DNA of 64,000 bases from Erwinia tasmaniensis Et1/99 (GTDB lineage Bacteria; Pseudomonadota; Gammaproteobacteria; Enterobacterales; Enterobacteriaceae), in NCBI RefSeq assembly GCF_000026185.1, contig NC_010694.1, positions 2,666,001-2,730,000 of the forward strand, read 5' to 3'. The notes beneath the pieces are model-generated. The model was not told the origin of the DNA. It saw only the letters and a list, made by a program, of their open reading frames with translations, and searched no databases. Shown piece after piece: positions 1 to 64,000 of the stretch (the first letter of the stretch is position 1; each line of letters begins with the position of its first letter). The position numbers and the translations under genes were made by a program.

Positions 1-61
1 TACTGTATTAACGCCCGCTTCAGGGTGCAATTCAAGCGCATGCTGTAACAAAACATGTTGA

Positions 62-847
62 TTAAAGCTGTGGTGGGGCAAAACGCCGGTTGGCCAGAAC
101 AGGCAGGGCGCGACGAGCTTCGGCAATACGTTCGACATCAATTTCAGCCAGCAACAATGCCGGCCCCTCCGCAGCGTTGGCAATAACCACGCCCAACGGA
201 TCAACCACCATGCTGTTACCGATGTTGCGCGGCCCGCACTCCCCTACTGCCACCACATAACAGGTATTTTCCAGCGCGCGTGCGGTAACCAACACCTGCC
301 AGTGCATCTCTTTAAGCGGCCCTCTGACCCAGGCAGAAGGCAGCACCAGCAAATCGGCTCCGTCCAACGCCAGGCGGCGCGCCAACTCCGGGAAACGGAC
401 GTCATAACAGGTCATCAGACCAACCTTCATCCCGTCGACATCCACCAGCGGGGGGATGCTATCGCCCGCAGTAACATGAAGCGATTCCTGAACGGTAAAA
501 GCATCATACAGATGCAGCTTATCGTAGCGGGCGATAATTTCACCCTGACGAATGACAACAAGCGCATTGCAAACGCGCCCCCGATCGTCCGGCACATGAA
601 GAGTGAATACCGTTGTCAGGGTATTATGCAGGCTGGCGGTCAGGAGCAAACTAAGAAAAAGCCCATCCAGTGGCTGAGCGGCCTTTATTCCCCATTCAGG
701 GTCGGCGATATCACGAGCTAAAACCGCCTCCGGCAATACCAGTAAGCGCGCCCCCTGTCGGCAGGCGCGATCCATCAGGTCGATACAAGTATCGGCATTT
801 TTCTGCCACTCGCGATTAACCGCGAACTGTCCTAGGGCCACTTTCAT
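62..847 (-). CDS. ybeM: Nitrilase-superfamily amidase, YbeM/deaminated-glutathione-amidase type
   Basis: Carbon-nitrogen hydrolase of about 261 residues. The Glu-Lys-Cys triad is visible: Glu in LVLPEA (about residue 40), Lys in RYDKLHLYD (about 110) and Cys in TCYDVRFPE (about 147). Family members of this branch hydrolyse deaminated glutathione (metabolite repair) in the cytoplasm. A GTG one codon upstream (848-850) is also possible; AGGGGAG lies 6 nt before the GTG and 9 nt before the ATG, and the ATG is preferred by usual spacing. The setting near cspE and pagP matches the Escherichia coli pagP-cspE-crcB-ybeM neighbourhood, but no crcB or tatE is visible here. The family call is firm; the substrate is inferred from homology and synteny. 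Confidence 0.85.
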   Translation of the reverse strand: MKVALGQFAVNREWQKNADTCIDLMDRACRQGARLLVLPEAVLARDIADPEWGIKAAQPLDGLFLSLLLTASLHNTLTTVFTLHVPDDRGRVCNALVVIRQGEIIARYDKLHLYDAFTVQESLHVTAGDSIPPLVDVDGMKVGLMTCYDVRFPELARRLALDGADLLVLPSAWVRGPLKEMHWQVLVTARALENTCYVVAVGECGPRNIGNSMVVDPLGVVIANAAEGPALLLAEIDVERIAEARRALPVLANRRFAPPQL

Positions 848-1001
848 CACTCATCTCCCCTGCCGTGCTTATTGGATTGAGTCGCCCGCCGCCCTGTCCC
901 ATGCACTGAAAAGCACCCAGCCGGCTCATATATCACTTTAATGTTTCCTTAATCTTGTCGCCGTAAGCTGATTGCCATTTGACGCAAAAAGGACAAGAAA
1001 G

Positions 1002-1097
1002 ATGACCTGGCTTCCCCGTGGACTTAACGAATTTCTCGCGGTGATCATAACGTGTGCTGCAACGGTTAGCTGGCTGGTGCTCTTCTTTAGCCGCTAA
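1002..1097 (+). CDS. Possible 31-residue single-span membrane protein
   Basis: ATG to TAA, 31 codons, preceded by AAAAAGGA with 8 nt spacing. The product has a short polar start (MTWLPRGLNEF), then one hydrophobic span of about 18 residues, and ends FFSR. It lies in the gap between ybeM and cspE, divergent from ybeM. I do not recognise it. The Shine-Dalgarno site and well-formed span make a real microprotein plausible, but no homology could be tested. Confidence 0.4.
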   Translation: MTWLPRGLNEFLAVIITCAATVSWLVLFFSR

Positions 1098-1151
1098 CGT
1101 AAGGTGACGGACAGGCTGACGCTGGCAGACACCGTTTGACGAATTTCAGAT

Positions 1152-1180
1152 AAAAAAAACCCGCCACAAGGCGGGTTTTA
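1152..1180 (-). terminator. Rho-independent terminator of cspE
   Basis: Read on the minus strand, ACCCGCC / GGCGGGT arms (1159-1165 and 1170-1176) enclose a 4-nt loop and are followed by a run of eight T. It starts about 20 nt after the cspE stop codon. Confidence 0.85.
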
Positions 1181-1198
1181 AGAATTCTGTCTGATAAC

Positions 1199-1408
1199 TT
1201 AAATAGCGGCAACGTTAGCAGCAGATGGGCCTTTGGCACCGTTAGTGATTTCGAACTCTACGCGCTGACCTTCAGCCAGAGTTTTGAAACCGTTGCTCTG
1301 GATGGCAGAGAAGTGTACGAACACATCTTTGCTACCATCTTCAGGAGTAATGAAACCGAAACCTTTGGACTCATTAAACCACTTAACGCTACCTTTGATC
1401 TTAGACAT
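1199..1408 (-). CDS. cspE: Cold-shock-family RNA chaperone CspE
   Basis: 69 residues, the usual CspA-family length, almost identical to E. coli CspE by recollection. RNP1 (KGFGFI) and RNP2 (VFVHF) are intact in the OB-fold. CspE binds single-stranded nucleic acid, melts RNA secondary structure and acts as a transcription antiterminator; it is usually expressed at 37 degrees as well as in the cold. A strong terminator follows. The 149-nt gap to pagP leaves room for its own promoter and a leader. Confidence 0.96.
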
Positions 1409-1557
1409 CTATATTACCTTTACATGAAAAATGGACACTAAACTGTGTCGAGGGTTAGTACAGCAATTGCGAAGGCTTTTGTCCAGTCGCCAGGGGCGAA
1501 AAAGTGATAAATATCGTTTTTTTTTGTCAGACATTAACTTCACGCCACTTCGTGACG

Positions 1558-2127
1558 TCAGAACTGCCAGCGTAGCCAGGCGAAATAAACGTTACCGTTA
1601 TTATACGTTCCTGGAATGTAAGTCATCTGGAATGTTGCTGAACCATAACCTATTGAAGCCAGGGGTAAAAGCACCGGAATAGGAATATAGTTCCAGTTGT
1701 CGCGCATCGTTACTCCGGCCGTGTAGCCTAGCCCGAGGTGGAAATCAGGATCAGCCAACGGCCGCCACGTTTTTTCCCAACCGTAACCCCCTATCGGCTC
1801 CCACTTGTTAAAGGAATCCTTAAAGGCCATCAGATAGATGCCGTTCCAGTTTCCCTTTTCATCGTAGTGTGAAATGCCGCCGCCAGCCCCCCAAGGGCGT
1901 TCATTATATTTATCGATTTTATCTGAATCGTATGTCCAGCGGTTATGCCAGGTAACGGCAGGAACGTACAGGTCGAACGTTTGCGGGTCATTCCACGTCT
2001 GACTAACGTTATCGCTGAAGCTGTTCCAGGTGTTGGCAACGCCATGCATCAAAGTGGCCGCACGCGCACTTCCTATTCCCAAATAGCAAGACAAAATTAG
2101 AAAATACAAGATGAGTTTAAGTCTCAT
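1558..2127 (-). CDS. pagP: Lipid A palmitoyltransferase PagP
   Basis: Outer-membrane beta-barrel enzyme that moves palmitate from phospholipid to lipid A, giving resistance to cationic antimicrobial peptides. The catalytic His (in TWHNRW) and the Asp-Ser pair (in [17 protein letters not shown]) are present, and the C-terminus ends in an aromatic-rich strand finishing WLRWQF, as expected for BAM substrates. A frame continues 12 codons upstream to an ATG at 2163 without a ribosome site; the ATG at 2127 begins a clean signal peptide ([23 protein letters not shown]), so it is preferred even though AGGGAG lies 14 nt away. Regulation by PhoP is indicated by the box at 2226-2242. Confidence 0.93.
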
Positions 2128-2208
2128 GGTCGGTTTCACAGCTCCCTGATTAACGTGCGGCATACCGCAACTGAAATGGTCAGCCCATTACGGTGGGCTA
2201 AAGAATCA

Positions 2209-2242
2209 ATTATAAAAGTTTTACTTAAACAGCCGTTAAATA
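2209..2242 (-). promoter_or_regulatory. PhoP box and -10 element upstream of pagP
   Basis: On the minus strand the sequence reads TATTTA-ACGGC-TGTTTA (2242 to 2226), a one-mismatch copy of the PhoP direct repeat (G/T)GTTTA-N5-(G/T)GTTTA. Eleven nt later is a perfect TATAAT (2214 to 2209). This is the arrangement of a PhoP-activated promoter in which the box replaces the -35. The pagP start codon lies about 80 nt further on. Confidence 0.75.
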
Positions 2243-2640
2243 GTCTTTTTTGAGACTGTTTTAAACGTGCCGCTTGGTGATAAATCTATCAAGTTTTCGT
2301 TAACAGCATGTAAAACCTAACAAACATTAAAAATACGATATCGTTATAATCTTAAACCATCAGAAAAAAGATTCAAATTATTGACATATTTATCTTCTTA
2401 AAATGGCCCTTTTTTGCGCTAACCACCTGTACATTTCGATTGATCCCGATCATGAAACCCCACGCTTTTCATGCTAAACATTACCAATATTAAGCATTAA
2501 TATTCCTTTCCTTTTGAAAACCATTTTATAAACATGGAATTAGGGTGGACCTAAAGGAATTTATTTGGTTAACGTTATTTATGGATATCCATGCAATTTT
2601 TGTTAAGATAATTCTAACGAAATAGTTCTCAGGATGAGGA
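2243..2640. other. AT-rich intergenic region
   Basis: Apart from the pagP promoter at its left edge, this stretch is AT-rich and has no convincing ORF. Its right end must carry the promoter of the zinc-ribbon gene at 2651; no clear -35/-10 pair was assigned. Confidence 0.5.
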
Positions 2641-2650
2641 GGGTGATAAA

Positions 2651-2872
2651 ATGCTTAGGTGTAGCAGATGTGGGTGTCGCAGGTTTGTTTTCACGATACG
2701 CGGTGATAAATATGGTGAACATCACGGTGCCGTCTGTGCAGCCTGCCATAAACGACTGAAGACCTGTGACCTTTCTGTTTTCGCCAGGGGAACGACGGCA
2801 AACGACTGCAATAAAGAAACCGTGCTCATCAGAAACGCCTGCGGCACAACTAAGTCACAGCACCCACGGTGA
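2651..2872 (+). CDS. Small cysteine-rich putative zinc-ribbon protein
   Basis: 73 codons preceded by a strong site (GAGGAGGG, 7 nt before ATG). The N-terminal half has CSRCGC at residues 4-9 and CAAC at 29-32 with further Cys at 39, a pattern typical of a zinc ribbon. The C-terminal half looks unstructured and polar. I do not recognise the family. The strong ribosome site and paired Cys motifs argue it is expressed; its role (metal or nucleic acid binding) is inference. Confidence 0.5.
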   Translation: MLRCSRCGCRRFVFTIRGDKYGEHHGAVCAACHKRLKTCDLSVFARGTTANDCNKETVLIRNACGTTKSQHPR

Positions 2873-2987
2873 CGCCATGCACCGCTGCGAGCTCATTCCT
2901 GGCTCAGTTTTGAAAAAACGGACGTTTTGCAGCAGCGAAAATGCGGGTTAGGCCTGGTTACGGCATAACGGGCCACCCGCATCAGCA

Positions 2988-3071
2988 TTAGAAAATAAGT
3001 TTAAATACGCCAGTAATTGTCAGCAAGCCTACAATAAAAATAATCGCAATAATCCACAGGAAGATCTTCAT
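2988..3071 (-). CDS. yohP: Small membrane protein YohP
   Basis: 27-codon ORF. The product has an N-terminal MKIFLW, a single hydrophobic helix and the ending TGVFKLIF, which matches the E. coli YohP microprotein nearly residue for residue by recollection and has the same length. YohP is a 27-residue inner-membrane protein whose mRNA is membrane-targeted; its molecular function is unknown. The start is supported by GGGG about 7 nt upstream. Confidence 0.85.
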   Translation of the reverse strand: MKIFLWIIAIIFIVGLLTITGVFKLIF

Positions 3072-3171
3072 TTCATAACCCCAATTAAATAAAAGCCACC
3101 ACGGTGTTGTCACCTAAGTGTAGAAGAAGAATAGCATTTTGCTCAATTGCTTTTTTCTGCCGCCACTGGCT

Positions 3172-4521
3172 CTACGTGAGCAAAGATAATAGCCACACTA
3201 GCGCGAATCCGCTCAGTGCCATCATCGTGGTCAGCACGGTCCAGGTTTTGAGCCCATCGGCAACGGACAGGCCGAGATAGCGCGTCACCACCCAAAACCC
3301 CGCATCATTAACGTGTGACAGCCCCAGACCGCCAAAACAGGTTGAAAGCGTGACCAGCACCAGCTGCCATTCACTGATACCGCTCACCGCCTCGGCCAGC
3401 AGGCCGCTGGTCGTCAGTATCGCCACGGTAGCAGACCCCTGTGAAGCGCGTAACGCCAGAGACAAAAGAAACGCGGCCGGGATAAGCGGTAGATGAATAT
3501 TTTCCAGCGACAAAACCAACGCTTTTCCCACGCCCGACTCGACCAGCACTTTACCAAATGCGCCCCCCGCGCCGGCGACCAGAATAACGCCGGCTGAACC
3601 GGGTATGGCGCGATCCAACAATTCACTCAGCTTGTCTTTGCTCCACCCACGGCGCAGCCCCAGCAACCAGGCAGACAGCGCCAGGGCGAGCAATAAGGCA
3701 ATGGCCGGCGTGCCGATCAGCGTGAGCAGCTGGCGCAGAGCATTGGACTGTGGCAAGACGCTGTGAGCCAGCGTGCCGAGCACGATAAGGACGATCGGCA
3801 CCACGATAAGCGATGAGATCAGCCACGCAGATGGAGGTTGCCGCCGCTGGCAAACGTCGTCTGGTTTTGCGAGCTGCAGCTGTTCCAACACGGCGACCGA
3901 CAGCTGATAATGGCGGCGATTCATGACCTGCGCGATGGCATAGCCCCCCACACCAACCGGGATGGAAATCGCTATCCCTGACAACATGAGCCAGCCCATA
4001 TCGCTGTGCAGCAACCCTGCCGCCGCCGCCGCTCCCGGATGAGTGGGGAGAGCAACGTGTACGATCAGCATGACGCCCGCCATAGGAAGCCCATATTTGA
4101 GGGGGGAAACGCGTGCCACTTTGGCAAAACCATAAATGAGCGGAACCACAATGATAAACCCGACTTCGAAAAAGACGGGAATTCCCAAAATAAATGCGGC
4201 TATCGTTAGCGCCGCAACGCCACGTTGCTCACCAAGATGCTGATTCAGGCGTTGTGCCAGCGATTCTGCGCCGCCGGAAGACTCGATGATGGCTCCCAGC
4301 ATTGCGCCCAACACAATAATAATGGTGATAGAACCCAGCAGACCGCCCATACCGGCAACGATGGTCGACATGATTTTATCAGTCGGGATACCGGTTGCCA
4401 GGGCAACCAGCAGGCTAACCACCAGCAGAGCAACGAAAGGATGAACTTTGGCCTTGATCACCAGCAGCAGCAATATCAGCACGCTGGCTACGGCGATAGT
4501 TAACAACAGGGCGGTAGACAT
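3172..4521 (-). CDS. ygbN: GntP-family acid-sugar permease (YgbN type)
   Basis: 449-residue, about 12-span inner-membrane transporter of the gluconate:H+ symporter family; the IPVFFEVGF and ALPTHPGAAA motifs are intact. It is the last gene of the threonate-type operon, 146 nt after otnI, so it most likely imports the four-carbon acid sugar that the upstream enzymes degrade. An AGAGG site lies 8-9 nt before the ATG. A short palindrome (GGCCTGA/TCAGGCC, 4597-4611) lies in the gap to otnI. Confidence 0.9.
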   Translation of the reverse strand: MSTALLLTIAVASVLILLLLVIKAKVHPFVALLVVSLLVALATGIPTDKIMSTIVAGMGGLLGSITIIIVLGAMLGAIIESSGGAESLAQRLNQHLGEQRGVAALTIAAFILGIPVFFEVGFIIVVPLIYGFAKVARVSPLKYGLPMAGVMLIVHVALPTHPGAAAAAGLLHSDMGWLMLSGIAISIPVGVGGYAIAQVMNRRHYQLSVAVLEQLQLAKPDDVCQRRQPPSAWLISSLIVVPIVLIVLGTLAHSVLPQSNALRQLLTLIGTPAIALLLALALSAWLLGLRRGWSKDKLSELLDRAIPGSAGVILVAGAGGAFGKVLVESGVGKALVLSLENIHLPLIPAAFLLSLALRASQGSATVAILTTSGLLAEAVSGISEWQLVLVTLSTCFGGLGLSHVNDAGFWVVTRYLGLSVADGLKTWTVLTTMMALSGFALVWLLSLLT

Positions 4522-4667
4522 AGTATTTATCCTCTTCGGATTTTATTGTTTTCGCGCCTGGGGCGCATTGATTGAGGGCCCGTTTCCCGGTGTGGTGGCC
4601 TGATTCAGGCCGCAAAAATCCGCGCCACGAGCCAAAGCCCGTCACGTCACATCACGTCATCGTCTTT

Positions 4668-5444
4668 TTAATTAAATGCGGATAACCACCCTAATCCCGC
4701 CTGCGTGGTGGTACGCGGAAGATACTCGCAGCCAATCCAGCCTTGATATCCGCTGCGATCGATCAGCTCAAAGAGCCACGGATAGTTAATTTCACCTTCA
4801 TCCGGCTCGTGGCGAGCGGGCACAGAAGCGATTTGGATATGTCGATACTGCCCAATATAATCAGCGATCAGGTGAGTCAGATTACCGTCCACCAGCTGTG
4901 CGTGGTACAAATCGAGCTGGCTGAAAACGCCCGGACGATCGATACGTCTTATCATTTCCAACACCTGATACTGACTGGAGTAAAGATAGTCTGGTTTGGT
5001 TGCGGGATTGAGCGCCTCAAGCAAAATGCCGATACCGTGTCGGGCAAAGCGCTCTGCCGCATAGCGTACGTTGTCGATCAAGGTTCGGCAGTACGCTTCT
5101 CGATCTGCGGCTACCGGAATCACACCTGCCATGATATGTACCTGACGGCAGTCGAGCGCAAGGGCATATTCCAGCGCGCGGTCAATATCACGTCGCGCAT
5201 CGGCTTCACGACCGGGGATAGCGGCAACCCCCCATTCTCCCGCATCGCTGTCGCCGGGGGCGGTATTAAACAACACCAGTTCAAGTTGATTACGGGTTAA
5301 CGCCTGCTTAATGTCTGCCGGCTCATGTTCATAGGGAAACAGGAATTCTACCGCGCGAAACCCGGCTTTCGCCGCGGCATCGAAACGTTGCAGAAACGGC
5401 ACTTCATTAAACAGGGTTGATAGATTGGCAGCAAACTTAGGCAT
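4668..5444 (-). CDS. otnI: 2-oxo-tetronate isomerase (hydroxypyruvate-isomerase family)
   Basis: 258-residue TIM-barrel protein of the Hyi / AP-endonuclease-2-like family. It begins [21 protein letters not shown], typical of Hyi, and retains the metal-ligand Glu and His regions ([24 protein letters not shown]). In the pathway described for enterobacterial ygb clusters OtnI converts 2-oxo-tetronate to 3-oxo-tetronate. It follows otnC with a 2-nt gap. GGAG lies 6 nt before the start. Confidence 0.88.
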
Positions 5445-5446
5445 AT

Positions 5447-6070
5447 TCAGCTCCGTAATTCGGCCACTTCGTTATGGTTAAGGTAGCGTATTGGGCGATC
5501 GCCCAAGGTAAATATCAGTCTGGCCGTCTCTTCCAGCTCTTCGGCATTATCCGCCGCTTCACGCAGCGTTCTTCCCGTCACCACCGGGCCATGATTGGCC
5601 AGCAGAAAAGCCTTATGATGAGGGGCCAATTGCGCAAGATCGTCGGCAAGACGTTTATCGCCCGGACGGTAATAGGGCACAACGGGCACTGCGCCAACGC
5701 GCATCACCACGTAGGGCGTGAACGGGCGAATACAGTTTTCACGATCCACCCCCTGAAGACAGGAGAGCGCGGTTAAATAGTGACAGTGCAAATGGACGAT
5801 TGCCCCGCACGCGGGATTATTCATATAGATGGCGCGATGGAAGCTCATCTCTTTTGACGGTTTATCACCAGAGAGGCACTCCCCCTGCTCAGTCACCTTT
5901 GACAACCGCTGCGCCACCAGCTCACCGAGACAAGATCCGGTTGGCGTTGCCAACAACGTGCCGTCAGAAAGGCGCATTGAGAGATTGCCGGCCGAGCCGG
6001 TGGCGTACCCGCGCTGGAAAAAAGAGACGCCCAGCCTGACCATCTCTTCGCGTGCCTGCTGTTCAGTCAT
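5447..6070 (-). CDS. otnC: 3-oxo-tetronate 4-phosphate decarboxylase (class II aldolase family)
   Basis: 207 residues, class II aldolase/adducin fold. The Zn-binding histidines are visible in HLHCHYLT, with the conserved ANHGPVV segment and catalytic Glu region. OtnC decarboxylates 3-oxo-tetronate 4-phosphate to dihydroxyacetone phosphate. Its start overlaps the otnK stop by 4 nt, indicating translational coupling. Confidence 0.9.
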
Positions 6071-7329
6071 ACGGAGAACTCCCTTTGTGCACGAGCAAAG
6101 AAATCTTCATCACCAAAGTTTCCAGACTTCAGCGCCAGTGATATTGGCTGCTGCACCGCACGCACCCAGGGTACGCCGGGTGAGATAGCCGGGCCGATAT
6201 GAAAAGCATCAATGCCGAGCGCCTGCGCCACCACGCCTGAGGTTTCTCCCCCGGCCACGATAAAACGCTGCCAGCCACGCCGCTGTAACTCGCACGCAAC
6301 GGCGGCAAACAGCCGTTCGACCGCGTCACTGCTGCATTGGGCACCGTGACGCTGCTGGACGGACTGCAGCCTGTCCGGCGCGGCGGTGGCATACAGCAGG
6401 GGCGCTAACGCATCCTGTTCATGCTGCGCAACCCAGTCACAAAGTTCGTGCACATAGCACTCGTGCTGGTAAAGGGCGCGTTCAACGTCGATACTTTGCG
6501 CTGCCGCCTGCTGACAATAGCGATCGACCTGGCGCTGCGTCATCTCCGAGCACGAGCCAGACAGGACCACGGCATATTGCCCCTGAGGCGCACCTGCGGC
6601 CTGCGTAACATCCCCCTCTTGCCCAGCCTTCGCCCACTGACGGGCCAGCCCGATCGCCAGGCCCGATCCCCCGGTGACCAGCCGCATATCTTTCAGCGCT
6701 TCGCCCTGGATTAACAGATGCTGTTCATGAAGTGCATCAAGAACCACATAGTTTATGCCCTGCTTTGCCTGCTCCTTCAGGGCCGCTCGGACCGCCGTCG
6801 CTCCCCGCTCGATCGTCTGAAAACCAATCGATCCCGCCTTGCCGCTGGCCTGGCCTTCCATCAGGCGTATCAGACTGCTATCCGTCATAGGCGTTACCGG
6901 ATGATGGCGCATACCCGAATCACACAGCAGCCTGTCCATCACAAACAGGTGCCCCTGGTAAACCGTTCGCCCATTAACCGGTAATGCGGGAGAGATAACG
7001 GTCTGTGATTCGCCGAGCGCTTTCAGCAGGGCATCGGTTACCGGCCCAATATTGCCCTCAGAGGTGCTGTCAAATGTCGAGCAGTACTTAAAATAGAAGC
7101 GATCGCACCCCTGCTGTTGCAGCCAGCTTAGCGCCAGAAGCGAGTCGGCTATCGCCATTTCCGGCGGGCAGGAGCGTGATTTCAGGCTGACGACCAAAGC
7201 GTCCGCACTCAGCGGACGAGTTTCAGCAGGCACGCCATTAAGCTGCACCGTGGACATCCCGTTTTGCACAAGGAAGCTGGCAATATCAGTCGCTCCGGTA
7301 AAATCATCGGCTATTACACCCAAACGCAT
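6067..7329 (-). CDS. otnK: 3-oxo-tetronate kinase (four-carbon acid sugar kinase)
   Basis: 420 residues, DUF1537 kinase family. The N-terminal domain starts MRLGVIADDFTGATDIASFL, the family hallmark, and the C-terminal nucleotide-binding domain carries VAGGETSGVVAQAL. It phosphorylates 3-oxo-tetronate before OtnC acts. Its ATG overlaps the last base of the ltnD stop codon. Confidence 0.92.
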   Translation of the reverse strand: MRLGVIADDFTGATDIASFLVQNGMSTVQLNGVPAETRPLSADALVVSLKSRSCPPEMAIADSLLALSWLQQQGCDRFYFKYCSTFDSTSEGNIGPVTDALLKALGESQTVISPALPVNGRTVYQGHLFVMDRLLCDSGMRHHPVTPMTDSSLIRLMEGQASGKAGSIGFQTIERGATAVRAALKEQAKQGINYVVLDALHEQHLLIQGEALKDMRLVTGGSGLAIGLARQWAKAGQEGDVTQAAGAPQGQYAVVLSGSCSEMTQRQVDRYCQQAAAQSIDVERALYQHECYVHELCDWVAQHEQDALAPLLYATAAPDRLQSVQQRHGAQCSSDAVERLFAAVACELQRRGWQRFIVAGGETSGVVAQALGIDAFHIGPAISPGVPWVRAVQQPISLALKSGNFGDEDFFARAQREFSV

Positions 7330-8237
7330 TATTCACGCTCCTGTTTACATGGCAGGGCGATCCCACTGAAAATTTTGATGACCGCACTGTCATCTTCACG
7401 TCCGTAGCCGGCATTGCTGGCCGCGGTAAACATGTTTAAAGCCGTTGATGCCAGCGGCAGAGGAAAACGCAGATCCTTAGCCGTGTCGGCCACAAGCCCA
7501 AGATCCTTCACAAAAATATCCACCGCAGAGGTGGGCGAATAGTCGCCATCGACGACATGACGCATACGATTTTCAAACATCCAGGAATTGCCGGCCGCAT
7601 TCGTCACCACTTCATACAGGGTCTCAAGCGGAATACCGGCACGGGCAGCGAGCGCCATCGCTTCCGCGCCGGCCGCGATATGGACACCGGCCAGCAGCTG
7701 GTGAATAATCTTCACCGTCGAGCCCTGTCCGATTTCATCGCCGATACGGTAGACCTTAGCCGCCACCGCATTCAGCACCGGCTGTAACAGTGCAAAGGCC
7801 CGATCGCTGCCTGATGCCATCACCGTCATTTCGCCCCTTGCCGCTTTCGCGGCCCCACCGGATACCGGGGCATCCAACATAATCAACCGATAGGCACTGA
7901 GCTGTTTTTCAATATTTTTTGCGTCAAGGGAAGAGAGAGTCGAAGAAACCATCACCGCCGTTCCTGGGGTTAATCGCGCTGCCAGACCGTTTTCTGCAAA
8001 CAGGATCTGTTTAACCTGGTCTGCATTCACGACCAGCAGCAGCACCGCATCAAGTTCGGCGGCAAATTCATCGGCGCACGTATCCGCAGCCTGCGCCCCA
8101 CTGTCGCGTAGCGTCTGCAAAGCCTGCTGGTTAAGATCCACGCCCCAGGTTTTCAGGCCAGCGTGAATACAGGATTGCGCCGCCCCCATTCCCATTGATC
8201 CAAGCCCAATCACACAGACTGACATTGATGTTGACAT
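7329..8237 (-). CDS. ltnD: L-threonate dehydrogenase (beta-hydroxyacid dehydrogenase family)
   Basis: 302 residues. It has the Rossmann motif GLGSMGMGAA near the N-terminus, the substrate motif DAPVSGGAAKAARG and the catalytic Lys in STVKIIHQLL. LtnD oxidises L-threonate to 2-oxo-tetronate with NAD+. It is the first gene of the five-gene operon and is divergent from the DeoR-type regulator. Another in-frame ATG lies four codons in; the first is used because AGGG lies just upstream. Confidence 0.9.
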   Translation of the reverse strand: MSTSMSVCVIGLGSMGMGAAQSCIHAGLKTWGVDLNQQALQTLRDSGAQAADTCADEFAAELDAVLLLVVNADQVKQILFAENGLAARLTPGTAVMVSSTLSSLDAKNIEKQLSAYRLIMLDAPVSGGAAKAARGEMTVMASGSDRAFALLQPVLNAVAAKVYRIGDEIGQGSTVKIIHQLLAGVHIAAGAEAMALAARAGIPLETLYEVVTNAAGNSWMFENRMRHVVDGDYSPTSAVDIFVKDLGLVADTAKDLRFPLPLASTALNMFTAASNAGYGREDDSAVIKIFSGIALPCKQERE

Positions 8238-8318
8238 AGACCCTCGCGTTAAATTTAGTGAATATTTGTTTTGTATTGTTAACTATAGCCGCATAATAAG
8301 CCGATATTGGTGACGCTA

Positions 8319-8483
8319 ATCACAATAATGGATGAGTAACAGAATTTTTCACAATTAATAACAAGGCCAAACGTTGCACAATGACATTGTCTTCTGGTGA
8401 GATCCCACGCGAGTGAACCTGTACCGCTGTAGCAGCTAATCGTTTTCTGCACGGAGGCGCGACAATTAGCTAAAAATTGTGAT
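8319..8483. promoter_or_regulatory. Candidate operator cluster between ltnD and ygbI
   Basis: The 310-nt divergent gap contains a recurring TCACAAT word: at 8320-8326 and 8349-8355 on the plus strand and 8476-8482 on the minus strand. There is also a perfect short inverted repeat ACAAT-gac-ATTGT (8378-8390). DeoR-family repressors often bind several repeated sites over such gaps. Assignment as YgbI operators is inference. Confidence 0.45.
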
Positions 8484-8547
8484 GCGCCACGCAGGATGGC
8501 TCTTTACACTTTGACTCTGTTTCCCTGCCGAATTTTCAGGAGTTGTC

Positions 8548-9309
8548 ATGATCCCGATTGAACGTCATCAACAAATCGTCGCGCTGGTGCAGCTTCGTGG
8601 CGTGGTAAGTATTGCCGAATTGTCCGATCGGCTGGCCGTATCTCATATGACGATCCGTCGCGATCTGCAAAAACTGGAAGAACAGGGGATCGTGCAGCTG
8701 GTCTCCGGCGGAGTACGCTCTACCGAACGGCTCTCAAGCGAGCCTTCGCATCAGGACAAAACCAGCATGTGTGGCCTGGAAAAACAGGCAATTGGCCGCG
8801 CCGCCGCGCTCAATATTCCGCTCAATAGCTGTATTTATCTTGATGCCGGGACCACCACTCTGGCGCTGGCACGTGAGCTGGGAATGCGTGACGACCTGCT
8901 GATCGTCACCAATGACTTTGTCATTGCCCATTTCCTGCTTGATCATAGTCAGTGCCAAATGATCCATACCGGGGGCAAAGTATGTCGGGACAATCGTTCC
9001 TGCATCGGGGAGGCAGCGGCGCAAACATTACGTGGGCTGTCGCTGGATATTGCGTTTATCTCCGCCTCCTGCTGGAGCCCACGAGGTATATTTACGCCCG
9101 ATGAAGATAAGGTAGCCATCAAGCGCACGGCGAGTGATATCAGCAGCAAACGCGTGCTGCTGGCCGACAGTTCAAAATATAATAAAATAGCCACGTTCCT
9201 CGCCCTGCCGTTGGCGAATTTCGATCACGTCATCACCGATTTCCATCTGCCTGACAGCGCGCAACAGGAGCTGAAAAAACATAAATTTGAGGTCACGCTT
9301 GCCGGATAA
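8548..9309 (+). CDS. ygbI: DeoR-family transcriptional regulator of the threonate operon (YgbI type)
   Basis: 253 residues. The N-terminal winged helix runs VSIAELSDRLAVSHMTIRRD, and the C-terminal sugar-phosphate-sensor domain includes IYLDAGTTTLALA and LLADSSKYNK. DeoR proteins of this type usually repress an adjacent operon and are released by a phosphorylated sugar intermediate. Divergence from ltnD and the repeated motif in the gap support local control. An AGGAG site lies 6 nt before ATG. Confidence 0.9.
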   Translation: MIPIERHQQIVALVQLRGVVSIAELSDRLAVSHMTIRRDLQKLEEQGIVQLVSGGVRSTERLSSEPSHQDKTSMCGLEKQAIGRAAALNIPLNSCIYLDAGTTTLALARELGMRDDLLIVTNDFVIAHFLLDHSQCQMIHTGGKVCRDNRSCIGEAAAQTLRGLSLDIAFISASCWSPRGIFTPDEDKVAIKRTASDISSKRVLLADSSKYNKIATFLALPLANFDHVITDFHLPDSAQQELKKHKFEVTLAG

Positions 9310-9481
9310 TTTATCCAGGCCGCGCAATAAAAAATATTTATGCGACAGCGGTCAAAATCCTCTCTTTTTTTACCGCGCATAATGAAAGAAATGTGAGCTA
9401 AGGAGCTTAATTTAACAGGGGGATGGTGGACCCCATTTGCAGTGTGTTGCGACTTTGACGGAAACGTCATCAGGACATTCT

Positions 9482-9727
9482 ATGAACACGATCAATACCA
9501 GTATGGGGCGTTACTGTATCAAAGCGGATAATGTCGGCGACCATATTCAGGGATCGATAGCCATCAATGACGAAGGAGGTACTCAGCTGACGCGCCAGGA
9601 GTTCAGTGAGTACGACCTGGACGACGTTATCAATAACGTCATCTTTCCGGTGACCGGCGGTAATAGCCTCATTGCCAACGCGATACGGGAAAAAATGATC
9701 GATGCGGGATTCACACAACCGCATTGA
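9482..9727 (+). CDS. Conserved-looking hypothetical protein, 81 residues
   Basis: The frame is open from 9437, but AGGA 6 nt before the ATG at 9482 fixes the start there. The product is acidic and soluble with no signal or membrane span. Residues near the middle (EFSEYDLDDVINNVIFP) are rich in Asp/Glu. I do not recognise it. It stands alone between ygbI and an opposing gene. Confidence 0.5.
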   Translation: MNTINTSMGRYCIKADNVGDHIQGSIAINDEGGTQLTRQEFSEYDLDDVINNVIFPVTGGNSLIANAIREKMIDAGFTQPH

Positions 9728-9876
9728 TAATGGTTAGCAATAACGGGTGCCGGGCGCTATTTTCCTCCTGGACGGGCGGTTCACTCTCCCCGGCACCGAT
9801 GTAACCGCCAGTCGACGGCAATGAACAAAAACGTCGAGCGCAAAACCTTCCCAGGCTGACAATTCACAGCCGTTGC

Positions 9877-10968
9877 TTAGGCAATGTCTTTTGGCGGCGT
9901 CGTCGATCCCGTTGAGGCATCCTGCTCTGGCTCTACATCCCGGCTAGCTGAAGGGGTTGCTATGCGGAATATCGGGGCGACCAGCAGCAGCAGCAGACTG
10001 CCTGATACCGCACACACCAGCAGACTTAACAACCCTGCCCAGCCCTCTCCCGCCATCAATCCGCCAGCCACCAGCGAAAGCAGAAAAAAGAACATCAACG
10101 TGATTTTCACCACGCCGAGATTGATAATATTCATATCAGCTATTGCCATTCTGGCCGGCTTCGCTGCCAGCCTGGCCGCCTGCTGTTCGGCAGAAATCTT
10201 CTGCCGCAGCGCATCTAAATCAATGCAGGGCATCATGAAATCCTTCACAGGCTGCGGGTTATGCAGCTCGGCAAAAATGAGGTCAGTGGCAGGGAATATC
10301 AGCGGCCAGCTGGTGCTGTGAACGCCATAGCGGGCGAGTGCAGGCAGAGTGATACGCGGCCATTGAACCACCTGCAGATAACGATCGTTCAGCACCACCC
10401 AACTTTGTCGCGTGGCGCCTTTCGATACGTGATAAAGCTTAAAACGATCGGCCGGGGGATAAGGCAGCTCTGTGACTCTGGCGGTGATAAAGGGGATATC
10501 ACGCTGTCGGCAGTAATTTACCCGCCCCTGCCCCTGCGCCGCCAGCAGCAGCCCAAGCGCTGAAATAAAATAATAACAGGTGCCCTCGGCCGCGCTGCCA
10601 GAGGAGAGATAATCCCGCAACTTCTCTTCGCTACTGGCAGAGAGATGCTCCGGCCACCAGCGCCAGCTGCGGCCAATAACCCGTTCAGTGGGCACCTGCC
10701 AGACGCCCACAGGGGCAGCTTCTGCGGGCAGAGAAACAAAAGGGAAAATTTTGCTAAAGAAGGTGAGCGCATCGTCCGGGCCATTCCACTCACCGCTGGC
10801 CTCAAGGCCGTGCAGATTGCCGGTCAGCTCTCCCCAGCCCTTTTTCCCCAGCAGGTCGATCTGAAATTTCGTGTCTGCCAGCCGCCTGCCAAGCAGCAGC
10901 ATATCATCCGGAATGGCGGTTAAATCCAGTAATGGAGCCGGCGTACTTGTGTTTTCTTCACTTTCCAT
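9877..10968 (-). CDS. Hypothetical membrane-anchored protein, 363 residues
   Basis: An unrecognised protein with a long soluble N-terminal region of about 285 residues, rich in Trp and Leu, then two adjacent hydrophobic spans (about 290-330, starting INLGVVKITLMFFFLLSL) and a polar acidic C-terminal tail of about 30 residues. No signal peptide. Predicted topology has both ends on the same side of the inner membrane. The frame is long with even codon use, so the gene is believable; function unknown. Confidence 0.65.
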   Translation of the reverse strand: MESEENTSTPAPLLDLTAIPDDMLLLGRRLADTKFQIDLLGKKGWGELTGNLHGLEASGEWNGPDDALTFFSKIFPFVSLPAEAAPVGVWQVPTERVIGRSWRWWPEHLSASSEEKLRDYLSSGSAAEGTCYYFISALGLLLAAQGQGRVNYCRQRDIPFITARVTELPYPPADRFKLYHVSKGATRQSWVVLNDRYLQVVQWPRITLPALARYGVHSTSWPLIFPATDLIFAELHNPQPVKDFMMPCIDLDALRQKISAEQQAARLAAKPARMAIADMNIINLGVVKITLMFFFLLSLVAGGLMAGEGWAGLLSLLVCAVSGSLLLLLVAPIFRIATPSASRDVEPEQDASTGSTTPPKDIA

Positions 10969-11967
10969 ACTGCTTTTTTATCCTGGCAGCGCGTCTTTTA
11001 ACCAGGTTAAAATTTGACTTTAGTCAAAAAACGCAATAATTTCAATAAGATAATATACATATTATTGACCAGAATTAGCAATATCCCTGCAATAAAAGGC
11101 CCATTGATTATTTACTGCGCATCATATGCAGCACATGTGTATTAAGTGGACGTCTTCAGCACGCCATACAGCTCGGCAGCAGCGGAGCAGCTTCAATCTG
11201 GCCGTGGTACGTAACGGCTAAACACACGCAACGCCGGCATGGCGAACCACTGGTGACCTGGCGGGAAGTCGCCGCGCCACAGGATAATGCCAGATGATAA
11301 TTTTTGATTTCCAACAGGAAAAGCTTGAATAGCTTCGATTAATTTGTAACAAAGTGATTCTAATTACACATTTTGATTTATTACAACCTTAACATTTTAA
11401 GGCTCATTCCTGGTAAAACCGGCGTATTAATGAATTTTGATCAGAAGGGAGAGGTAAAAATGAAAATGCTATTTCTTATCGCCGTAAATTAACAACTACG
11501 CTACACGATTGCCATAAAAAAGTATAAATCACCGGGCAAATATATCATTCTGGCGCTAGCATTCGGTTTTAATAACTTACAGACTCAAAAGAGAATAAGC
11601 TTCACGGAAAAGACTTAGAAATCATCAGCGCTGCATAGGATGAAAAGAGTTTAATTGATGATGCAATTTCCAGTTTAAACACGCTGACCACACAAATTCA
11701 TTACATTTAGCCATCAAAAAAGAAAATTGCGTTAACACGACCGAGCGCAGATTTAACCTGTAAGCGAAACAATTATCTGTATTAATCACTACTGTTATAC
11801 CTAAAATCAATATTATTGTAGCTACTTCTCCACCGTCTTTAGTTTTAGGATCGGAACTTCGATGAGAAGCCCCCGGTTAATAACCCTGCTTGTGCTGAAT
11901 ATGTCATATATTTGTTAATCGTGGGTAAAAAAAATAAAAGGCTGTTTATGTTAGAACGAGGTAAGCA
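10969..11967. other. 1-kb AT-rich gap, partly decayed sequence
   Basis: No convincing gene. It contains an inverted repeat TCAATAA (11042-11048) / TTATTGA (11062-11068). A short ORF with a ribosome site at 11460 ends after 10 codons and is followed in another frame by coding-like sequence (ending at a stop near 11617), which suggests a dead small gene. The right end must hold the cioA promoter. Confidence 0.4.
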
Positions 11968-13392
11968 ATGTTCGGATTAGATGCGTTTCATCTCGCCAGG
12001 ATACAGTTCGGTTTCACTGTGGCCTTCCACATTCTCTTCCCGGCCATCACCATCGGCCTTGCCAGCTTTCTGGCCGTGCTGGAAGGTCTTTGGCTGAAAT
12101 CGAAAAATGAGGTTTATCGCGACCTCTATCATTTCTGGTCGAAAATCTTTGCCGTCAACTTCGGCATGGGGGTGGTTTCAGGGCTGGTGATGGCCTATCA
12201 GTTCGGCACCAACTGGGCCGGTTTCTCACAGTTTGCCGGGAGCATTACCGGGCCGCTGCTGACCTACGAAGTGCTTACCGCGTTCTTCCTTGAAGCCGGC
12301 TTCCTCGGCGTTATGCTGTTCGGCTGGAACCGTGTCAGCCGTGGCCTGCACTTCTTTGCTACCTGCATGGTGGCACTCGGCACCATTATCTCTACCTTCT
12401 GGATACTTGCATCGAACAGCTGGATGCAAACTCCCCAGGGTTATGCCCTGCAAAACGGCATCGTGGTACCGACTGATTGGCTGGCCATTGTCTTCAACCC
12501 TTCCTTCCCGTATCGCCTGTTCCATATGTCGATTGCGGCATTCCTGGTCACCGCTTTCTTTGTCGGAGCCTCTGCCGCATGGCATCTGCTGCGCAAAAAC
12601 GATACGCCGGCAGTGCGTAAGATGCTGTCAATGTCTTTATGGATGGCGCTGATCGTCGCCCCCATTCAGGCGATGGTGGGCGATGCTCACGGCCTGAACA
12701 CGCTTGAACATCAGCCGGCGAAAATCGCGGCAATCGAAGGCCACTGGGAGAACCCACCGGGTGAACCCACTCCGCTGATCCTGTTTGGCGTGCCGGATAT
12801 GAAGGAAGAGCGCACCAAGTACGCGCTGGAGATCCCGTATCTGGGCAGTCTGATCCTGACCCACAGCCTGGATAAGCAGGTTCCGGCATTGAAAAGCTTC
12901 CCGCCAGAAGATCGTCCCAACTCTACCGTGGTGTTCTGGTCGTTTCGCATCATGGTCGGCCTGGGAATGTTGATGATCCTGGTCGGGGTACTTAGCCTGT
13001 GGATGCGCCGTGGTCAACGCATTTATACATCGCGTCCTTTCCTTTGGTTCGTGCTGCTGATGGGGCCATCGGGTCTGATTGCACTGGTAGCAGGCTGGAT
13101 AACGACCGAGATAGGCCGTCAGCCGTGGGTCATTTATGGCCTGCTGCGCACCCGGGATGCCGTATCCCTGCACAGCGATCTGCAAATGGCCATCAGCCTG
13201 ATCGTATTCCTGGTGGTCTACTTCTGCGTATTCGGTGTCGGCTACACCTACCTGGCTAACCTGATCAAAAAAGGGCCGCAGGCAGGCGAAGGTGAGCACA
13301 CGCCAGAAGGTGGTCCAGGTACTTCCCATACCCCTTCACGCCCGCTATCTGCGGTGCAGGAAAAATTAAATTCGCCGCAGGAGGATAAGTAA
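11968..13392 (+). CDS. cioA: Cytochrome bd-type quinol oxidase subunit I, CioA/short-Q-loop type
   Basis: 474 residues with about nine spans. It has a His near residue 21 (VAFHILFPA) and one in RLFHMSIAAF, as expected for haem b ligands, and the GRQPW motif of the quinol-binding side. It is shorter than E. coli CydA (522), the difference lying mainly in the periplasmic Q-loop, which fits the cyanide-insensitive CioA branch. It transfers electrons from ubiquinol to O2 without proton pumping. GAGG lies 7 nt before the ATG. Confidence 0.88.
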   Translation: MFGLDAFHLARIQFGFTVAFHILFPAITIGLASFLAVLEGLWLKSKNEVYRDLYHFWSKIFAVNFGMGVVSGLVMAYQFGTNWAGFSQFAGSITGPLLTYEVLTAFFLEAGFLGVMLFGWNRVSRGLHFFATCMVALGTIISTFWILASNSWMQTPQGYALQNGIVVPTDWLAIVFNPSFPYRLFHMSIAAFLVTAFFVGASAAWHLLRKNDTPAVRKMLSMSLWMALIVAPIQAMVGDAHGLNTLEHQPAKIAAIEGHWENPPGEPTPLILFGVPDMKEERTKYALEIPYLGSLILTHSLDKQVPALKSFPPEDRPNSTVVFWSFRIMVGLGMLMILVGVLSLWMRRGQRIYTSRPFLWFVLLMGPSGLIALVAGWITTEIGRQPWVIYGLLRTRDAVSLHSDLQMAISLIVFLVVYFCVFGVGYTYLANLIKKGPQAGEGEHTPEGGPGTSHTPSRPLSAVQEKLNSPQEDK

Positions 13393-13393
13393 A

Positions 13394-14401
13394 GTGGGCA
13401 TCGATCTCTCAGTTATCTGGTTTACTATCATCATCTTCGCCACCCTGATGTATATCATCATGGATGGCTTCGATCTCGGGATCGGTATTCTGTTTCCATT
13501 CAACAAAGATCCGGTCGAGCGCGATATGATGGTGAATACCGTTGCTCCGGTATGGGACGGTAACGAAACCTGGCTCATCCTCGGCGGTGCAGCGCTGTTT
13601 GGCGCTTTCCCGCTGGCCTACGCGGTGATCACCGACGCGCTGGCCGTCCCACTGACGATGATGCTGATAGGCCTGATATTCCGTGGCGTGGCATTTGAGT
13701 TTCGTTTTAAGGCCACCGAAGAGCACCGTCCCTTCTGGGATAAAGCCTTTATTGGCGGGTCTTTTGTTGCCACTTTCAGCCAGGGTATCGTATTAGGTGC
13801 CGTCATTAATGGTCTGGAAGTCACGGACCGCACCTACAGCGGCCCGGAGCTGGTGTGGCTGACGCCGTTTAACCTGTTCTGCGGCGTGGGCCTGGTACTG
13901 GCGTATGCCCTGCTGGGTAGTACCTGGCTGATCATGAAAACGGAAAATGAGCTGCACCGTAAAATGACCGCGCTCACCAAACCCCTGCTGATCGCTCTGC
14001 TGGTGGTGATTGCCGTCGTCAGTATCTGGACGCCGCTGGCGCACGCGGAGATTATGCAGCGCTGGTTTAGCCGCCCCAACCTGTTCTGGTTTATGCCGGT
14101 GCCGGTACTGGTACTGGCGGCAGCATGGGGGCTGTGGCGCGCGCTCGAGCGCCACGCGCACTATACGCCGTTCCTGCTGACGCTGGCGCTGGTATTTCTC
14201 GGCTTTACCGGGCTGGGCATCAGCATCTGGCCGTTTATCATTCCACCGGTCATCACCATCTGGGATGCCGCGTCCCCGCCGCAGAGTCAGGGCTTTATGC
14301 TGGTGGGTGGGCTGCTGATCATTCCGGTTATCCTGGTGTACACCTTCTGGAGCTACTACGTGTTCCGGGGCAAAATTAAGCCTGACGAAGGCTATCACTG
14401 A
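13394..14401 (+). CDS. cioB: Cytochrome bd-type quinol oxidase subunit II, CioB
   Basis: 335 residues, eight or nine spans. The N-terminus (DLSVIWFTIIIFATLMYIIMDGFDLGIGILFPF) contains the family-specific MDGFDLGIG motif and WDGNETW follows. It uses a GTG start 1 nt after the cioA stop, with AGGAGG inside the end of cioA, so translation is coupled. No cydX-like small subunit gene follows; a terminator comes directly after. Confidence 0.9.
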   Translation: MGIDLSVIWFTIIIFATLMYIIMDGFDLGIGILFPFNKDPVERDMMVNTVAPVWDGNETWLILGGAALFGAFPLAYAVITDALAVPLTMMLIGLIFRGVAFEFRFKATEEHRPFWDKAFIGGSFVATFSQGIVLGAVINGLEVTDRTYSGPELVWLTPFNLFCGVGLVLAYALLGSTWLIMKTENELHRKMTALTKPLLIALLVVIAVVSIWTPLAHAEIMQRWFSRPNLFWFMPVPVLVLAAAWGLWRALERHAHYTPFLLTLALVFLGFTGLGISIWPFIIPPVITIWDAASPPQSQGFMLVGGLLIIPVILVYTFWSYYVFRGKIKPDEGYH

Positions 14402-14410
14402 TTGTTATGG

Positions 14411-14436
14411 GGCAGGCCGCAAGGTCTGCCTTTTTT
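14411..14436 (+). terminator. Rho-independent terminator of cioAB
   Basis: GGCAGGCC / GGTCTGCC arms (one G-U pair) with a GCAA loop, followed by six T, 10 nt after the cioB stop. Confidence 0.9.
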
Positions 14437-14586
14437 CTGCCACGATATTTCCCTGCAACAACTCGCCCGACCACCGAAGTTTTCCTATCTATTCATATTT
14501 TTACACAAAACCGCGCGGCAAAATTCCTTCAGTGGTCTACGCTTATAGTTCTGAATTGAAGAAGTCATGCCATTTAAGGAGAGACC

Positions 14587-14841
14587 ATGAGTTTGTTTGA
14601 TAAAGCTAACGATAAAGCACAAGAAGCCGTCGGCAAAGGTCAGGAAGAGTTGGGTAAAGCCGTAGACTCGCCAGAGCATGAACTTAAAGGCAAAGTACGC
14701 CAGCACGCGGCGAAAGCCTCCTATGCCGTTGATGACGCGCTGGACTGTGTTAAGAGTAAAACTCAGAACGCACCGCTGGTTTCGCTGGCTATCGCCGCAG
14801 GCGTAGGTTTCCTGGCAGCTAAACTGCTTGGTCGCCGTTAA
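14587..14841 (+). CDS. CsbD/DUF883-like stress protein with C-terminal membrane or glycine-zipper segment
   Basis: 84 residues. The first 55 are highly charged and Lys/Ala/Gln-rich (MSLFDKANDKAQEAVGKGQ), like CsbD or ElaB/YqjD-type proteins. The last 25 form a hydrophobic stretch with small residues (PLVSLAIAAGVGFLAAKLLGRR) that fits the C-terminal anchor of ElaB/YqjD. Such proteins are usually stationary-phase inducible and may associate with ribosomes at the membrane. AAGGAGAG lies 5 nt before ATG. Confidence 0.7.
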   Translation: MSLFDKANDKAQEAVGKGQEELGKAVDSPEHELKGKVRQHAAKASYAVDDALDCVKSKTQNAPLVSLAIAAGVGFLAAKLLGRR

Positions 14842-14861
14842 GCTTAAAACGTTATGACACC

Positions 14862-14889
14862 AAACGCCCTCTTACGGGCGTTTTTTTTT
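14862..14889 (+). terminator. Rho-independent terminator
   Basis: AAACGCCC / GGGCGTTT arms around a 6-nt loop, followed by a T run, 20 nt after the CsbD-like gene. Confidence 0.9.
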
Positions 14890-14948
14890 GCCTTTTTTAC
14901 CCGACATCCGGCGGGGATCGTTTTCCTCATTTTCTTTATAACGCTCGG

Positions 14949-15713
14949 CTAGCGCTGTTGAAGCTGCGCCCGCAAATTGAAAAAACGCTTAATCGCCATA
15001 TAGCCGGCAATCATGGTCGACAGGCTGGCGGTGCCCAGCAGCATGAAAGTCACCATAATTTGATATTTAATGGCTTTAACCGGGTCGATACCGGCGAAAA
15101 TAAGTCCGGACATCATGCCCGGTAAGCTCACCAGACCAACGGTTTTGGCCGCATCGACGGTTGGGATCAGGGCGGCACGAATACTGTCACGCACGATCGC
15201 TGCCGATGCACGCCGGGGGCTGGCTCCAAGACTTAGCATCTCCTCAATTCTCTGGCGATTATCGCTGACGCGCTGATTGAGATGCGTGAAACATAAACCA
15301 ACCGCCACCATGGCATTACCCGCTATCATTCCTGAAATCGGGATCACCTGCATCGGTATGAAGGCAATGGAGCCAGTCAGCAGCAGGATTGTCAGTGTCA
15401 GGGTCGTGCCCAGAGTGATAGCAATAAAGGCAATAAGGAAGCCCTTGTCGATGGCCCTGCTGTGCTTTTTCGCATTCAGCGCCGCATTCACGCAGATAAA
15501 CAGCACCATCAGCAGCGTTAGCCAGCGGTTATCGAGGTCAAAAACAGACTTCAGCACGTAGCCGACGATGACCAGCTGAACGACCGCCCGCAGCACACCC
15601 CAGACGATATCTTTTTCCAGCCCCAGACGCTCACGGTTGCTGAGCACCAGCGCAATCAGCACCAGCGCCAGCGCCATCCCAAGAGACTGATTACTGATAT
15701 TATGCTGATCCAT
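14949..15713 (-). CDS. fetB: Iron export ABC permease FetB
   Basis: 254 residues with six or more spans; UPF0014/YbbM family. FetAB is a putative iron exporter that limits oxidative damage from excess iron. The frame is open to a TTG at 15731, but AGGAGGG sits just before two adjacent ATGs and the second (15711-15713, MDQHN) has the better spacing. The start lies inside the end of fetA (14-nt overlap), so the two are coupled. Confidence 0.88.
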   Translation of the reverse strand: MDQHNISNQSLGMALALVLIALVLSNRERLGLEKDIVWGVLRAVVQLVIVGYVLKSVFDLDNRWLTLLMVLFICVNAALNAKKHSRAIDKGFLIAFIAITLGTTLTLTILLLTGSIAFIPMQVIPISGMIAGNAMVAVGLCFTHLNQRVSDNRQRIEEMLSLGASPRRASAAIVRDSIRAALIPTVDAAKTVGLVSLPGMMSGLIFAGIDPVKAIKYQIMVTFMLLGTASLSTMIAGYMAIKRFFNLRAQLQQR

Positions 15714-16365
15714 CATCCCTCCTGTTAGCAACGGGGGCCAGAGTCAGCACGCGATGCCTGCTGCTGATCTGATGGCCATCATGACTTATCCAGATAGCAG
15801 CAACCCCCTGTTGCAACTGTTGTTCAATAAGCTGCTGCACCGCCTGTTTATTCGCGTCGTCCAGGGCGCTGGTCACTTCATCCAGCAGCAAAATCTGCGG
15901 CGAGAACTGAACATTACGCAGCAGCGCCACGCGCTGTTTTTCACCGCCCGAAAGCTGGTCAACCGGCTTGTCGAGCATCTCTGCCGACAGATTGAGCTTT
16001 TCCAGCCAGTCATATAATTTCCGTCGCTCGACAGGCTGCTGACGGATCTCATAGGGAAACGCCAGGTTGTCAAAGACCGTGCGGCCAAACAGCTGTGGCG
16101 TCTGAAATACATAGGATACGCTCTGACGCCAGATTTCTGCCTTTATTCCGGACGCGCGCTGCCCGTTCAAGCAAACGTCACCGGATGAAGGGTTGAGTAG
16201 GGAAGCGATAATCTTCAACAACGTGCTTTTTCCTGCACCGGAAGGCCCGGTCAGCCAGAGAAGTTCGCCTTTGTTCAGAGTTAACGAGACGGGTGCCAAC
16301 AGGCGCTTTCCCTGTTGGATAAAAGAGGCCTCTCTGACCTGCAGGAGAGGGAAAGGAGCATTCAT
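15700..16365 (-). CDS. fetA: Iron export ABC ATPase FetA
   Basis: 221 residues. Walker A (GPSGAGKSTLL), signature (LSGGEKQRVALL), Walker B (ILLLDEVTSALD) and the switch His (WISHDGHQ) are all intact. It powers FetB. It forms a two-gene unit between the arn operon and the CsbD-like gene; no Fur or other box was identified upstream. Confidence 0.9.
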   Translation of the reverse strand: MNAPFPLLQVREASFIQQGKRLLAPVSLTLNKGELLWLTGPSGAGKSTLLKIIASLLNPSSGDVCLNGQRASGIKAEIWRQSVSYVFQTPQLFGRTVFDNLAFPYEIRQQPVERRKLYDWLEKLNLSAEMLDKPVDQLSGGEKQRVALLRNVQFSPQILLLDEVTSALDDANKQAVQQLIEQQLQQGVAAIWISHDGHQISSRHRVLTLAPVANRRDDGSA

Positions 16366-16411
16366 TTGTTGCCACTTAATCCTGGTGGTTGAAGGTAGGA
16401 TAGTACCATTT

Positions 16412-16795
16412 TCAGCGCGTTTTTGCCGCAGGCCAGCATATCAGCAGCAGCCCGCTGACGATCAAACCCGCTCCCGCCAACTTTCCCCAGCGAAAGACTT
16501 CGTTCAGGCCAGGCAGCCAAAGCGCGGCCAGCCACACCAGCAGATAGCTCAGGCTGAGTAACGGGTAAGCCCGACTTAGCGGTAAGCGCTTAAGCGCCAG
16601 CAGCCAGCAAAGCATCGACAGCGCATAGGCCAGCAACCCCAGGAACAGGGCCGCCGTCGGTAGAGGAAACTGGCTTAATGATGAAAGAAACTGCGGCAGC
16701 TGGCTGATATCCGGCAGCTGGATCATCGCCCATTTGAGTAACAGCTGTGCGGCGCTCACCAGCACGACGCTGCCTAACGCAAACAATAGCCCCAT
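16412..16795 (-). CDS. arnF: 4-amino-4-deoxy-L-arabinose-phosphoundecaprenol flippase subunit ArnF
   Basis: 127 residues, four spans, EamA/SMR-like. The ArnE/ArnF pair moves undecaprenyl-phosphate-Ara4N to the periplasmic face of the inner membrane. It is the last gene of the arn operon; its ATG overlaps the arnE stop by one base. Confidence 0.9.
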   Translation of the reverse strand: MGLLFALGSVVLVSAAQLLLKWAMIQLPDISQLPQFLSSLSQFPLPTAALFLGLLAYALSMLCWLLALKRLPLSRAYPLLSLSYLLVWLAALWLPGLNEVFRWGKLAGAGLIVSGLLLICWPAAKTR

Positions 16796-17121
16796 CAGGT
16801 ATAGCTCCCCATGATGGCTACGCCAGCGACGATCAGTATCACCCCCAACGCGTGGCGCAGTGACAGGGTTTCACGCCATAACCAGCGTGCGGCGAGAGTC
16901 ACGAAGATAAAATTGAGGCTCAGCATCGGATAGGCTACGCCAACCGGCACCGTCTGTAATACCCGCAGCCACACCAGCATGGCCATTCCCAGCAGCAGCA
17001 CGCTGCCCCCCAACCACAGCAGCAGAGGGCGGCGACCACCGCTTACGGTGGTCGCCTGCTTTTGGCACAATTGCCCGGCGCAGCTGAACAGACTGGCGAG
17101 AATAATCAGCAGGATGTTCAT
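16795..17121 (-). CDS. arnE: Ara4N-phosphoundecaprenol flippase subunit ArnE
   Basis: 108 residues, four hydrophobic spans, SMR-like, the usual ArnE length. It overlaps arnT by 4 nt (ATGA). It works with ArnF. Confidence 0.9.
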
Positions 17122-18785
17122 GGCTGCTGCGAATAGTACCAGAGCACCAGCCGACCGCGATGATACTTCTGATCGGGCACCGGTATACGCTCATCAATAT
17201 ACTGGTCATCATCAGACAGCTTCATCACCAGAGAAACGCTGCCTTCGCGGCGATGCTCACTCAACCAGCGGCTAAAATCATTGAGGTTGATAAACCGCCC
17301 TTTCGCATCAGGATAACTGAGCCCATATTCCAGTTCGCCATGACGATCGAAAAGCTGGATATCACTGCGTTTCAGCTCCCATGCCAGAGTTGAAGCCAGG
17401 CCAACTTCATTGGCCAACACAAAGCGGCTGTGCTTAAGAGTGTTATCGACAGCGCTAATAAACGACTGTGGTTGCTTTGAGTCGATAACCTTATCAGGAA
17501 TAACCGCGCCAGCTAACAATGCCAGTCCCAGTGGACACAGCGCCGCCAGCCGCCAATGCTTTGCGCCAGCGACCAGACAGGCCAGACCGACCGCCGCCCA
17601 GAACAGAAACGCGCTCGCCCCCAACAGGACCTTAGAGATTTCCGACTTGGCATACAGCGGATGATGGACCAATCCCCACGGCGCAAGCACCAGTATCACC
17701 GCCAGTGCCGCTATCACGCCGAAAGCAACGTTGATTAGCGCATTAGCTTTTAACGCTTTACTTCCGGTGCCCGCGATTTTAATGCCGTGATGTGCCAGCA
17801 ATATCGCTAACGGCGCAAAGCAGGGCAGGATATAGGTCGGCAGCTTGCCTTTTGCCAGGCTGAAAAACAGTAGCGGCATGACCGTCCAGCAGAGCAAATA
17901 GAGCGAACCGCTGTTTTCGCTACGCTCGCGCCAGGCGCGCTGAAGGGCCCCCGGCAAAAGACCGACCCAGGGCAGCGCCCCGGCCAGCAGCATCGGCAGG
18001 TAGTACCAGAAAGGCGCCTTATGCTGTGCATCGCTCTGCGCAAAGCGCTGAATATGCTCCACCCAGAAGAAGTAATGCCAGAAATCGGGCTCCTGACGAG
18101 CGATACTGATTGCCCATGGTGCAGTGATCAACGCCGCGCTAACCAGCGCCAGCGGCCCGAACAGCAGCAGCTCTTTAAAGCGCCGTTGCCAAATCATCCA
18201 CGGCACAATAGCCACCACGGGCACAGCCAGCGCCAGGAAGCCCTTGGTCATCAACCCCATGCCACAGGCCAGCCCAAGCAACAGCCAGCCCGATACCTTC
18301 TGAAGCCTGCTGGCACTTTGCGCCGCAAGCCAGAAGCTACACATTGCCGCCACCAGCCACAGCGTGACCATCGGATCGAGCACGGCATAACTGCCCACGC
18401 CATAGACCAGCAGACAGGTCAGAAACACCACCGCTGACAGCAGTGCGGTGCTGCGCTGTTGCCAAAGACGCAGCGCCAGCCAGTAAACCAACAGCGCGCT
18501 CAACGTGATAGAAAATACCGAGCCGATACGCACGGCAAAGTTGTTACTGCCAAACAACCACTGCCCAATATTGTTAATCCAGTAGCCGGCTATCGGCTTT
18601 TCGAAATAACGCAGGTCAAGAAAGTGCGGTACGACCCAGTTACCGTTGACCAACATTTCACGGCTGATCTCGGCATAGCGAACTTCATCTGGCTGCCACA
18701 GCGCACGCAATTCCAGCGGAATTAAGTAATACAGCGCATAGAAAAGTGAAAATAAAAGAGCATAGCGGGTGTATTTCATTCTCAA
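17118..18785 (-). CDS. arnT: Lipid A Ara4N transferase ArnT
   Basis: 555 residues, a polytopic GT83 glycosyltransferase. The N-terminal periplasmic-loop motif [15 protein letters not shown] and [11 protein letters not shown] are typical. It transfers L-Ara4N from the undecaprenyl carrier to lipid A phosphate, lowering negative charge and giving polymyxin resistance. Four nt separate it from arnD. Confidence 0.94.
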
Positions 18786-18789
18786 TTAC

Positions 18790-19680
18790 TCAGGATAGTT
18801 GCTGGCATCCAAGCCAACCTTCTCGACCAGGGTTATGACCCCGTACAATTTTACCCACCGGCAGCTGCGTAACGTCCTGCGGCAATAATTCGCCCAGCGG
18901 GCAAAAGCGAATGCCCCGCCGTCCAGCCTCGACCAGCAAACGCTCAAACATCTCGCTGAGCACAATGCCTTCCACCTCTGCATGTATGGTGTAGACCGGC
19001 ACGCCCTGATGTTGAGTGATTTGATCAAGAATGAAATCGTTGTAACCCTCGCGCGTCACGCTGCTGCCGATCACCTCATCCCATGTCGGCAAAGTCACCG
19101 GGATTTGTACCGTACCCAGACTGCCATCCGGCAACTGCGGCCGAAACGGCCGAACGCCGCGACAGTCGCTGTTGTAGGTAAAATCAAACGGCTGCTTGGC
19201 TGCAACCACCTGACCATCGGCACGCCAGCCCGCTACCGCCGAACAATCAACCGGCTGACCCACGATGTCGGCCAATGCCTCCACGCCGCGCCGAATCTCT
19301 GCGCTAAGGCGTTCAGCGGGCCAAACCCCTGCCCAGGTTTGCCAGGCGAAATGATCCCAGGCATGCAATCCAATCTCATGCTGCCGTGCGGTTGCACGGA
19401 TCACCTCAGCCTGCCCCTGGCCAATACGCCGTCCGGGCCAGGCCGTGCCGGCCAGCAGAATATCCCAGCCGTACAGCGAGGCGGCGTTTGAACGCAGCAT
19501 CTTCCACAGAAATCGCGGTTTTAACAGCCGCCATAAATGGCGGCCCATATTATCCGGCCCGACGCTAAAGAAAAAGCTGCCGCGCGTCTGCTGACGTTGC
19601 AGTATTGAAAGCAGGTTTGGCACCCCGTCACGCGTACCGCGCCAGGTATCGACATCGATACGCAGGCCAACATCGATCAT
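18790..19680 (-). CDS. arnD: 4-deoxy-4-formamido-L-arabinose-phosphoundecaprenol deformylase ArnD
   Basis: 296 residues, NodB-type polysaccharide deacetylase fold. The metal motif [11 protein letters not shown] and the HAWDHFAWQ segment are present. It removes the formyl group after transfer to undecaprenyl phosphate. It overlaps arnA by 4 nt. Confidence 0.93.
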
Positions 19681-21659
19681 TCTTCAGCGTCCCCTGGTTC
19701 AACGCTTTGCAAAAAGAAGTCAAGCGTATCGTCAATGGTCTTATCCATCGCGATAGTCGGCTGCCAGTTCAGCAGTTGCTTCGCATTGCGGATTGAAGGC
19801 TTACGATGTTCGACATCCTGGTAACCCTTACCATAGTAAGTGCTGCTTTCCACTTCGCGGAAACCGGCAAACGGTGGGAAACGATCGCGTAGCGGATGGC
19901 GTTCAAAACTTTCCAACAGCTGTTCAGCCAGTTGCTTGATGCTGGCTTCATTTTCAGGATTACCAATGTTGATAATCTGCCCATCACAGTTTTTCTGCTT
20001 GTTCTCGATAATCAGGAACAAGGCTTCAATACCGTCGTGGATATCGGTAAAGCATCGCTTCTGACGCCCTCCGTCGATCAGTTTGATCGGCGAGCCTTCC
20101 ACCAGATTGAGGATCAGCTGGGTAATCGCGCGCGAACTGCCGATACGAGCCGCATTCAGGTTATCCAGACGTGGCCCCATCCAGTTAAATGGACGGAACA
20201 GGGTAAAGCGCAGCCCTTCTTTATCGCCATAAGCCCAGATAACCCGGTCAAGCAGCTGTTTGGATACCGAGTAGATCCAGCGCTGTTTGTTGATCGGCCC
20301 GACCACCAGATTAGAGCTATCCTCATCGAAGCTGGCGTCGGTGCACATACCGTAAACTTCAGACGTGGAAGGGAAAATAATACGCTTTTTATATTTCACG
20401 CAGTCGCGAATGATTTTCAGGTTTTCTTCGAAATCCAGTTCAAACACACGCAGTGGGTTACGGGTATATTCTATTGGCGTGGCAATCGCCACCAGCGGCA
20501 GCACAACGTCACATTTCTTAATGTGATATTCGATCCACTCCGAGTGGATGCTGATATCCCCCTCGACGAAATGGAAACGTTCATGGCCGATAAAGCGCCC
20601 GATAGCATCTGAACCAATATCCAGGCCAAACACTTCAAAGTTATCGTCGACCAGAAGGCGCTCGGTCAGATGGTTGCCGATAAAACCGTTCACGCCGAGG
20701 ATCAAAACACGGGTACGGCGTTTCGCCACGGCGGCAGGATGATTGTACAGTCGGGCACCAGCAACCAGACCCAGCGTCTGCGCCAGCTGACTGCCCTGCA
20801 TATATACGCCGCTTTCGCTTTGTCCGGTAACGATTTCCAGCGCACCTTCAGCGCAAGCTACCACGAATGGCGCAACGGAGAGCACCGTCCCCGGCTTCGC
20901 GGCCGCACGGTCGTAGTGAATTTTCGACTGCCAGACAATAAATTTGCCGGTTCCCACGTAGCCAAAAGCGCCCGGCCACGGATCGGTCACCGCCCGCACC
21001 AGGTTGTAGACGCGCTGGGCAGGAAGATGCCAGTCAATACGCCCATCCTCCGGGGTACGGCGACCCACATAGCTGGCCTGGCTCTCGTCCTGCTGATGCT
21101 CGCTAAACTCGCCGATCTTAATGGCCGGCAGCGCTTCGGCTAGCAGTTCGCCCGCCGCGGCACAGACTTTGCGATGCAGCGTCAGGGCGTCGTCACGATC
21201 GGCGATGGCCACCGTATTCTGGGCAATAATGGCCCCCGCATCGGCACGCTTCACCATGCGATGCAGCGTCACGCCGGTTTCCTGCTCGCCGTTGACCAGG
21301 ACCCAGTTCAGCGGTGCCCTGCCGCGATACTTAGGCAGCAGTGAGGCATGCAGATTGAAGGCACCGAGGCTGGCGCTGTTGATGATGTCGTCATTCAGCA
21401 TATGCCTGTAGTGGAACGAGAAGATCGCATCCGGCTTCATCCCTCGAATACGGTCAACCCACAACGGATGGTTAGCGTCTTCAGGCGCATAAACAGGCAC
21501 GCCCAACTCGGCAGCAGTACGTGCTACCGAAGCAAAAAAGTGGTTTTCTGCGGCATTGTCCGCATGGGTGAAAATAGCAGCGATCTCATAACCGGCTTCG
21601 GCCAGCGCACGGATCCCGGTGCAACCAATGTCATGGTAGGCAAATACCACAGCTTTCAT
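19677..21659 (-). CDS. arnA: Bifunctional UDP-Ara4N formyltransferase / UDP-glucuronate decarboxylase ArnA
   Basis: 660 residues, the full two-domain enzyme. The N-terminal formyltransferase has [17 protein letters not shown]; the C-terminal SDR-like decarboxylase begins [15 protein letters not shown] and carries the YSVSK catalytic pair. Both steps of UDP-Ara4FN formation flank ArnB's transamination. It overlaps arnC by 4 nt. Confidence 0.95.
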
Positions 21660-22633
21660 GATTTCTTATCCTTTGTGGAGTCTGCGTCGCGACTAACAAC
21701 GCGTTGAATAAAATAGCGGGGGCGAGCGCGGACATCGTTATAGATGCGTCCGATATACTCGCCAAGCAGCCCCATTCCGACGAACTGCGCACCGATAAAA
21801 ATAAACAGCACGGCAAACAGCATAAACACGCCGTCTCCCGCCCACTCCGCGCCGAGAAACAGGCGCAGGGCAATCAGCAACAGGGAAAAAGCAAAGCCCA
21901 TCAGGGCGATGACGCTACCAATGACGCTAAGCAGGCGCAGCGGCGTGGTGGTCAGACAGGTGATCAGGTCGTACATCAGATTGATCAGGCTCATCAGGCT
22001 GTATTTCGAGTCGCCAAATTCGCGCTCTGCGTGCAGTACCGGAATTTCCGTGGCCTGACGGGCAAAGGTGTTTGCCAAAATAGGAATAAAGGTGCTGCGC
22101 TCGTGACAGTTCAACATGGCATCCACAATATGGCGTCTGTAGGCGCGCAGCATGCAGCCGTAGTCGCCCATCGCTTTGCCGGTAGCACGCTGAATAAGAT
22201 GGTTGATCGCCCGCGAGGCAATTTTACGGAATCCGCTATCCTGACGGTTCTGGCGCACGGTGCCCACGACGTCATAGCCCTGTTGCGCCGTTTCCACCAG
22301 GCGCGGGATCTCTTCCGGCGGATTTTGTAAATCCGCGTCCAGGGTAATCACCAGATCGCCGCTCACATGACTGAAGCCAGCCATGATCGCCGAGTGCTGA
22401 CCATAGTTGCGGTTGAGCAACACGGCCACAATATGGCTGTCGGGGGCTTCAGCAGCGGCCACCAGCATGGCGGCAGAATCATCGCTGCTACCGTCATCAA
22501 CCAGCAGAATCTCATAGTCAAGCGCCAGCTGGGCACACGCAGCATCGGTGCGGCGCATCAGTTCGGGCAAACTTTGCTGCTCGTTATAAACCGGGATCAC
22601 TACCGAAACTTTTTTAATCGATTGTTCTGTCAT
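21656..22633 (-). CDS. arnC: Undecaprenyl-phosphate Ara4FN transferase ArnC
   Basis: 325 residues. GT2 domain with the [12 protein letters not shown] start, the [10 protein letters not shown] and [13 protein letters not shown] metal motifs, then two C-terminal spans. The open frame reaches 22687, but ATG at 22633, 1 nt after the arnB stop, gives the family N-terminus. Confidence 0.94.
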
Positions 22634-22634
22634 A

Positions 22635-23774
22635 TCAGCGTTCCGCCAGCGTGCGTAAGGCGGCAATAACACGATCGCAGTCGCCATCGCTCATGCCGGG
22701 AAAGAGCGGAATCGAGCAGATCCGCTCGGAGTTCCATTCCGTTTCCGGCAGTGATAGCTGCGGGAAACGGTCTCGATAATATTTCTGAGTATGTGCTGCC
22801 CGGAAGTGCAAACCGGTGCCGATGCCCTGCTCTTTCAGTTGCTGCATCAGCTCATCGCGGCTCAGGCCGCAAGACTCGCGATCGACGCGCAGAATAAACA
22901 GATGCCAGGCATGCTGATGCGGCCAGGCGGGGCGTGCCAGCGGTAGAAACGGCGTATCGGCCAGTTCGCTCAGATAACGCTGGGCGATCTGCTCACGGCG
23001 GGCATTGTGTGCAGCCAGCTTATCCAGCTGCACCAGCGCAATTGCCGCATTGATATCGGCCAGGTTGTATTTGTACCCCGGCGTCAGGACTTCGGCCTGC
23101 GGCGCACGACCGTGCGTCTGGCGGTCGAACGCATCCACGCCGAGCCCGTGGAATTTCAGGCTACGCATGCGGTCCGCCAGCGCATCATCATCGGTGACTA
23201 TCATGCCGCCCTCGGCACAGCTCATGTTTTTGATCGCATGGAAGGAGAAGATTGCAGTGCCACTTTCACCAACATGACGGCCACGGTAATACGTTCCCGC
23301 CGCGTGTGCCGCATCGTCGATTACCGCGATACCGTGCCTTTTACCCAACGCATGGACAGCGTCAATATCCGCCGGAGCCCCCGCATAATGCACCGGTACA
23401 ATCGCACGCGTGCGCTCGGTGATCGCCGCCTCGATGAGTTCTGGAGTGACCATCAGCGTGTCGCGGTCAACATCGATCATCACCGGGGTCGCCCCCAATA
23501 ATGCAATCATATTCAGGGTTGATACCCAGGTCAGTGACGGCGTAATCACCTCATCGCCTGGACCAATCCCCAGGGCCATCAGCGCCACATGCATACCGGC
23601 CGTTGCCGAGCAAACGGCAATCGCGTGGCGATTTCCGGTAAGGCGACAAAACGCCTGTTCAAGCTGTTGATTTTTAGGACCTGTAGTAATCCAGCCCGAC
23701 CGCAGTACCTCTTCGACTGCGGCCAGCTCTTCTGAACCCATCGCCGGGCGCGAGAAAGGCAAAAATTCCGACAT
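22635..23774 (-). CDS. arnB: UDP-4-amino-4-deoxy-L-arabinose aminotransferase ArnB
   Basis: 379 residues, DegT/DnrJ/EryC1 PLP-dependent aminotransferase. The PLP Lys lies in [15 protein letters not shown]. It is the first gene of the seven-gene arnBCADTEF operon. A PmrA box lies about 220 nt upstream. Confidence 0.95.
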
Positions 23775-23965
23775 TAATTAACCTTTTTAAAGATTTAAAA
23801 GCATTTACGGAGAGTGGTTTTCTGCTGCTCTCAATTGTTCGTGCTGAAAAAGACAACAACAATTCCGTTAGGAGGAAATTCTCCCCCCTGCCTCATGCTG
23901 CGCATAAAAAGAGCATCCCTCCAGCATAAGAGCCAAATTTAACCCATTCAGGTTAGCAATATTCT

Positions 23966-24007
23966 GTTATATGTAGCCTAAATGAAATTGCTTAGGGAAA
24001 AATTAAG
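23966..24007 (-). promoter_or_regulatory. PmrA/BasR box and -10 of the arn operon
   Basis: On the minus strand CTTAAT-TTTTC-CCTAAG (24007 to 23991) fits the PmrA half-site pair (C/T)TTAA(G/T)-N5-(C/T)TTAA(G/T) with one mismatch. TATAAC (23971 to 23966) follows after 19 nt, a plausible -10 with the box over the -35 region. This is the known layout at pmrH/arnB promoters. It implies a long arnB leader of about 180 nt. Confidence 0.75.
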
Positions 24008-24317
24008 ATTTTGGGTTCGGCAAATAAAAACTACGAAATCGTTTAATAGCTGTTTAACTATACTGAAGATACACAGGCAGTCGAGCGCGGACAATCTTAA
24101 ATTATAAAAAAAATTTAACATTAATTTTATGCGGGCAGACCTCGGCTTCTCGCGGTCCTTACCCTTGATTGAACTTGCATTTTCTGCTGATTATTGGGTT
24201 CGGTGCCCGCCGGACATTGCCCATAAGTGCAGCAGTCAAAGACGGATATAGCGAATGCTCGATCGGGTCAATCAATGATGCGAAGTCACTTCATCACAGG
24301 ATAAACTGGTCACCTCA
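24008..24317. other. Intergenic region between arn promoter and the 24336 gene
   Basis: No ORF or structured element that I can support. It carries the divergent promoter region of the FMN-binding-like gene. Confidence 0.4.
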
Positions 24318-24335
24318 TTGCGCAAGGAACGATAT

Positions 24336-24803
24336 ATGACCGATAACAACATTCTGCCTGCCAGACTGATGGAACTGCTCGACGGTTCGCTGCCCGACAG
24401 CCACCTGTATCAGGCTATCCGTCTTTCAAGCGTGGGTGAAAACGGCTGGCCCTATGCGGCACAACTCAGCCTGGGCGAGATCATCGCCCAATCCCCTCGC
24501 CAATTGCTGTTTGCCATCTGGCCAGACTCAACCACAACCTACAATCTGAAGCGCGACGGTAAAATCACCCTGGCACTGGTGCTGGACGGTGCCGTGCTGG
24601 AGATCCAGGCATTGGCGACTTTGCGTGCGGAAGCCCTGACGGCGTTAAGGCTGGCGGTATTCCAGGCCGATGTTAAACGGGTTCGTTTCCATCGCGCTCC
24701 CTATGCCACGGTGGTCAACGGCTTAACTTTTTGTCTGCAGGATGAAGCCGCCGCCAGGGCGCGCTGGCGCGAGCAGATCGACGCGCTCAAAGCGCTGGCA
24801 TAA
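24336..24803 (+). CDS. Putative FMN-binding (pyridoxamine-phosphate-oxidase-like) protein
   Basis: 155 residues. A TTG at 24318 extends the frame, but AAGGA 8 nt before the ATG at 24336 fixes the start. The order of strands and segments (GWPYAAQLSLGEI, LLFAIWPDSTTTYNL, GKITLALVLDG) suggests a split-barrel flavin-binding protein acting as an uncharacterised oxidoreductase. Specific function unknown; fold assignment is moderate. Confidence 0.5.
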   Translation: MTDNNILPARLMELLDGSLPDSHLYQAIRLSSVGENGWPYAAQLSLGEIIAQSPRQLLFAIWPDSTTTYNLKRDGKITLALVLDGAVLEIQALATLRAEALTALRLAVFQADVKRVRFHRAPYATVVNGLTFCLQDEAAARARWREQIDALKALA

Positions 24804-24805
24804 AA

Positions 24806-24833
24806 AAAGGGCGACCCCTGCGGGTCGCCCTTT
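24806..24833. terminator. Bidirectional rho-independent terminator
   Basis: A long stem AAAGGGCGACCC / GGGTCGCCCTTT with a CTGC loop sits between convergent genes, with A-run and T-run on opposite sides. Confidence 0.9.
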
Positions 24834-24848
24834 ATCATCCGTCAGCGT

Positions 24849-27230
24849 TTACTTGCTGTCCGGCAGTGCATAGGCCTTCACATAGTCGCCCAGCTTGGTG
24901 CCAAACGAGCCATGTCCACCCGCAAAAATCAGCACGTACTGCTTGCCGTTAACTTCATACGTCATTGGCGTTGCCTGACCACCCGCGGGCAGGCGCGCTT
25001 CCCACAGCTGTTTGCCGTTAGTCACGTTAAACGCACGCAGGTAGTTATCTGCCGTTGCCGCAATAAAGAACAGGTTGCCCGCGGTGGCAACTGGCCCACC
25101 CAGCATTGGCATGCCCATTTTAAACGGAAGCGGAAGCGGTGAGCTGTCGCGCACGGTGCCAATACGCTTTTTCCACACGATTTCGTTGGTCTTCAGATCA
25201 ACCGCAGAAATATAGCCCCATGAAGGCTGCTTACAAGGTAAGCCGATCGGAGAGAGGAATGGGTTCAGCGTCACGCCGTACGGCAAACCGTACTGCGGCT
25301 GAATACCTTTCTCGCTACCGGTGCCGCCCTTATCATTTTCATCCGGCTCAATGGGATTGCCCGGCCCGCGTGGGATCAGGCGGGAAACGAACGGCAGCGC
25401 CATTGGGTTAGTGATGGCAACCTGACGATCGCCATCCACCGCGATACCGCCCCACTCAAACATACCGAGGTTGCCTGGGAATACCAATGTACCCTGCTCG
25501 GATGGCGGAGTGAACGGACCTTCATAGCGCAGCTGGTGGAACATAACGCGGCAGACCAGCTGATCGTAGATGGTTGCACCCCACATGTCTTTACCCGCCA
25601 GATGGGCTTTTGGACGGAAGCTCAGTTCAGAGTATGGCTGGGTCGGCGAAAGACGATCGCCCTTAGCAGGGCCACCCGGCACCACCATTTCCGGCGCTGG
25701 CACCACGGGCTGGCCGTTGGTGCGGTTCAGCACAAAGATATCGCCGGTTTTGGTCGGGATATAAATCACCGGCACCTTGTGTCCGTCTTTGTCGTCGATA
25801 TCGGCCAGAGTCGGCTGTGCAGGTACGTCCATATCCCACAGGTCGTGATGCACGGTCTGATAGAACCATGCCAGTTTACCGGTGGTGGCATTCAGCGCCA
25901 GCACGCCGTTGGCGAAACGCTCCATTTCCGGGGTACGATGACCGCCCCAGATATCCGGCGTTGACACACCCATCGGCAGATAGACCAGGTCCAGCTTGTC
26001 ATCATAGGCTGCCGGTGCCCACGAGTTAGGTGAGTTCGGCGTATACTTCTGATCGTCATGCGGCAGCAGATTCGGATCTTTCGCTCCGCTGTCGAATGCC
26101 CACAGCAGTTTGCCGGTGTTCACGTCAAAACCACGCACCACGCCAGACGGCTGTTTAGTGGAGTAGTTATCGGTAACCGCGCCCGCCATTACAATGCTGG
26201 TGGCCGTGACGATCGGCGGTGAAGTCGGCTCGTAAGAACCCACTTTTGCATACGGCATGTTGCTCTGCAGGTTCAGTCTGCCTTTGTCACCAAACTGTTC
26301 GCACAGCGCGCCGGTTTCTGCGTCCAGCGCATACATGCTGCCGTCATTGACCGGCAGCAGAATACGACGTGAGCAGAGAGCCGGTTCGGTTCCGGCCGGC
26401 GTCGCAGCCGCCTGCGGGGTCTGATAATAAGAAACGCCGCGACAGGTGACGTGCTGGAAGGTTGGATTCGGCTTCAGCTTCGGATCGAACATCCACTTCT
26501 TCTTACCGGTGGCCGCATCCAGCGCGAACAGCTGCTGATGCGCGGTGCACAGGTAGAGCGCATTGCCGATTTTGATCGGCGTGGCCTCATTGGTGATCTC
26601 ACCCGGATCGCTTGGGGATTTCAGGTCACCGGTCTGGAAAGTCCAGGCTTCCTGCAGTTCACCCACGTTTTTATCATTTATCTGCTTCAGAGGAGAGTAG
26701 CGCGTCCCGCCCTGGGTACGGCCATAGGCCGGCCAGTCGCCCGGTGCGACGCCATCTTCAGCCGGCACCGCTTCCGCCTGTTCAGCATTCAGTGACCCGT
26801 TGATTTCCTGCGGATCGTTAAATATTGAATAGGCGAGGACCGCGACGACAAAGACCAGCACGGCAGAAAGGGCCACGCGGGAGAATGACCCTGTGCCGTT
26901 CAGCTCACGCCAGATAAATGGCAATACCAACCACAGTCCGAGGAAGAAGGTGATATCCAGACGCGGAGTCAGCGCCCAGAAGTCAGAGCCCACTTCCCAC
27001 AGCGACCAGACGGTCGTACCCAGCAGGAACAGCGCGTACAGCAGCAGCGCTGAACCGCGACGGCGGTGCAGCAGGAATGCGGTGACCAACAGAACCACAC
27101 CAGCGATGATGTAGTAGAGAGAACCGCCAAGTTTAGCCAACCAGATACCGCCGATTAACAGATATAAGCCGCTTAGCGCGGCGAATATAACCGTTAGCAG
27201 GATCAGTATTCTTGATGCTTTACTATGCAT
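24849..27230 (-). CDS. gcd: Membrane-bound PQQ-dependent glucose dehydrogenase
   Basis: 793 residues. Five N-terminal spans are followed by a periplasmic eight-bladed propeller. Key residues of the E. coli enzyme are in place: His in CTAHQQ, the catalytic Asp in WDMDVPAQP and the Lys in PTKTGDIFVLNR. It oxidises glucose to gluconolactone in the periplasm and passes electrons to ubiquinone. The frame reaches a TTG at 27248, but AAGG with 8 nt spacing supports ATG at 27230. The holoenzyme needs PQQ, and the gene for the PQQ receptor lies directly upstream on the same strand. Confidence 0.93.
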   Translation of the reverse strand: MHSKASRILILLTVIFAALSGLYLLIGGIWLAKLGGSLYYIIAGVVLLVTAFLLHRRRGSALLLYALFLLGTTVWSLWEVGSDFWALTPRLDITFFLGLWLVLPFIWRELNGTGSFSRVALSAVLVFVVAVLAYSIFNDPQEINGSLNAEQAEAVPAEDGVAPGDWPAYGRTQGGTRYSPLKQINDKNVGELQEAWTFQTGDLKSPSDPGEITNEATPIKIGNALYLCTAHQQLFALDAATGKKKWMFDPKLKPNPTFQHVTCRGVSYYQTPQAAATPAGTEPALCSRRILLPVNDGSMYALDAETGALCEQFGDKGRLNLQSNMPYAKVGSYEPTSPPIVTATSIVMAGAVTDNYSTKQPSGVVRGFDVNTGKLLWAFDSGAKDPNLLPHDDQKYTPNSPNSWAPAAYDDKLDLVYLPMGVSTPDIWGGHRTPEMERFANGVLALNATTGKLAWFYQTVHHDLWDMDVPAQPTLADIDDKDGHKVPVIYIPTKTGDIFVLNRTNGQPVVPAPEMVVPGGPAKGDRLSPTQPYSELSFRPKAHLAGKDMWGATIYDQLVCRVMFHQLRYEGPFTPPSEQGTLVFPGNLGMFEWGGIAVDGDRQVAITNPMALPFVSRLIPRGPGNPIEPDENDKGGTGSEKGIQPQYGLPYGVTLNPFLSPIGLPCKQPSWGYISAVDLKTNEIVWKKRIGTVRDSSPLPLPFKMGMPMLGGPVATAGNLFFIAATADNYLRAFNVTNGKQLWEARLPAGGQATPMTYEVNGKQYVLIFAGGHGSFGTKLGDYVKAYALPDSK

Positions 27231-27373
27231 AGTGTGAACCTTATCCAAATTGAAAGTCGTCGTTGAAGCGTAAAGCGCAGGTGAAAAACGCGCATGTATG
27301 CTTACTTATCCATCCAGTATTGTAATTACGGTACTGAAGCAGGCGTCCCTGGCAGGCACCTGCTGGATTTGTT

Positions 27374-27389
27374 GCCGGGCTGCCCCGGC
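27374..27389 (-). other. Hairpin between pqqU and gcd
   Basis: GCCGGG / CCCGGC arms with a 4-nt loop start 6 nt after the pqqU stop. No T run follows, so it is not a typical terminator; it could be a partial attenuator or mRNA 3'-end stabiliser. Confidence 0.4.
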
Positions 27390-27395
27390 GAAAAT

Positions 27396-29582
27396 TTAAA
27401 ACTGATAGCTTATGTTGGCACCGCCGCCCCAGTTACGCCCCGGTGCCGGTTCGTAGTAGCGCTTATTGCCTTCATTAACGATCACAGAGCCGATGTACTG
27501 GCGGTCGAACAGGTTATCGACGCGACTGAACAGATCCAGCGACCAGTGCTGCCAGTTAAAGCGGTAGCCGCCATTGAGGCTGGCTACAGCATAAGACGGG
27601 GCCTGAGCGTCATTGGCGTCGTTGGCCTGAATGTTGCTCATATAGCGAATATCCGCCCCGGCGTGCCAGCCGCTTTCCGGCGCATATTGCAGTGAAGCAT
27701 AGCCCATATTGCGCGCAATACCCGGCAGGCGGTTACCCGCTGGGGTACACACGTTTTTCGCATTACAGGTTTCGTTGCGATAGGTGGCGTCCAGCAGCGT
27801 CCAGGCCAGCTTCACACGCCAGTCCGTGGCAAACTGCTGGTCAAAGCCCAGTTCCAGGCCACGACGGCGCGTTTCCCCGGCGTTTTTGTATACGCTGCGG
27901 CCGAACTGACTCTGGTCCACCACCAGCTCGTTATCGGTATCGGTCTGGAACACGGCAGCGGTAAGCAGGCCATAGCCAATGCGGGTTTTGCTGCCCAGTT
28001 CTATCGTATCGCTGGTGGCCGGTTTCAATCCGAGGTTCAGTCCGGTAACGCTGCCGTTAATTGAACGATAGGACAGTTCGTTGATCGTTGGCGTTTCGAA
28101 GCCGCGACCGGCGGAGAGATAAACATTCCACGCGTCGCTGACCGCATAACTTAGTGAGCCCATCGGCAGCAGCTTGTGGTAGCGCGCGCTGCCGCTGTCG
28201 TCGCCGTTGCCCGTCGTGATGTAGTAGTCGGTGGAATCAAAACTGACGGTGCTGTAGCGCAGCCCGGCGTCCAGCGTCCATTGCGGCGTTAACCGCCAGC
28301 TGGTCTGCACATAAGGGTCCAGATTCCACATGGTATTTTTTTCATTGCGCCGCTGTGCCCCTTTCTCACCGAACGCCGGAACGCCGCCCACCAGATTGTA
28401 GTTCTGGAAACCCTGGCGGCGCTCGGTCATGGTTTCATAGTCAACCCCGCCGATCAGCGTCACAGGTACTGCGCCCAGCTGGCCATCATGCTGCCAGCGG
28501 GTATCAATGCCCTGATATTTGCGCTCCAGTACAATAACGCCCCCCGGATAGGCCGGGTTGAGCTGCGGCCCCTGCGGAATCGACTGATACTGGGTAGTGT
28601 GGCGCTCGCCGTGCCAGGTGGTCAGCGTCAGCCGATCGCTGTCGCTGAACTCGCGCTGATAGCGCAAACCCAGCTGCGTTTGATCGAGGCTTTTACGCGT
28701 ATTAAACGCATCGCCACGCGGTGACTGGCGAGGATTGGCCCGGTACTCTTCTGCTGTCAGTCCGCCGGGATCGTTGGCATCGACCGATACGCTGTTAAAC
28801 ATCAGCGTCAGGGTACTGACATCATCCAGCCTTACGCCAAGTTTGCCATTACCGAGGCTTTTCTGGGTGCCGCTGTGGTCGCGATAGCCGTGGGTGGTAA
28901 AACGCGATCCGGACAGGGTGTAATTAACGTCTCCGGCCTGGCTGCCGTCGCCGGTTGCACCGCTGGCTTTTATGCTGTTACGCCACGAACCGTAGCTGCC
29001 AAAATACGTCCCCGCTTCCAGCGTGGTGGGCTGGCTGCCAGAAAGGGTATCAATATTGACCACGCCGCCGGAGGCATTGCCGTATAGCGCGGAATAAGGC
29101 CCACGCAGTACTTCCACCCTACCCAGCGAATTGATATCAATATTTGACGTCTGCCCCTGACCGTCCGGCATCGTCGCGGGGATGCCATCAACATACAGCC
29201 GCACGCCGCGTACCCCGTACATCGCACGACTGCCAAAACCGCGCACCGACAGCTGCAGATCCTGCGCGTAGTTCTGGCGATCCTGAATTTGCAGCCCCGG
29301 AACGCTGCCCAGATTTTCAGAGAGATTCACCTGCGCGCTGGCACGGCGCAGCTCGTCGCCGTCCACCACGCTGACCGCAGCAGGCGTGTCCAGCTCGGAC
29401 AATCCGTCACGTTGTTTTATCACCATCAGGGACGGTTCCTGACCGCTGGCCGAATGGGCTTGTGCATGGCTGACAGCAGCAGGTGCTAGCGAAAAAAACG
29501 TCAGAAATAAACTTAAGATTTTATTATTCACAGAGATGATTCGATAAGTCTGATTAGCACCCCAAAAAAGCTTATCCGGCAT
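27396..29582 (-). CDS. pqqU: TonB-dependent PQQ receptor PqqU (YncD)
   Basis: 728 residues. Strongly similar to E. coli YncD by recollection along its length: ELDTPAAVSVVDGDE, the plug segments YVDGIPATMPDGQGQ and EVLRGPYSALYGNASGG, barrel segment AGRGFETPTINELSYR, C-terminal SYQF. YncD is the outer-membrane importer of pyrroloquinoline quinone and a phage receptor. A signal peptide (residues about 18-41) follows a 17-residue extension; a GTG at residue 18 could be the true start. The gap to gcd on the same strand is 165 nt, so they may be co-transcribed. Confidence 0.9.
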   Translation of the reverse strand: MPDKLFWGANQTYRIISVNNKILSLFLTFFSLAPAAVSHAQAHSASGQEPSLMVIKQRDGLSELDTPAAVSVVDGDELRRASAQVNLSENLGSVPGLQIQDRQNYAQDLQLSVRGFGSRAMYGVRGVRLYVDGIPATMPDGQGQTSNIDINSLGRVEVLRGPYSALYGNASGGVVNIDTLSGSQPTTLEAGTYFGSYGSWRNSIKASGATGDGSQAGDVNYTLSGSRFTTHGYRDHSGTQKSLGNGKLGVRLDDVSTLTLMFNSVSVDANDPGGLTAEEYRANPRQSPRGDAFNTRKSLDQTQLGLRYQREFSDSDRLTLTTWHGERHTTQYQSIPQGPQLNPAYPGGVIVLERKYQGIDTRWQHDGQLGAVPVTLIGGVDYETMTERRQGFQNYNLVGGVPAFGEKGAQRRNEKNTMWNLDPYVQTSWRLTPQWTLDAGLRYSTVSFDSTDYYITTGNGDDSGSARYHKLLPMGSLSYAVSDAWNVYLSAGRGFETPTINELSYRSINGSVTGLNLGLKPATSDTIELGSKTRIGYGLLTAAVFQTDTDNELVVDQSQFGRSVYKNAGETRRRGLELGFDQQFATDWRVKLAWTLLDATYRNETCNAKNVCTPAGNRLPGIARNMGYASLQYAPESGWHAGADIRYMSNIQANDANDAQAPSYAVASLNGGYRFNWQHWSLDLFSRVDNLFDRQYIGSVIVNEGNKRYYEPAPGRNWGGGANISYQF

Positions 29583-29917
29583 CGCCTAAATAAGCTCCCC
29601 TCTTTCCCTGAGATCCACCGGCAAAGCTGCAAAAAAGTATATAACCAATGCAACATCTTGCACAAAAAAACACCATATTTATATTTCTTGTTACAAGCGG
29701 CAGCTCCCCAGAAAGTGCGTCACGCCGGGGATCTCCTGCTTAAATTGTGTAATGGAGATCTCAATATGCTGGCGATTGTAGCACTCATTAATGAGCTTGC
29801 GAACTCGTGTTAACGATTTTGCTGAATTGATTCAGTTACTGTTATATCCATGAAAACATTGGGGACAGGTATTCACACGCGGTCACCAAATGGCATGATG
29901 ACAATACGCTATACTCG
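29583..29917. other. Intergenic region upstream of pqqU
   Basis: No supported gene. It holds the divergent promoter regions of pqqU and the lipoprotein gene; no clear Fur or other operator was assigned. Confidence 0.4.
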
Positions 29918-29944
29918 ATGGAATTAAATCTAACAGGACGTTCT

Positions 29945-30376
29945 ATGCGCTGCTCAGGACATCGGCCAATGCTATATGGCCTCTCTCATGCCGTCGTTCA
30001 GCGGCTACTCTTGGCCGTTCTGACGTTAGTCCTTAACGGCTGTTCCTCCGAACAACGGGGGGAAAAATGTATCGGCGAGGTTAAGACATTGAGTGGCCAG
30101 CCCCTGGGAACACTACAGGGAAGTGTGATTGACCGCTTCAGTTCCTTTACCGTTTTCATGCCGCCACTGAAACTCGACAGCGGCCCCTTACATTCTAACG
30201 ACCCCCAGCGATATGTCCCTTCGGCGGTCACCCGCGATGGCTGGCTGGCACAACGTATTTCCAGTCGCCGTTTCAGCATCATTAACGCACCCGGCGACCA
30301 GGCTATTACTTTCCTCTGCCCCGTACTTTCAGCAAGCGGCTCTGACCAGCACCGGTTACTTTCCCCTTTGAGATAA
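29945..30376 (+). CDS. Putative lipoprotein of unknown function
   Basis: 143 residues. AGGA with 6 nt spacing supports ATG at 29945 rather than the upstream ATG at 29918. A hydrophobic stretch ends in the lipobox-like LVLNGC at about residue 33, after an unusually long N-region; the internal ATG at residue 9 (MLYGLSH) would shorten this. The rest is polar with Cys near both ends and no recognised domain. Confidence 0.5.
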   Translation: MRCSGHRPMLYGLSHAVVQRLLLAVLTLVLNGCSSEQRGEKCIGEVKTLSGQPLGTLQGSVIDRFSSFTVFMPPLKLDSGPLHSNDPQRYVPSAVTRDGWLAQRISSRRFSIINAPGDQAITFLCPVLSASGSDQHRLLSPLR

Positions 30377-30432
30377 TCCGCAGTCAGATCCTGTCTACAC
30401 TTATCCTGCTCAAGTCAAAACAGGAGAAAAAA

Positions 30433-31209
30433 ATGCAGATCGATCTTCATGGCAAAACGGCCATCGTAACTGGATCAACCAAAGGTATCGGTAAAGGCAT
30501 CGCACAGGGGCTGGCCGCAGCCGGTGCAACGGTGATAATAACCGGGCGTAGCCAGCAGCAGGTTGATGGGCTAATTACAGAACTCGGTGGCGATGCGCGC
30601 GGTTACGCATTTGACCTGGCAACGGATGCCGGTTGTAAAGCCTTGCTGAAAGCAGAGCCGCAGTGCGATATCCTGGTGAATAACGTGGGTATCTTTCCCG
30701 GCGGCGACTTCTTTGAAACGGATGATGAGCTGTGGCAAAAAATCTGGGACGTCAATGTGATGTCTGGAGTGCGGCTCAGCCGCGCGTATATGCCGCAGAT
30801 GATCAAATCCGCCTGGGGGCGCGTGGTGTTTCTCTCTTCCGAATCTGCCATCAATATTCCGGCAGATATGATCCATTACGGCGTGAGTAAAACCGCCCTG
30901 CTGGCGCTATCACGCGGCCTGGCGAAAGCCGCAGCGGGAACCGGCGTAACGGTGAATGCCGTACTACCGGGACCAACACTCTCTGACGGCTTTGCCGATA
31001 CCCACAAACAGCAGCTTGCGGAAGGAGCTAAGCTGGAAGATCTCGGGGTTGAGTTTGTCAAAGCCAACCGCCCCACCTCGGTGATCCAACGCGCCGCCAG
31101 CGTTGAGGAAGTCAGTAACATGGTGATCTACGTCTGCTCTCCGCTCTCTTCTGCCACCTCTGGCGCGGCGCTACGCGTAGACGGCGGTGTGGTAGAAACG
31201 CCATTCTGA
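30433..31209 (+). CDS. Short-chain dehydrogenase/reductase
   Basis: 258 residues, classical SDR. Cofactor motif TGSTKGIG (13-20), NNVG (83-86), catalytic Ser (about 136) and Tyr149-Lys153 are intact. The Arg at position 39 (TGRS) suggests NADP(H) preference. GGAG lies 7 nt before ATG. It stands alone, so the substrate cannot be predicted. Confidence 0.88.
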   Translation: MQIDLHGKTAIVTGSTKGIGKGIAQGLAAAGATVIITGRSQQQVDGLITELGGDARGYAFDLATDAGCKALLKAEPQCDILVNNVGIFPGGDFFETDDELWQKIWDVNVMSGVRLSRAYMPQMIKSAWGRVVFLSSESAINIPADMIHYGVSKTALLALSRGLAKAAAGTGVTVNAVLPGPTLSDGFADTHKQQLAEGAKLEDLGVEFVKANRPTSVIQRAASVEEVSNMVIYVCSPLSSATSGAALRVDGGVVETPF

Positions 31210-31215
31210 TCGTCG

Positions 31216-31236
31216 GGCACCGCCGCTCGCGGTGCC
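31216..31236 (+). terminator. Terminator-like hairpin after the SDR gene
   Basis: Perfect 8-bp arms GGCACCGC / GCGGTGCC with a 5-nt loop, 7 nt after the stop; only a weak T-rich tail follows. Confidence 0.55.
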
Positions 31237-31539
31237 AAGATCCTCTTTCTAATAATCGTATTTCATGGCAGAGACATCTATTTGATAAAATATAAAATGA
31301 AAAATTAACTCGTTATGAATAGAGTATGATGAGTTAATTTAAATACATCCATTACTCCAATCACCTTGCCTCTTATATTTTTAACGGAAGGAAAACTCAC
31401 ATCTCATTCAAGAAATGAATACATCATAATAGATAAAGAACTTTTCATTTCAGACTATACTAAAAACGCTGCTTACCTTTTAAACCTAGAATAGAATATC
31501 GAATTCAATGATAAACATCATGGAGCTATCATCAAGGAG

Positions 31540-32480
31540 AAATTAAATTTAGGAAACAATGAAAAAGTGACTAATGGAGATATACTGGAATTGACGATTC
31601 TCCGGGCCGAGAGGAAAGACATGACCGACCTATCTGGCCTGGGGTATACCAGTAACCTGTAAATCCTGACATTGCCTGAGAATAACAGTTCGTCTTTGGA
31701 GCCGTTGAAAGTCTCGACAATTTCTATCGCCCTGGCTTTTCTCTAATCCTGATATTCATATGGAGGAGATGATTAAGCTGAGTGACTTATCCTCACTCCA
31801 GTAGCTTTTCCTGGGCTCAAGCTATTCACTCACCTTTTTCAGTAAAACAACTAACCTTCCCAACCTGGCCGTATTAATTGATCTTACTGCGAGGCATTGA
31901 CGAATATTGAAGGCGTTAATACAGCTCCAAACCTGAAACAAACAGGGCTGACAAATTGCTCTAAAATTACTCATTTCTCGCCTTTATCATCATGCAAGAA
32001 AATCATTAGTTTGATCTGCAATTATACCGGCATAACTAATGAACAGATGAAAAGCATGGGATCCCAGAGTGAATTGACCAAGCTGGCAGCAACCATCCTA
32101 CTGATATTAGTCAACTAAGTGATAATGCCTCCCGGTTGAGTCTCATCCGCCAGCCAATCGATCTTGTCGATGTTGTGCTGGGTGAAAAAACGGAAATTCA
32201 GCTGAAGGATAGAAATTCACAACGCGTTGACATTATTGAGTGGCTGACAGAGGGCAGTATTACCTGGAAGGGGACAGGCAAAACCTGGCCTGGCCGCATA
32301 GCGGCGAAAATACGCTGACTTGCTCATGGCAGGGGGAAGACGGTACATCCCCGGTACGCTGACTCAAAGAGCTAATAAATAAAACTGAATGTTTGCCAAC
32401 GGTGGCAGCTATTTTGACGCTGTGGTACAAATCATGACGTTGGTGAACAGCCGTATTTCAGACAGTTTGCATTAAACCCG
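31540..32480 (+). pseudogene. Decayed leucine-rich-repeat (internalin-like) surface protein gene
   Basis: Several frames together spell an LRR protein broken by stops and frameshifts. From 31543 one frame reads NGDILELTILRAE, then MTDLSGLGYTSNL, stop, ILTLPENN, a typical internalin cap and first repeats. Further repeats appear near 31770 (LSDLSSLQ, stop) and 31897-32118 (TNIEGVNTAPNLKQ, KITHFSPLSSCKK). Beyond 32150 come Ig-like pieces (WLTEGSITWKGTG; then in another frame NTLTCSWQGEDGTSP). AT-rich base use unlike its neighbours suggests a transferred, now dead gene. Confidence 0.65.
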
Positions 32481-32687
32481 TCGGGTAACATTATTTCATC
32501 CGACTCCCCCCTTGATAAAGGGGCTTAAAGCGGCAGCTTTATCTCACTCCTACAGCAGGTCGAAAAAAAATAAAACTGAGTGAAGATACTTTACCCTAAG
32601 GCCCAGCCTACCCCACTCCCTCTAAGCTACCCCAAACAGTCCGTCAAATGCCATACGGCAAGGGGAAGCCCAAAAGGAGTTTGATTC

Positions 32688-32840
32688 ATGGCCCCAGGAT
32701 GGTCATCAGATGTAGAAACTAAGGTTTATCAGTCTGTTAAAGCCTCCGAGGAACTTTATTTTCATATATCGTCAGCACTGACTTCCTGTAGCCAACCGGG
32801 GCGCATTTGCGGCACCGATTTCAGTAGCCGGGCGGTGTAA
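32688..32840 (+). CDS. Doubtful 50-codon ORF after the LRR remnant
   Basis: ATG preceded by AAAAGGAG at 8 nt. The first 28 residues (starting MAPGWSSDVETKVYQS) look protein-like, but the frame then runs antisense into the opposing ATPase gene. More likely the truncated 5' end of a lost gene than a functional protein. Confidence 0.25.
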   Translation: MAPGWSSDVETKVYQSVKASEELYFHISSALTSCSQPGRICGTDFSSRAV

Positions 32841-34348
32841 TCATCAAGCGGAGCGCTGAACACCTGCTCCAGCCCCCCCTGCCGCACCACGTTGCCATGA
32901 CGCAATACCATAACTTCGTCCGCAACGGCCTTCACAACATGCAGATCGTGGGTGATAAACAGCAGGGAAACGCCGGTTTCCTGCTGTATTTTTTTCAGCA
33001 GGATAAGCACCTCACGCCCAACCAGCGGATCGAGCGCCGAGGTTGGCTCATCACAAACGATCAGTTCCGGCTCCACCGCCAGCGCGCGGGCAATGCAGAC
33101 GCGCTGCTTCTGGCCGCCAGACAGCGCGTGAGGATAGCGGTCAGCGAGCAAAGGTGAAAGCCCCACTTTCACCAGCAGTTCATCAACACGCGTCTGCCGC
33201 CGTGACGCGGAGAGTTCGGTCAGGCACACCATCGCCCGCTCAATTTGCAGACGGATGGTTAAACGCGGATTGAGCGCGGTATCGGGATGCTGATGGATCA
33301 TCTGCACTCTTTGCAGCTGCTGGCGCGTGCGCTGACGCAGCACGGGGGGGAGCTGCCGATCGTTAAAATGAATTTCTCCATGAGACGGGGCAACCAGACC
33401 ACACACCGCTCGCCCAAGCGTTGATTTTCCCGCGCCGGACTCCCCGATCAACGCCAGCGTACGCCCGCGCCCAATGGCCAGAGAAACCGTATGCAGCACC
33501 GTATCGCCATGATACTCAACGCTGACCTGTTGGGCTTTCAGTATCGGCGGCGTAACGCTACGCGGCTGATGGGGTTCGCCGTGGCTGTGCAGCAGTTCGC
33601 GGGTGTATTCCTGCTGCGGCTGGGCCAACAGCGCCTTCGTTGCGCCCGTTTCCACCTGTCGCCCACGGCGCAGCACCATAATACGTTGACTGAGCTGGGC
33701 AACAACCGCCAGATCGTGGCTGATATAAAGCGCGGCCACGCCGGTTTGTTGGATAACCTGCTGGATGGCCTTCAACACCTCCAGCTGGGTGGTCACGTCA
33801 AGGGCGGTGGTGGGCTCATCGAAAATGATCAGCTCTGGCCCGGCGCAAATCGCCATAGCAATCATGGCGCGCTGTAGCTGACCGCCGGAAACCTGATGCG
33901 GATAACGGTGGAAGAAGCTCTCCGGCTGCGGTAGCCGTAGCTGGGAGAAAATCTCAATGGCGCGACGGATTGCCTCACGGCGTCCCAGCAATCGGTGACG
34001 AACGGCGCTTTCAATCACCTGCTCACCGATTTTTTTCGCCGGGTTAAACGCCGCGCTGGCTGACTGCGCCACGTAGGCAATTTTTGCCCCACGAACCTTG
34101 CGCCACTGCCGCTCTGACAGCGCGGTCAGCTCGCCGCCGGAAAAGAGGATCTGCCCTCCGCTCAACGTCATGCCGTGTCGGCAGTGACCGAGGATGGCCT
34201 GACCTATGGTGGATTTCCCCGCGCCGGACTCGCCTATCAGTCCCAGCACCTCACCTTTACGCAGAGCAAAAGAGACATCATCGACCAGCACTGCGCTCCC
34301 TGCGGTCACCCGCAGATTTTTCACGCTTAACAACGGTTGCTCGCTCAT
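32762..34348 (-). CDS. ABC transporter double ATPase, peptide/nickel type
   Basis: 528 residues with two full ATPase domains in one chain. Walker A GESGAGKST occurs in both; signatures are VSGGQLQRA and LSGGQKQRV; Walker B segments are LIIFDEPTTALD and LIVCDEPTSALD. This is the fused DppDF/GsiA/YejF-like arrangement. It is the last gene of a five-gene operon with a methyltransferase and powers the two permeases upstream. Confidence 0.92.
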   Translation of the reverse strand: MSEQPLLSVKNLRVTAGSAVLVDDVSFALRKGEVLGLIGESGAGKSTIGQAILGHCRHGMTLSGGQILFSGGELTALSERQWRKVRGAKIAYVAQSASAAFNPAKKIGEQVIESAVRHRLLGRREAIRRAIEIFSQLRLPQPESFFHRYPHQVSGGQLQRAMIAMAICAGPELIIFDEPTTALDVTTQLEVLKAIQQVIQQTGVAALYISHDLAVVAQLSQRIMVLRRGRQVETGATKALLAQPQQEYTRELLHSHGEPHQPRSVTPPILKAQQVSVEYHGDTVLHTVSLAIGRGRTLALIGESGAGKSTLGRAVCGLVAPSHGEIHFNDRQLPPVLRQRTRQQLQRVQMIHQHPDTALNPRLTIRLQIERAMVCLTELSASRRQTRVDELLVKVGLSPLLADRYPHALSGGQKQRVCIARALAVEPELIVCDEPTSALDPLVGREVLILLKKIQQETGVSLLFITHDLHVVKAVADEVMVLRHGNVVRQGGLEQVFSAPLDDYTARLLKSVPQMRPGWLQEVSADDI

Positions 34349-34351
34349 ATT

Positions 34352-35161
34352 CTACTCCTGCCAGCTACGGGTATGCTGGCTCAACAGCCAGTCGGCCACG
34401 CTGTTTAACGCCAGCGCCAGCAGGGCAATTGCCGCGCCCGGGATGAGAGATGCCCATACGCCAAACAGGATGCCGTCTTTGTTATCCCGCGCCAGCCCCC
34501 CCCAGTCGGCGGTAGGCGGCTGGATCCCCAGCCCCAGGAACGAAAGCGCCGACAGAAACAGCAGAATGAAGATAAAACGTAAGGCGAACTCCACGACCAG
34601 CGTGGTGAACGCATTCGGCAGGATCTCCCGCCACAAAACCCAGCCCAGCCGTTCACCGCGCAGGCGAGCCACTTCAATAAACTCCTGGGCCGAAATATCC
34701 AGCGCCAGAGAACGCGCAACGCGCAGCACGCGGGTTGACTCCAGAATCCCCAGTACAGCAATAATCACCGGCATGGTTTTCGGCAGCATTGCCAAAATCA
34801 CTAAAGCGAGGATGAGGGTCGGAATGGCCATCAGAATATCGTTGATGCGTGAAATCAGCGTGTCCACCCATCCACCGGCGTAGCCGGCCAAAAAACCCAG
34901 GAAAATACCGATGACAAAAGCCAGTAGCGTTGCCAGTGCGCTGACGCACAGCGAGGTACGCGTCCCCCAAATCAGCCGGGAAAGCAGGTCGCGGCCAAGA
35001 TTATCCGTTCCCAGCCAGTTTTGCGGCGTCATCTCGCTCCAGGCGCTGCCGACCACCTGGTCAGGTGCCCAGGGGGCCAGCCACGGGGCAAACAGCGCCA
35101 CTAAAATAAACAGACTCAGCCCGATAATGCCGGGGAGTACGGCAAGTTTTACTCTCAACAT
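34352..35161 (-). CDS. ABC transporter permease, DppC-like
   Basis: 269 residues, six spans. ATG at 35161 is chosen (AGGA 10 nt upstream) over a TTG nine nt earlier. The conserved WLGTDNLGRDLLSRLIWG and EAA-type loop (QEFIEVARLRGE) are typical. It pairs with the DppB-like permease; the start of the ATPase gene follows after 3 nt. Confidence 0.92.
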   Translation of the reverse strand: MLRVKLAVLPGIIGLSLFILVALFAPWLAPWAPDQVVGSAWSEMTPQNWLGTDNLGRDLLSRLIWGTRTSLCVSALATLLAFVIGIFLGFLAGYAGGWVDTLISRINDILMAIPTLILALVILAMLPKTMPVIIAVLGILESTRVLRVARSLALDISAQEFIEVARLRGERLGWVLWREILPNAFTTLVVEFALRFIFILLFLSALSFLGLGIQPPTADWGGLARDNKDGILFGVWASLIPGAAIALLALALNSVADWLLSQHTRSWQE

Positions 35162-35229
35162 CCACAACAATTCCTGGTAACATCCCGGCGCCCCGTGTCA
35201 GGCCCCAAGATAAAAAAACACGCCGCTGG

Positions 35230-36219
35230 TTAGCGGCCGTGACGCAAACGCGGGTTAGCCAACAGGGCGACCACATCTGCCAGAAGGTTCAGCAGAATAT
35301 AGATACCTGCCAGCAGTAGCGCGCAGTCCTGGATCACCGGGACATCGCGTTTACTGATGCTGTCCACCATATATTGGCCCAGACCGGGATAAACGAAGAC
35401 GTTTTCGACAATGACTACGCCCACCATCAGCCATGCCAGGTTGAGCACAATCACATTGATAATCGGCCCCCAGGCATTAGGCAACACATGTCGGAACAGG
35501 ATCGCGGAAGGCGACAGCCCTTTCATCAAGGCCGTATCGACCCAGGCGGCGTTCTGCGCGCTGACCAGTGCCGCGCGCGTCATATTGCTCATGTGCCCAA
35601 GAATAGCCAGAATCAGCGTCATACAAGGCAGGGCAACGGCCTGGAGTCGGTCGCCGAGCGGCATATCGTCAGAAATACTGCTGTTGCTGGGCAGCCAGAA
35701 TAGCGTGATGGAGAAAATCAGGATCAGCAGATAGCCGGAGAAGAATTCCGGTAAAGAAACGGCGGCGCGCGTAAACAGGTTAAGCAGCCGGTCGATCCAG
35801 CTGCCGTGGTAACGTGCGGAGATAAACCCAATTACCAGCGCCAGCGGCACCGCGACAATCGCGGTAAAGAAGGCCAGTGACAGTGTGTTGGCCAGCCGGT
35901 CGAGCAGTACCGGAGCAATCGCTTCACGGCTGGTGAAACTTTGCCCGAAATCGCCCTGTAATACGCCAGTCAGCCAGGCAATATAACGGCTTAGCGCTGG
36001 CTGATCTAATCCCAGCTGTTGATTTAACGCCGCCACAGCCTGCGGCGTGGCCGTTTGCCCCAAAATTGCGGTTGCTGCATTGCCCGGCAACAGCTGAATG
36101 CCGATGAAAATCAGCATTGAGACCACCAGCAGCATAGCCAGCCCAGCCAGCAGACGCAGACCGATCAGTTTAAGCAGGGGAAAGTGCCCTTTTATTCCAG
36201 GTGCATAAAATAGACTCAT
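35230..36219 (-). CDS. ABC transporter permease, DppB-like
   Basis: 329 residues, six spans, with the LPGNAATAILG and QLGLDQPALSRY segments and EAA loop (MTRAALVSA) of this family. It follows the binding protein gene with a 6-nt gap. Confidence 0.92.
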   Translation of the reverse strand: MSLFYAPGIKGHFPLLKLIGLRLLAGLAMLLVVSMLIFIGIQLLPGNAATAILGQTATPQAVAALNQQLGLDQPALSRYIAWLTGVLQGDFGQSFTSREAIAPVLLDRLANTLSLAFFTAIVAVPLALVIGFISARYHGSWIDRLLNLFTRAAVSLPEFFSGYLLILIFSITLFWLPSNSSISDDMPLGDRLQAVALPCMTLILAILGHMSNMTRAALVSAQNAAWVDTALMKGLSPSAILFRHVLPNAWGPIINVIVLNLAWLMVGVVIVENVFVYPGLGQYMVDSISKRDVPVIQDCALLLAGIYILLNLLADVVALLANPRLRHGR

Positions 36220-36225
36220 GGGAGA

Positions 36226-37770
36226 TTATGCAAACCACACTTTTTCCGCCGCGCGGTTGCCGCTCATTGTAAAGCCCGGAATGGCAACGAAACCACGGAT
36301 TTTACTGCTGGCTGCATCCAGCGCATCGGCATACAGCGGGATGATTTCGCTACCTTTTTCCACCAGCATTACCTGAATATCATGGTAAATCTGTTGGCGC
36401 TTCTGCTCATCCTGTTCAGCGCGCGCCGCTTTGACCAGCAGATCGAAGGCGGGCTCTTTCCACTGTGACTCATTCCACGGGGCGTTACTGGTAAATACCA
36501 GCGACAGCAGCGCATCCGCCGTTGGGCGCAGCGCCCAGTTGGAGGAGACAAAGGGCTTCTTCATCCAGACGTTATCCCAAAAAGCATCGTCCGGCACGCG
36601 CTCGACCTTCAGCGGAATACCGGCACGGGCGGCGGAGTTTTGGTATAGCTGCCCGGCATCAACCGCTCCAGGGAAACCGGCTTCGGCCACCGACAGCACC
36701 AGAGGCCCATCAAAGCCACTTTTCTTCCAGTGATACCTGGCTTTCTCCGGGTCATAGGGCCGCTGCGGAATGTCTTTAGCAAAGTACGGGCTCGATGGGA
36801 AAATCGGATTGTCATTGGCCACGGTGCCGTAGCCGCTGAGGACGGTGCTGATAATCTGCTGACGATCAATAGCGTATTTTAGCGCCAGGCGTCCATCCAG
36901 CGTATTAAAGGGGGCCGCGTTGGCCAGGCCTGGGAAGGTAAAGATCTGACTGTCGCGTGAACGCAGCAGCTGAACGGTCGGCATCTTTTTCAGACGATCG
37001 ACAATACGCGGGTTGACGCGGTTAATCAGGTGCGCGGAACCGCTGGCCAGAGCAGCAACGCGGGCAGTGGAATCATTCATCGCCAACGTTTCAACAGAAT
37101 CAACATGACCACGAGCCGGGTTCCAGTGGTTAGGATTACGCTTCACCAGCGTACGCACGCCGGGCTTAAAGTTTTCAAGAATAAAAGCACCAGTGCCAAT
37201 GCCTTTATCAAAGCTCTCATTTTCGGCCGTAATGGCGAAATGAACGTCACTGAGTAGCGCGATAAACTCTACATTTGGCTCTTTCAGCTTGATGACCACC
37301 TGATTTGCCGTGGCGGCTTCAAGAGATATCACCGGCTCCAGGTAGCCTTTGACAGAAGAACTGGATTTTTCGTCGCGATGATGATTAAGCGAATAAACCA
37401 CATCTTTCGCACTTAAGGTGCGGCCATCATGAAACTGTACGCCCTGACGGATATTCACAATCCAGGTTTTACTGCCGTCATGAGCTTCCCAGCTTTCCGC
37501 CAGTGAGGGGATAATTTTTCCCTGCTCATCAACCTCGACCAGACAGTTAAACAGCTGCGAACCAACGAAATACATATAGGATTCAAACCAGAACGCCGGG
37601 TCCAGGCGGTCGGTACTGGACGCATTATCGATGCCAACGATCAGGTGACCGCCCTTTTTAGCGGTCTCCGGTGCAGCTTCAGCTGCCCAGAGCGAGGATA
37701 AAGGCCAGCCGCCGCAGGCAGCAGCAACCGAAAAGGCACCGGTAGTTTTGATAAAGTTGCGACGATTCAT
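36226..37770 (-). CDS. Periplasmic substrate-binding protein, family 5, with Tat signal
   Basis: 514 residues, peptide/nickel-type (family 5) binding protein. The N-terminus MNRRNFIKTTGAF is a twin-arginine signal, unusual for this class and implying export in folded form. The family segment LAESWEAHDGSKTWIVNIRQGVQF is present. AGGAA lies 9 nt before ATG. The operon context with a homocysteine S-methyltransferase suggests a methylated sulphur compound as ligand; this is inference. Confidence 0.9.
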   Translation of the reverse strand: MNRRNFIKTTGAFSVAAACGGWPLSSLWAAEAAPETAKKGGHLIVGIDNASSTDRLDPAFWFESYMYFVGSQLFNCLVEVDEQGKIIPSLAESWEAHDGSKTWIVNIRQGVQFHDGRTLSAKDVVYSLNHHRDEKSSSSVKGYLEPVISLEAATANQVVIKLKEPNVEFIALLSDVHFAITAENESFDKGIGTGAFILENFKPGVRTLVKRNPNHWNPARGHVDSVETLAMNDSTARVAALASGSAHLINRVNPRIVDRLKKMPTVQLLRSRDSQIFTFPGLANAAPFNTLDGRLALKYAIDRQQIISTVLSGYGTVANDNPIFPSSPYFAKDIPQRPYDPEKARYHWKKSGFDGPLVLSVAEAGFPGAVDAGQLYQNSAARAGIPLKVERVPDDAFWDNVWMKKPFVSSNWALRPTADALLSLVFTSNAPWNESQWKEPAFDLLVKAARAEQDEQKRQQIYHDIQVMLVEKGSEIIPLYADALDAASSKIRGFVAIPGFTMSGNRAAEKVWFA

Positions 37771-37827
37771 GATGTTGTGTTTCCTGGTTTTTATTTTTTT
37801 TCCGCGGCGCGGTTGAGTAAAGGATAT

Positions 37828-38730
37828 TTATTTCAGCGCGCTTGCCAGACGCTGGATATGTTCGGGGCCAATGCCACAACAGCCGCCTATCAGAGTGGCT
37901 CCTGCCGCCACCCACTCCTGCGCCCAGCCTAAATACCCTTCTGGATGGGTATCCTGACGGATACCGCTCAGCCCTTCGTTGGCCCCCCCCTCGTTGCTGC
38001 CTTGCTCAAAGGCATTGGCGTAAACGCCAATGCCAGCACTGGAGCCCAGGCGACCCAAGGTGGCCGCAGCCTGCTGCACCGCTGAGAGCATCACTTCCGG
38101 ACTGCTACAGTTAAACAGAATAGTGGCCGCGCCTTTCTCCACCGCCAGCGCAACGGCATCAGAAACACTTTCACCCGAACGCAGGGTGCTGTTTTGTCGC
38201 GTCTGGTCAGGATCATCATGCAGGCTGAACGACAGCCATAAAGGATGAGGCTGGTTTACTACCGCCTGGTGGATTGCCTGCACTTCAGCCAGGGAGCTGA
38301 TCGTTTCCCCGAGCCAAATATCAACGTAAGGAGCCAGCGCCGCCACCTGAATCTGATAGATTTTCAGCGCCTCTCTGGCATCAAACAGATCTGGTCGATA
38401 CGAGCCCAAAGCCGGTGGCAAACTGCCCGCCACCTGCACCGGATGTGCGGCAGCTTCAGCAGCCTGACGCGCCAACTGACCTGCCAGAGTAGACAGGCGC
38501 TCAGCATCCGCTTTAAAACGCGCTTCACCGATATGGAAGGGAACGATGGCATAGCTGTTGGTGGTAATGATGTCGGCCCCGGCGGAAATAAAGCTATCGT
38601 GAACTTCCCGTACCCGTTGTGGAGCCTCATACAGAGCCAGTGCAGACCACTCAGGCTGGCGGAAGGGGGCCCCCACTCTGGCCAGTTCACGCCCCATTCC
38701 CCCATCCAGGATCTTAATCTGCTGCGTCAT
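37828..38730 (-). CDS. mmuM: Homocysteine S-methyltransferase (MmuM-like)
   Basis: 300 residues, (beta-alpha)8 barrel. The start KILDGGMGREL and the Zn ligands, one Cys in LFNCSSPE and the pair in IGGCCGIGP, are intact. MmuM-type enzymes make methionine from homocysteine and S-methylmethionine. Unlike E. coli, which pairs mmuM with an amino acid permease, here it heads an operon with a peptide-type ABC importer. MetJ-like boxes lie about 50-70 nt upstream. The exact methyl donor is not certain, so the symbol is by similarity. Confidence 0.82.
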   Translation of the reverse strand: MTQQIKILDGGMGRELARVGAPFRQPEWSALALYEAPQRVREVHDSFISAGADIITTNSYAIVPFHIGEARFKADAERLSTLAGQLARQAAEAAAHPVQVAGSLPPALGSYRPDLFDAREALKIYQIQVAALAPYVDIWLGETISSLAEVQAIHQAVVNQPHPLWLSFSLHDDPDQTRQNSTLRSGESVSDAVALAVEKGAATILFNCSSPEVMLSAVQQAAATLGRLGSSAGIGVYANAFEQGSNEGGANEGLSGIRQDTHPEGYLGWAQEWVAAGATLIGGCCGIGPEHIQRLASALK

Positions 38731-38778
38731 TGGTCTGCTCCCGTAAAGAAAAGTCTGATGTCGCCATGCTACATAAGT

Positions 38779-38802
38779 TGATGGCTACATGTCCAGACGT
38801 CC
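38779..38802 (-). promoter_or_regulatory. Tandem MetJ-like boxes upstream of the methyltransferase operon
   Basis: Three contiguous 8-mers match the met box AGACGTCT at 5/8, 5/8 and 7/8: TGATGGCT (38779-38786), ACATGTCC (38787-38794), AGACGTCC (38795-38802). MetJ binds cooperatively to such tandem boxes, so methionine (SAM) repression of this operon is likely. Confidence 0.65.
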
Positions 38803-38839
38803 ATAAGGATTAATGCAGGATAGTTTGGCACGCCGGTTT

Positions 38840-39196
38840 TCAGAAAAGGAGTTTCGCCAGCCCAAGACCCAGCGCAAGCAGCCCGAGCTGCGAAGTGGCA
38901 AACCACTTGGTTTGTGCGGCCAAAGACTGGTGAAGCTCGCTACGCAGGCTCTCCATTTTACCTTCAAGCCGGAAGAAATCCTCTTTGGTCGCATAGTTAG
39001 ACTTGATTACCCCCAGATCAATCTTCAGGATGCCGACATCATCCTTCAGCTTACCCACGTCGTCTTTCAACGTGCCGACATCGTCTTTCAAGCGGTCAAC
39101 ATCAATTTTGAGCCCCCCTACGTCCGTTTTTAACATGCCGACATCGGTCTGTAACAGGCCAAGATGCCCTTCCAGTTTATCCATGCGACTTTCCAT
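38840..39196 (-). CDS. Heptad-repeat coiled-coil protein with C-terminal membrane anchor
   Basis: 118 residues. Residues about 14-66 consist of seven consecutive 7-residue repeats of the type LKxDVGx, an almost ideal coiled coil. A charged helix follows and the last 17 residues are hydrophobic (QLGLLALGLGLAKLLF). Resembles tail-anchored DUF1640-like or phage-associated coiled-coil proteins; function unknown. Confidence 0.65.
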   Translation of the reverse strand: MESRMDKLEGHLGLLQTDVGMLKTDVGGLKIDVDRLKDDVGTLKDDVGKLKDDVGILKIDLGVIKSNYATKEDFFRLEGKMESLRSELHQSLAAQTKWFATSQLGLLALGLGLAKLLF

Positions 39197-39425
39197 GTTC
39201 CGTCCTTAGTCAGGTTTACGTTTGCACACTAATTATGCGATCCGACGTGGGTAATCATAATTGAGAGGATGAGGAATGAACAAGCCAGACACAGGCGAAA
39301 TTCTTCGGCCTGTGCCGAAGAAATGGAATGTAACGACGTGAAAACTAACTCGCTGAAAGTAATGATAATTGAACGAGTAAGTCGAGCTACTCGGCGTGAT
39401 TCTGGGATTGAGGAAAATAAAAAAA

Positions 39426-39449
39426 CGCCGGCAGCGGAAGCCACCGGCG
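39426..39449 (-). terminator. Terminator of the RcnB-like gene
   Basis: GC-rich imperfect stem (CGCCGG... / ...CCGGCG) followed on the minus strand by seven T, just after the gene. Confidence 0.7.
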
Positions 39450-39458
39450 GGAGAGAGT

Positions 39459-39878
39459 TTAGTGCTGACCTAACAGGTTGCCGATGATGATAGCGGTGAT
39501 CACTCCGGTGGCCGCCGCTATCAGCACATAGTTGCCGTCAACGTAAGCCCAGTGCGCACCGCGGGGAGGCATGTCCAGCCCGCGTTCGCGCCAGTCGTAA
39601 ACACGGTAGTCGTTGCCGCGATAGCGCGGGGGAGCCGGATGCCCACGGCGAAAATCATCGCCTCGCCAGGTGAAATGATTACGCTCACCGCGGTCTCCCC
39701 GATCATCATGCCCGTGACCGTGGAAGTGGCGATCGCCACCACGGTCATCCTGTCTGTCCTGCTGCTGGTGCCTCGACCAGTCCGGGCCATCACCGGGGCC
39801 TTGCGCATAAGACAGGTTAATAAACAAACTGCTTACTGTGAAAACGCCAATCATGGCTGCCCGCATTATTTTTTTCAT
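39459..39878 (-). CDS. RcnB-family periplasmic protein
   Basis: 139 residues. AGGA 8 nt before the ATG at 39878 sets the start; the frame extends upstream to 39947. A signal peptide ends near SYA. The middle is rich in His, Asp, Gly and Arg (QQQDRQDDRGGDRHFHGHGH), then comes the RcnB-type domain (YRVYDWRERGLDMPPRGAHW, YVDGNYVLIAAATGVI). RcnB proteins take part in nickel/cobalt homeostasis; the long His-rich segment suggests metal binding. Confidence 0.78.
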   Translation of the reverse strand: MKKIMRAAMIGVFTVSSLFINLSYAQGPGDGPDWSRHQQQDRQDDRGGDRHFHGHGHDDRGDRGERNHFTWRGDDFRRGHPAPPRYRGNDYRVYDWRERGLDMPPRGAHWAYVDGNYVLIAAATGVITAIIIGNLLGQH

Positions 39879-40049
39879 CGTGAAATCCTCATTTAGCCCA
39901 CGGCCTTCTGGCTGCCGCAAGACCACTATCGGGGATAGCACAATCATTCCCTATCTCTTCAAGTCCGAAAGCAGGGAAATTAACGCGTTTTTTTCACAGT
40001 CTTAACGGTTTGCTTACCCGATACGTTGCCTCATCTCCCCGGACGAGGA

Positions 40050-40481
40050 TTAGTTTTCCAGCTGGTAGTCGAGGGTAATTTCGGTATTAAGCAGTTTAGA
40101 TATTGGGCACCCCGCTTTTGCCTGCTGGATGATGCCATCAAAGGTGGATGTATCAATCCCCGGCAGCTTCACCTTGCTTTGCAGCGCGACGTTAGTAATG
40201 GCAAAACCACCGTCCACCTTATCCAGTGAGACATCGGCCGTGGTATCGATACTTTCCGGCGTATATCCGGCATCGCCCAACATAAGTGAAAGCGCCATCG
40301 AGAAACAGGAGGCGTGTGCGGCGCCAATGAGTTCTTCAGGATTGGTACCCGGCTTGCCTTCGAAACGGGTATTAAATCCATAGGGCTGCTGGCTGAGCGC
40401 ACCGCTTTCGGTGGAAACCGTGCCTTTACCCTGCTTAATATTGCCTTCCCAGTGTGCCTGTCCTTTCTTATGAATGGTCAT
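40050..40481 (-). CDS. osmC: Organic hydroperoxide reductase OsmC
   Basis: 143 residues, the normal length. The two redox cysteines Cys59 (AHASCFSM) and Cys125 (AGCPISK) and the supporting Arg39/Glu49 region are present. OsmC detoxifies organic peroxides and is osmotically and RpoS-induced in E. coli. AGA AC-rich leader with GGAGAACAA upstream of ATG supports the start. Confidence 0.94.
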   Translation of the reverse strand: MTIHKKGQAHWEGNIKQGKGTVSTESGALSQQPYGFNTRFEGKPGTNPEELIGAAHASCFSMALSLMLGDAGYTPESIDTTADVSLDKVDGGFAITNVALQSKVKLPGIDTSTFDGIIQQAKAGCPISKLLNTEITLDYQLEN

Positions 40482-40751
40482 TGTTGTTCTCCGGTTGTTT
40501 TACATCAGCTGCAAGTATAGACGCTGTGACGGAGCGCGCCTTTTAAGTCATCGAAAAAAGCCCGGCACCAATGAAATCCACCCGGTGTAGCGAGCGGAAT
40601 ATGCCTATCGCCATCAGGGAGCCCTGTCGATAAATGTTTGCGCTATTATTTTCCACGATACGTTGCCTGAGCACTCTGTCACCTGTCAGGCAATCGGCAG
40701 TGTATGTTACACTTCGCGCTTCCGGTTTATTGTAATGACAAGGTATATAGT

Positions 40752-40850
40752 GTGAATAAAAGAGCGATTGCTCCAGTGGTGATTTTTCTGGCTGCGATGA
40801 CGTTTTTGATCTGGTTTATCGCCTCTGGCGCGGCGATGCCCGGTGGCTGA
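40752..40850 (+). CDS. Possible 32-residue small membrane protein, GTG start
   Basis: GTG preceded by AAGG with 8 nt spacing. The product starts with NKRAIAP, has one hydrophobic helix of about 18 residues (VVIFLAAMTFLIWFIASG) and ends AAMPGG. The Lys-Arg start and single helix are typical of enterobacterial microproteins. Not recognised. Confidence 0.45.
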   Translation: MNKRAIAPVVIFLAAMTFLIWFIASGAAMPGG

Positions 40851-40911
40851 GAGAGTGGTACTGGCGGAGGGCGGATAACTACCATCGGCATTGGCCGACG
40901 GCAATGGATTA

Positions 40912-41064
40912 TCAGCTGGCAAAGGCCTTATAGCTAACCATCATTTGGGCTTTACAGAAAATGCAGTTGGCACCGTGAGGATTTTTGGCAGTGATGTTGA
41001 AGACTGAAAAGCGGTACTGGCATCCGTTACAAGACGGACACTGATATTTGATATTTTGGATAAT
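40912..41064 (-). CDS. ymcF: YmcF/YnfQ-like cold-shock zinc-ribbon microprotein, non-canonical start
   Basis: 50 codons. The product carries YQCPSC (residues 7-12), GCQYRFSVFNIT, NPHGA and CIFCKAQM (34-41): two CxxC pairs of a zinc ribbon. This pattern matches the E. coli cold-shock microproteins YmcF and YnfQ by recollection, which were shown to start at ATT. Here too the frame has no ATG, GTG or TTG before the conserved region: an in-frame TAA lies 21 nt upstream of the first candidate, ATT (41064-41062), followed by ATC; AGCAGG lies 3 nt before the ATT and 6 before the ATC. Slightly shorter than the roughly 60-residue relatives. Confidence 0.75.
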   Translation of the reverse strand: MIQNIKYQCPSCNGCQYRFSVFNITAKNPHGANCIFCKAQMMVSYKAFAS

Positions 41065-41411
41065 AAACCTGCTTACTTTTTATAATTCGAAAAATCAAGT
41101 TAACACGATTTTCACATTCTGTCAGAATTATTCACGCTGAGCTACTCGCGCCGCACAGCGTGGCTTACGGTCATGACGGTAGCCGGATGTTCTCTGCCCT
41201 GCCTGTGACCTCGTAAAGCCGCCCGGAACGGGCCACCAACCTCTTTCCTGTCTGAGCGGGTTGCACCAGGCAAGCATTTAGCATATCGGGAAAGTAGTGC
41301 GGTAGCGAAGCTACCGTGCCCTGGTCAAAAATAATTGCGGGCGGTATGGGCGAATTAGCGCTAGCAAAGTCCAATCATTTTTATTAACTGTGTTACACTG
41401 CGCCACGCAAT
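41065..41411. other. Intergenic region upstream of tRNA-Gly
   Basis: Contains the promoter region of the YmcF-like gene on the left and, at its right end, TACACT just before the tRNA as a likely -10. A minus-strand TTG-started frame (41171-41374) exists but is not supported. Confidence 0.4.
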
Positions 41412-41485
41412 GCGGCCATCGTATAATGGTATTACCTCAGCTTCCCAAGCTGATGACGCGGGTTCGATTCCCGCTGGCCGCTCCA
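41412..41485 (+). tRNA. tRNA-Gly (anticodon CCC)
   Basis: 74 nt including an encoded CCA. Acceptor stem GCGGCCA / TGGCCGC, D-loop with TAATGGTA, anticodon loop CTTCCCAAG giving CCC, T-arm GCGGG TTCGATT CCCGC. Reads GGG codons. Its body resembles the E. coli UCC isoacceptor (glyT) more than glyU. tRNA genes of this kind are common integration targets, but no repeat of its 3' end was seen elsewhere in the window. Confidence 0.97.
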
Positions 41486-41518
41486 ACAAGACTGAAGCCC
41501 TCCCTCCAAACGATCCGC

Positions 41519-41815
41519 TCAGCTTTGACTTGCCGCGTAACTTTTTACCTTGCCATTATGTAGCCTGATGGTCAGCGTTCTTCCCTTTGTGGTACTCATC
41601 GTTTTCGCCTGGCTCCATGTCCACATCATAATACTTTGCCCCTGCGGAAAAGGCGTTTCAGAAGACGGCTGACCGAATAAGGCGATCAGATCCTGCTTTG
41701 TCGTGACGTCACTTTTTATCTGGGCCAGCTTGGCGTCATCAAAATTCTGCCCCACCGATGCCGTACACGCGCTTAACATCGCCCATGCCAGCCACGTTAA
41801 CACTATTCTTCTCAT
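41519..41815 (-). CDS. Small SmpA/BamE-like lipoprotein
   Basis: 98 residues. Signal with lipobox LSAC (Cys17). The mature part (IKSDVTTKQDLIALFGQPSSE ...TWSQAK) has the helix-turn and 'FGxP' pattern of the SmpA/OmlA-like fold. Role unknown; probably outer-membrane-associated. Confidence 0.7.
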   Translation of the reverse strand: MRRIVLTWLAWAMLSACTASVGQNFDDAKLAQIKSDVTTKQDLIALFGQPSSETPFPQGQSIMMWTWSQAKTMSTTKGRTLTIRLHNGKVKSYAASQS

Positions 41816-42014
41816 AGTAAACTTCTCTGCCGTTTCGTCGATCCGAAGCTGACTAAACTACCTTATAAACCACTCAAATAGCGATTATCCTGGCGCTATC
41901 GGTGATGACTTTAACTATGCCACCACGTTCACCGGCCGGACATGATTACCCGTGCGGGCGGAATGGACAGCATTAGCTATAATAACCGCTTATCATACTG
42001 ATGACAGGTGGTCT

Positions 42015-42278
42015 ATGTTGTGGCTCGAGCAGGGTTTATATCTGAAAGTGCATGAAATGGAAAATGGCCCGCGTCCACTTCCTTTACAGAGTGGTTTCAG
42101 TATTCACACGGCCTACCGCGTATTAGGTTGCTTCAATCCATCAGAAACATCTGATGCCTACTATATTCTTTCTAACGACCGTGATGAAATTTGGTTCATC
42201 TGTAACCGCCATTTACGCACCGTAGGTTTGATTAACGAGGGGAGCGATTTCAGACTCCCTTTGACTGCCCATCAATAA
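42015..42278 (+). CDS. Conserved-looking hypothetical protein, 87 residues
   Basis: The frame is open from 41952, but AGGTGGT before the ATG at 42015 fits better and the region upstream is not protein-like. Soluble, aromatic-rich, single domain (starting MLWLEQGLYLKVHEMENG). No motif recognised. Confidence 0.5.
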   Translation: MLWLEQGLYLKVHEMENGPRPLPLQSGFSIHTAYRVLGCFNPSETSDAYYILSNDRDEIWFICNRHLRTVGLINEGSDFRLPLTAHQ

Positions 42279-42428
42279 ATATAGAGCGATGAACGGAATG
42301 GCCCCTTCCTTTAGTTGAACATGTCCACTAAAAGGAAGGGGCTAAATATTGAGGTAACGCGCGCTATGGCTCGCCTCTGCGGGGGATTAAACCGGTCATC
42401 CGCCATCTCACTCTCAATATTCAGGGCG

Positions 42429-42689
42429 CTAATGATTTTCCGTTTCGTTCATGATTTCTACCAGAACTAGCGGGCATTTTTTTACCTTACAGGCCTGTGA
42501 GTAGGCCAGACTGCATACGGAACAGAGATCCTTCGCCTCCGTTTCATAATGATACTCCATAAAATAACGGAATTTTCCGCCGCAAGGATCTGTCCGACAG
42601 AAATGTTGCGGCTCAAAAATCTCATTAAGCTGCTTGAATGTCAGGGCTGAAGGGTTATGAAACCCGACTCTTACGCGATATGTTGTCAT
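42429..42689 (-). CDS. Cysteine-rich hypothetical protein, 86 residues
   Basis: Six Cys in the last two thirds: C31, C36, C56, C59 (CSVC), C67 and C72, suggesting a metal site or disulphides. No signal peptide. Unknown; stands alone. Confidence 0.45.
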   Translation of the reverse strand: MTTYRVRVGFHNPSALTFKQLNEIFEPQHFCRTDPCGGKFRYFMEYHYETEAKDLCSVCSLAYSQACKVKKCPLVLVEIMNETENH

Positions 42690-43375
42690 GCTACGATTAT
42701 TTTCTAGCGGCCCCCCAGATACAAAACGTTGTTAATACTCACTGGGATAGGAGAAACCTTTACTAAAGCCTGGCGTATATCGTGACGAGTGAGCTTGTAT
42801 AACACGGAGAGAGAAAAATAAGCCAATAACGGAAGTAATTGACGTCATCGATTATATGTTTAGCAAGCTCCCCCCGCCATGATAAAGTTTAAAAAATAAG
42901 GCGCGTCTGCGAGATACGAATGGCGGGCCAACGTCAACTGGACTAGCGGGCGACATCTCTGCCCGATAAATATCCAGCTTCACTTGAATCAACCGCTATC
43001 CCGGCTGCCAGTAAACAGGCCTACGGCACAATACAGAAACGCTCTCTATGATAAGTGAGGGTCATACCTGTATCCTCCCACCGCCAAGCTGCTGGCCGCA
43101 AGGAGTCGGTTCAGAAGGGGCAGATCGTCTGCACAACCGTTTTGAAACAGGATGAAAACTGCCTCGCGTCGGTCACGCTTTCGATTTTTTACTCCCTTTT
43201 TTACGGGGACCGTTTTCGGATGAAGGAGATATCGCTGACTTCGAGCACGGCCTGTTTCCTTAGGTCAGAACACGACTAATGAATACCGCTCATAGTCCCT
43301 ATTCCCCTCCTGTCATTATCAACAAGCTCGGATCCGTTAGCATAGGCCTATCTCACTATATCCAGACGGATCGCT
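42690..43375. other. Gene-poor region
   Basis: No credible coding sequence. A 74-codon GTG-started frame at 43055-43279 lacks a ribosome site and protein-like composition. Marks the left edge of the accessory block. Confidence 0.4.
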
Positions 43376-44578
43376 ATGCTTAACCTACAGGGTCGAACGC
43401 AGTCAGTTACGGCTAAACAAACCGGTCTCACATTTGTACTTATTCTCAGTGCGTTAATGGCCGTCACTTCCTTATCAACCGATATCTATCTTCCGTCCAT
43501 GCCCGTTATGGCGAAAGATTTACATGGCGATGCAGAACTCACAATCACCGGTTTCTTACTCGGCTTTTGTATTGCACAGCTGATATGGGGACCGATTAGC
43601 GATCGCGTCGGGCGACGTCTGCCGCTGTTCATCGGAATGGGTTTATTCGTGACAGGCTCAGTCGGTTGTGCGCTATCAACGGATATCGTGCAAATCGTCT
43701 TCTGGCGCGTTTTTCAGGCTTTGGGTGCCTGTACCGGCCCAATGGTGGCACGTGCGATGATCCGCGATTTGTTTAGCCGTACTCGTGCAACGCAGATGTT
43801 TTCGACACTGATCATCATCATGGCAATCGCACCGATAGCGGGGCCGCTGATTGGCGGGCAAATGATCAAAGTCACCTCGTGGCACGCCATTTTCTGGCTT
43901 TTGGCGATTATCGGTTCACTCATGCTGATGTCGTTATTCTGGCTACCGGAAACATTAGATGTTAACAAACGTTCGCAAGCCCCTATATCCAGCGCCTTTA
44001 GTCACTATTACGCATTACTGACCAACGTTAAATACATGCGTTTTACGCTCTGCCTGACCTTTTACTACGTTGCCGCCTATGCCTTTATCACCGGCTCACC
44101 GGCTGTGTACATCACGTATTTTGGTGTTGACCCGCAGCATTACGGTTGGCTGTTTGCAGTAAACATTGTGGGATTGATGGCTGTAAGCATGGTCAACAAG
44201 CGTCTGGTTCATCGCTATCCTTTAGAAGCATTATTGAAGGTTGCAGTTTTCATCGCTGCCCTTGCCGCAATCGTACTGGCTGTGACAACCGGACTGGGCG
44301 TTGGTGGAATTGGCGTCATTGTGGGGGCCGTTTTTGTTTTCTTCTCTATGAATGGCATCATCGCGGCAACTTCCACAGCGTGCGCGCTAGACGCAGTACC
44401 GAACGCTGCAGGCTCAGCATCGGCGTTAATGGGAGCATTGCAATACGGTAGCGGCATCATTTCATCGTTGCTCCTGGCACTATTTGGTGACGGTACGCCA
44501 TGGACAATGAGTTGGATTATTATGGCGTTTACGGCAGCCAGCGCCGTGATAGCACTTACCATTCAGGTTGAAAAATAA
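43376..44578 (+). CDS. Bcr/CflA-family MFS drug exporter
   Basis: 400 residues, 12 spans. DHA1 motif A as GPISDRVGRRLPL after span 2, the STDIYLPSMP segment at the end of span 1 and FQALGACTGPMVARAMIRD before span 5 are typical of Bcr/CflA. It likely exports small hydrophobic or sulphonamide-like drugs by proton antiport. It stands before a hydrolase and two reductases on the same strand. Confidence 0.88.
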   Translation: MLNLQGRTQSVTAKQTGLTFVLILSALMAVTSLSTDIYLPSMPVMAKDLHGDAELTITGFLLGFCIAQLIWGPISDRVGRRLPLFIGMGLFVTGSVGCALSTDIVQIVFWRVFQALGACTGPMVARAMIRDLFSRTRATQMFSTLIIIMAIAPIAGPLIGGQMIKVTSWHAIFWLLAIIGSLMLMSLFWLPETLDVNKRSQAPISSAFSHYYALLTNVKYMRFTLCLTFYYVAAYAFITGSPAVYITYFGVDPQHYGWLFAVNIVGLMAVSMVNKRLVHRYPLEALLKVAVFIAALAAIVLAVTTGLGVGGIGVIVGAVFVFFSMNGIIAATSTACALDAVPNAAGSASALMGALQYGSGIISSLLLALFGDGTPWTMSWIIMAFTAASAVIALTIQVEK

Positions 44579-44600
44579 CGATCGCATGCTCCTGTTAATA

Positions 44601-44621
44601 TTTATGAATTCCATTCATAAA
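44601..44621. promoter_or_regulatory. Perfect inverted repeat, candidate regulator site
   Basis: TTTATGAAT-TCC-ATTCATAAA, 9-bp arms, in the 297-nt gap between the MFS gene and the hydrolase. It has the T-N11-A geometry of a LysR-type box. It could be the site of the nearby LysR regulator (47973-48866). No T run, so not a terminator. Confidence 0.5.
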
Positions 44622-44875
44622 GGCTATTTCATAGGCGTGATGATCTTTCTTCGCGACGTCGTTAGTCTTAGATGTGCAACCGAATAAGTTCTGTTCAGGT
44701 TTTTGACCTAACGCAGCCGGCTCCGCGCTACGCAAGGCAAACGTCGGCTGGCGTCGATACGAGACTGATTGTTCTTATTCGTGAACCTGGCAAATAAGGT
44801 CAGTCATGGAGGCTATACAATTCTCTCTGACAACTCAGATATTATTGACCTGCAAACATCACAAAGGACGCAATT

Positions 44876-45940
44876 TTGACGACGATGCGAAAAAGGCTGG
44901 CCACCTGCATGATGGCAGGTAGCCTGGTGGCTCAGTCTGTCTATGCCGGGCCATTAGTTATTAAGGAACAAGGAAGCTTTGCCGCAGGTGGCTCTCTCAT
45001 CACCGCCCCCGGGAAATTTGACGCGAAGAAGCCGCTGGAACCCGCTGGTCAAACTTATCATGGCGATCATGCGTCTGTGTTCTATCAAATCCCTGAGGAT
45101 CCTCACAAATACTCCATCGTCATGTTGCATGGCGCAGGCCAGTTTTCTCATACCTGGGAAAGTACACCGGATGGTCGCGAAGGATTCCAGAACATATTCC
45201 TGCGCCGTGGATTCTCCACTTATCTTGTCGATCAACCCCGTCGTGGCGGTGCCGGGCGCACGACAGTAGAAAGTACCGTTACGCCGAAACCGGATGAGCA
45301 GATGTGGTTTAATCAGTTCCGCGTTGGTATCTGGCCGGAGTATTTTAAAGGCGTCCAGTTCTCTCACGATAAAGAAGCATTGAACCAGTATTTCCGCCAG
45401 ATGACCCCCAACACAGGGCCATTTGATGTCAACGTGATTTCTGATGCCATGTCCGCCGTGTTGGATAAATCCGGCCCGGCTATCCTCTTCACCCACTCTC
45501 AGGGCGGCGGACCAGGCTGGTACACCGCGATGAAAAACGACAAGGTCAAAGCCATTGTTGCCTTCGAGCCAGGTAGCAGTTTTGTCTTCCCAAGGGAAGA
45601 ACTACCGACACCATTGCCCAGCGCATTCGACACATTAAAAGGTGAGCCTGTTCCAATGGAACAGTTTATGTCGCTGACTAAAATTCCGATCCTGATTATC
45701 TACGGCGATAACATACCTGATAAGCCAGTAGCCATGCCCGCACAGGACAGCTGGCGAGTCCGCCTGACTATGGCTCGTGAGTGGCGTGACGTGGTAAATA
45801 AACATGGCGGGGATGTGACGGTGACGCATTTGCCGGAGGTGGGAATTAAAGGCAATACCCACTTCCCGTTCTCCGATCTGAATAATGTGCAGATTGCAGA
45901 TTTGGTTAGCCAGTTCCTGCAAGAGAAAAATCTGCAGTAG
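44876..45940 (+). CDS. Exported alpha/beta hydrolase
   Basis: 354 residues, signal peptide ending near VYA (residue 24). Oxyanion motif HGAG (85-88), nucleophile elbow THSQGG with Ser208, and C-terminal His region (GNTHFPF). A TTG start with AGGA 8 nt upstream fits better than the ATG three codons later, whose spacing would be 17. Probably a periplasmic esterase; substrate unknown. It precedes two aldo/keto reductases. Confidence 0.82.
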   Translation: MTTMRKRLATCMMAGSLVAQSVYAGPLVIKEQGSFAAGGSLITAPGKFDAKKPLEPAGQTYHGDHASVFYQIPEDPHKYSIVMLHGAGQFSHTWESTPDGREGFQNIFLRRGFSTYLVDQPRRGGAGRTTVESTVTPKPDEQMWFNQFRVGIWPEYFKGVQFSHDKEALNQYFRQMTPNTGPFDVNVISDAMSAVLDKSGPAILFTHSQGGGPGWYTAMKNDKVKAIVAFEPGSSFVFPREELPTPLPSAFDTLKGEPVPMEQFMSLTKIPILIIYGDNIPDKPVAMPAQDSWRVRLTMAREWRDVVNKHGGDVTVTHLPEVGIKGNTHFPFSDLNNVQIADLVSQFLQEKNLQ

Positions 45941-46025
45941 TGAAGTTAAGCAAAAGCAGAGTTTAGCCAGTATTAATGAGCCCTGCTAATAAACCCTATT
46001 TAATTACCCTACCTAATCGAATTAA

Positions 46026-48905
<2,880 letters not shown>

Positions 48906-49014
48906 TCATGCAGGGTGTTCATAGACACAAACATTTTAGCCCCATTACTGGCAATAATGGTAATTGATATTATAACTTCGTCGAAAATTAGTCTTAATTA
49001 TCAGGAGGTTTATC

Positions 49015-49103
49015 ATGAAAATACCGTTGTTGGGGCGGCAGGAAGTATTGGTCTTCATGTTGTGAATAGCGTTTTTGCCATGGGCCACCAACCTACCCCC
49101 TAA
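49015..49103 (+). pseudogene. 5' remnant of an NAD(P)-binding epimerase/NmrA-like gene
   Basis: AGGAGG and ATG are present, but after ATGAAAA the frame shifts. The +1 frame reads NTVVGAAGSIGLHVVNSVFAMGHQP, the first Rossmann strand and GxxGxxG loop of an NmrA/atypical SDR, and then stops. Truncated and frameshifted; divergent from the LysR gene. Confidence 0.6.
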
Positions 49104-50347
49104 GTTTTCGGTTCTCCTCTCAAGCCAACCAATGCTTTGCCCTGGAGCATTGGCTGACTTATACAACCCATATAATGGAGTGTCGATTTTCTGGCGAGCT
49201 TCCATTCCCCGAGCTGATTTCCTGTGTCGGTGTGATGATCATCATTTCACACAGTGACTGGCATACTCTGGCGGCGCTCTCATTTTCTCGCGGGGACTTC
49301 CATCGTGCTTTGCAAATGGCGATCTCCTTCATTGGCAGAATCAGTATGCCGGAAGATCTCTAAAAGTGAATGGGTCGCTTCGAGAGGATACTTACACGCC
49401 TGCCTGGATACCCGAGGCATCCAGTTGATGCTCCCGGAAGTCCGTCAGGGCATACGGGGGAGTTATTGGTGGCTGGAAAAAATTTACCGTCATTTTACGA
49501 CAGTGAAAATGGATATGGCCGCGAATCAACCAGAAATAACATATGGGAAAGAAGATAAGGATTATCACGCACGTCAGTGCATGTGGGCTCAGCACGTTTA
49601 CAAAAATGAAAACGTATAGAATACAAACCCATATTGTCTGTAGTGCAGCAGAACAAGTAAAAAATGGTCTCCATGATGGCGGTCTTGATGGTTAGGCAAC
49701 CCAATCGACTTTTTGGGAGTTTCCTGACCATGAACAGGCGTGATGGTTAAGACTTTAATCTCCTTTAAGTGAAAGGAGAGTAAAGATGTGTCAATTTTGG
49801 GTACTACGCCGGTATCCTATAAAATTTCATCACCAAAGATAAATATCATCTGATCTGCATGACGCAGAATAAATGACGCGTTATATGACCGATTGTAGCA
49901 TCAGGATCGTCGTTTTATTCATTGCCATCCAACCGGTCGTTTATGTGGCGGCCCTGCCAACGCGGGTTGCGTAAAATTCCAGTTTCCGGCGCAGAATCTC
50001 ACACAGATGGGGGGTGATCGCTATCTCATGGTGCCAGAACAAAGCATTGTTTAATAAAATTTTAATTTTTTCTTCCTATCACTTAGCGTACGTTTTCGCA
50101 CCAATCCCCCCCCCTTAAAACGGTGTAACTTTATGCGCATTATGTGCTGCAGATCCCTTTTTTTTATAAATACCTCGCAGGCGGCATCACGTATAGTTCT
50201 CGGACAGCGTCATACCGATAATATAGATATTGAAGCCATGCCATTTATCTCAACACTCATCCCGATACTCTTTTTGCATAACGAAAATGACAATTCATCA
50301 ATTGGAGTATCAATGAAATAATCAGACAGTTTAATAAAGGAGAACTT
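49104..50347. other. 1.2-kb decayed, gene-free region
   Basis: Several short frames occur on both strands, none with a ribosome site plus protein-like composition throughout. A stretch near 49420-49560 looks coding-like but is interrupted. Interpreted as deletion scars of older genes. Confidence 0.4.
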
Positions 50348-51346
50348 ATGAATACTCGAAATCTATCTCAAACCCTCTCTGTCAGTTCTGTTGGTTATGG
50401 TGCCATGGGACTGAGTGAGTTTTATGGCCAGACTGACGATCAGACCGCCCTGAAGCTATTACATAAACTCGTTGACCTCGATATCACCTTCATCGACACC
50501 GCAAACCTGTATGGCCGTGGCCACAATGAACGTCTGATCGGCCATTTTCTTGCCGGTCTTGACAAGACGACTCGTGAGCAGTTCAAAATCGCCACCAAGT
50601 GCGGCATCGATCGATCGCCTGATGAATCCTACGCCCGCACCATCAACAACCGGCCTGACTATATTACCCGCTGCTGTAATGAATCTCTCAAAAGACTGGG
50701 CGTTGAGCGTATTGATCTTTTTTATCTGCACCGGGTCAGTCAGGCAACGCCCATCGAAGAGAGCATGGAATGCCTGAGCCGTCTTGTTAAAGAAGGCAAG
50801 ATTAACCACATCGGTCTTTGTGAAGTCTCTGCGGCTACTCTGCACCGGGCGCATGCCGTACACCCGCTCACAGCACTACAGACCGAATATTCACTGTGGA
50901 CGCGCGATATTGAACAGGAAATCCTGCCGGCAGTGAAAGAGTTGGGTATTGCTCTGGTTCCCTACTCCCCTCTGGGAAGAGGCTTCCTGACCGGTAAATA
51001 TCGTAGTAATAATGATTTTGCAGAAGGTGACTTCCGCAAAAACAATGAGCGGTTCATCCAGTCGAGCCTGGATCACAATGCTAAGCTGCTTGACGTTATC
51101 GCCCCGCTCGCGGAAAAATACGGCTGCACTACGGGTCAGATTGCGCTGGCCTGGTTGCTTGCACAGTATGAAAAGCTTGTGCCTATCCCAGGAACCAAAC
51201 ACATCAGTTACCTGACCGAAAATGCACAGGCGGCCAACATTGTTCTGGAAGAAACCGATATCATCCTGCTGAACAACATTCATCTGCACGTTGAGATAAA
51301 AGGTGGCCGCTACTCTGAGGAAGGCATGAAAGGCGTTAACGCCTGA
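50348..51346 (+). CDS. Aldo/keto reductase beside the AfsA operon
   Basis: 332 residues with tetrad Asp50, Tyr55, Lys84, His128. AAGGAG 6 nt before ATG. Paralogue of the AKR at 46949. It is convergent with the eight-gene AfsA-type operon, separated by a shared terminator, so any role in that pathway is a proximity argument only. Confidence 0.88.
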   Translation: MNTRNLSQTLSVSSVGYGAMGLSEFYGQTDDQTALKLLHKLVDLDITFIDTANLYGRGHNERLIGHFLAGLDKTTREQFKIATKCGIDRSPDESYARTINNRPDYITRCCNESLKRLGVERIDLFYLHRVSQATPIEESMECLSRLVKEGKINHIGLCEVSAATLHRAHAVHPLTALQTEYSLWTRDIEQEILPAVKELGIALVPYSPLGRGFLTGKYRSNNDFAEGDFRKNNERFIQSSLDHNAKLLDVIAPLAEKYGCTTGQIALAWLLAQYEKLVPIPGTKHISYLTENAQAANIVLEETDIILLNNIHLHVEIKGGRYSEEGMKGVNA

Positions 51347-51363
51347 GTACTGAACTCATAAAA

Positions 51364-51389
51364 AAAACCGGGCAATGTCCGGTTTTTTT
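51364..51389. terminator. Bidirectional rho-independent terminator
   Basis: AAAACCGG / CCGGTTTT arms, 7-nt loop, A run before and T run after, between the convergent AKR and thiolase genes. Confidence 0.88.
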
Positions 51390-51413
51390 ATTTCTGGATA
51401 AGGCGGCTGCCCC

Positions 51414-52598
51414 TTAGCTTTTCTGTCGGTAGACGCTCAACGCGACGCCTTCGCCACCGCCAATACAGAGTGCAGCCATGCCGCGCTGACCGTTGGTCCG
51501 TATCAGACCGTGTACAAGAGTGACCAGTATACGGCATCCCGACGATCCAATAGCATGACCAAGCGCGATAGCACCACCGTAAGGGTTGATGCGCTCTGGT
51601 GAAATGCCTGTCTGAGCGATAACTGCGAGAGCCTGAGCCGCAAACGCTTCATTTGATTCGAGATGTTCAATGTCTTCAGGCTTCCAGCCTGAACGAGTAA
51701 GGCAGTCTGTGATTGCCTGTATCGGACCGGCACCCATTAGTGCCGGCTTGATACCCGAGTTGGTGAACTCTCCCAAAGAAGCCAGAACCGGCAGTCCCTG
51801 TGCCTCTGCTGTACATCGGGTGCACAGAAGAACAGCGGCGGCACCGTCGTTAAGTGAGGAGGCATTACCCGCAGTGACTGTGCCCCCCTTTCTGAATACA
51901 GGTTTGAGTTTCTCGAGCTTTTCGATGCTGGTCTGACGCGGACCTTCATCAGTATCAACCCTCTGAGTTTCACCCTTTCTGTTCTGCCACTCTACAGGAA
52001 CAATTTCGCGCTCAAACACGTCCTGCTCCTGCGCCCTGATTGCCTTCATATGAGATAAAAGCGCGAATTCGTCCTGCATTTCACGAGTGATACCAAACTT
52101 ATCCGCCACGTTCTCAGCAGTAACCCCCATGTGGATATCATCAAAAGCATCCCAGAGCCCATCAGATACCAGGCTGTCTTTCATCTCGCTGTTTCCGAGA
52201 CGTGTCCCAGTACGCGACGATGTCAGGATATGCGGTGCACTGGACATGCTTTCCTGACCGCCAGCAATCACAAACGTTGCTTCTCCGGCGAGCAGTGCCT
52301 GCATACCCAGATGAATCGATTTCAGACCCGAACCGCAGACTTTGTTAATGGTCATACACTGTGTTTCGACAGGCAGTCCGGCTTTCAGTGCAGACTGGCG
52401 TGCGGGGTTTTGACCGCAGCCGGCGGTCAATACCTGTCCCATAATGACCTGTGAAATCTCACTTGCTTTGACGCCGGACTCTTCAAGAAGCGCACGAATA
52501 ACATGACTTCCCAGCGCAACGGCGGAGAGCCCGGACAGTCCCCCCATAAATGCACCGGTTGCCGTGCGTCTTGCAGAAACAACCACGACTTCATTCAT
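51414..52598 (-). CDS. Acetyl-CoA acetyltransferase (thiolase)
   Basis: 394 residues. Acylation Cys88 in NKVCGSGLKS, catalytic His in GGAIALGHAIGSSG and second Cys in CIGGGEG are present. It makes or cleaves acetoacetyl-CoA-type beta-ketoacyl-CoA. It is the last gene of the AfsA-type operon and overlaps the gene before by 4 nt. In this setting it could supply a beta-ketoacyl thioester to the AfsA-like enzyme (inference). Confidence 0.92.
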   Translation of the reverse strand: MNEVVVVSARRTATGAFMGGLSGLSAVALGSHVIRALLEESGVKASEISQVIMGQVLTAGCGQNPARQSALKAGLPVETQCMTINKVCGSGLKSIHLGMQALLAGEATFVIAGGQESMSSAPHILTSSRTGTRLGNSEMKDSLVSDGLWDAFDDIHMGVTAENVADKFGITREMQDEFALLSHMKAIRAQEQDVFEREIVPVEWQNRKGETQRVDTDEGPRQTSIEKLEKLKPVFRKGGTVTAGNASSLNDGAAAVLLCTRCTAEAQGLPVLASLGEFTNSGIKPALMGAGPIQAITDCLTRSGWKPEDIEHLESNEAFAAQALAVIAQTGISPERINPYGGAIALGHAIGSSGCRILVTLVHGLIRTNGQRGMAALCIGGGEGVALSVYRQKS

Positions 52599-53008
52599 GC
52601 GTTTTTTCCTTTCAGACCGGGTAGTGTATGCCCGGTTGCCGCCATTGCGGCACGATAGGCGGTCAGGCCATTCATACAGGCCGGAACGCCTGCATAAACC
52701 GCCATCTGAATCACGATTTCCAGTAACTCCTCAGGCGTGACGCCGGTATTAAGCGCAGCTCTCATATGCAGCTCCAACTGCGGCATAGCATTACCCAGCG
52801 TGACAAGCGATGCCACTGTCAGCATTTCACGGGTCTTGAGGTCAAGGCCAGGGCGTCCCACCACAGCACCAAACGCGTAGTCGGTGATCAGGGTCGGTAA
52901 TGAAGGATCAAGTTCAGCCAGGCGTCCTGTGACTTTATCGGCAAGACCGGGTTCAAGGCGGTCCATAATGTCTTTTCCATAACGGGTCAGATCGCTAGCT
53001 TCACTCAT
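52595..53008 (-). CDS. Carboxymuconolactone-decarboxylase-family protein (PcaC-like)
   Basis: 137 residues, all-helical CMD fold. Conserved segments LKTREMLTVASLV, LELHMRAALNTGVTPEELLEIV and YAGVPACMNGL are present. True PcaC decarboxylates gamma-carboxymuconolactone; many relatives act on other butenolide-like lactones or have no known substrate. It overlaps the MFS gene by 8 nt and the thiolase by 4. Confidence 0.85.
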   Translation of the reverse strand: MSEASDLTRYGKDIMDRLEPGLADKVTGRLAELDPSLPTLITDYAFGAVVGRPGLDLKTREMLTVASLVTLGNAMPQLELHMRAALNTGVTPEELLEIVIQMAVYAGVPACMNGLTAYRAAMAATGHTLPGLKGKNA

Positions 53009-54215
53009 AAGATTTCTCCAGGACGTTTTGTGCAGACGCCACGCGCGTCGGGATAGCCGCCACGAGCAGAACTGAGAGTCCGATGGCCACGCCGGCTACG
53101 ACGTAGAGCATCGGAACAGAGAATTCGGATACCATCCACGCACCGGCAGAGGCGCCGATACCGATAGCAGTGTTGAAAAATGAAACGTAAACCGCAGAAG
53201 CAGGGAAGGTTTTATCTCCAGCCAGGCGCAGGACCCACGTCTGGAAGCCCACAAAGATCCCGGAGACAGCCACACCCCAGATACCCATTGCGATGAAGAC
53301 AGCAATGCCTGAAAGCGCTGCCCCGGATGTTCCCAGGAATACCAGCACCGCGCAAATGAGCAACACTGAAATGGAAACTGTCGCTTTGAGATATTTATCA
53401 ATCACCACGCCGGTCAGGAAATTGCCGGCAAGTCCCGCAATACCGTACACAAACAGCACAGCAGGAATAACAGATGTGGCCAGTGAATGCTGCGTGTGCA
53501 GCCAGGGCTCAATGTACGTAAAGGCAGCAAAGTGCGCGGTGACAGCGAGCAGCGTAGCAGAATAGATTTTCCACAGCGCCGAAGATTTCAGTACGCCTTT
53601 AAGCGCCCCAAAGCCAATCGCGCTTTTTTTGGTGATCTCTGGTATCAGCACGCTGATACCGGCAAATGCCACCACGCTGAGTACCGCCATCAGCCAGAAT
53701 GCCTGTCGCCAGCCGAAGTGAATGCCAATATAGTTTGAAACCGGCACGCCAAACACACTGGCTGCCGATACGCCACCAAATACGATTGAGGTTGCGGCAC
53801 CAATATACCTTGCCGGCACAATGGAAACGGCCGTTGCTCCAATCATTGCCCAGAATGCACCGTGAGCCAGCGCTCCCAGCACGCGTGCAGCCAGCAGCAC
53901 CGTGTAAGTGCTCACCGTCGCGGCAAGTACGTTAGACAGGAAAAGGATCACGGTGAGCGTAAGCATCAGCCGCTTCTTGGCCACATTGCCCAAAAATACT
54001 GATGCAAAAAGTGCGCTCAGTGCACCTACCCATGCATACAGTGAGACCGTCATACCCACTGCTGATTCAGACGCATTCAGGCCTTTTGCGATTGGCGTCA
54101 GCAGGCCAACAGGTGCCAGCTCTGTAGTGACGATCGTAAACGTTGAAAGAGCCAGAATAAAAAGGGCAAGCCACGACCTTATGGTCATATCCTGCTGAGA
54201 GCTTTCTGCGTTCAT
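53001..54215 (-). CDS. MFS transporter, DHA1 (SotB/AraJ-like) exporter
   Basis: 404 residues, 12 spans. ATG at 54215 is supported by AGAGGT 6 nt upstream; the open frame continues to 54362 without a site. It has the TELAPVGLL motif in span 1, which is characteristic of the SotB/AraJ branch. It probably exports the operon's product. It follows the phosphatase by 20 nt. Confidence 0.87.
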   Translation of the reverse strand: MNAESSQQDMTIRSWLALFILALSTFTIVTTELAPVGLLTPIAKGLNASESAVGMTVSLYAWVGALSALFASVFLGNVAKKRLMLTLTVILFLSNVLAATVSTYTVLLAARVLGALAHGAFWAMIGATAVSIVPARYIGAATSIVFGGVSAASVFGVPVSNYIGIHFGWRQAFWLMAVLSVVAFAGISVLIPEITKKSAIGFGALKGVLKSSALWKIYSATLLAVTAHFAAFTYIEPWLHTQHSLATSVIPAVLFVYGIAGLAGNFLTGVVIDKYLKATVSISVLLICAVLVFLGTSGAALSGIAVFIAMGIWGVAVSGIFVGFQTWVLRLAGDKTFPASAVYVSFFNTAIGIGASAGAWMVSEFSVPMLYVVAGVAIGLSVLLVAAIPTRVASAQNVLEKSYE

Positions 54216-54235
54216 ATTTATACCTCTAAAATGAT

Positions 54236-54886
54236 TTAAATAACGGGCCAGTGCTGGTGAATCGCATGGCTGGCAAGCGCTGATTTCTTTCCTACGCAAA
54301 TCGGGTGGCCGACGGATTCCAGCATGGGAATATCGGAGAGATCGTCCCCATAGGCATAGCAATCTTCAGGACTGATTTCTTTTCCGCGACAGAACGCAAT
54401 AAGTGCCTCTCGCTTGCCACCACCAATGGTCTGCGGCGTGCCTATTTCACCCGTCAGTGTTCCTGACTCTGTGAGTTCCAGAGGGGCACAGAGAATCTCC
54501 GTGACACCCAGGTATCGGGCAACCGGCGCAAGTACAGGACGCATTGACCCTGAAACAAAGATAGTCAGTCTGTTTTCCGCCTGATGCTGCCTAAGGGCTG
54601 CGACGGCACTGTTGATAAATAGAGTTTTGACTGACTTTGAACGGAACCATTTTTCACCCGCCTCCTCCAGTTTTTTATAACTGACCCCAGAGAACTGTCG
54701 GTAATACTCTCTGTTCAAATACTCGCGACACTTCCCTTTTTTAACTTCTTCCTTAAACTGCGTCATATAACGTTCAAGCGCGCTCATTTCATTATTTTCA
54801 CGACACCAGAATCCGTAAAAATCAAACATACTTTTCATCGTTATAAGGGTTTCGTCGACATCAAAAAATGCGGCTGATTTCTGCAA
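54236..54886 (-). CDS. HAD-superfamily (subfamily IB) phosphatase
   Basis: 216 residues. Nucleophile motif FFDVDETL (Asp9, Asp11), motif II Ser in IFVSGSM, Lys in GGGKREAL and motif IV GDDLSDIPML are intact. SerB/CicA-like small-molecule phosphatase. A-factor-type synthesis requires dephosphorylation of the AfsA product, which this could perform (inference from operon context). Confidence 0.88.
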   Translation of the reverse strand: MQKSAAFFDVDETLITMKSMFDFYGFWCRENNEMSALERYMTQFKEEVKKGKCREYLNREYYRQFSGVSYKKLEEAGEKWFRSKSVKTLFINSAVAALRQHQAENRLTIFVSGSMRPVLAPVARYLGVTEILCAPLELTESGTLTGEIGTPQTIGGGKREALIAFCRGKEISPEDCYAYGDDLSDIPMLESVGHPICVGKKSALASHAIHQHWPVI

Positions 54887-54889
54887 AAT

Positions 54890-55114
54890 TCACTCCTCAT
54901 AACTCTTTCTTCGGCTTTTTACCGGAAAATCTTTGTCATCGCCGGGAATACCTGCATCAGACCAGCGTGAAGGCTGTATTTCAGAAATCACTACAGAAAT
55001 TTTATCCAGCGGTGCTCCGGTGTTTTTATGCACGGCATAAGTAATGTCTTCATGTAGCCTGAGCATGTCGCCTTCGTCTTTAGCAGGCCAGGTCGTGATA
55101 TGTACAAATGGCAT
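54890..55114 (-). CDS. 4-oxalocrotonate-tautomerase-family protein
   Basis: 74 residues. ATG at 55114 gives MPFVHITTW, placing the catalytic N-terminal Pro directly after Met as required for this superfamily; the frame opens four codons earlier. The Ser/Ile-rich VVISEIQPSRW end of the beta-alpha-beta unit is present. It expects keto-enol tautomerisation of an oxo-acid or ketone. 8 nt after the previous gene. Confidence 0.8.
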   Translation of the reverse strand: MPFVHITTWPAKDEGDMLRLHEDITYAVHKNTGAPLDKISVVISEIQPSRWSDAGIPGDDKDFPVKSRRKSYEE

Positions 55115-55122
55115 TTTTTTTC

Positions 55123-55956
55123 TCACTTTACGGTAATTAATTCATCGAATGAGCGGCTTTTCAATTTCAAATGAGCATGGATATCACCACCCAGCCCATA
55201 TAATCCAATTGCGCCCCCGTAGCTCTGGCGGGAACTCATATAAAGGACAACCACGTTAATTACCCGATTGCCATTGCGTTCATGTGCCGGGAACGGATCG
55301 GGTAATTCCGCCCAATAATTCGCATTGCCATCGTGGTCGGTGATAAATACGTTAGGTATACCCAGCGGACCCGGACGGCTTGGATTGTCCGTTGCCAGAT
55401 CCTGCTCACGCAGGCTCATTACGGTATAAACACTGTCGGGAACCAAGTTGCGAAATGTGAACCGGAACAGCGCACGTCGACTGTTTTCTGACAGACACAC
55501 TTCGAGACTGCCTTCAGCGCGCAACCATTTTTCCAGCGTGACAGGCGGGATCTGACGTTTACCGTCACTGCTGCGGTAATCTGCGATGTATCCTTCATGC
55601 AAAGGCAGGCTGGGCCGCCTTTCGGTATTAGCTTGTGGCCGCTGCTCTGGTGCGAACAGCATGCCGTAATTATTCAGCGGTACCGGCAGCGGGAGGGTAT
55701 GCAAGATCACGTCCTTCAGCTCTGCCTGTGACATGCAATCGATATCACGCAATATTTTGTAGGGTGCCGTGTCTCCAAAACCCGGAAGCGGGCTATCTGC
55801 CGCCACAATCACTCTGCGCCATGCCAGACCGTTGTCTCCTGGCACCATACCTACCACGACAAAGTTACCATCCTGATCCATTACCTCCGCAGGGGGGTAA
55901 AGCGGCCCCTGCGTGGTAGCAGTCAAACGGTATTTCTGACTGCTTAATTCAGGCAT
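55123..55956 (-). CDS. Unknown 277-residue protein of the AfsA-type operon
   Basis: Not recognised. No signal peptide or span. Predicted mostly beta: repeated strand-turn stretches with Pro/Gly (AEVMDQDGNFVVVGMVPGDNG; FRFTFRNLVPDSVYTVM; INVVVLYMSSRQSYGG) and a C-terminal GLGGDIHAHLKLK. It contains several His and Asp/Glu that could bind a metal. It overlaps the AfsA-like gene by 8 nt, so it is translationally coupled and likely a pathway enzyme or partner. Confidence 0.75.
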   Translation of the reverse strand: MPELSSQKYRLTATTQGPLYPPAEVMDQDGNFVVVGMVPGDNGLAWRRVIVAADSPLPGFGDTAPYKILRDIDCMSQAELKDVILHTLPLPVPLNNYGMLFAPEQRPQANTERRPSLPLHEGYIADYRSSDGKRQIPPVTLEKWLRAEGSLEVCLSENSRRALFRFTFRNLVPDSVYTVMSLREQDLATDNPSRPGPLGIPNVFITDHDGNANYWAELPDPFPAHERNGNRVINVVVLYMSSRQSYGGAIGLYGLGGDIHAHLKLKSRSFDELITVK

Positions 55957-56725
55957 GCGTTACCTTAAGGGTCGTGCCCTGATGCTCTACTATCATTGCC
56001 TGCATAGCCATCTCAGACAGCGATTTCTCCTTCTCAGAAATCAGCCCTGAAGGGTATACGGTGAAGGAGACGTCCATGCTGGCGCAAAGCGTCTTATGCT
56101 GCATTACGCGCACCTGCGCTTTGAAACGACCACGGCGTTCGTTAACGTCCTTCTCAAGGTACTCAAAATGAACCTGCGCTGGTAAAGGAAAAAGGAAGCT
56201 CGAAAAGTTTATCGCCATACTGTTAATGACGTAATAACGGCCCGTTTCCTGCTTGTAGGTAAACTCTTCAGTAATGGCGATAAACGCCTGACGGCTAGCT
56301 TCTACCAGGAGCATTCCCTGAATATGCTGACCGGTCTGATGATCGGCCATGAGTTCACAGCGCTCATCGATCAACAGCGGCATAGCAAAAAGATTACTGT
56401 TCTGCTCAATCTGTTCAGCAGGACCTATCAGAACATTGTGCTCCAGACGTTTATGGCAATATTCATTCTTTTTATCGTTAACAAGCTTTTCAAGAGAACA
56501 CATTTTTAGTTTATTGCCGTGAATAGTATTTCTCGGCTGATTTGAAATCACTTTCCCGGCAAAATCTTTACGCACGCCCTGCCCGATAATAATTTCATGC
56601 TCTTTATCGATGATGTTTGCAGGGATTTGCGTTAACAGCTCCAACTGAGTAATAGTCAGGACATCTTTTCCATTTGCGAATTCATTGAATTTATCGCCGA
56701 CAACAACCAGTTTCTTACAGTTCAT
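55949..56725 (-). CDS. AfsA-type (A-factor biosynthesis) hotdog-domain protein
   Basis: 258 residues from ATG at 56725 (AGGAG 7 nt upstream; the frame opens further to 56836). Tandem hotdog fold: the first domain carries GQHIQGMLLVEASRQA (132-147), the AfsA signature helix; the second spans about 165-225 (SMAINFSSFLFPLPAQVHFEY, CASMDVSFTVYP). In Streptomyces AfsA joins a beta-ketoacyl-ACP to dihydroxyacetone phosphate as the key step to gamma-butyrolactone signals. About 90 residues precede the first hotdog and have no recognised domain. Base composition is more AT-rich than the chromosome around it. Confidence 0.8.
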   Translation of the reverse strand: MNCKKLVVVGDKFNEFANGKDVLTITQLELLTQIPANIIDKEHEIIIGQGVRKDFAGKVISNQPRNTIHGNKLKMCSLEKLVNDKKNEYCHKRLEHNVLIGPAEQIEQNSNLFAMPLLIDERCELMADHQTGQHIQGMLLVEASRQAFIAITEEFTYKQETGRYYVINSMAINFSSFLFPLPAQVHFEYLEKDVNERRGRFKAQVRVMQHKTLCASMDVSFTVYPSGLISEKEKSLSEMAMQAMIVEHQGTTLKVTHA

Positions 56726-56735
56726 GGCGTACTCC

Positions 56736-57347
56736 TCAGCAACAACAAGCGCGATATATACGGGTATAGAGGCCTTCGTTACCTCCGGTAATATAGTTAT
56801 CACCTGCCTGCTGAATGATTTCCTGGTAGCGTGCATTGGTAAACGCTTCTTTATAGGTTTCTTTATCGCCGTTGAAAGCAGAAATGAACATCACACCTGG
56901 CACGCCACTGATGAGCGAGTGGAAGGCTTCAAAGCTTTCGATCTTGTCTTTATTGTCTCTTACAACGTTAAAGATCGTTTCATCGCGCCACTGGCGATAC
57001 TGCTGATAATTGTGTGCAGGAACTTCAACATGGCGCAGCTGAATATATTGTGTCTCAGGGAGATTTTTCTTACTGTCGATAGGTGACTCGACAAATTTCA
57101 GCAGCTCTCTGCGAATATCCGCTGAAATAACGTCAGCAAACTGATAGAACATAGATCCTATCTCTTCTTCCACCCATGATAATTCTTTAATGTCGTTAAA
57201 CGAACGAAGTTCCAGCAATTCATTTACACCCTGCTCTTCACAAAAATAATAGCGCGTGCTTTCAGTACTTTTTAATGACGAAAAAGCATCAACCGAAACA
57301 GTATTTTTTAATGGGAATCGAGATACCAGAACATAGTTAGATGACAT
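56736..57347 (-). CDS. Unknown 203-residue protein, possible dimeric alpha-beta barrel fold
   Basis: First gene of the AfsA-type operon, 10 nt before the AfsA-like gene. The C-terminal half (LRHVEVPAHNYQQYRQWRDE...TYKEAFTNARYQEIIQQAG) resembles ferredoxin-like dimeric alpha-beta barrels (NIPSNAP/ABM type), which act as small monooxygenases or cyclases. It ends with CCC. No signal. Fold assignment is tentative; function unknown. Confidence 0.7.
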   Translation of the reverse strand: MSSNYVLVSRFPLKNTVSVDAFSSLKSTESTRYYFCEEQGVNELLELRSFNDIKELSWVEEEIGSMFYQFADVISADIRRELLKFVESPIDSKKNLPETQYIQLRHVEVPAHNYQQYRQWRDETIFNVVRDNKDKIESFEAFHSLISGVPGVMFISAFNGDKETYKEAFTNARYQEIIQQAGDNYITGGNEGLYTRIYRACCC

Positions 57348-57481
57348 TATTATCTCCGGAAAAATGTTGGATTAGGTTTCGTATGTAAGTTATCAATCTG
57401 TGAATTAGATGGAATTGTTAAATATGTAATATAAATTTTGTATTACTGCAAACGAGCCTTTTTCTGAAATGAGCTTCCGTG

Positions 57482-57499
57482 TTATATCTGTACGTATAA
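57482..57499. promoter_or_regulatory. Candidate LysR box between the AfsA-type operon and its LysR gene
   Basis: TTATA-tctgtacg-TATAA, an interrupted palindrome with T-N11-A spacing, 40 nt before the LysR start and 135 nt before the divergent operon. Typical position for LysR autoregulation and divergent activation. Confidence 0.5.
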
Positions 57500-57538
57500 A
57501 TAAGATAGAATAGTCTTTCGATTAACAGGGTGAAATTC

Positions 57539-58465
57539 ATGGCAATTGCAGAAAATTTGATCAGCAACAACCTCCCCAGCGTTAAGCAGCTTCAGTGCTT
57601 TCTCGCTGTCGCACATGAGCTGAACTTCCGCAGAGCCGCAGAACGGCTCAGGATGACTCAACCTCCCCTGACCCGTCAGATAAAGTGTCTGGAAGCTGTT
57701 TTGGAGATACAGCTGTTCAGCCGCAGCACGCACGAGGTCAGTCTGACAGAGGCTGGTCGCGAACTGGTTATCAGGGCAGAGAAGCTCCTTCAGGAGCTTA
57801 GCGAAATGAAAATGGTTGCACCTTCCTCCAAGAAAATTCTGCGTATTGGTCTCACCCGTACGCTGAATTTTGAGCTGATAGAATCTATTAATGAGCAGCT
57901 TAATAAACTGGATGTCAGCAATGATGTTGAAACACCCAACCTGACATCGGCGCAGCTGCTTCATTGCCTGTCAAAAAACACGCTTGATCTTGTGTTGACC
58001 GGCGAAAAAGGCACAGGTCATGAAAATATCGTTCAGTTCCGCTGGGTCTACCGCGAACCGCTGTTAATGGCGATGCCGGCTATGCATCCTGCTAGCCTGA
58101 AAGAAAAAGTCTCGCTGGAAGATATCCGTGATTTACCGCTCTTCTGGTTTGCAAGAAGCGCCAATCCCGCCTTCTACGATAAGTGTGAAAGCTATTTCGA
58201 TCGGCTCAGGTTTCCGCTTAAGCGGGTCAAAGAGCCAGACGACTCATTGGTTATGCTCACTCACATCGCCCGGGGCAAGGGGGTTGCCCTGATGCCGCAA
58301 TCAAAGTGCACATTCAATCAGGAAGGGCTATGCTACCGGGAACTGACCGATCACGAATCGTCAAAGCTGAATATCGATGTCTACGCGGCTACCCGACTTA
58401 ATGAAAAGCGAGAAAACATCCTGAATGCTCAGGACGCGTTATGTCGTAACAATTTGTCAGAGTAG
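57539..58465 (+). CDS. LysR-family regulator of the AfsA-type operon
   Basis: 308 residues. ATG at 57539 with AGGGTG 7 nt upstream is preferred to the GTG at 57530. HTH at about 15-60 (LPSVKQLQCFLAVAHELNFRRAAERLRMTQPPLTRQI), effector domain after that. Divergence from the eight-gene operon makes it the likely activator, possibly responding to a pathway intermediate or product. Confidence 0.9.
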   Translation: MAIAENLISNNLPSVKQLQCFLAVAHELNFRRAAERLRMTQPPLTRQIKCLEAVLEIQLFSRSTHEVSLTEAGRELVIRAEKLLQELSEMKMVAPSSKKILRIGLTRTLNFELIESINEQLNKLDVSNDVETPNLTSAQLLHCLSKNTLDLVLTGEKGTGHENIVQFRWVYREPLLMAMPAMHPASLKEKVSLEDIRDLPLFWFARSANPAFYDKCESYFDRLRFPLKRVKEPDDSLVMLTHIARGKGVALMPQSKCTFNQEGLCYRELTDHESSKLNIDVYAATRLNEKRENILNAQDALCRNNLSE

Positions 58466-58474
58466 AGTTGGGGA

Positions 58475-58800
58475 AGATCGCGACATATAAAAATCACCTC
58501 CATGCGTCTCGTTCAGCCACCCCGGGTGATGGTCCATCCGTTTATTGCTGCGGATGTCATTATTTGCCGTGATGCCATCGCCCGCGTTCAGGTTTCTCTT
58601 TACCGAAATGCTCCCCCCGGAGGTGACGTCAGCGCCAGCCGAAAGCGGCCCGGCAAAGGCACCCACCGCCCTATTCCCGTTCCAGATCGCCCCCCGTCCG
58701 CGTCTGAAGCTCTCTGACGCAACCTTTCTGACAGTCATTCCGTCACATGCGCGCCTGCCTGTGAATCGGCAAAACGCAACCGGCCGACGTGAAGTCCCCC
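58475..58800 (-). pseudogene. Fragment of a repeat-rich fibre/pilin-like protein
   Basis: Minus-strand frame segment reads GPLSAGADVTSGGSISVK, RNLNAGDGITANNDIRS and then a short tail ending at 58461: a Gly/Asn-rich repeat style seen in PilV-like pilins and phage tail fibres. Upstream coding pieces are in other frames with stops. No start. Confidence 0.3.
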
Positions 58801-58862
58801 TGAATTTCGTCTTACCGCCTGATAGGGTTCTCTGATTAAAATACAACAAATAAAGGCTCATC

Positions 58863-59675
58863 ATGAAGAAAGCGCGTTTCACTGAGTCTCAGATCCTGCG
58901 GGTTCTTAAGAGGTTGAAAGGGGCAGGTATGTGAAAGACGTCTGCCATGAAACGCTGTTTCAGAAGTCAGCTATTACAACTGGAAAGCAAAATATGGCGG
59001 AGCGGTATCCGGCGTATGGTTTTGGCCTGATGTTCAGGAAGTTACCTCAGTCAGGGAGGGGGGGAATGCGAGCGGTTTTAACGGGTGTATCGCCTGCTAA
59101 AGCTAAACTTCCGCCGCAAGGGCAAAAACGTTTACCCAATCGACATCCACAGCCTCTTACTGTTCCGGTTAATACGAATCATTGCTGGTCAGTTGATTTT
59201 ATGAGCGATGCCCTGACGGACGGGCGGAGGTTCCGTCTATTCAACGTAGTGGAGGATTTCAATCGGGAGGCACTGGCAATTGATGTTGATTGAAACATAC
59301 CAGCTCATCGTGTCGTTCGGGTTCTGGAACGTCTGAGCGAAGAAAGAGCTTATCCGATTGTATTCGCAGCAATAACGGCCCGGAGTTCACAGCGGCGACG
59401 TTAACAAAATGGGCAGAACTTAACGGCATAATACTCGATTTTATTCAGTCGGACAGGCCAATGCAGAACGGCTTTATCGAACGGTTTAATAAAATGCTGC
59501 GAACAGAAATACTGGATATGTATTTTTCCGCTCTCTGTCAGAATTTCGCTTTTTAACTGAACAGTGGCGTAGTGAATATAACGAAGAACGCCCGCACAGT
59601 TCACTGGGTGGGATGTCTCAAGTTATTTACGCGAGGAAAAAGTTGGCCGGAGATCCTAACTGGAAGTGGTACTAA
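58863..59675 (+). pseudogene. IS3-family transposase remnant (orfA-orfB)
   Basis: Starts like IS3 OrfA ([16 protein letters not shown]) and is soon frameshifted (YVKDVC; in another frame [10 protein letters not shown]). Most of the OrfA end and OrfB start is deleted. Then follow OrfB integrase-core pieces: [32 protein letters not shown], stop, then NNGPEFTAATLTKWAE and GFIERFNKMLRTEILD, ending DPNWKWY. The DDE residues are recognisable but in three frames, so it is dead. Intact terminal inverted repeats were not identified. Confidence 0.8.
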
Positions 59676-59715
59676 AAAACGGAGGGACTACAGTTTGATG
59701 GAGTATTTTGCTCAT

Positions 59716-59738
59716 AAAAAACCTCGCCGGAGCGAGGT
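59716..59738 (-). terminator. Rho-independent terminator of the lipoprotein gene
   Basis: ACCTCGC / GCGAGGT arms with a CGGA loop; T5 follows on the minus strand, 50 nt after the stop at 59790. Confidence 0.8.
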
Positions 59739-59789
59739 GTACTAAGCAAATCAATCAGTAATGTATGATGCCGTTTTGATTGTCAATAT

Positions 59790-60929
59790 TTATAAATAGC
59801 TTTTCTTAGCTTCTTCGATCTCTGCGTTGCAGGCGCCTATGTTATTGAAGTCGTACTGTAGGAAAATATAGACCTCACTTGGGCCCTTGGCCCTTGCTTC
59901 CATAAATACAGATTTGAGGTTGTTTTTAAAAGGTGCTGTAGGCGCCGCTTTCCATCGAGTAGAGAGGAAGCGCTCATTTTTGTTCAGCCCCATCATCCAG
60001 TCTTGAGGTTCTTTCCAGATTGAGCCCGAAAGTAAAAAGTCGGTGTTTTCAGGCTTACCATAGATTGAAGACAGAGAATCTGAGAGCTCATTGTATTTTG
60101 ATCGAAGAGCGAGACCATGGCTGTCTGTATCAATTCTTTTACCCAACGCTTTAATTTCACAAAGGCCAGATTTAGGAGAAATCATTAGGCCATAAACTTC
60201 AAATTCAGCGTTTTTTTTCGGGAGCGATTGTGACATGTAAAGGTTCGGTACGTTTTCAACAGGCTTAAGCTCTTCACCAGTCATATCTTCGATATTCTTT
60301 TTTGTTAAGCCTGACTCAAGGCCGAATGGCCCCTCACCCGGTGGGAGTAATGGTCGAGTGTTGCTAGCCTGCGCTGACTTCTCATTTTGCTTTGCTTCCG
60401 CAAAGTTGCCTTGCTTTAAATCAGACGGCACTGCGTTAGCAAGTCCATACTTGGCCGACAAATAGCGTTGTTGAAGCATCGCCAACGTTTGCTCCTGAGT
60501 TGCGATTGCCGCCAGTTTCATCGCAAGAACCAAGCCTCCGCTGTATTGATTAGCTTCTGCTTTGGCCTGAGAGATCTGAGCATTTAACGAATCCATTTCT
60601 CTCTTAATTGCCTCAGATGTCGCCTCATCAGGCTTTGCCCCCGGGACATCCATGGTGATCTTTGCGCCTGACTCAATAGCATCAATCCGCTGCTTAATTA
60701 GTGCTTGGTTAGTCTTGAGAATTTCAACTCTGGCGCTTATAAGAGTCTTTACCAACCCGCCAGAGTAGTTCTGATTGGTCACATTTGCAGACGAAATCTC
60801 ACTTTCTGTTTGTGATAACTCCGCCTTCAGTTGATCCACTTTTTGTTTATCTTCAGAAGAAAGCTCCTTTGGCCCACACCCTGTCAAAAGAAATACAGAT
60901 ACAAAACATGCCAAAATAGTCTTTTTCAT
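59790..60929 (-). CDS. Coiled-coil lipoprotein with internal duplication
   Basis: 379 residues. Signal with lipobox LLTGC (Cys18). Residues about 25-160 are a coiled coil containing two copies of a segment built on YSGGLV...A...Q..L..QR (about 55-83 and 128-155). The C-terminal 180 residues form a globular domain (GLMISPKSGLCEIKALGK). It resembles proteins in mobile islands; function unknown. Just after a shorter lipoprotein gene on the same strand. Confidence 0.75.
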   Translation of the reverse strand: MKKTILACFVSVFLLTGCGPKELSSEDKQKVDQLKAELSQTESEISSANVTNQNYSGGLVKTLISARVEILKTNQALIKQRIDAIESGAKITMDVPGAKPDEATSEAIKREMDSLNAQISQAKAEANQYSGGLVLAMKLAAIATQEQTLAMLQQRYLSAKYGLANAVPSDLKQGNFAEAKQNEKSAQASNTRPLLPPGEGPFGLESGLTKKNIEDMTGEELKPVENVPNLYMSQSLPKKNAEFEVYGLMISPKSGLCEIKALGKRIDTDSHGLALRSKYNELSDSLSSIYGKPENTDFLLSGSIWKEPQDWMMGLNKNERFLSTRWKAAPTAPFKNNLKSVFMEARAKGPSEVYIFLQYDFNNIGACNAEIEEAKKSYL

Positions 60930-60972
60930 TTCCTTGCCTCATAGCAAAAAACCACTCAAAGGTGGCTATCTT

Positions 60973-61329
60973 TTAACTCGCGTTTTCACAACCAGACTGG
61001 CTACGGTCAATGATCTCGGTGCCTTCAATAATGAAGCCAAACTTTCCGAATAGGAAAGAGTGGTTGAATTGAGTCACTACAACATCGGAGAGTGCGACTG
61101 AACAGCGATTCTTCTCGATTGCTCTGTCTATAGCTGTTTTAACGTTGGGAATGCCAAGAGGGAAGAGCACTACTGGTGCAGAGTCCTCTGCTTTAACACG
61201 CGCCCCTTTAACGAAATTATTAGAGTTCAGATTATAGTTTTTGGTGCTTGCTACGGTCAAATCTGCCACACGTGAACTACATCCTGCTAGCAACATGACT
61301 ACCGCGGCCAATGCCACTGACTTATTCAT
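60973..61329 (-). CDS. Small lipoprotein
   Basis: 118 residues from ATG at 61329 (AAGGAAA upstream; frame opens to 61380). Lipobox LLAGC (Cys16), then a mature domain with paired Cys (RCSVAL; SGCENAS) and a VVLFPLGIPNVKTAIDRAI segment seen in TRL-like/bacteriocin-related lipoproteins. 43 nt before the coiled-coil lipoprotein; likely an operon. Confidence 0.75.
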   Translation of the reverse strand: MNKSVALAAVVMLLAGCSSRVADLTVASTKNYNLNSNNFVKGARVKAEDSAPVVLFPLGIPNVKTAIDRAIEKNRCSVALSDVVVTQFNHSFLFGKFGFIIEGTEIIDRSQSGCENAS

Positions 61330-61389
61330 ATTTTTTCCTTCGATTACAATCGGAAACATCCTATCAATAATTTTTAACATTGCAATTAT

Positions 61390-61440
61390 TGTATTTCGTG
61401 CTGTTTGGCGGCTTTGATTTCGGTGGCGGTGAGCTTCGTT
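61390..61440 (-). pseudogene. N-terminal scrap of a P4-type integrase
   Basis: Minus strand reads TKLTATEIKAAKQHEIQ then stop, the typical beginning of P4-like tyrosine recombinases (LTxTEIKAAKP). No start codon in frame and nothing downstream. It lies just after the 25-bp repeat at 61454. Confidence 0.6.
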
Positions 61441-61453
61441 TGGGAGGTCTCGC

Positions 61454-61478
61454 TTTCATTGAACCTGCTAATGCCCCC
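61454..61478. repeat. 25-bp direct repeat, copy 1
   Basis: TTTCATTGAACCTGC-type sequence ending AATGCCCCC; 22 of 25 positions match copy 2 at 62243-62267. Each copy stands immediately upstream of an integrase start region. Confidence 0.7.
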
Positions 61479-61685
61479 AAGATGGGTGTAGCTTTCAATA
61501 GAAATTAGTAAACGTTACGATAATCCTGAGTCCAGTGAGCATGAGAAAATGAGTAGCGATTTGAGTGATTTACTACCCGAATCGTTATCTAAGTGCCTTT
61601 GAAACTCACCCAGATCATTTACTGAAAGATGAGGAAATGTTTTTGTTTTGGTACTTTCAGAACACCTACCAGATCTGATACTGGA

Positions 61686-62229
61686 TTACGCTCCGCCAGA
61701 AATGACTGCATAACTGAAGATTTGACGACATGCTTGGCGAGTTTTCTTCAGCTTATCGAGAACACCACGATCTTCCAACTTAGGAAGAACATCGGGCATC
61801 TCTTTTAAATTTATTGCAGAAATAGGTCTTTTACCTATGTGTGGGCAAACATCCTTTTTAAGGTATTCCAGCATGTCATCTGCATAACCTTTTGACCGGG
61901 AGGTTTCTTATATTCATGGCAATCAGTTCAAAACTGTTACTGACAGCCATAATCTTCGCGGCCTTTATATCCTGTTTCTGCTGGCTTGGGTCACCACCTT
62001 CTGACAAGAGTTTCTTAGCTTCAGATCATTTAATCCTTGCTTCAGCGAAGGTAAACAATGGATAGGTGCCAAAGACTACCTGTTTTTCTCTACCTGCAAT
62101 CCGACACTTAATCCACCAACCTATTGTTTCATCTGGAAAAATCTCAAGACATATCCCACCACCATCGGCAAGCTTGTATGATTTTTCCTTAGGCTTAGCA
62201 GAGTCAATTTGTCGAGCTGTCAACTTCAT
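61686..62229 (-). pseudogene. Truncated P4-type tyrosine integrase
   Basis: N-terminal DUF4102 domain is intact (MKLTARQIDSAKPKEKSYKL, ADGGGICLEI, FGTYPLFTFAEARIK), then an in-frame TGA, followed by the continuation SEAKKLLSEGGDPSQQKQ, a frameshift, then YLKKDVCPHIGKRPISAINL and RQACRQIFSYAVISGGA, stop. The catalytic C-terminal domain (R-H-R-Y) is missing. Marks the edge of an old integrative element. Confidence 0.85.
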
Positions 62230-62242
62230 ATGGGGGCATCCA

Positions 62243-62267
62243 TTTCATTGAACCTAGCAATGCCCCC
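62243..62267. repeat. 25-bp direct repeat, copy 2
   Basis: TTTCATTGAACCTAGC-type sequence ending AATGCCCCC, 14 nt upstream of the integrase ATG. Partner of 61454-61478, 789 bp apart. Confidence 0.7.
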
Positions 62268-62630
62268 TATCCTCCCCCCCCCCAATCGGAACAAGAACGC
62301 AATAGGTGACCTTGGACCAGGCTGGACCACAGAGAAGTGTTATATTCTGATTTGAAAGGGAAAAGTAGACTAGAAAGGATGTTACTAGAAGAAAAATTGG
62401 TACCCTACAGGATTCAATAATAACAATTAAACCACTGATTTATATACAATAAAAAATTTACATATTTATCACATACCCCCATATGTACCCCCAAATGTTT
62501 TCGTGTCACGCTCTTTAGTACGTTTTTTGTTCTTATTATCATAGTTCCACGATAAGGCAGATCCCTACCCTGACCTAACCCTGATTCTACCCGCCTGTTT
62601 CTTATTGTATGATAGATGCCTCATACATTA
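62268..62630. other. Integrase upstream region with poly-C and ACCCCC motifs
   Basis: Contains a C9-type run (62273-62281) and paired TACCCCC words (62474-62491), a feature common upstream of P4-type integrases in attachment/regulatory regions. No gene. Confidence 0.4.
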
Positions 62631-62646
62631 AGGAATGCCGCCAGCC

Positions 62647-63021
62647 ATGAGAATGACAGCGCGTAAAAAAGAGATATTGAGCTACTACCAGCCGGATAAC
62701 CTCGAATGGGTGACGGGTGAGATTGGGCCGCCGCCGTTTGACGTGTCCGGGCTGGCCTATCTGGTTTGCGGGCTGGACTCCTTCGATACCCGGCACCATC
62801 TGGAATCTACCCGGCGCACGCTTGAAACGATGGTGAAAGATGGCCTGTTAGAGAAGGTCACCAGCTTTGAGCGCAGACAGGACACGACACAAAGCGGTGA
62901 CGGTAAAGGTATCTGGTGTAACTGCTCCCGGTATGGCCTGCCCGGTTCCTGTCTGGTAGTACGCGATGAAGGCGGCAAGGTTGAGGCTATAGACGGGGAA
63001 GCGGTGCGGATTGATAACTAA
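62647..63021 (+). CDS. Hypothetical mobile-element protein, 124 residues
   Basis: Start uncertain: ATG at 62635 has no spacer from AGGA, ATG at 62647 has 12 nt and another at 62653 has 18. The first two thirds look like a winged helix (TRRTLETMVKDGLLEKVTSFERR) with two Cys in WCNCSRYGLPGSC. Probably a small regulator of a plasmid- or phage-derived element. The GC-rich sequence from here on differs from the AT-rich region before. Confidence 0.5.
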   Translation: MRMTARKKEILSYYQPDNLEWVTGEIGPPPFDVSGLAYLVCGLDSFDTRHHLESTRRTLETMVKDGLLEKVTSFERRQDTTQSGDGKGIWCNCSRYGLPGSCLVVRDEGGKVEAIDGEAVRIDN

Positions 63022-63086
63022 CCGCCTGTCTTACGTTGTCTTACGATGGTAAAATAGCCGTTTAACCCTTACCGCTGGTGGTTGTA

Positions 63087-63518
63087 GTGAATAAATCCCT
63101 GTCTGTTACCTTTCGTGTTCCTGCTGAACTGGCTAATGCCTTCACCTCTGCGGTCAGTGAGTCCGGTTCTGATAAAACCGCCTGGCTGATTGACGCCGTT
63201 CGCCACAAGCTGAACCAGCCGGACAGTAACGCCGATAGCCGTTTGCTGGCACTGGTGGAACGCATGGAAATAGCAGCGGCTGCGCTGGCAGTGGGTAAGC
63301 AGGGCATCCCGCCGCGCCCGTACAATGAGGCTGCGGCGATCCAAGTTGTTGCCGCCACTATCCGGGAAGGCTTCGACAACGGGCGTATCATTGCTGAACG
63401 GCTTAACGAGGCTGGATATCAGACTAAGGCGGGTAAGGCGTGGGATAAGGACATTTACAGCGCGTGGAAGCGTCAGGGCGGTAATTTATCCCGGATATCA
63501 GCGGCGCTAATTGCCTGA
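63087..63518 (+). CDS. Hypothetical mobile-element protein with RHH-like start and recombinase-like tail
   Basis: 143 residues from GTG at 63087 (GTGG upstream); another GTG three codons earlier. The N-terminus SLSVTFRVPAELANAFTSAV resembles ribbon-helix-helix or mobilisation-type proteins. The C-terminal part (IIAERLNEAGYQTKAGKAWDKDIYSAWK) resembles the helix-turn-helix tail found in resolvase-like proteins. Function unknown. Confidence 0.5.
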   Translation: MNKSLSVTFRVPAELANAFTSAVSESGSDKTAWLIDAVRHKLNQPDSNADSRLLALVERMEIAAAALAVGKQGIPPRPYNEAAAIQVVAATIREGFDNGRIIAERLNEAGYQTKAGKAWDKDIYSAWKRQGGNLSRISAALIA

Positions 63519-63596
63519 ATACTGACCGCGCCCCGTACTTGTCGCAAAACTATAAAACCGGGGATCCCCGGTATTAACATGCGGGATGTTTCCGTA

Positions 63597-63785
63597 TCAC
63601 CTGCGCGGCGCTGGCTTCTTCCACTGGTAGGCCGGGGCGCTCATTCTCTGGTGATGTCGCTCACTCGCCGCCAGTGCGTTTCTGATACCGTTCCTCACGG
63701 TGTAAAGGGTGTACCTGTCCAGCGGTTCCCCGCTCTGACGTGCCATCTGTAATACGGCTAACTCAAGCGTCTGGCGGTCTGTCAT
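63597..63785 (-). CDS. Hypothetical small protein, 62 residues
   Basis: ATG preceded by AGGGT with about 5 nt spacing. Basic C-terminus (YQWKKPAPRR), helical. Opposed to the previous gene; likely from the same mobile element. Confidence 0.4.
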   Translation of the reverse strand: MTDRQTLELAVLQMARQSGEPLDRYTLYTVRNGIRNALAASERHHQRMSAPAYQWKKPAPRR

Positions 63786-64000
63786 GGGGTTACCCTTCGC
63801 TGTAGGTTATTTGCAGTAATCTGTTGATATGTAGTGCGCGATATAACCTTTCCACTCCCAAAAAAGGTTTCTAACCTGCGGCTGTGCGAAAAAAGGTAAG
63901 GCGGCGGTACTGACGGCGGGAAGCCCTGAACGTTTAACCTGCCCCCGCCGCGCCTGTCCTGCGCTCAACCGCCCCCATTATCTTATCCACTACCGGACTG

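Follow-up and report, generated by a model that had tools for sequence, protein, structure and literature searches.

Ruegeria pomeroyi DSS-3 carries a gene cluster that is required for its broad killing of competitors by means of a diffusible factor (PMC7426152). Mutants in its afsA gene and in SPOA0341, the latter annotated as "hypothetical", do not kill, and mutants in SPOA0341 and SPOA0344 are sensitive to the parent strain; self-immunity is lowered in the SPOA0341 mutant (PMC7426152). Under the one condition used, loss of afsA alters 21 out of 4252 genes, 10 of them being the cluster genes themselves, whose expression needs afsA; other work, as cited there, puts five cluster proteins at 1-6% of the proteome (PMC7426152). 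The authors kept open a signal-only role for the GBL-like molecule and left the killing product unnamed in 2020 (PMC7426152). Our literature searches found no later paper naming the compound.

AfsA-family enzymes of Streptomyces are described as makers of signals, and in the AfsA/ScbA/BarX systems the AfsA step is followed by a phosphatase and a reductase. In the gladiostatin pathway of Burkholderia gladioli an AfsA-like domain has been demonstrated to condense a 3-ketothioester with dihydroxyacetone phosphate (DHAP), making it a phosphorylated butenolide synthase of the AfsA-like family in a Gram-negative pathway to a bioactive compound (PMC7756379). For methylenomycin the proposed route begins with an acetoacetyl thioester and a sugar-derived unit and passes through a butenolide, with an AvrD-like entry enzyme, MmyD, that takes a pentulose (PMC12593393). 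Finally, a Chromobacterium subtsugae locus combines AfsA, HAD, MarR and efflux genes (PMC12114271).

Results

Organisation of the unit

The window analysed is a stretch of 64,000 nt from Erwinia tasmaniensis Et1/99. Its open reading frames and sequence place eight genes at 51414-57347, all on the minus strand and spaced by 20 nt or less or overlapping, just as a preliminary description of this DNA had it. In transcription order the spacing is 10 nt (DABB-AfsA), an overlap of 8 nt (AfsA-C), 8 nt (C-tautomerase), 3 nt (tautomerase-HAD), 20 nt (HAD-MFS), an overlap of 8 nt (MFS-CMD) and an overlap of 4 nt (CMD-thiolase). With a divergent LysR-family gene and a convergent aldo/keto reductase gene the unit comprises ten genes (Table 1). 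The preliminary description missed both the conserved LysR gene and the reductase, the latter being an enzyme that it had expected, together with a phosphatase, for the later steps.

Table 1. Features of the ten-gene unit, in window coordinates
Feature	Position	Strand	Basis
R: LysR-family regulator, divergent	57530..58465	+	PF00126/PF03466, above cut-off
Candidate operator block in the LysR-DABB gap	57414..57446	-	conserved stretch and palindrome
A: dimeric alpha/beta-barrel (DABB/ABM-like) protein, 203 aa	56736..57347	-	structure model
B: AfsA-related hotdog protein, 258 aa; predicted 3-ketoacyl thioester/C3-phosphate condensing enzyme	55949..56725	-	PF03756
C: 277-aa protein, family unassigned, SPOA0341 counterpart	55123..55956	-	gene order
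D: Pro-1 tautomerase-superfamily protein, 74 aa	54890..55114	-	PF01361, 27.9 bits, cut-off 22
E: HAD-IB phosphatase	54236..54886	-	TIGR01490, 132.7 bits, cut-off 98.3
F: MFS exporter, DHA1-like (predicted)	53001..54215	-	PF07690, above cut-off
G: CMD-family protein, PcaC-like	52595..53008	-	PF02627, 71.6 bits
H: thiolase, acetoacetyl-CoA type	51414..52598	-	PF00108/PF02803; TIGR01930, 430.3 bits, cut-off 240.55
Terminator-like hairpin and T run, between thiolase and convergent AKR	51361..51384	-	by eye in sequence
K: aldo/keto reductase, convergent, conserved with unit	50348..51346	+	PF00248

The hairpin listed in Table 1 is not among the hits of the terminator pattern scan, which found 6 patterns against a shuffle mean of 7.6, and sigma-70 promoter patterns were likewise not in excess (8 against a mean of 9.6). 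Between 44 and 64 kb of the window the GC content varies from 0.394 to 0.553, with no sharp island edge in that profile.

The AfsA-related protein

Protein B matches the AfsA family at 47.5 bits (PF03756, Pfam cut-off 24), which bears out its assignment in the preliminary description. It is the sole match in its own genome, and the same search returned none in 14 control genomes. The classical gamma-butyrolactone synthase reading fared otherwise: against the ScbA/BarX profile NF041195 the protein reaches 20.9 bits at a cut-off of 200, so that its AfsA membership stands and its membership of that synthase group does not. Streptomyces AfsA/ScbA/BarX synthases have a two-domain AfsA architecture; within the 258 residues of B there is a single AfsA domain match, with G101 taken for comparison. 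None of the ten genes of the unit encodes a TetR-type receptor, another difference from those systems. Glu142, Arg145 and Gln146 are invariant in an alignment of 55 sequences, and the Glu-x-x-Arg motif of the second hotdog, which from work on ScbA we take to be catalytic, is kept in all 23 cluster copies of the protein; in six other AfsA proteins the Glu is present in every one and the Arg in five. A profile of the 55 sequences also aligns with the solved hotdog dehydratase 8ayi over 99 positions (E 9e-4).

Protein C

No Pfam family is matched by C, and its identification as the counterpart of SPOA0341 rests on gene order. A confident predicted model resembles the Cu,Zn-superoxide dismutase sandwich without the metal site. 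We reject a dismutase assignment, as the likeness is one of shape and the multi-histidine site is absent: among 97 relatives only His260 is near-invariant (96/97), with His120 in 80 and His262 in 52. The TTQGPLYPP stretch may resemble intradiol dioxygenases; no intradiol entries occur among the matches listed.

The remaining proteins

The thiolase, CMD, MFS, HAD and tautomerase proteins all exceed their Pfam cut-offs, and these profile matches support the earlier view of a phosphatase, an exporter and a thiolase as the likely source of 3-ketoacyl units. The thiolase H reaches 519.9 bits with an acetoacetyl-CoA thiolase profile and 338 bits with that of PcaF; its best profile, PRK05656 (acetyl-CoA C-acetyltransferase), falls under its cut-off, and three further thiolases, at 33-40% identity, occur in G000. 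The exporter F has PRK03545 as its best NCBIfam match, again under the cut-off, and the CMD protein G reaches 79.8 bits on TIGR02425 (PcaC) at a cut-off of 155.7. In D a proline directly follows the initiator methionine, and this Met-Pro start recurs in 21 of 22 copies, the window copy included. Protein A has no Pfam match, and its predicted model has a duplicated ferredoxin-like barrel fold, which supports the DABB-like call. When 78 relatives of A were compared with ABM and EthD profiles none matched at 0.01, stray families appearing in one or two members each; two relatives are labelled EthD domain-containing by one source. Protein A can be described as ABM-like, with a putative oxygenase role.

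Distribution and kinship

Other genera have the eight genes in the same order, and the arrangement is therefore not due to chance. Our comparison rests on a table of 24 loci collected by C, so that the presence of C in all of them is by construction. Excluded from it were L044, judged by its length a duplicate of the L014 contig; L001-L011 and L027-L043, short stretches largely of genomes with longer loci; L053 and L055, with distant C relatives; L054, with AfsA, HAD, AKR and a distant C; and L056-L058, with AfsA or thiolase in the absence of C. AfsA and HAD are each found in 23 of the 24 loci, as is a relative of K, the remaining locus ending before the K position. F and G have matches in 18 loci each, several loci lacking them, and D has no match in either Streptomyces locus; parts of the scheme proposed below are therefore not universal. 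Where Enterobacterales and Vibrio have the thiolase, a Streptomyces version has KAS III and an ACP, both of which routes yield 3-ketoacyl thioesters. Relatives with a dedicated thiolase occur in Erwinia, Enterobacter, Buttiauxella and others, and the core of B, C, A, E and K extends across Gammaproteobacteria, Alphaproteobacteria and Streptomyces. The unit is rare and patchy and its surroundings differ among carriers, which suggests that it probably spreads horizontally. Escherichia coli has no match to the unit at the megablast level.

In one genome, G891, a single locus carries C, D, F, G and K, and neither AfsA nor DABB has a match anywhere. This fits an immunity set, and the locus is perhaps an orphan one, albeit in a single genome and with a look identical to that of a decayed cluster.

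The preliminary description knew of no described pathway with this gene set in Enterobacterales. A qualification is due here: the same genes minus the thiolase make up the R. pomeroyi killing cluster (PMC7426152). On NC_006569.1 the proteins A-G and K all have relatives, at 34-58% identity, thus eight of the nine non-regulator genes, and the cluster there includes a LysR gene of its own. The DABB-like, AfsA-like, C, tautomerase and HAD genes stand in the same order (SPOA0339-0344 and neighbours), the CMD, AKR and MFS genes adjoin them and the LysR gene lies upstream; AfsA, C, DABB, HAD and AKR are thus all together in both. The R. pomeroyi cluster differs in that MFS, CMD and AKR form a separate group on the opposite strand, that its LysR gene shares a strand with A-E and has no match to R, and that it lies on a megaplasmid. 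The two AfsA proteins share only 34% identity, and the relative of A aligns over 130 of 203 residues.

A candidate operator

A relative of R is present in 17 of the 24 loci, with two further weak matches, and is directly divergent from A in 14. Across 13 of these 14 (L016 being excluded) conservation in the LysR-DABB gap is highest over the 30 nt at 57414-57443, with 16 of 30 columns invariant, a value that none of 10000 column shuffles reached; the shuffle tests the clustering of invariant columns, not relatedness. The best palindrome of the gap, an imperfect one of 21 bp with 9 of 10 pairs (57426-57446), overlaps this stretch, and on these sequence features we regard the whole block as a candidate LysR operator.

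Discussion

We propose that the ten-gene unit of this plant-associated bacterium very probably serves to produce and export a small diffusible compound and to protect the cell against it. We favour, as reasonably probable, the more specific reading that it is a horizontally acquired system of biosynthesis, export and self-protection, akin to the R. pomeroyi killing cluster, for an antibacterial derived from a butenolide. From gene content, kinship, co-conservation, the operator block and fold models, all computed here, we infer throughout the catalytic steps in this organism and any product activity. The thiolase H would supply acetoacetyl-CoA, which B would join to DHAP, or a similar C3 phosphate, to give a phosphorylated butenolide. 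The HAD protein E would take off the phosphate, and the ring would then be converted by the reductase K, the ABM-like A, the tautomerase D and protein C through reduction, cofactor-free oxidation and isomerisation. Export would fall to F, with G, K and C aiding self-protection, and the product or an intermediate may activate the operon via the LysR protein, such that output would rise with density. We know of no metabolite or phenotype in this connection for any Erwinia. Among the systems described above, gladiostatin employs its domain for PKS chain release in a large assembly line, unlike the stand-alone B with neighbours C, A and D (PMC7756379), and C. subtsugae shares the AfsA-HAD pair with efflux in a Gram-negative host (PMC12114271).

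More tentatively, the five-gene core may make a new class of self-inducing butenolide-derived antibacterials. C would then belong to a new family of metal-free proteins with an SOD fold and would both complete the compound and shield its producer, and some bacteria would keep only the protective half. The insertions in SPOA0341 may have polar effects on the tautomerase and phosphatase genes that lie downstream of it.

The preliminary description saw in the operon a candidate pathway to a signal, and an autoinducer of the gamma-butyrolactone or butenolide type, acting on other genes and on antimicrobial genes elsewhere among them, would agree with the Streptomyces enzymes, with the product-dependent expression of the R. 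pomeroyi cluster and with the second model of its authors (PMC7426152). We consider a pure signal unlikely. The R. pomeroyi genes are needed for killing and immunity (PMC7426152), the few genes that change in the afsA mutant leave little regulon, and five proteins at the proteome share given for that cluster are more than we would expect for a trace signal. Furthermore, B lies outside ScbA/BarX, and the genes for the exporter, the reductase and the CMD protein, like the AfsA-less subset, suit a toxic product better.

The butenolide could instead be re-cyclised to an electrophilic cyclopentanone-type antibiotic, as proposed for methylenomycin, whose acetoacetyl start, butenolide intermediate and antibiotic outcome resemble those proposed for the unit, and A, C and D are possible ring-editing proteins; the AvrD-like, pentulose-using MmyD in place of an AfsA-like enzyme makes this improbable (PMC12593393). 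An operon for the breakdown of a plant or aromatic compound, suggested by the LysR, thiolase, CMD, tautomerase, reductase and MFS genes and by PcaC-, PcaF- and 4-OT-like matches reminiscent of the beta-ketoadipate route, is very improbable given that these matches are all under NCBI cut-offs, that H prefers the acetoacetyl-CoA profile, that hardly any locus lacks AfsA or HAD, that no ring-cleavage family turns up among the matches of the ten proteins, that a Streptomyces version has KAS III and ACP, and that the R. pomeroyi cluster kills (PMC7426152).

For a butenolide-derived antibacterial, the unit offers a predicted starter (acetoacetyl-CoA and triose phosphate), the five-gene core, a candidate operator and a candidate immunity set, and relatives with a dedicated thiolase are further possible producers of an R. 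pomeroyi-type compound. This raises the question of whether antiSMASH 'butyrolactone' labels in Gram-negatives sometimes hide an antibacterial rather than a hormone.

As to AfsA loci of other kinds, when plasmids were searched with DNA from L059, whose AfsA is of the two-domain kind, the 5 of 31 records listed showed only short matches, and an ICE of Pantoea ananatis also carries an AfsA locus.

Anatomy and conservation of the unit

The eight open reading frames of the preliminary description are real and tightly packed on one strand. With the LysR gene that diverges from them (R) and the aldo/keto reductase (AKR) gene that converges on them (K), they make up a full unit of ten genes, the eight being lettered A to H in transcription order in the table. 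The assignment of the 258-residue protein B to the AfsA family was borne out by a profile search, in which B was the sole PF03756 protein of its genome and matches were seen in 0 of 14 control genomes. The operon genes also occur together elsewhere: nine named records (E. rhapontici, Buttiauxella, Cedecea, two Enterobacter, Lelliottia, Vibrio bivalvicida and two E. persicina) have all ten genes arranged alike. E. rhapontici H1 is the closest among the records compared (92-99% identity over the ten proteins), and Vibrio zhanjiangensis has nine genes on a contig that stops short of K.

Features of the unit and of related loci (positions within the sequence named)
Feature	Sequence	Position	Description
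A-H	window	57347-51414	operon, minus strand
A			minus strand; DABB-like protein, 203 aa; no Pfam family
B			minus strand; AfsA-related protein, 258 aa; PF03756 47.5 bits (cut-off 24)
C			minus strand; 277 aa; no Pfam family
D			minus strand; tautomerase, 74 aa, Met-Pro start
E			minus strand; HAD-IB phosphatase
F			minus strand; MFS
G			minus strand; CMD
H			minus strand; thiolase
R	window	57530-58465	LysR gene, divergent; conserved alongside A-H
K	window	50348-51346	aldo/keto reductase gene, convergent; conserved alongside A-H
Palindrome	window	57426-57446	best of R-A gap, 9/10 pairs
Broken pieces	window	58931-59556	IS3-type transposase-like, directly beyond R; resembling IS3-family orfB
Tandem pair	window	46038-47938	further aldo/keto reductase-like genes
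LysR-like gene	window	47973-48866
L026	Streptomyces sp. YIM 121038 plasmid	4542-10881	KAS III, ACP, TauD-type dioxygenase, AfsA, HAD, DABB-like, C, AKR
L048	G891:C100:73000-92000	8628-12497	tautomerase, C, CMD, MFS, AKR; MarR gene adjoining
L045		5181-7156	SDR reductase and MFS gene without match to F
L046		10032-10196	tautomerase copy
L053		9266-10471	distant C relative
L055		9031-9981	distant C relative
L058, L059	G101:C1:3692000-3711000 (L058)	near 9064-9960 (L058)	two-domain AfsA protein (57 and 81 bits), same-family genome

Among 24 loci, which include the window and were found through C, so that C is present in 24 of 24 by construction, relatives of A, B, E and K occur in 23 each, of D in 22 (none in either Streptomyces locus), of F and G in 18 each, and of H in 17, together with a 60-residue fragment at the edge of L022 (a Streptomyces locus), distant from the cluster. 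R has clear relatives in 17 loci and weak ones in 2. In 14 loci (the window, L012-L021 and L050-L052) R and A diverge directly, and in L045-L047 R lies on the same strand as A or further away. Within the genus, L051 and L052 carry all ten genes, and L050 (genome G006) gave no match to G, though MFS and thiolase genes are present, so that, judging from this locus, the CMD protein may be dispensable.

Kinship with a killing cluster

Two relatives of C were found in the plasmid collection, one in Streptomyces sp. YIM 121038 and one on the megaplasmid of Ruegeria pomeroyi DSS-3. In R. pomeroyi, MFS, CMD and AKR genes lie on one strand, and the opposite strand next carries LysR, A, B, C, D and E, with identities to the window of 42% for F, 51% for G, 52% for K, 34% for B, 54% for C, 45% for D and E, and 58% for A over 130 of 203 residues. 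Its LysR gene did not match R at 0.01, and the cluster is without a thiolase gene, whereas the window unit has H. This region is the killing cluster of PMC7426152, in the available text of which six non-killer transposon mutants map to the cluster, three in SPOA0342 (afsA), two in SPOA0341 and one in SPOA0344 (regulator). Sensitivity to the parent was seen in the SPOA0344 mutant and, to a varying extent, in the SPOA0341 mutants, whereas afsA mutants remain immune; ten cluster genes need afsA for their expression. By gene order SPOA0341 would be C, SPOA0343 would be A and SPOA0344 the LysR gene; reversed numbering would make SPOA0344 the tautomerase gene.

By analogy with this cluster, we think it rather probable that the Erwinia unit serves a diffusible antibacterial, its reactions, product and killing all being predicted. 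A pure gamma-butyrolactone/butenolide-like signal, the pathway first proposed for these genes, has the afsA-dependent expression in its favor and the non-killer mutants against it, and we consider it unlikely. According to the same text, gammaproteobacteria and actinobacteria are the main groups with homologs of SPOA0341-0343, so that kinship outside the roseobacters was already known; the compound is left unnamed there. Among the papers listed by searches by locus tag and by topic, no later one was seen to name the product, nor is one named in the available part of PMC10041152, which cites the R. pomeroyi work. A small antisense RNA, cis102, opposite SPOA0342 is tabulated in PMC4809877.

The earlier statement that no such pathway had been described in Enterobacterales agrees with the open-licence papers searched, largely by listing, among which none describing this eight- or ten-gene unit in that order was found, but the R. 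pomeroyi cluster resembles the unit without the thiolase. Butyrolactone clusters reported by antiSMASH in Gram-negatives, namely Photobacterium (PMC9456166), Vibrio europaeus (PMC12824646), a medfly Klebsiella (PMC9453069) and the strain in PMC6761702, as well as the AfsA locus of a Pantoea ananatis ICE (PMC4458695), may or may not be of the present type.

Predicted chemistry, control and self-protection

In the gladiostatin PKS, an AfsA-like domain joins 3-ketothioesters and dihydroxyacetone phosphate to give a phosphorylated butenolide (PMC7756379). In B, the Glu-x-x-Arg-Gln motif is kept in 23 of 23 cluster copies and Glu142, Arg145 and Gln146 are invariant among 55 relatives; its profile matches solved hotdog dehydratases weakly. 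The folds of A and C are predicted models. Acetoacetyl-CoA thiolase profiles outscore PcaF and FadA for H, which has no match in the Streptomyces sp. YIM 121038 version, where by annotation KAS III and ACP genes with a TauD-type dioxygenase precede AfsA. As thiolase and KAS III plus ACP both supply 3-ketoacyl thioesters, this agrees with the predicted substrate of B. E would then suit the dephosphorylation and K the reduction.

The R-A gap holds a block conserved in 13 aligned loci, from Erwinia to Vibrio, the best 30 nt of which have 16 invariant columns, a number reached by 0 of 10000 column shuffles, and overlap the palindrome. The block is a good candidate for a LysR operator, which would fit the product-dependent expression in R. 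pomeroyi.

At L048, genome G891 carries C, D, F, G and K with a MarR gene, and no match to AfsA or A was obtained in the whole genome, E and R having been sought within the 19-kb locus. This gene set in one genome and the immunity phenotype of SPOA0341 tentatively point to C, F, G and K as the protective half of the unit. L048 is possibly a stand-alone immunity cassette or a decayed cluster, which would look alike. A similar MarR gene lies in L049 inside a set without thiolase and R.

Distribution and minor observations

Within the genus, 7 of 37 genomes match the C profile, the identical seven matching B. In samples that each contain the window's own genome, matches occur in 3 of 392 of the family, 8 of 394 of the order (six strong, two weak) and 2 of 398 of the phylum (its own and one weak); megablast gave no match in 5,426 E. 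coli genomes. Flanking DNA of 12 relatives (about 1-7 kb) shares nothing by blastn with the window outside 50.3-58.5 kb except 61-211 nt matches, in five loci, to the second tandem reductase gene; these lie mostly at the relatives' K genes. Window B is 85-87% identical to Enterobacter, Lelliottia, Buttiauxella and Cedecea copies, 65-71% to Erwinia loci L020, L021, L050 and L052, and 92% and 85% to L012 and L051. Because B is closer to other genera than to four Erwinia loci, flanks are unshared and occurrence is patchy, this rare unit has probably spread horizontally.

Other AfsA genes of the sampled genomes (L054, L056-L058) lie in different settings; an AfsA match by itself does not mark the present system, AfsA together with C does. 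L053 and L055, with signal-like N-termini and no Pfam family, indicate that the family of C reaches outside AfsA clusters. The two L045 genes adjoin a thiolase-bearing cluster, the MFS gene perhaps substituting for F, and SDR and EamA transporter genes likewise occur in L024. The L046 tautomerase, the most diverged copy by identity, is without a Met-Pro start (its start being uncertain) and may be inactive.
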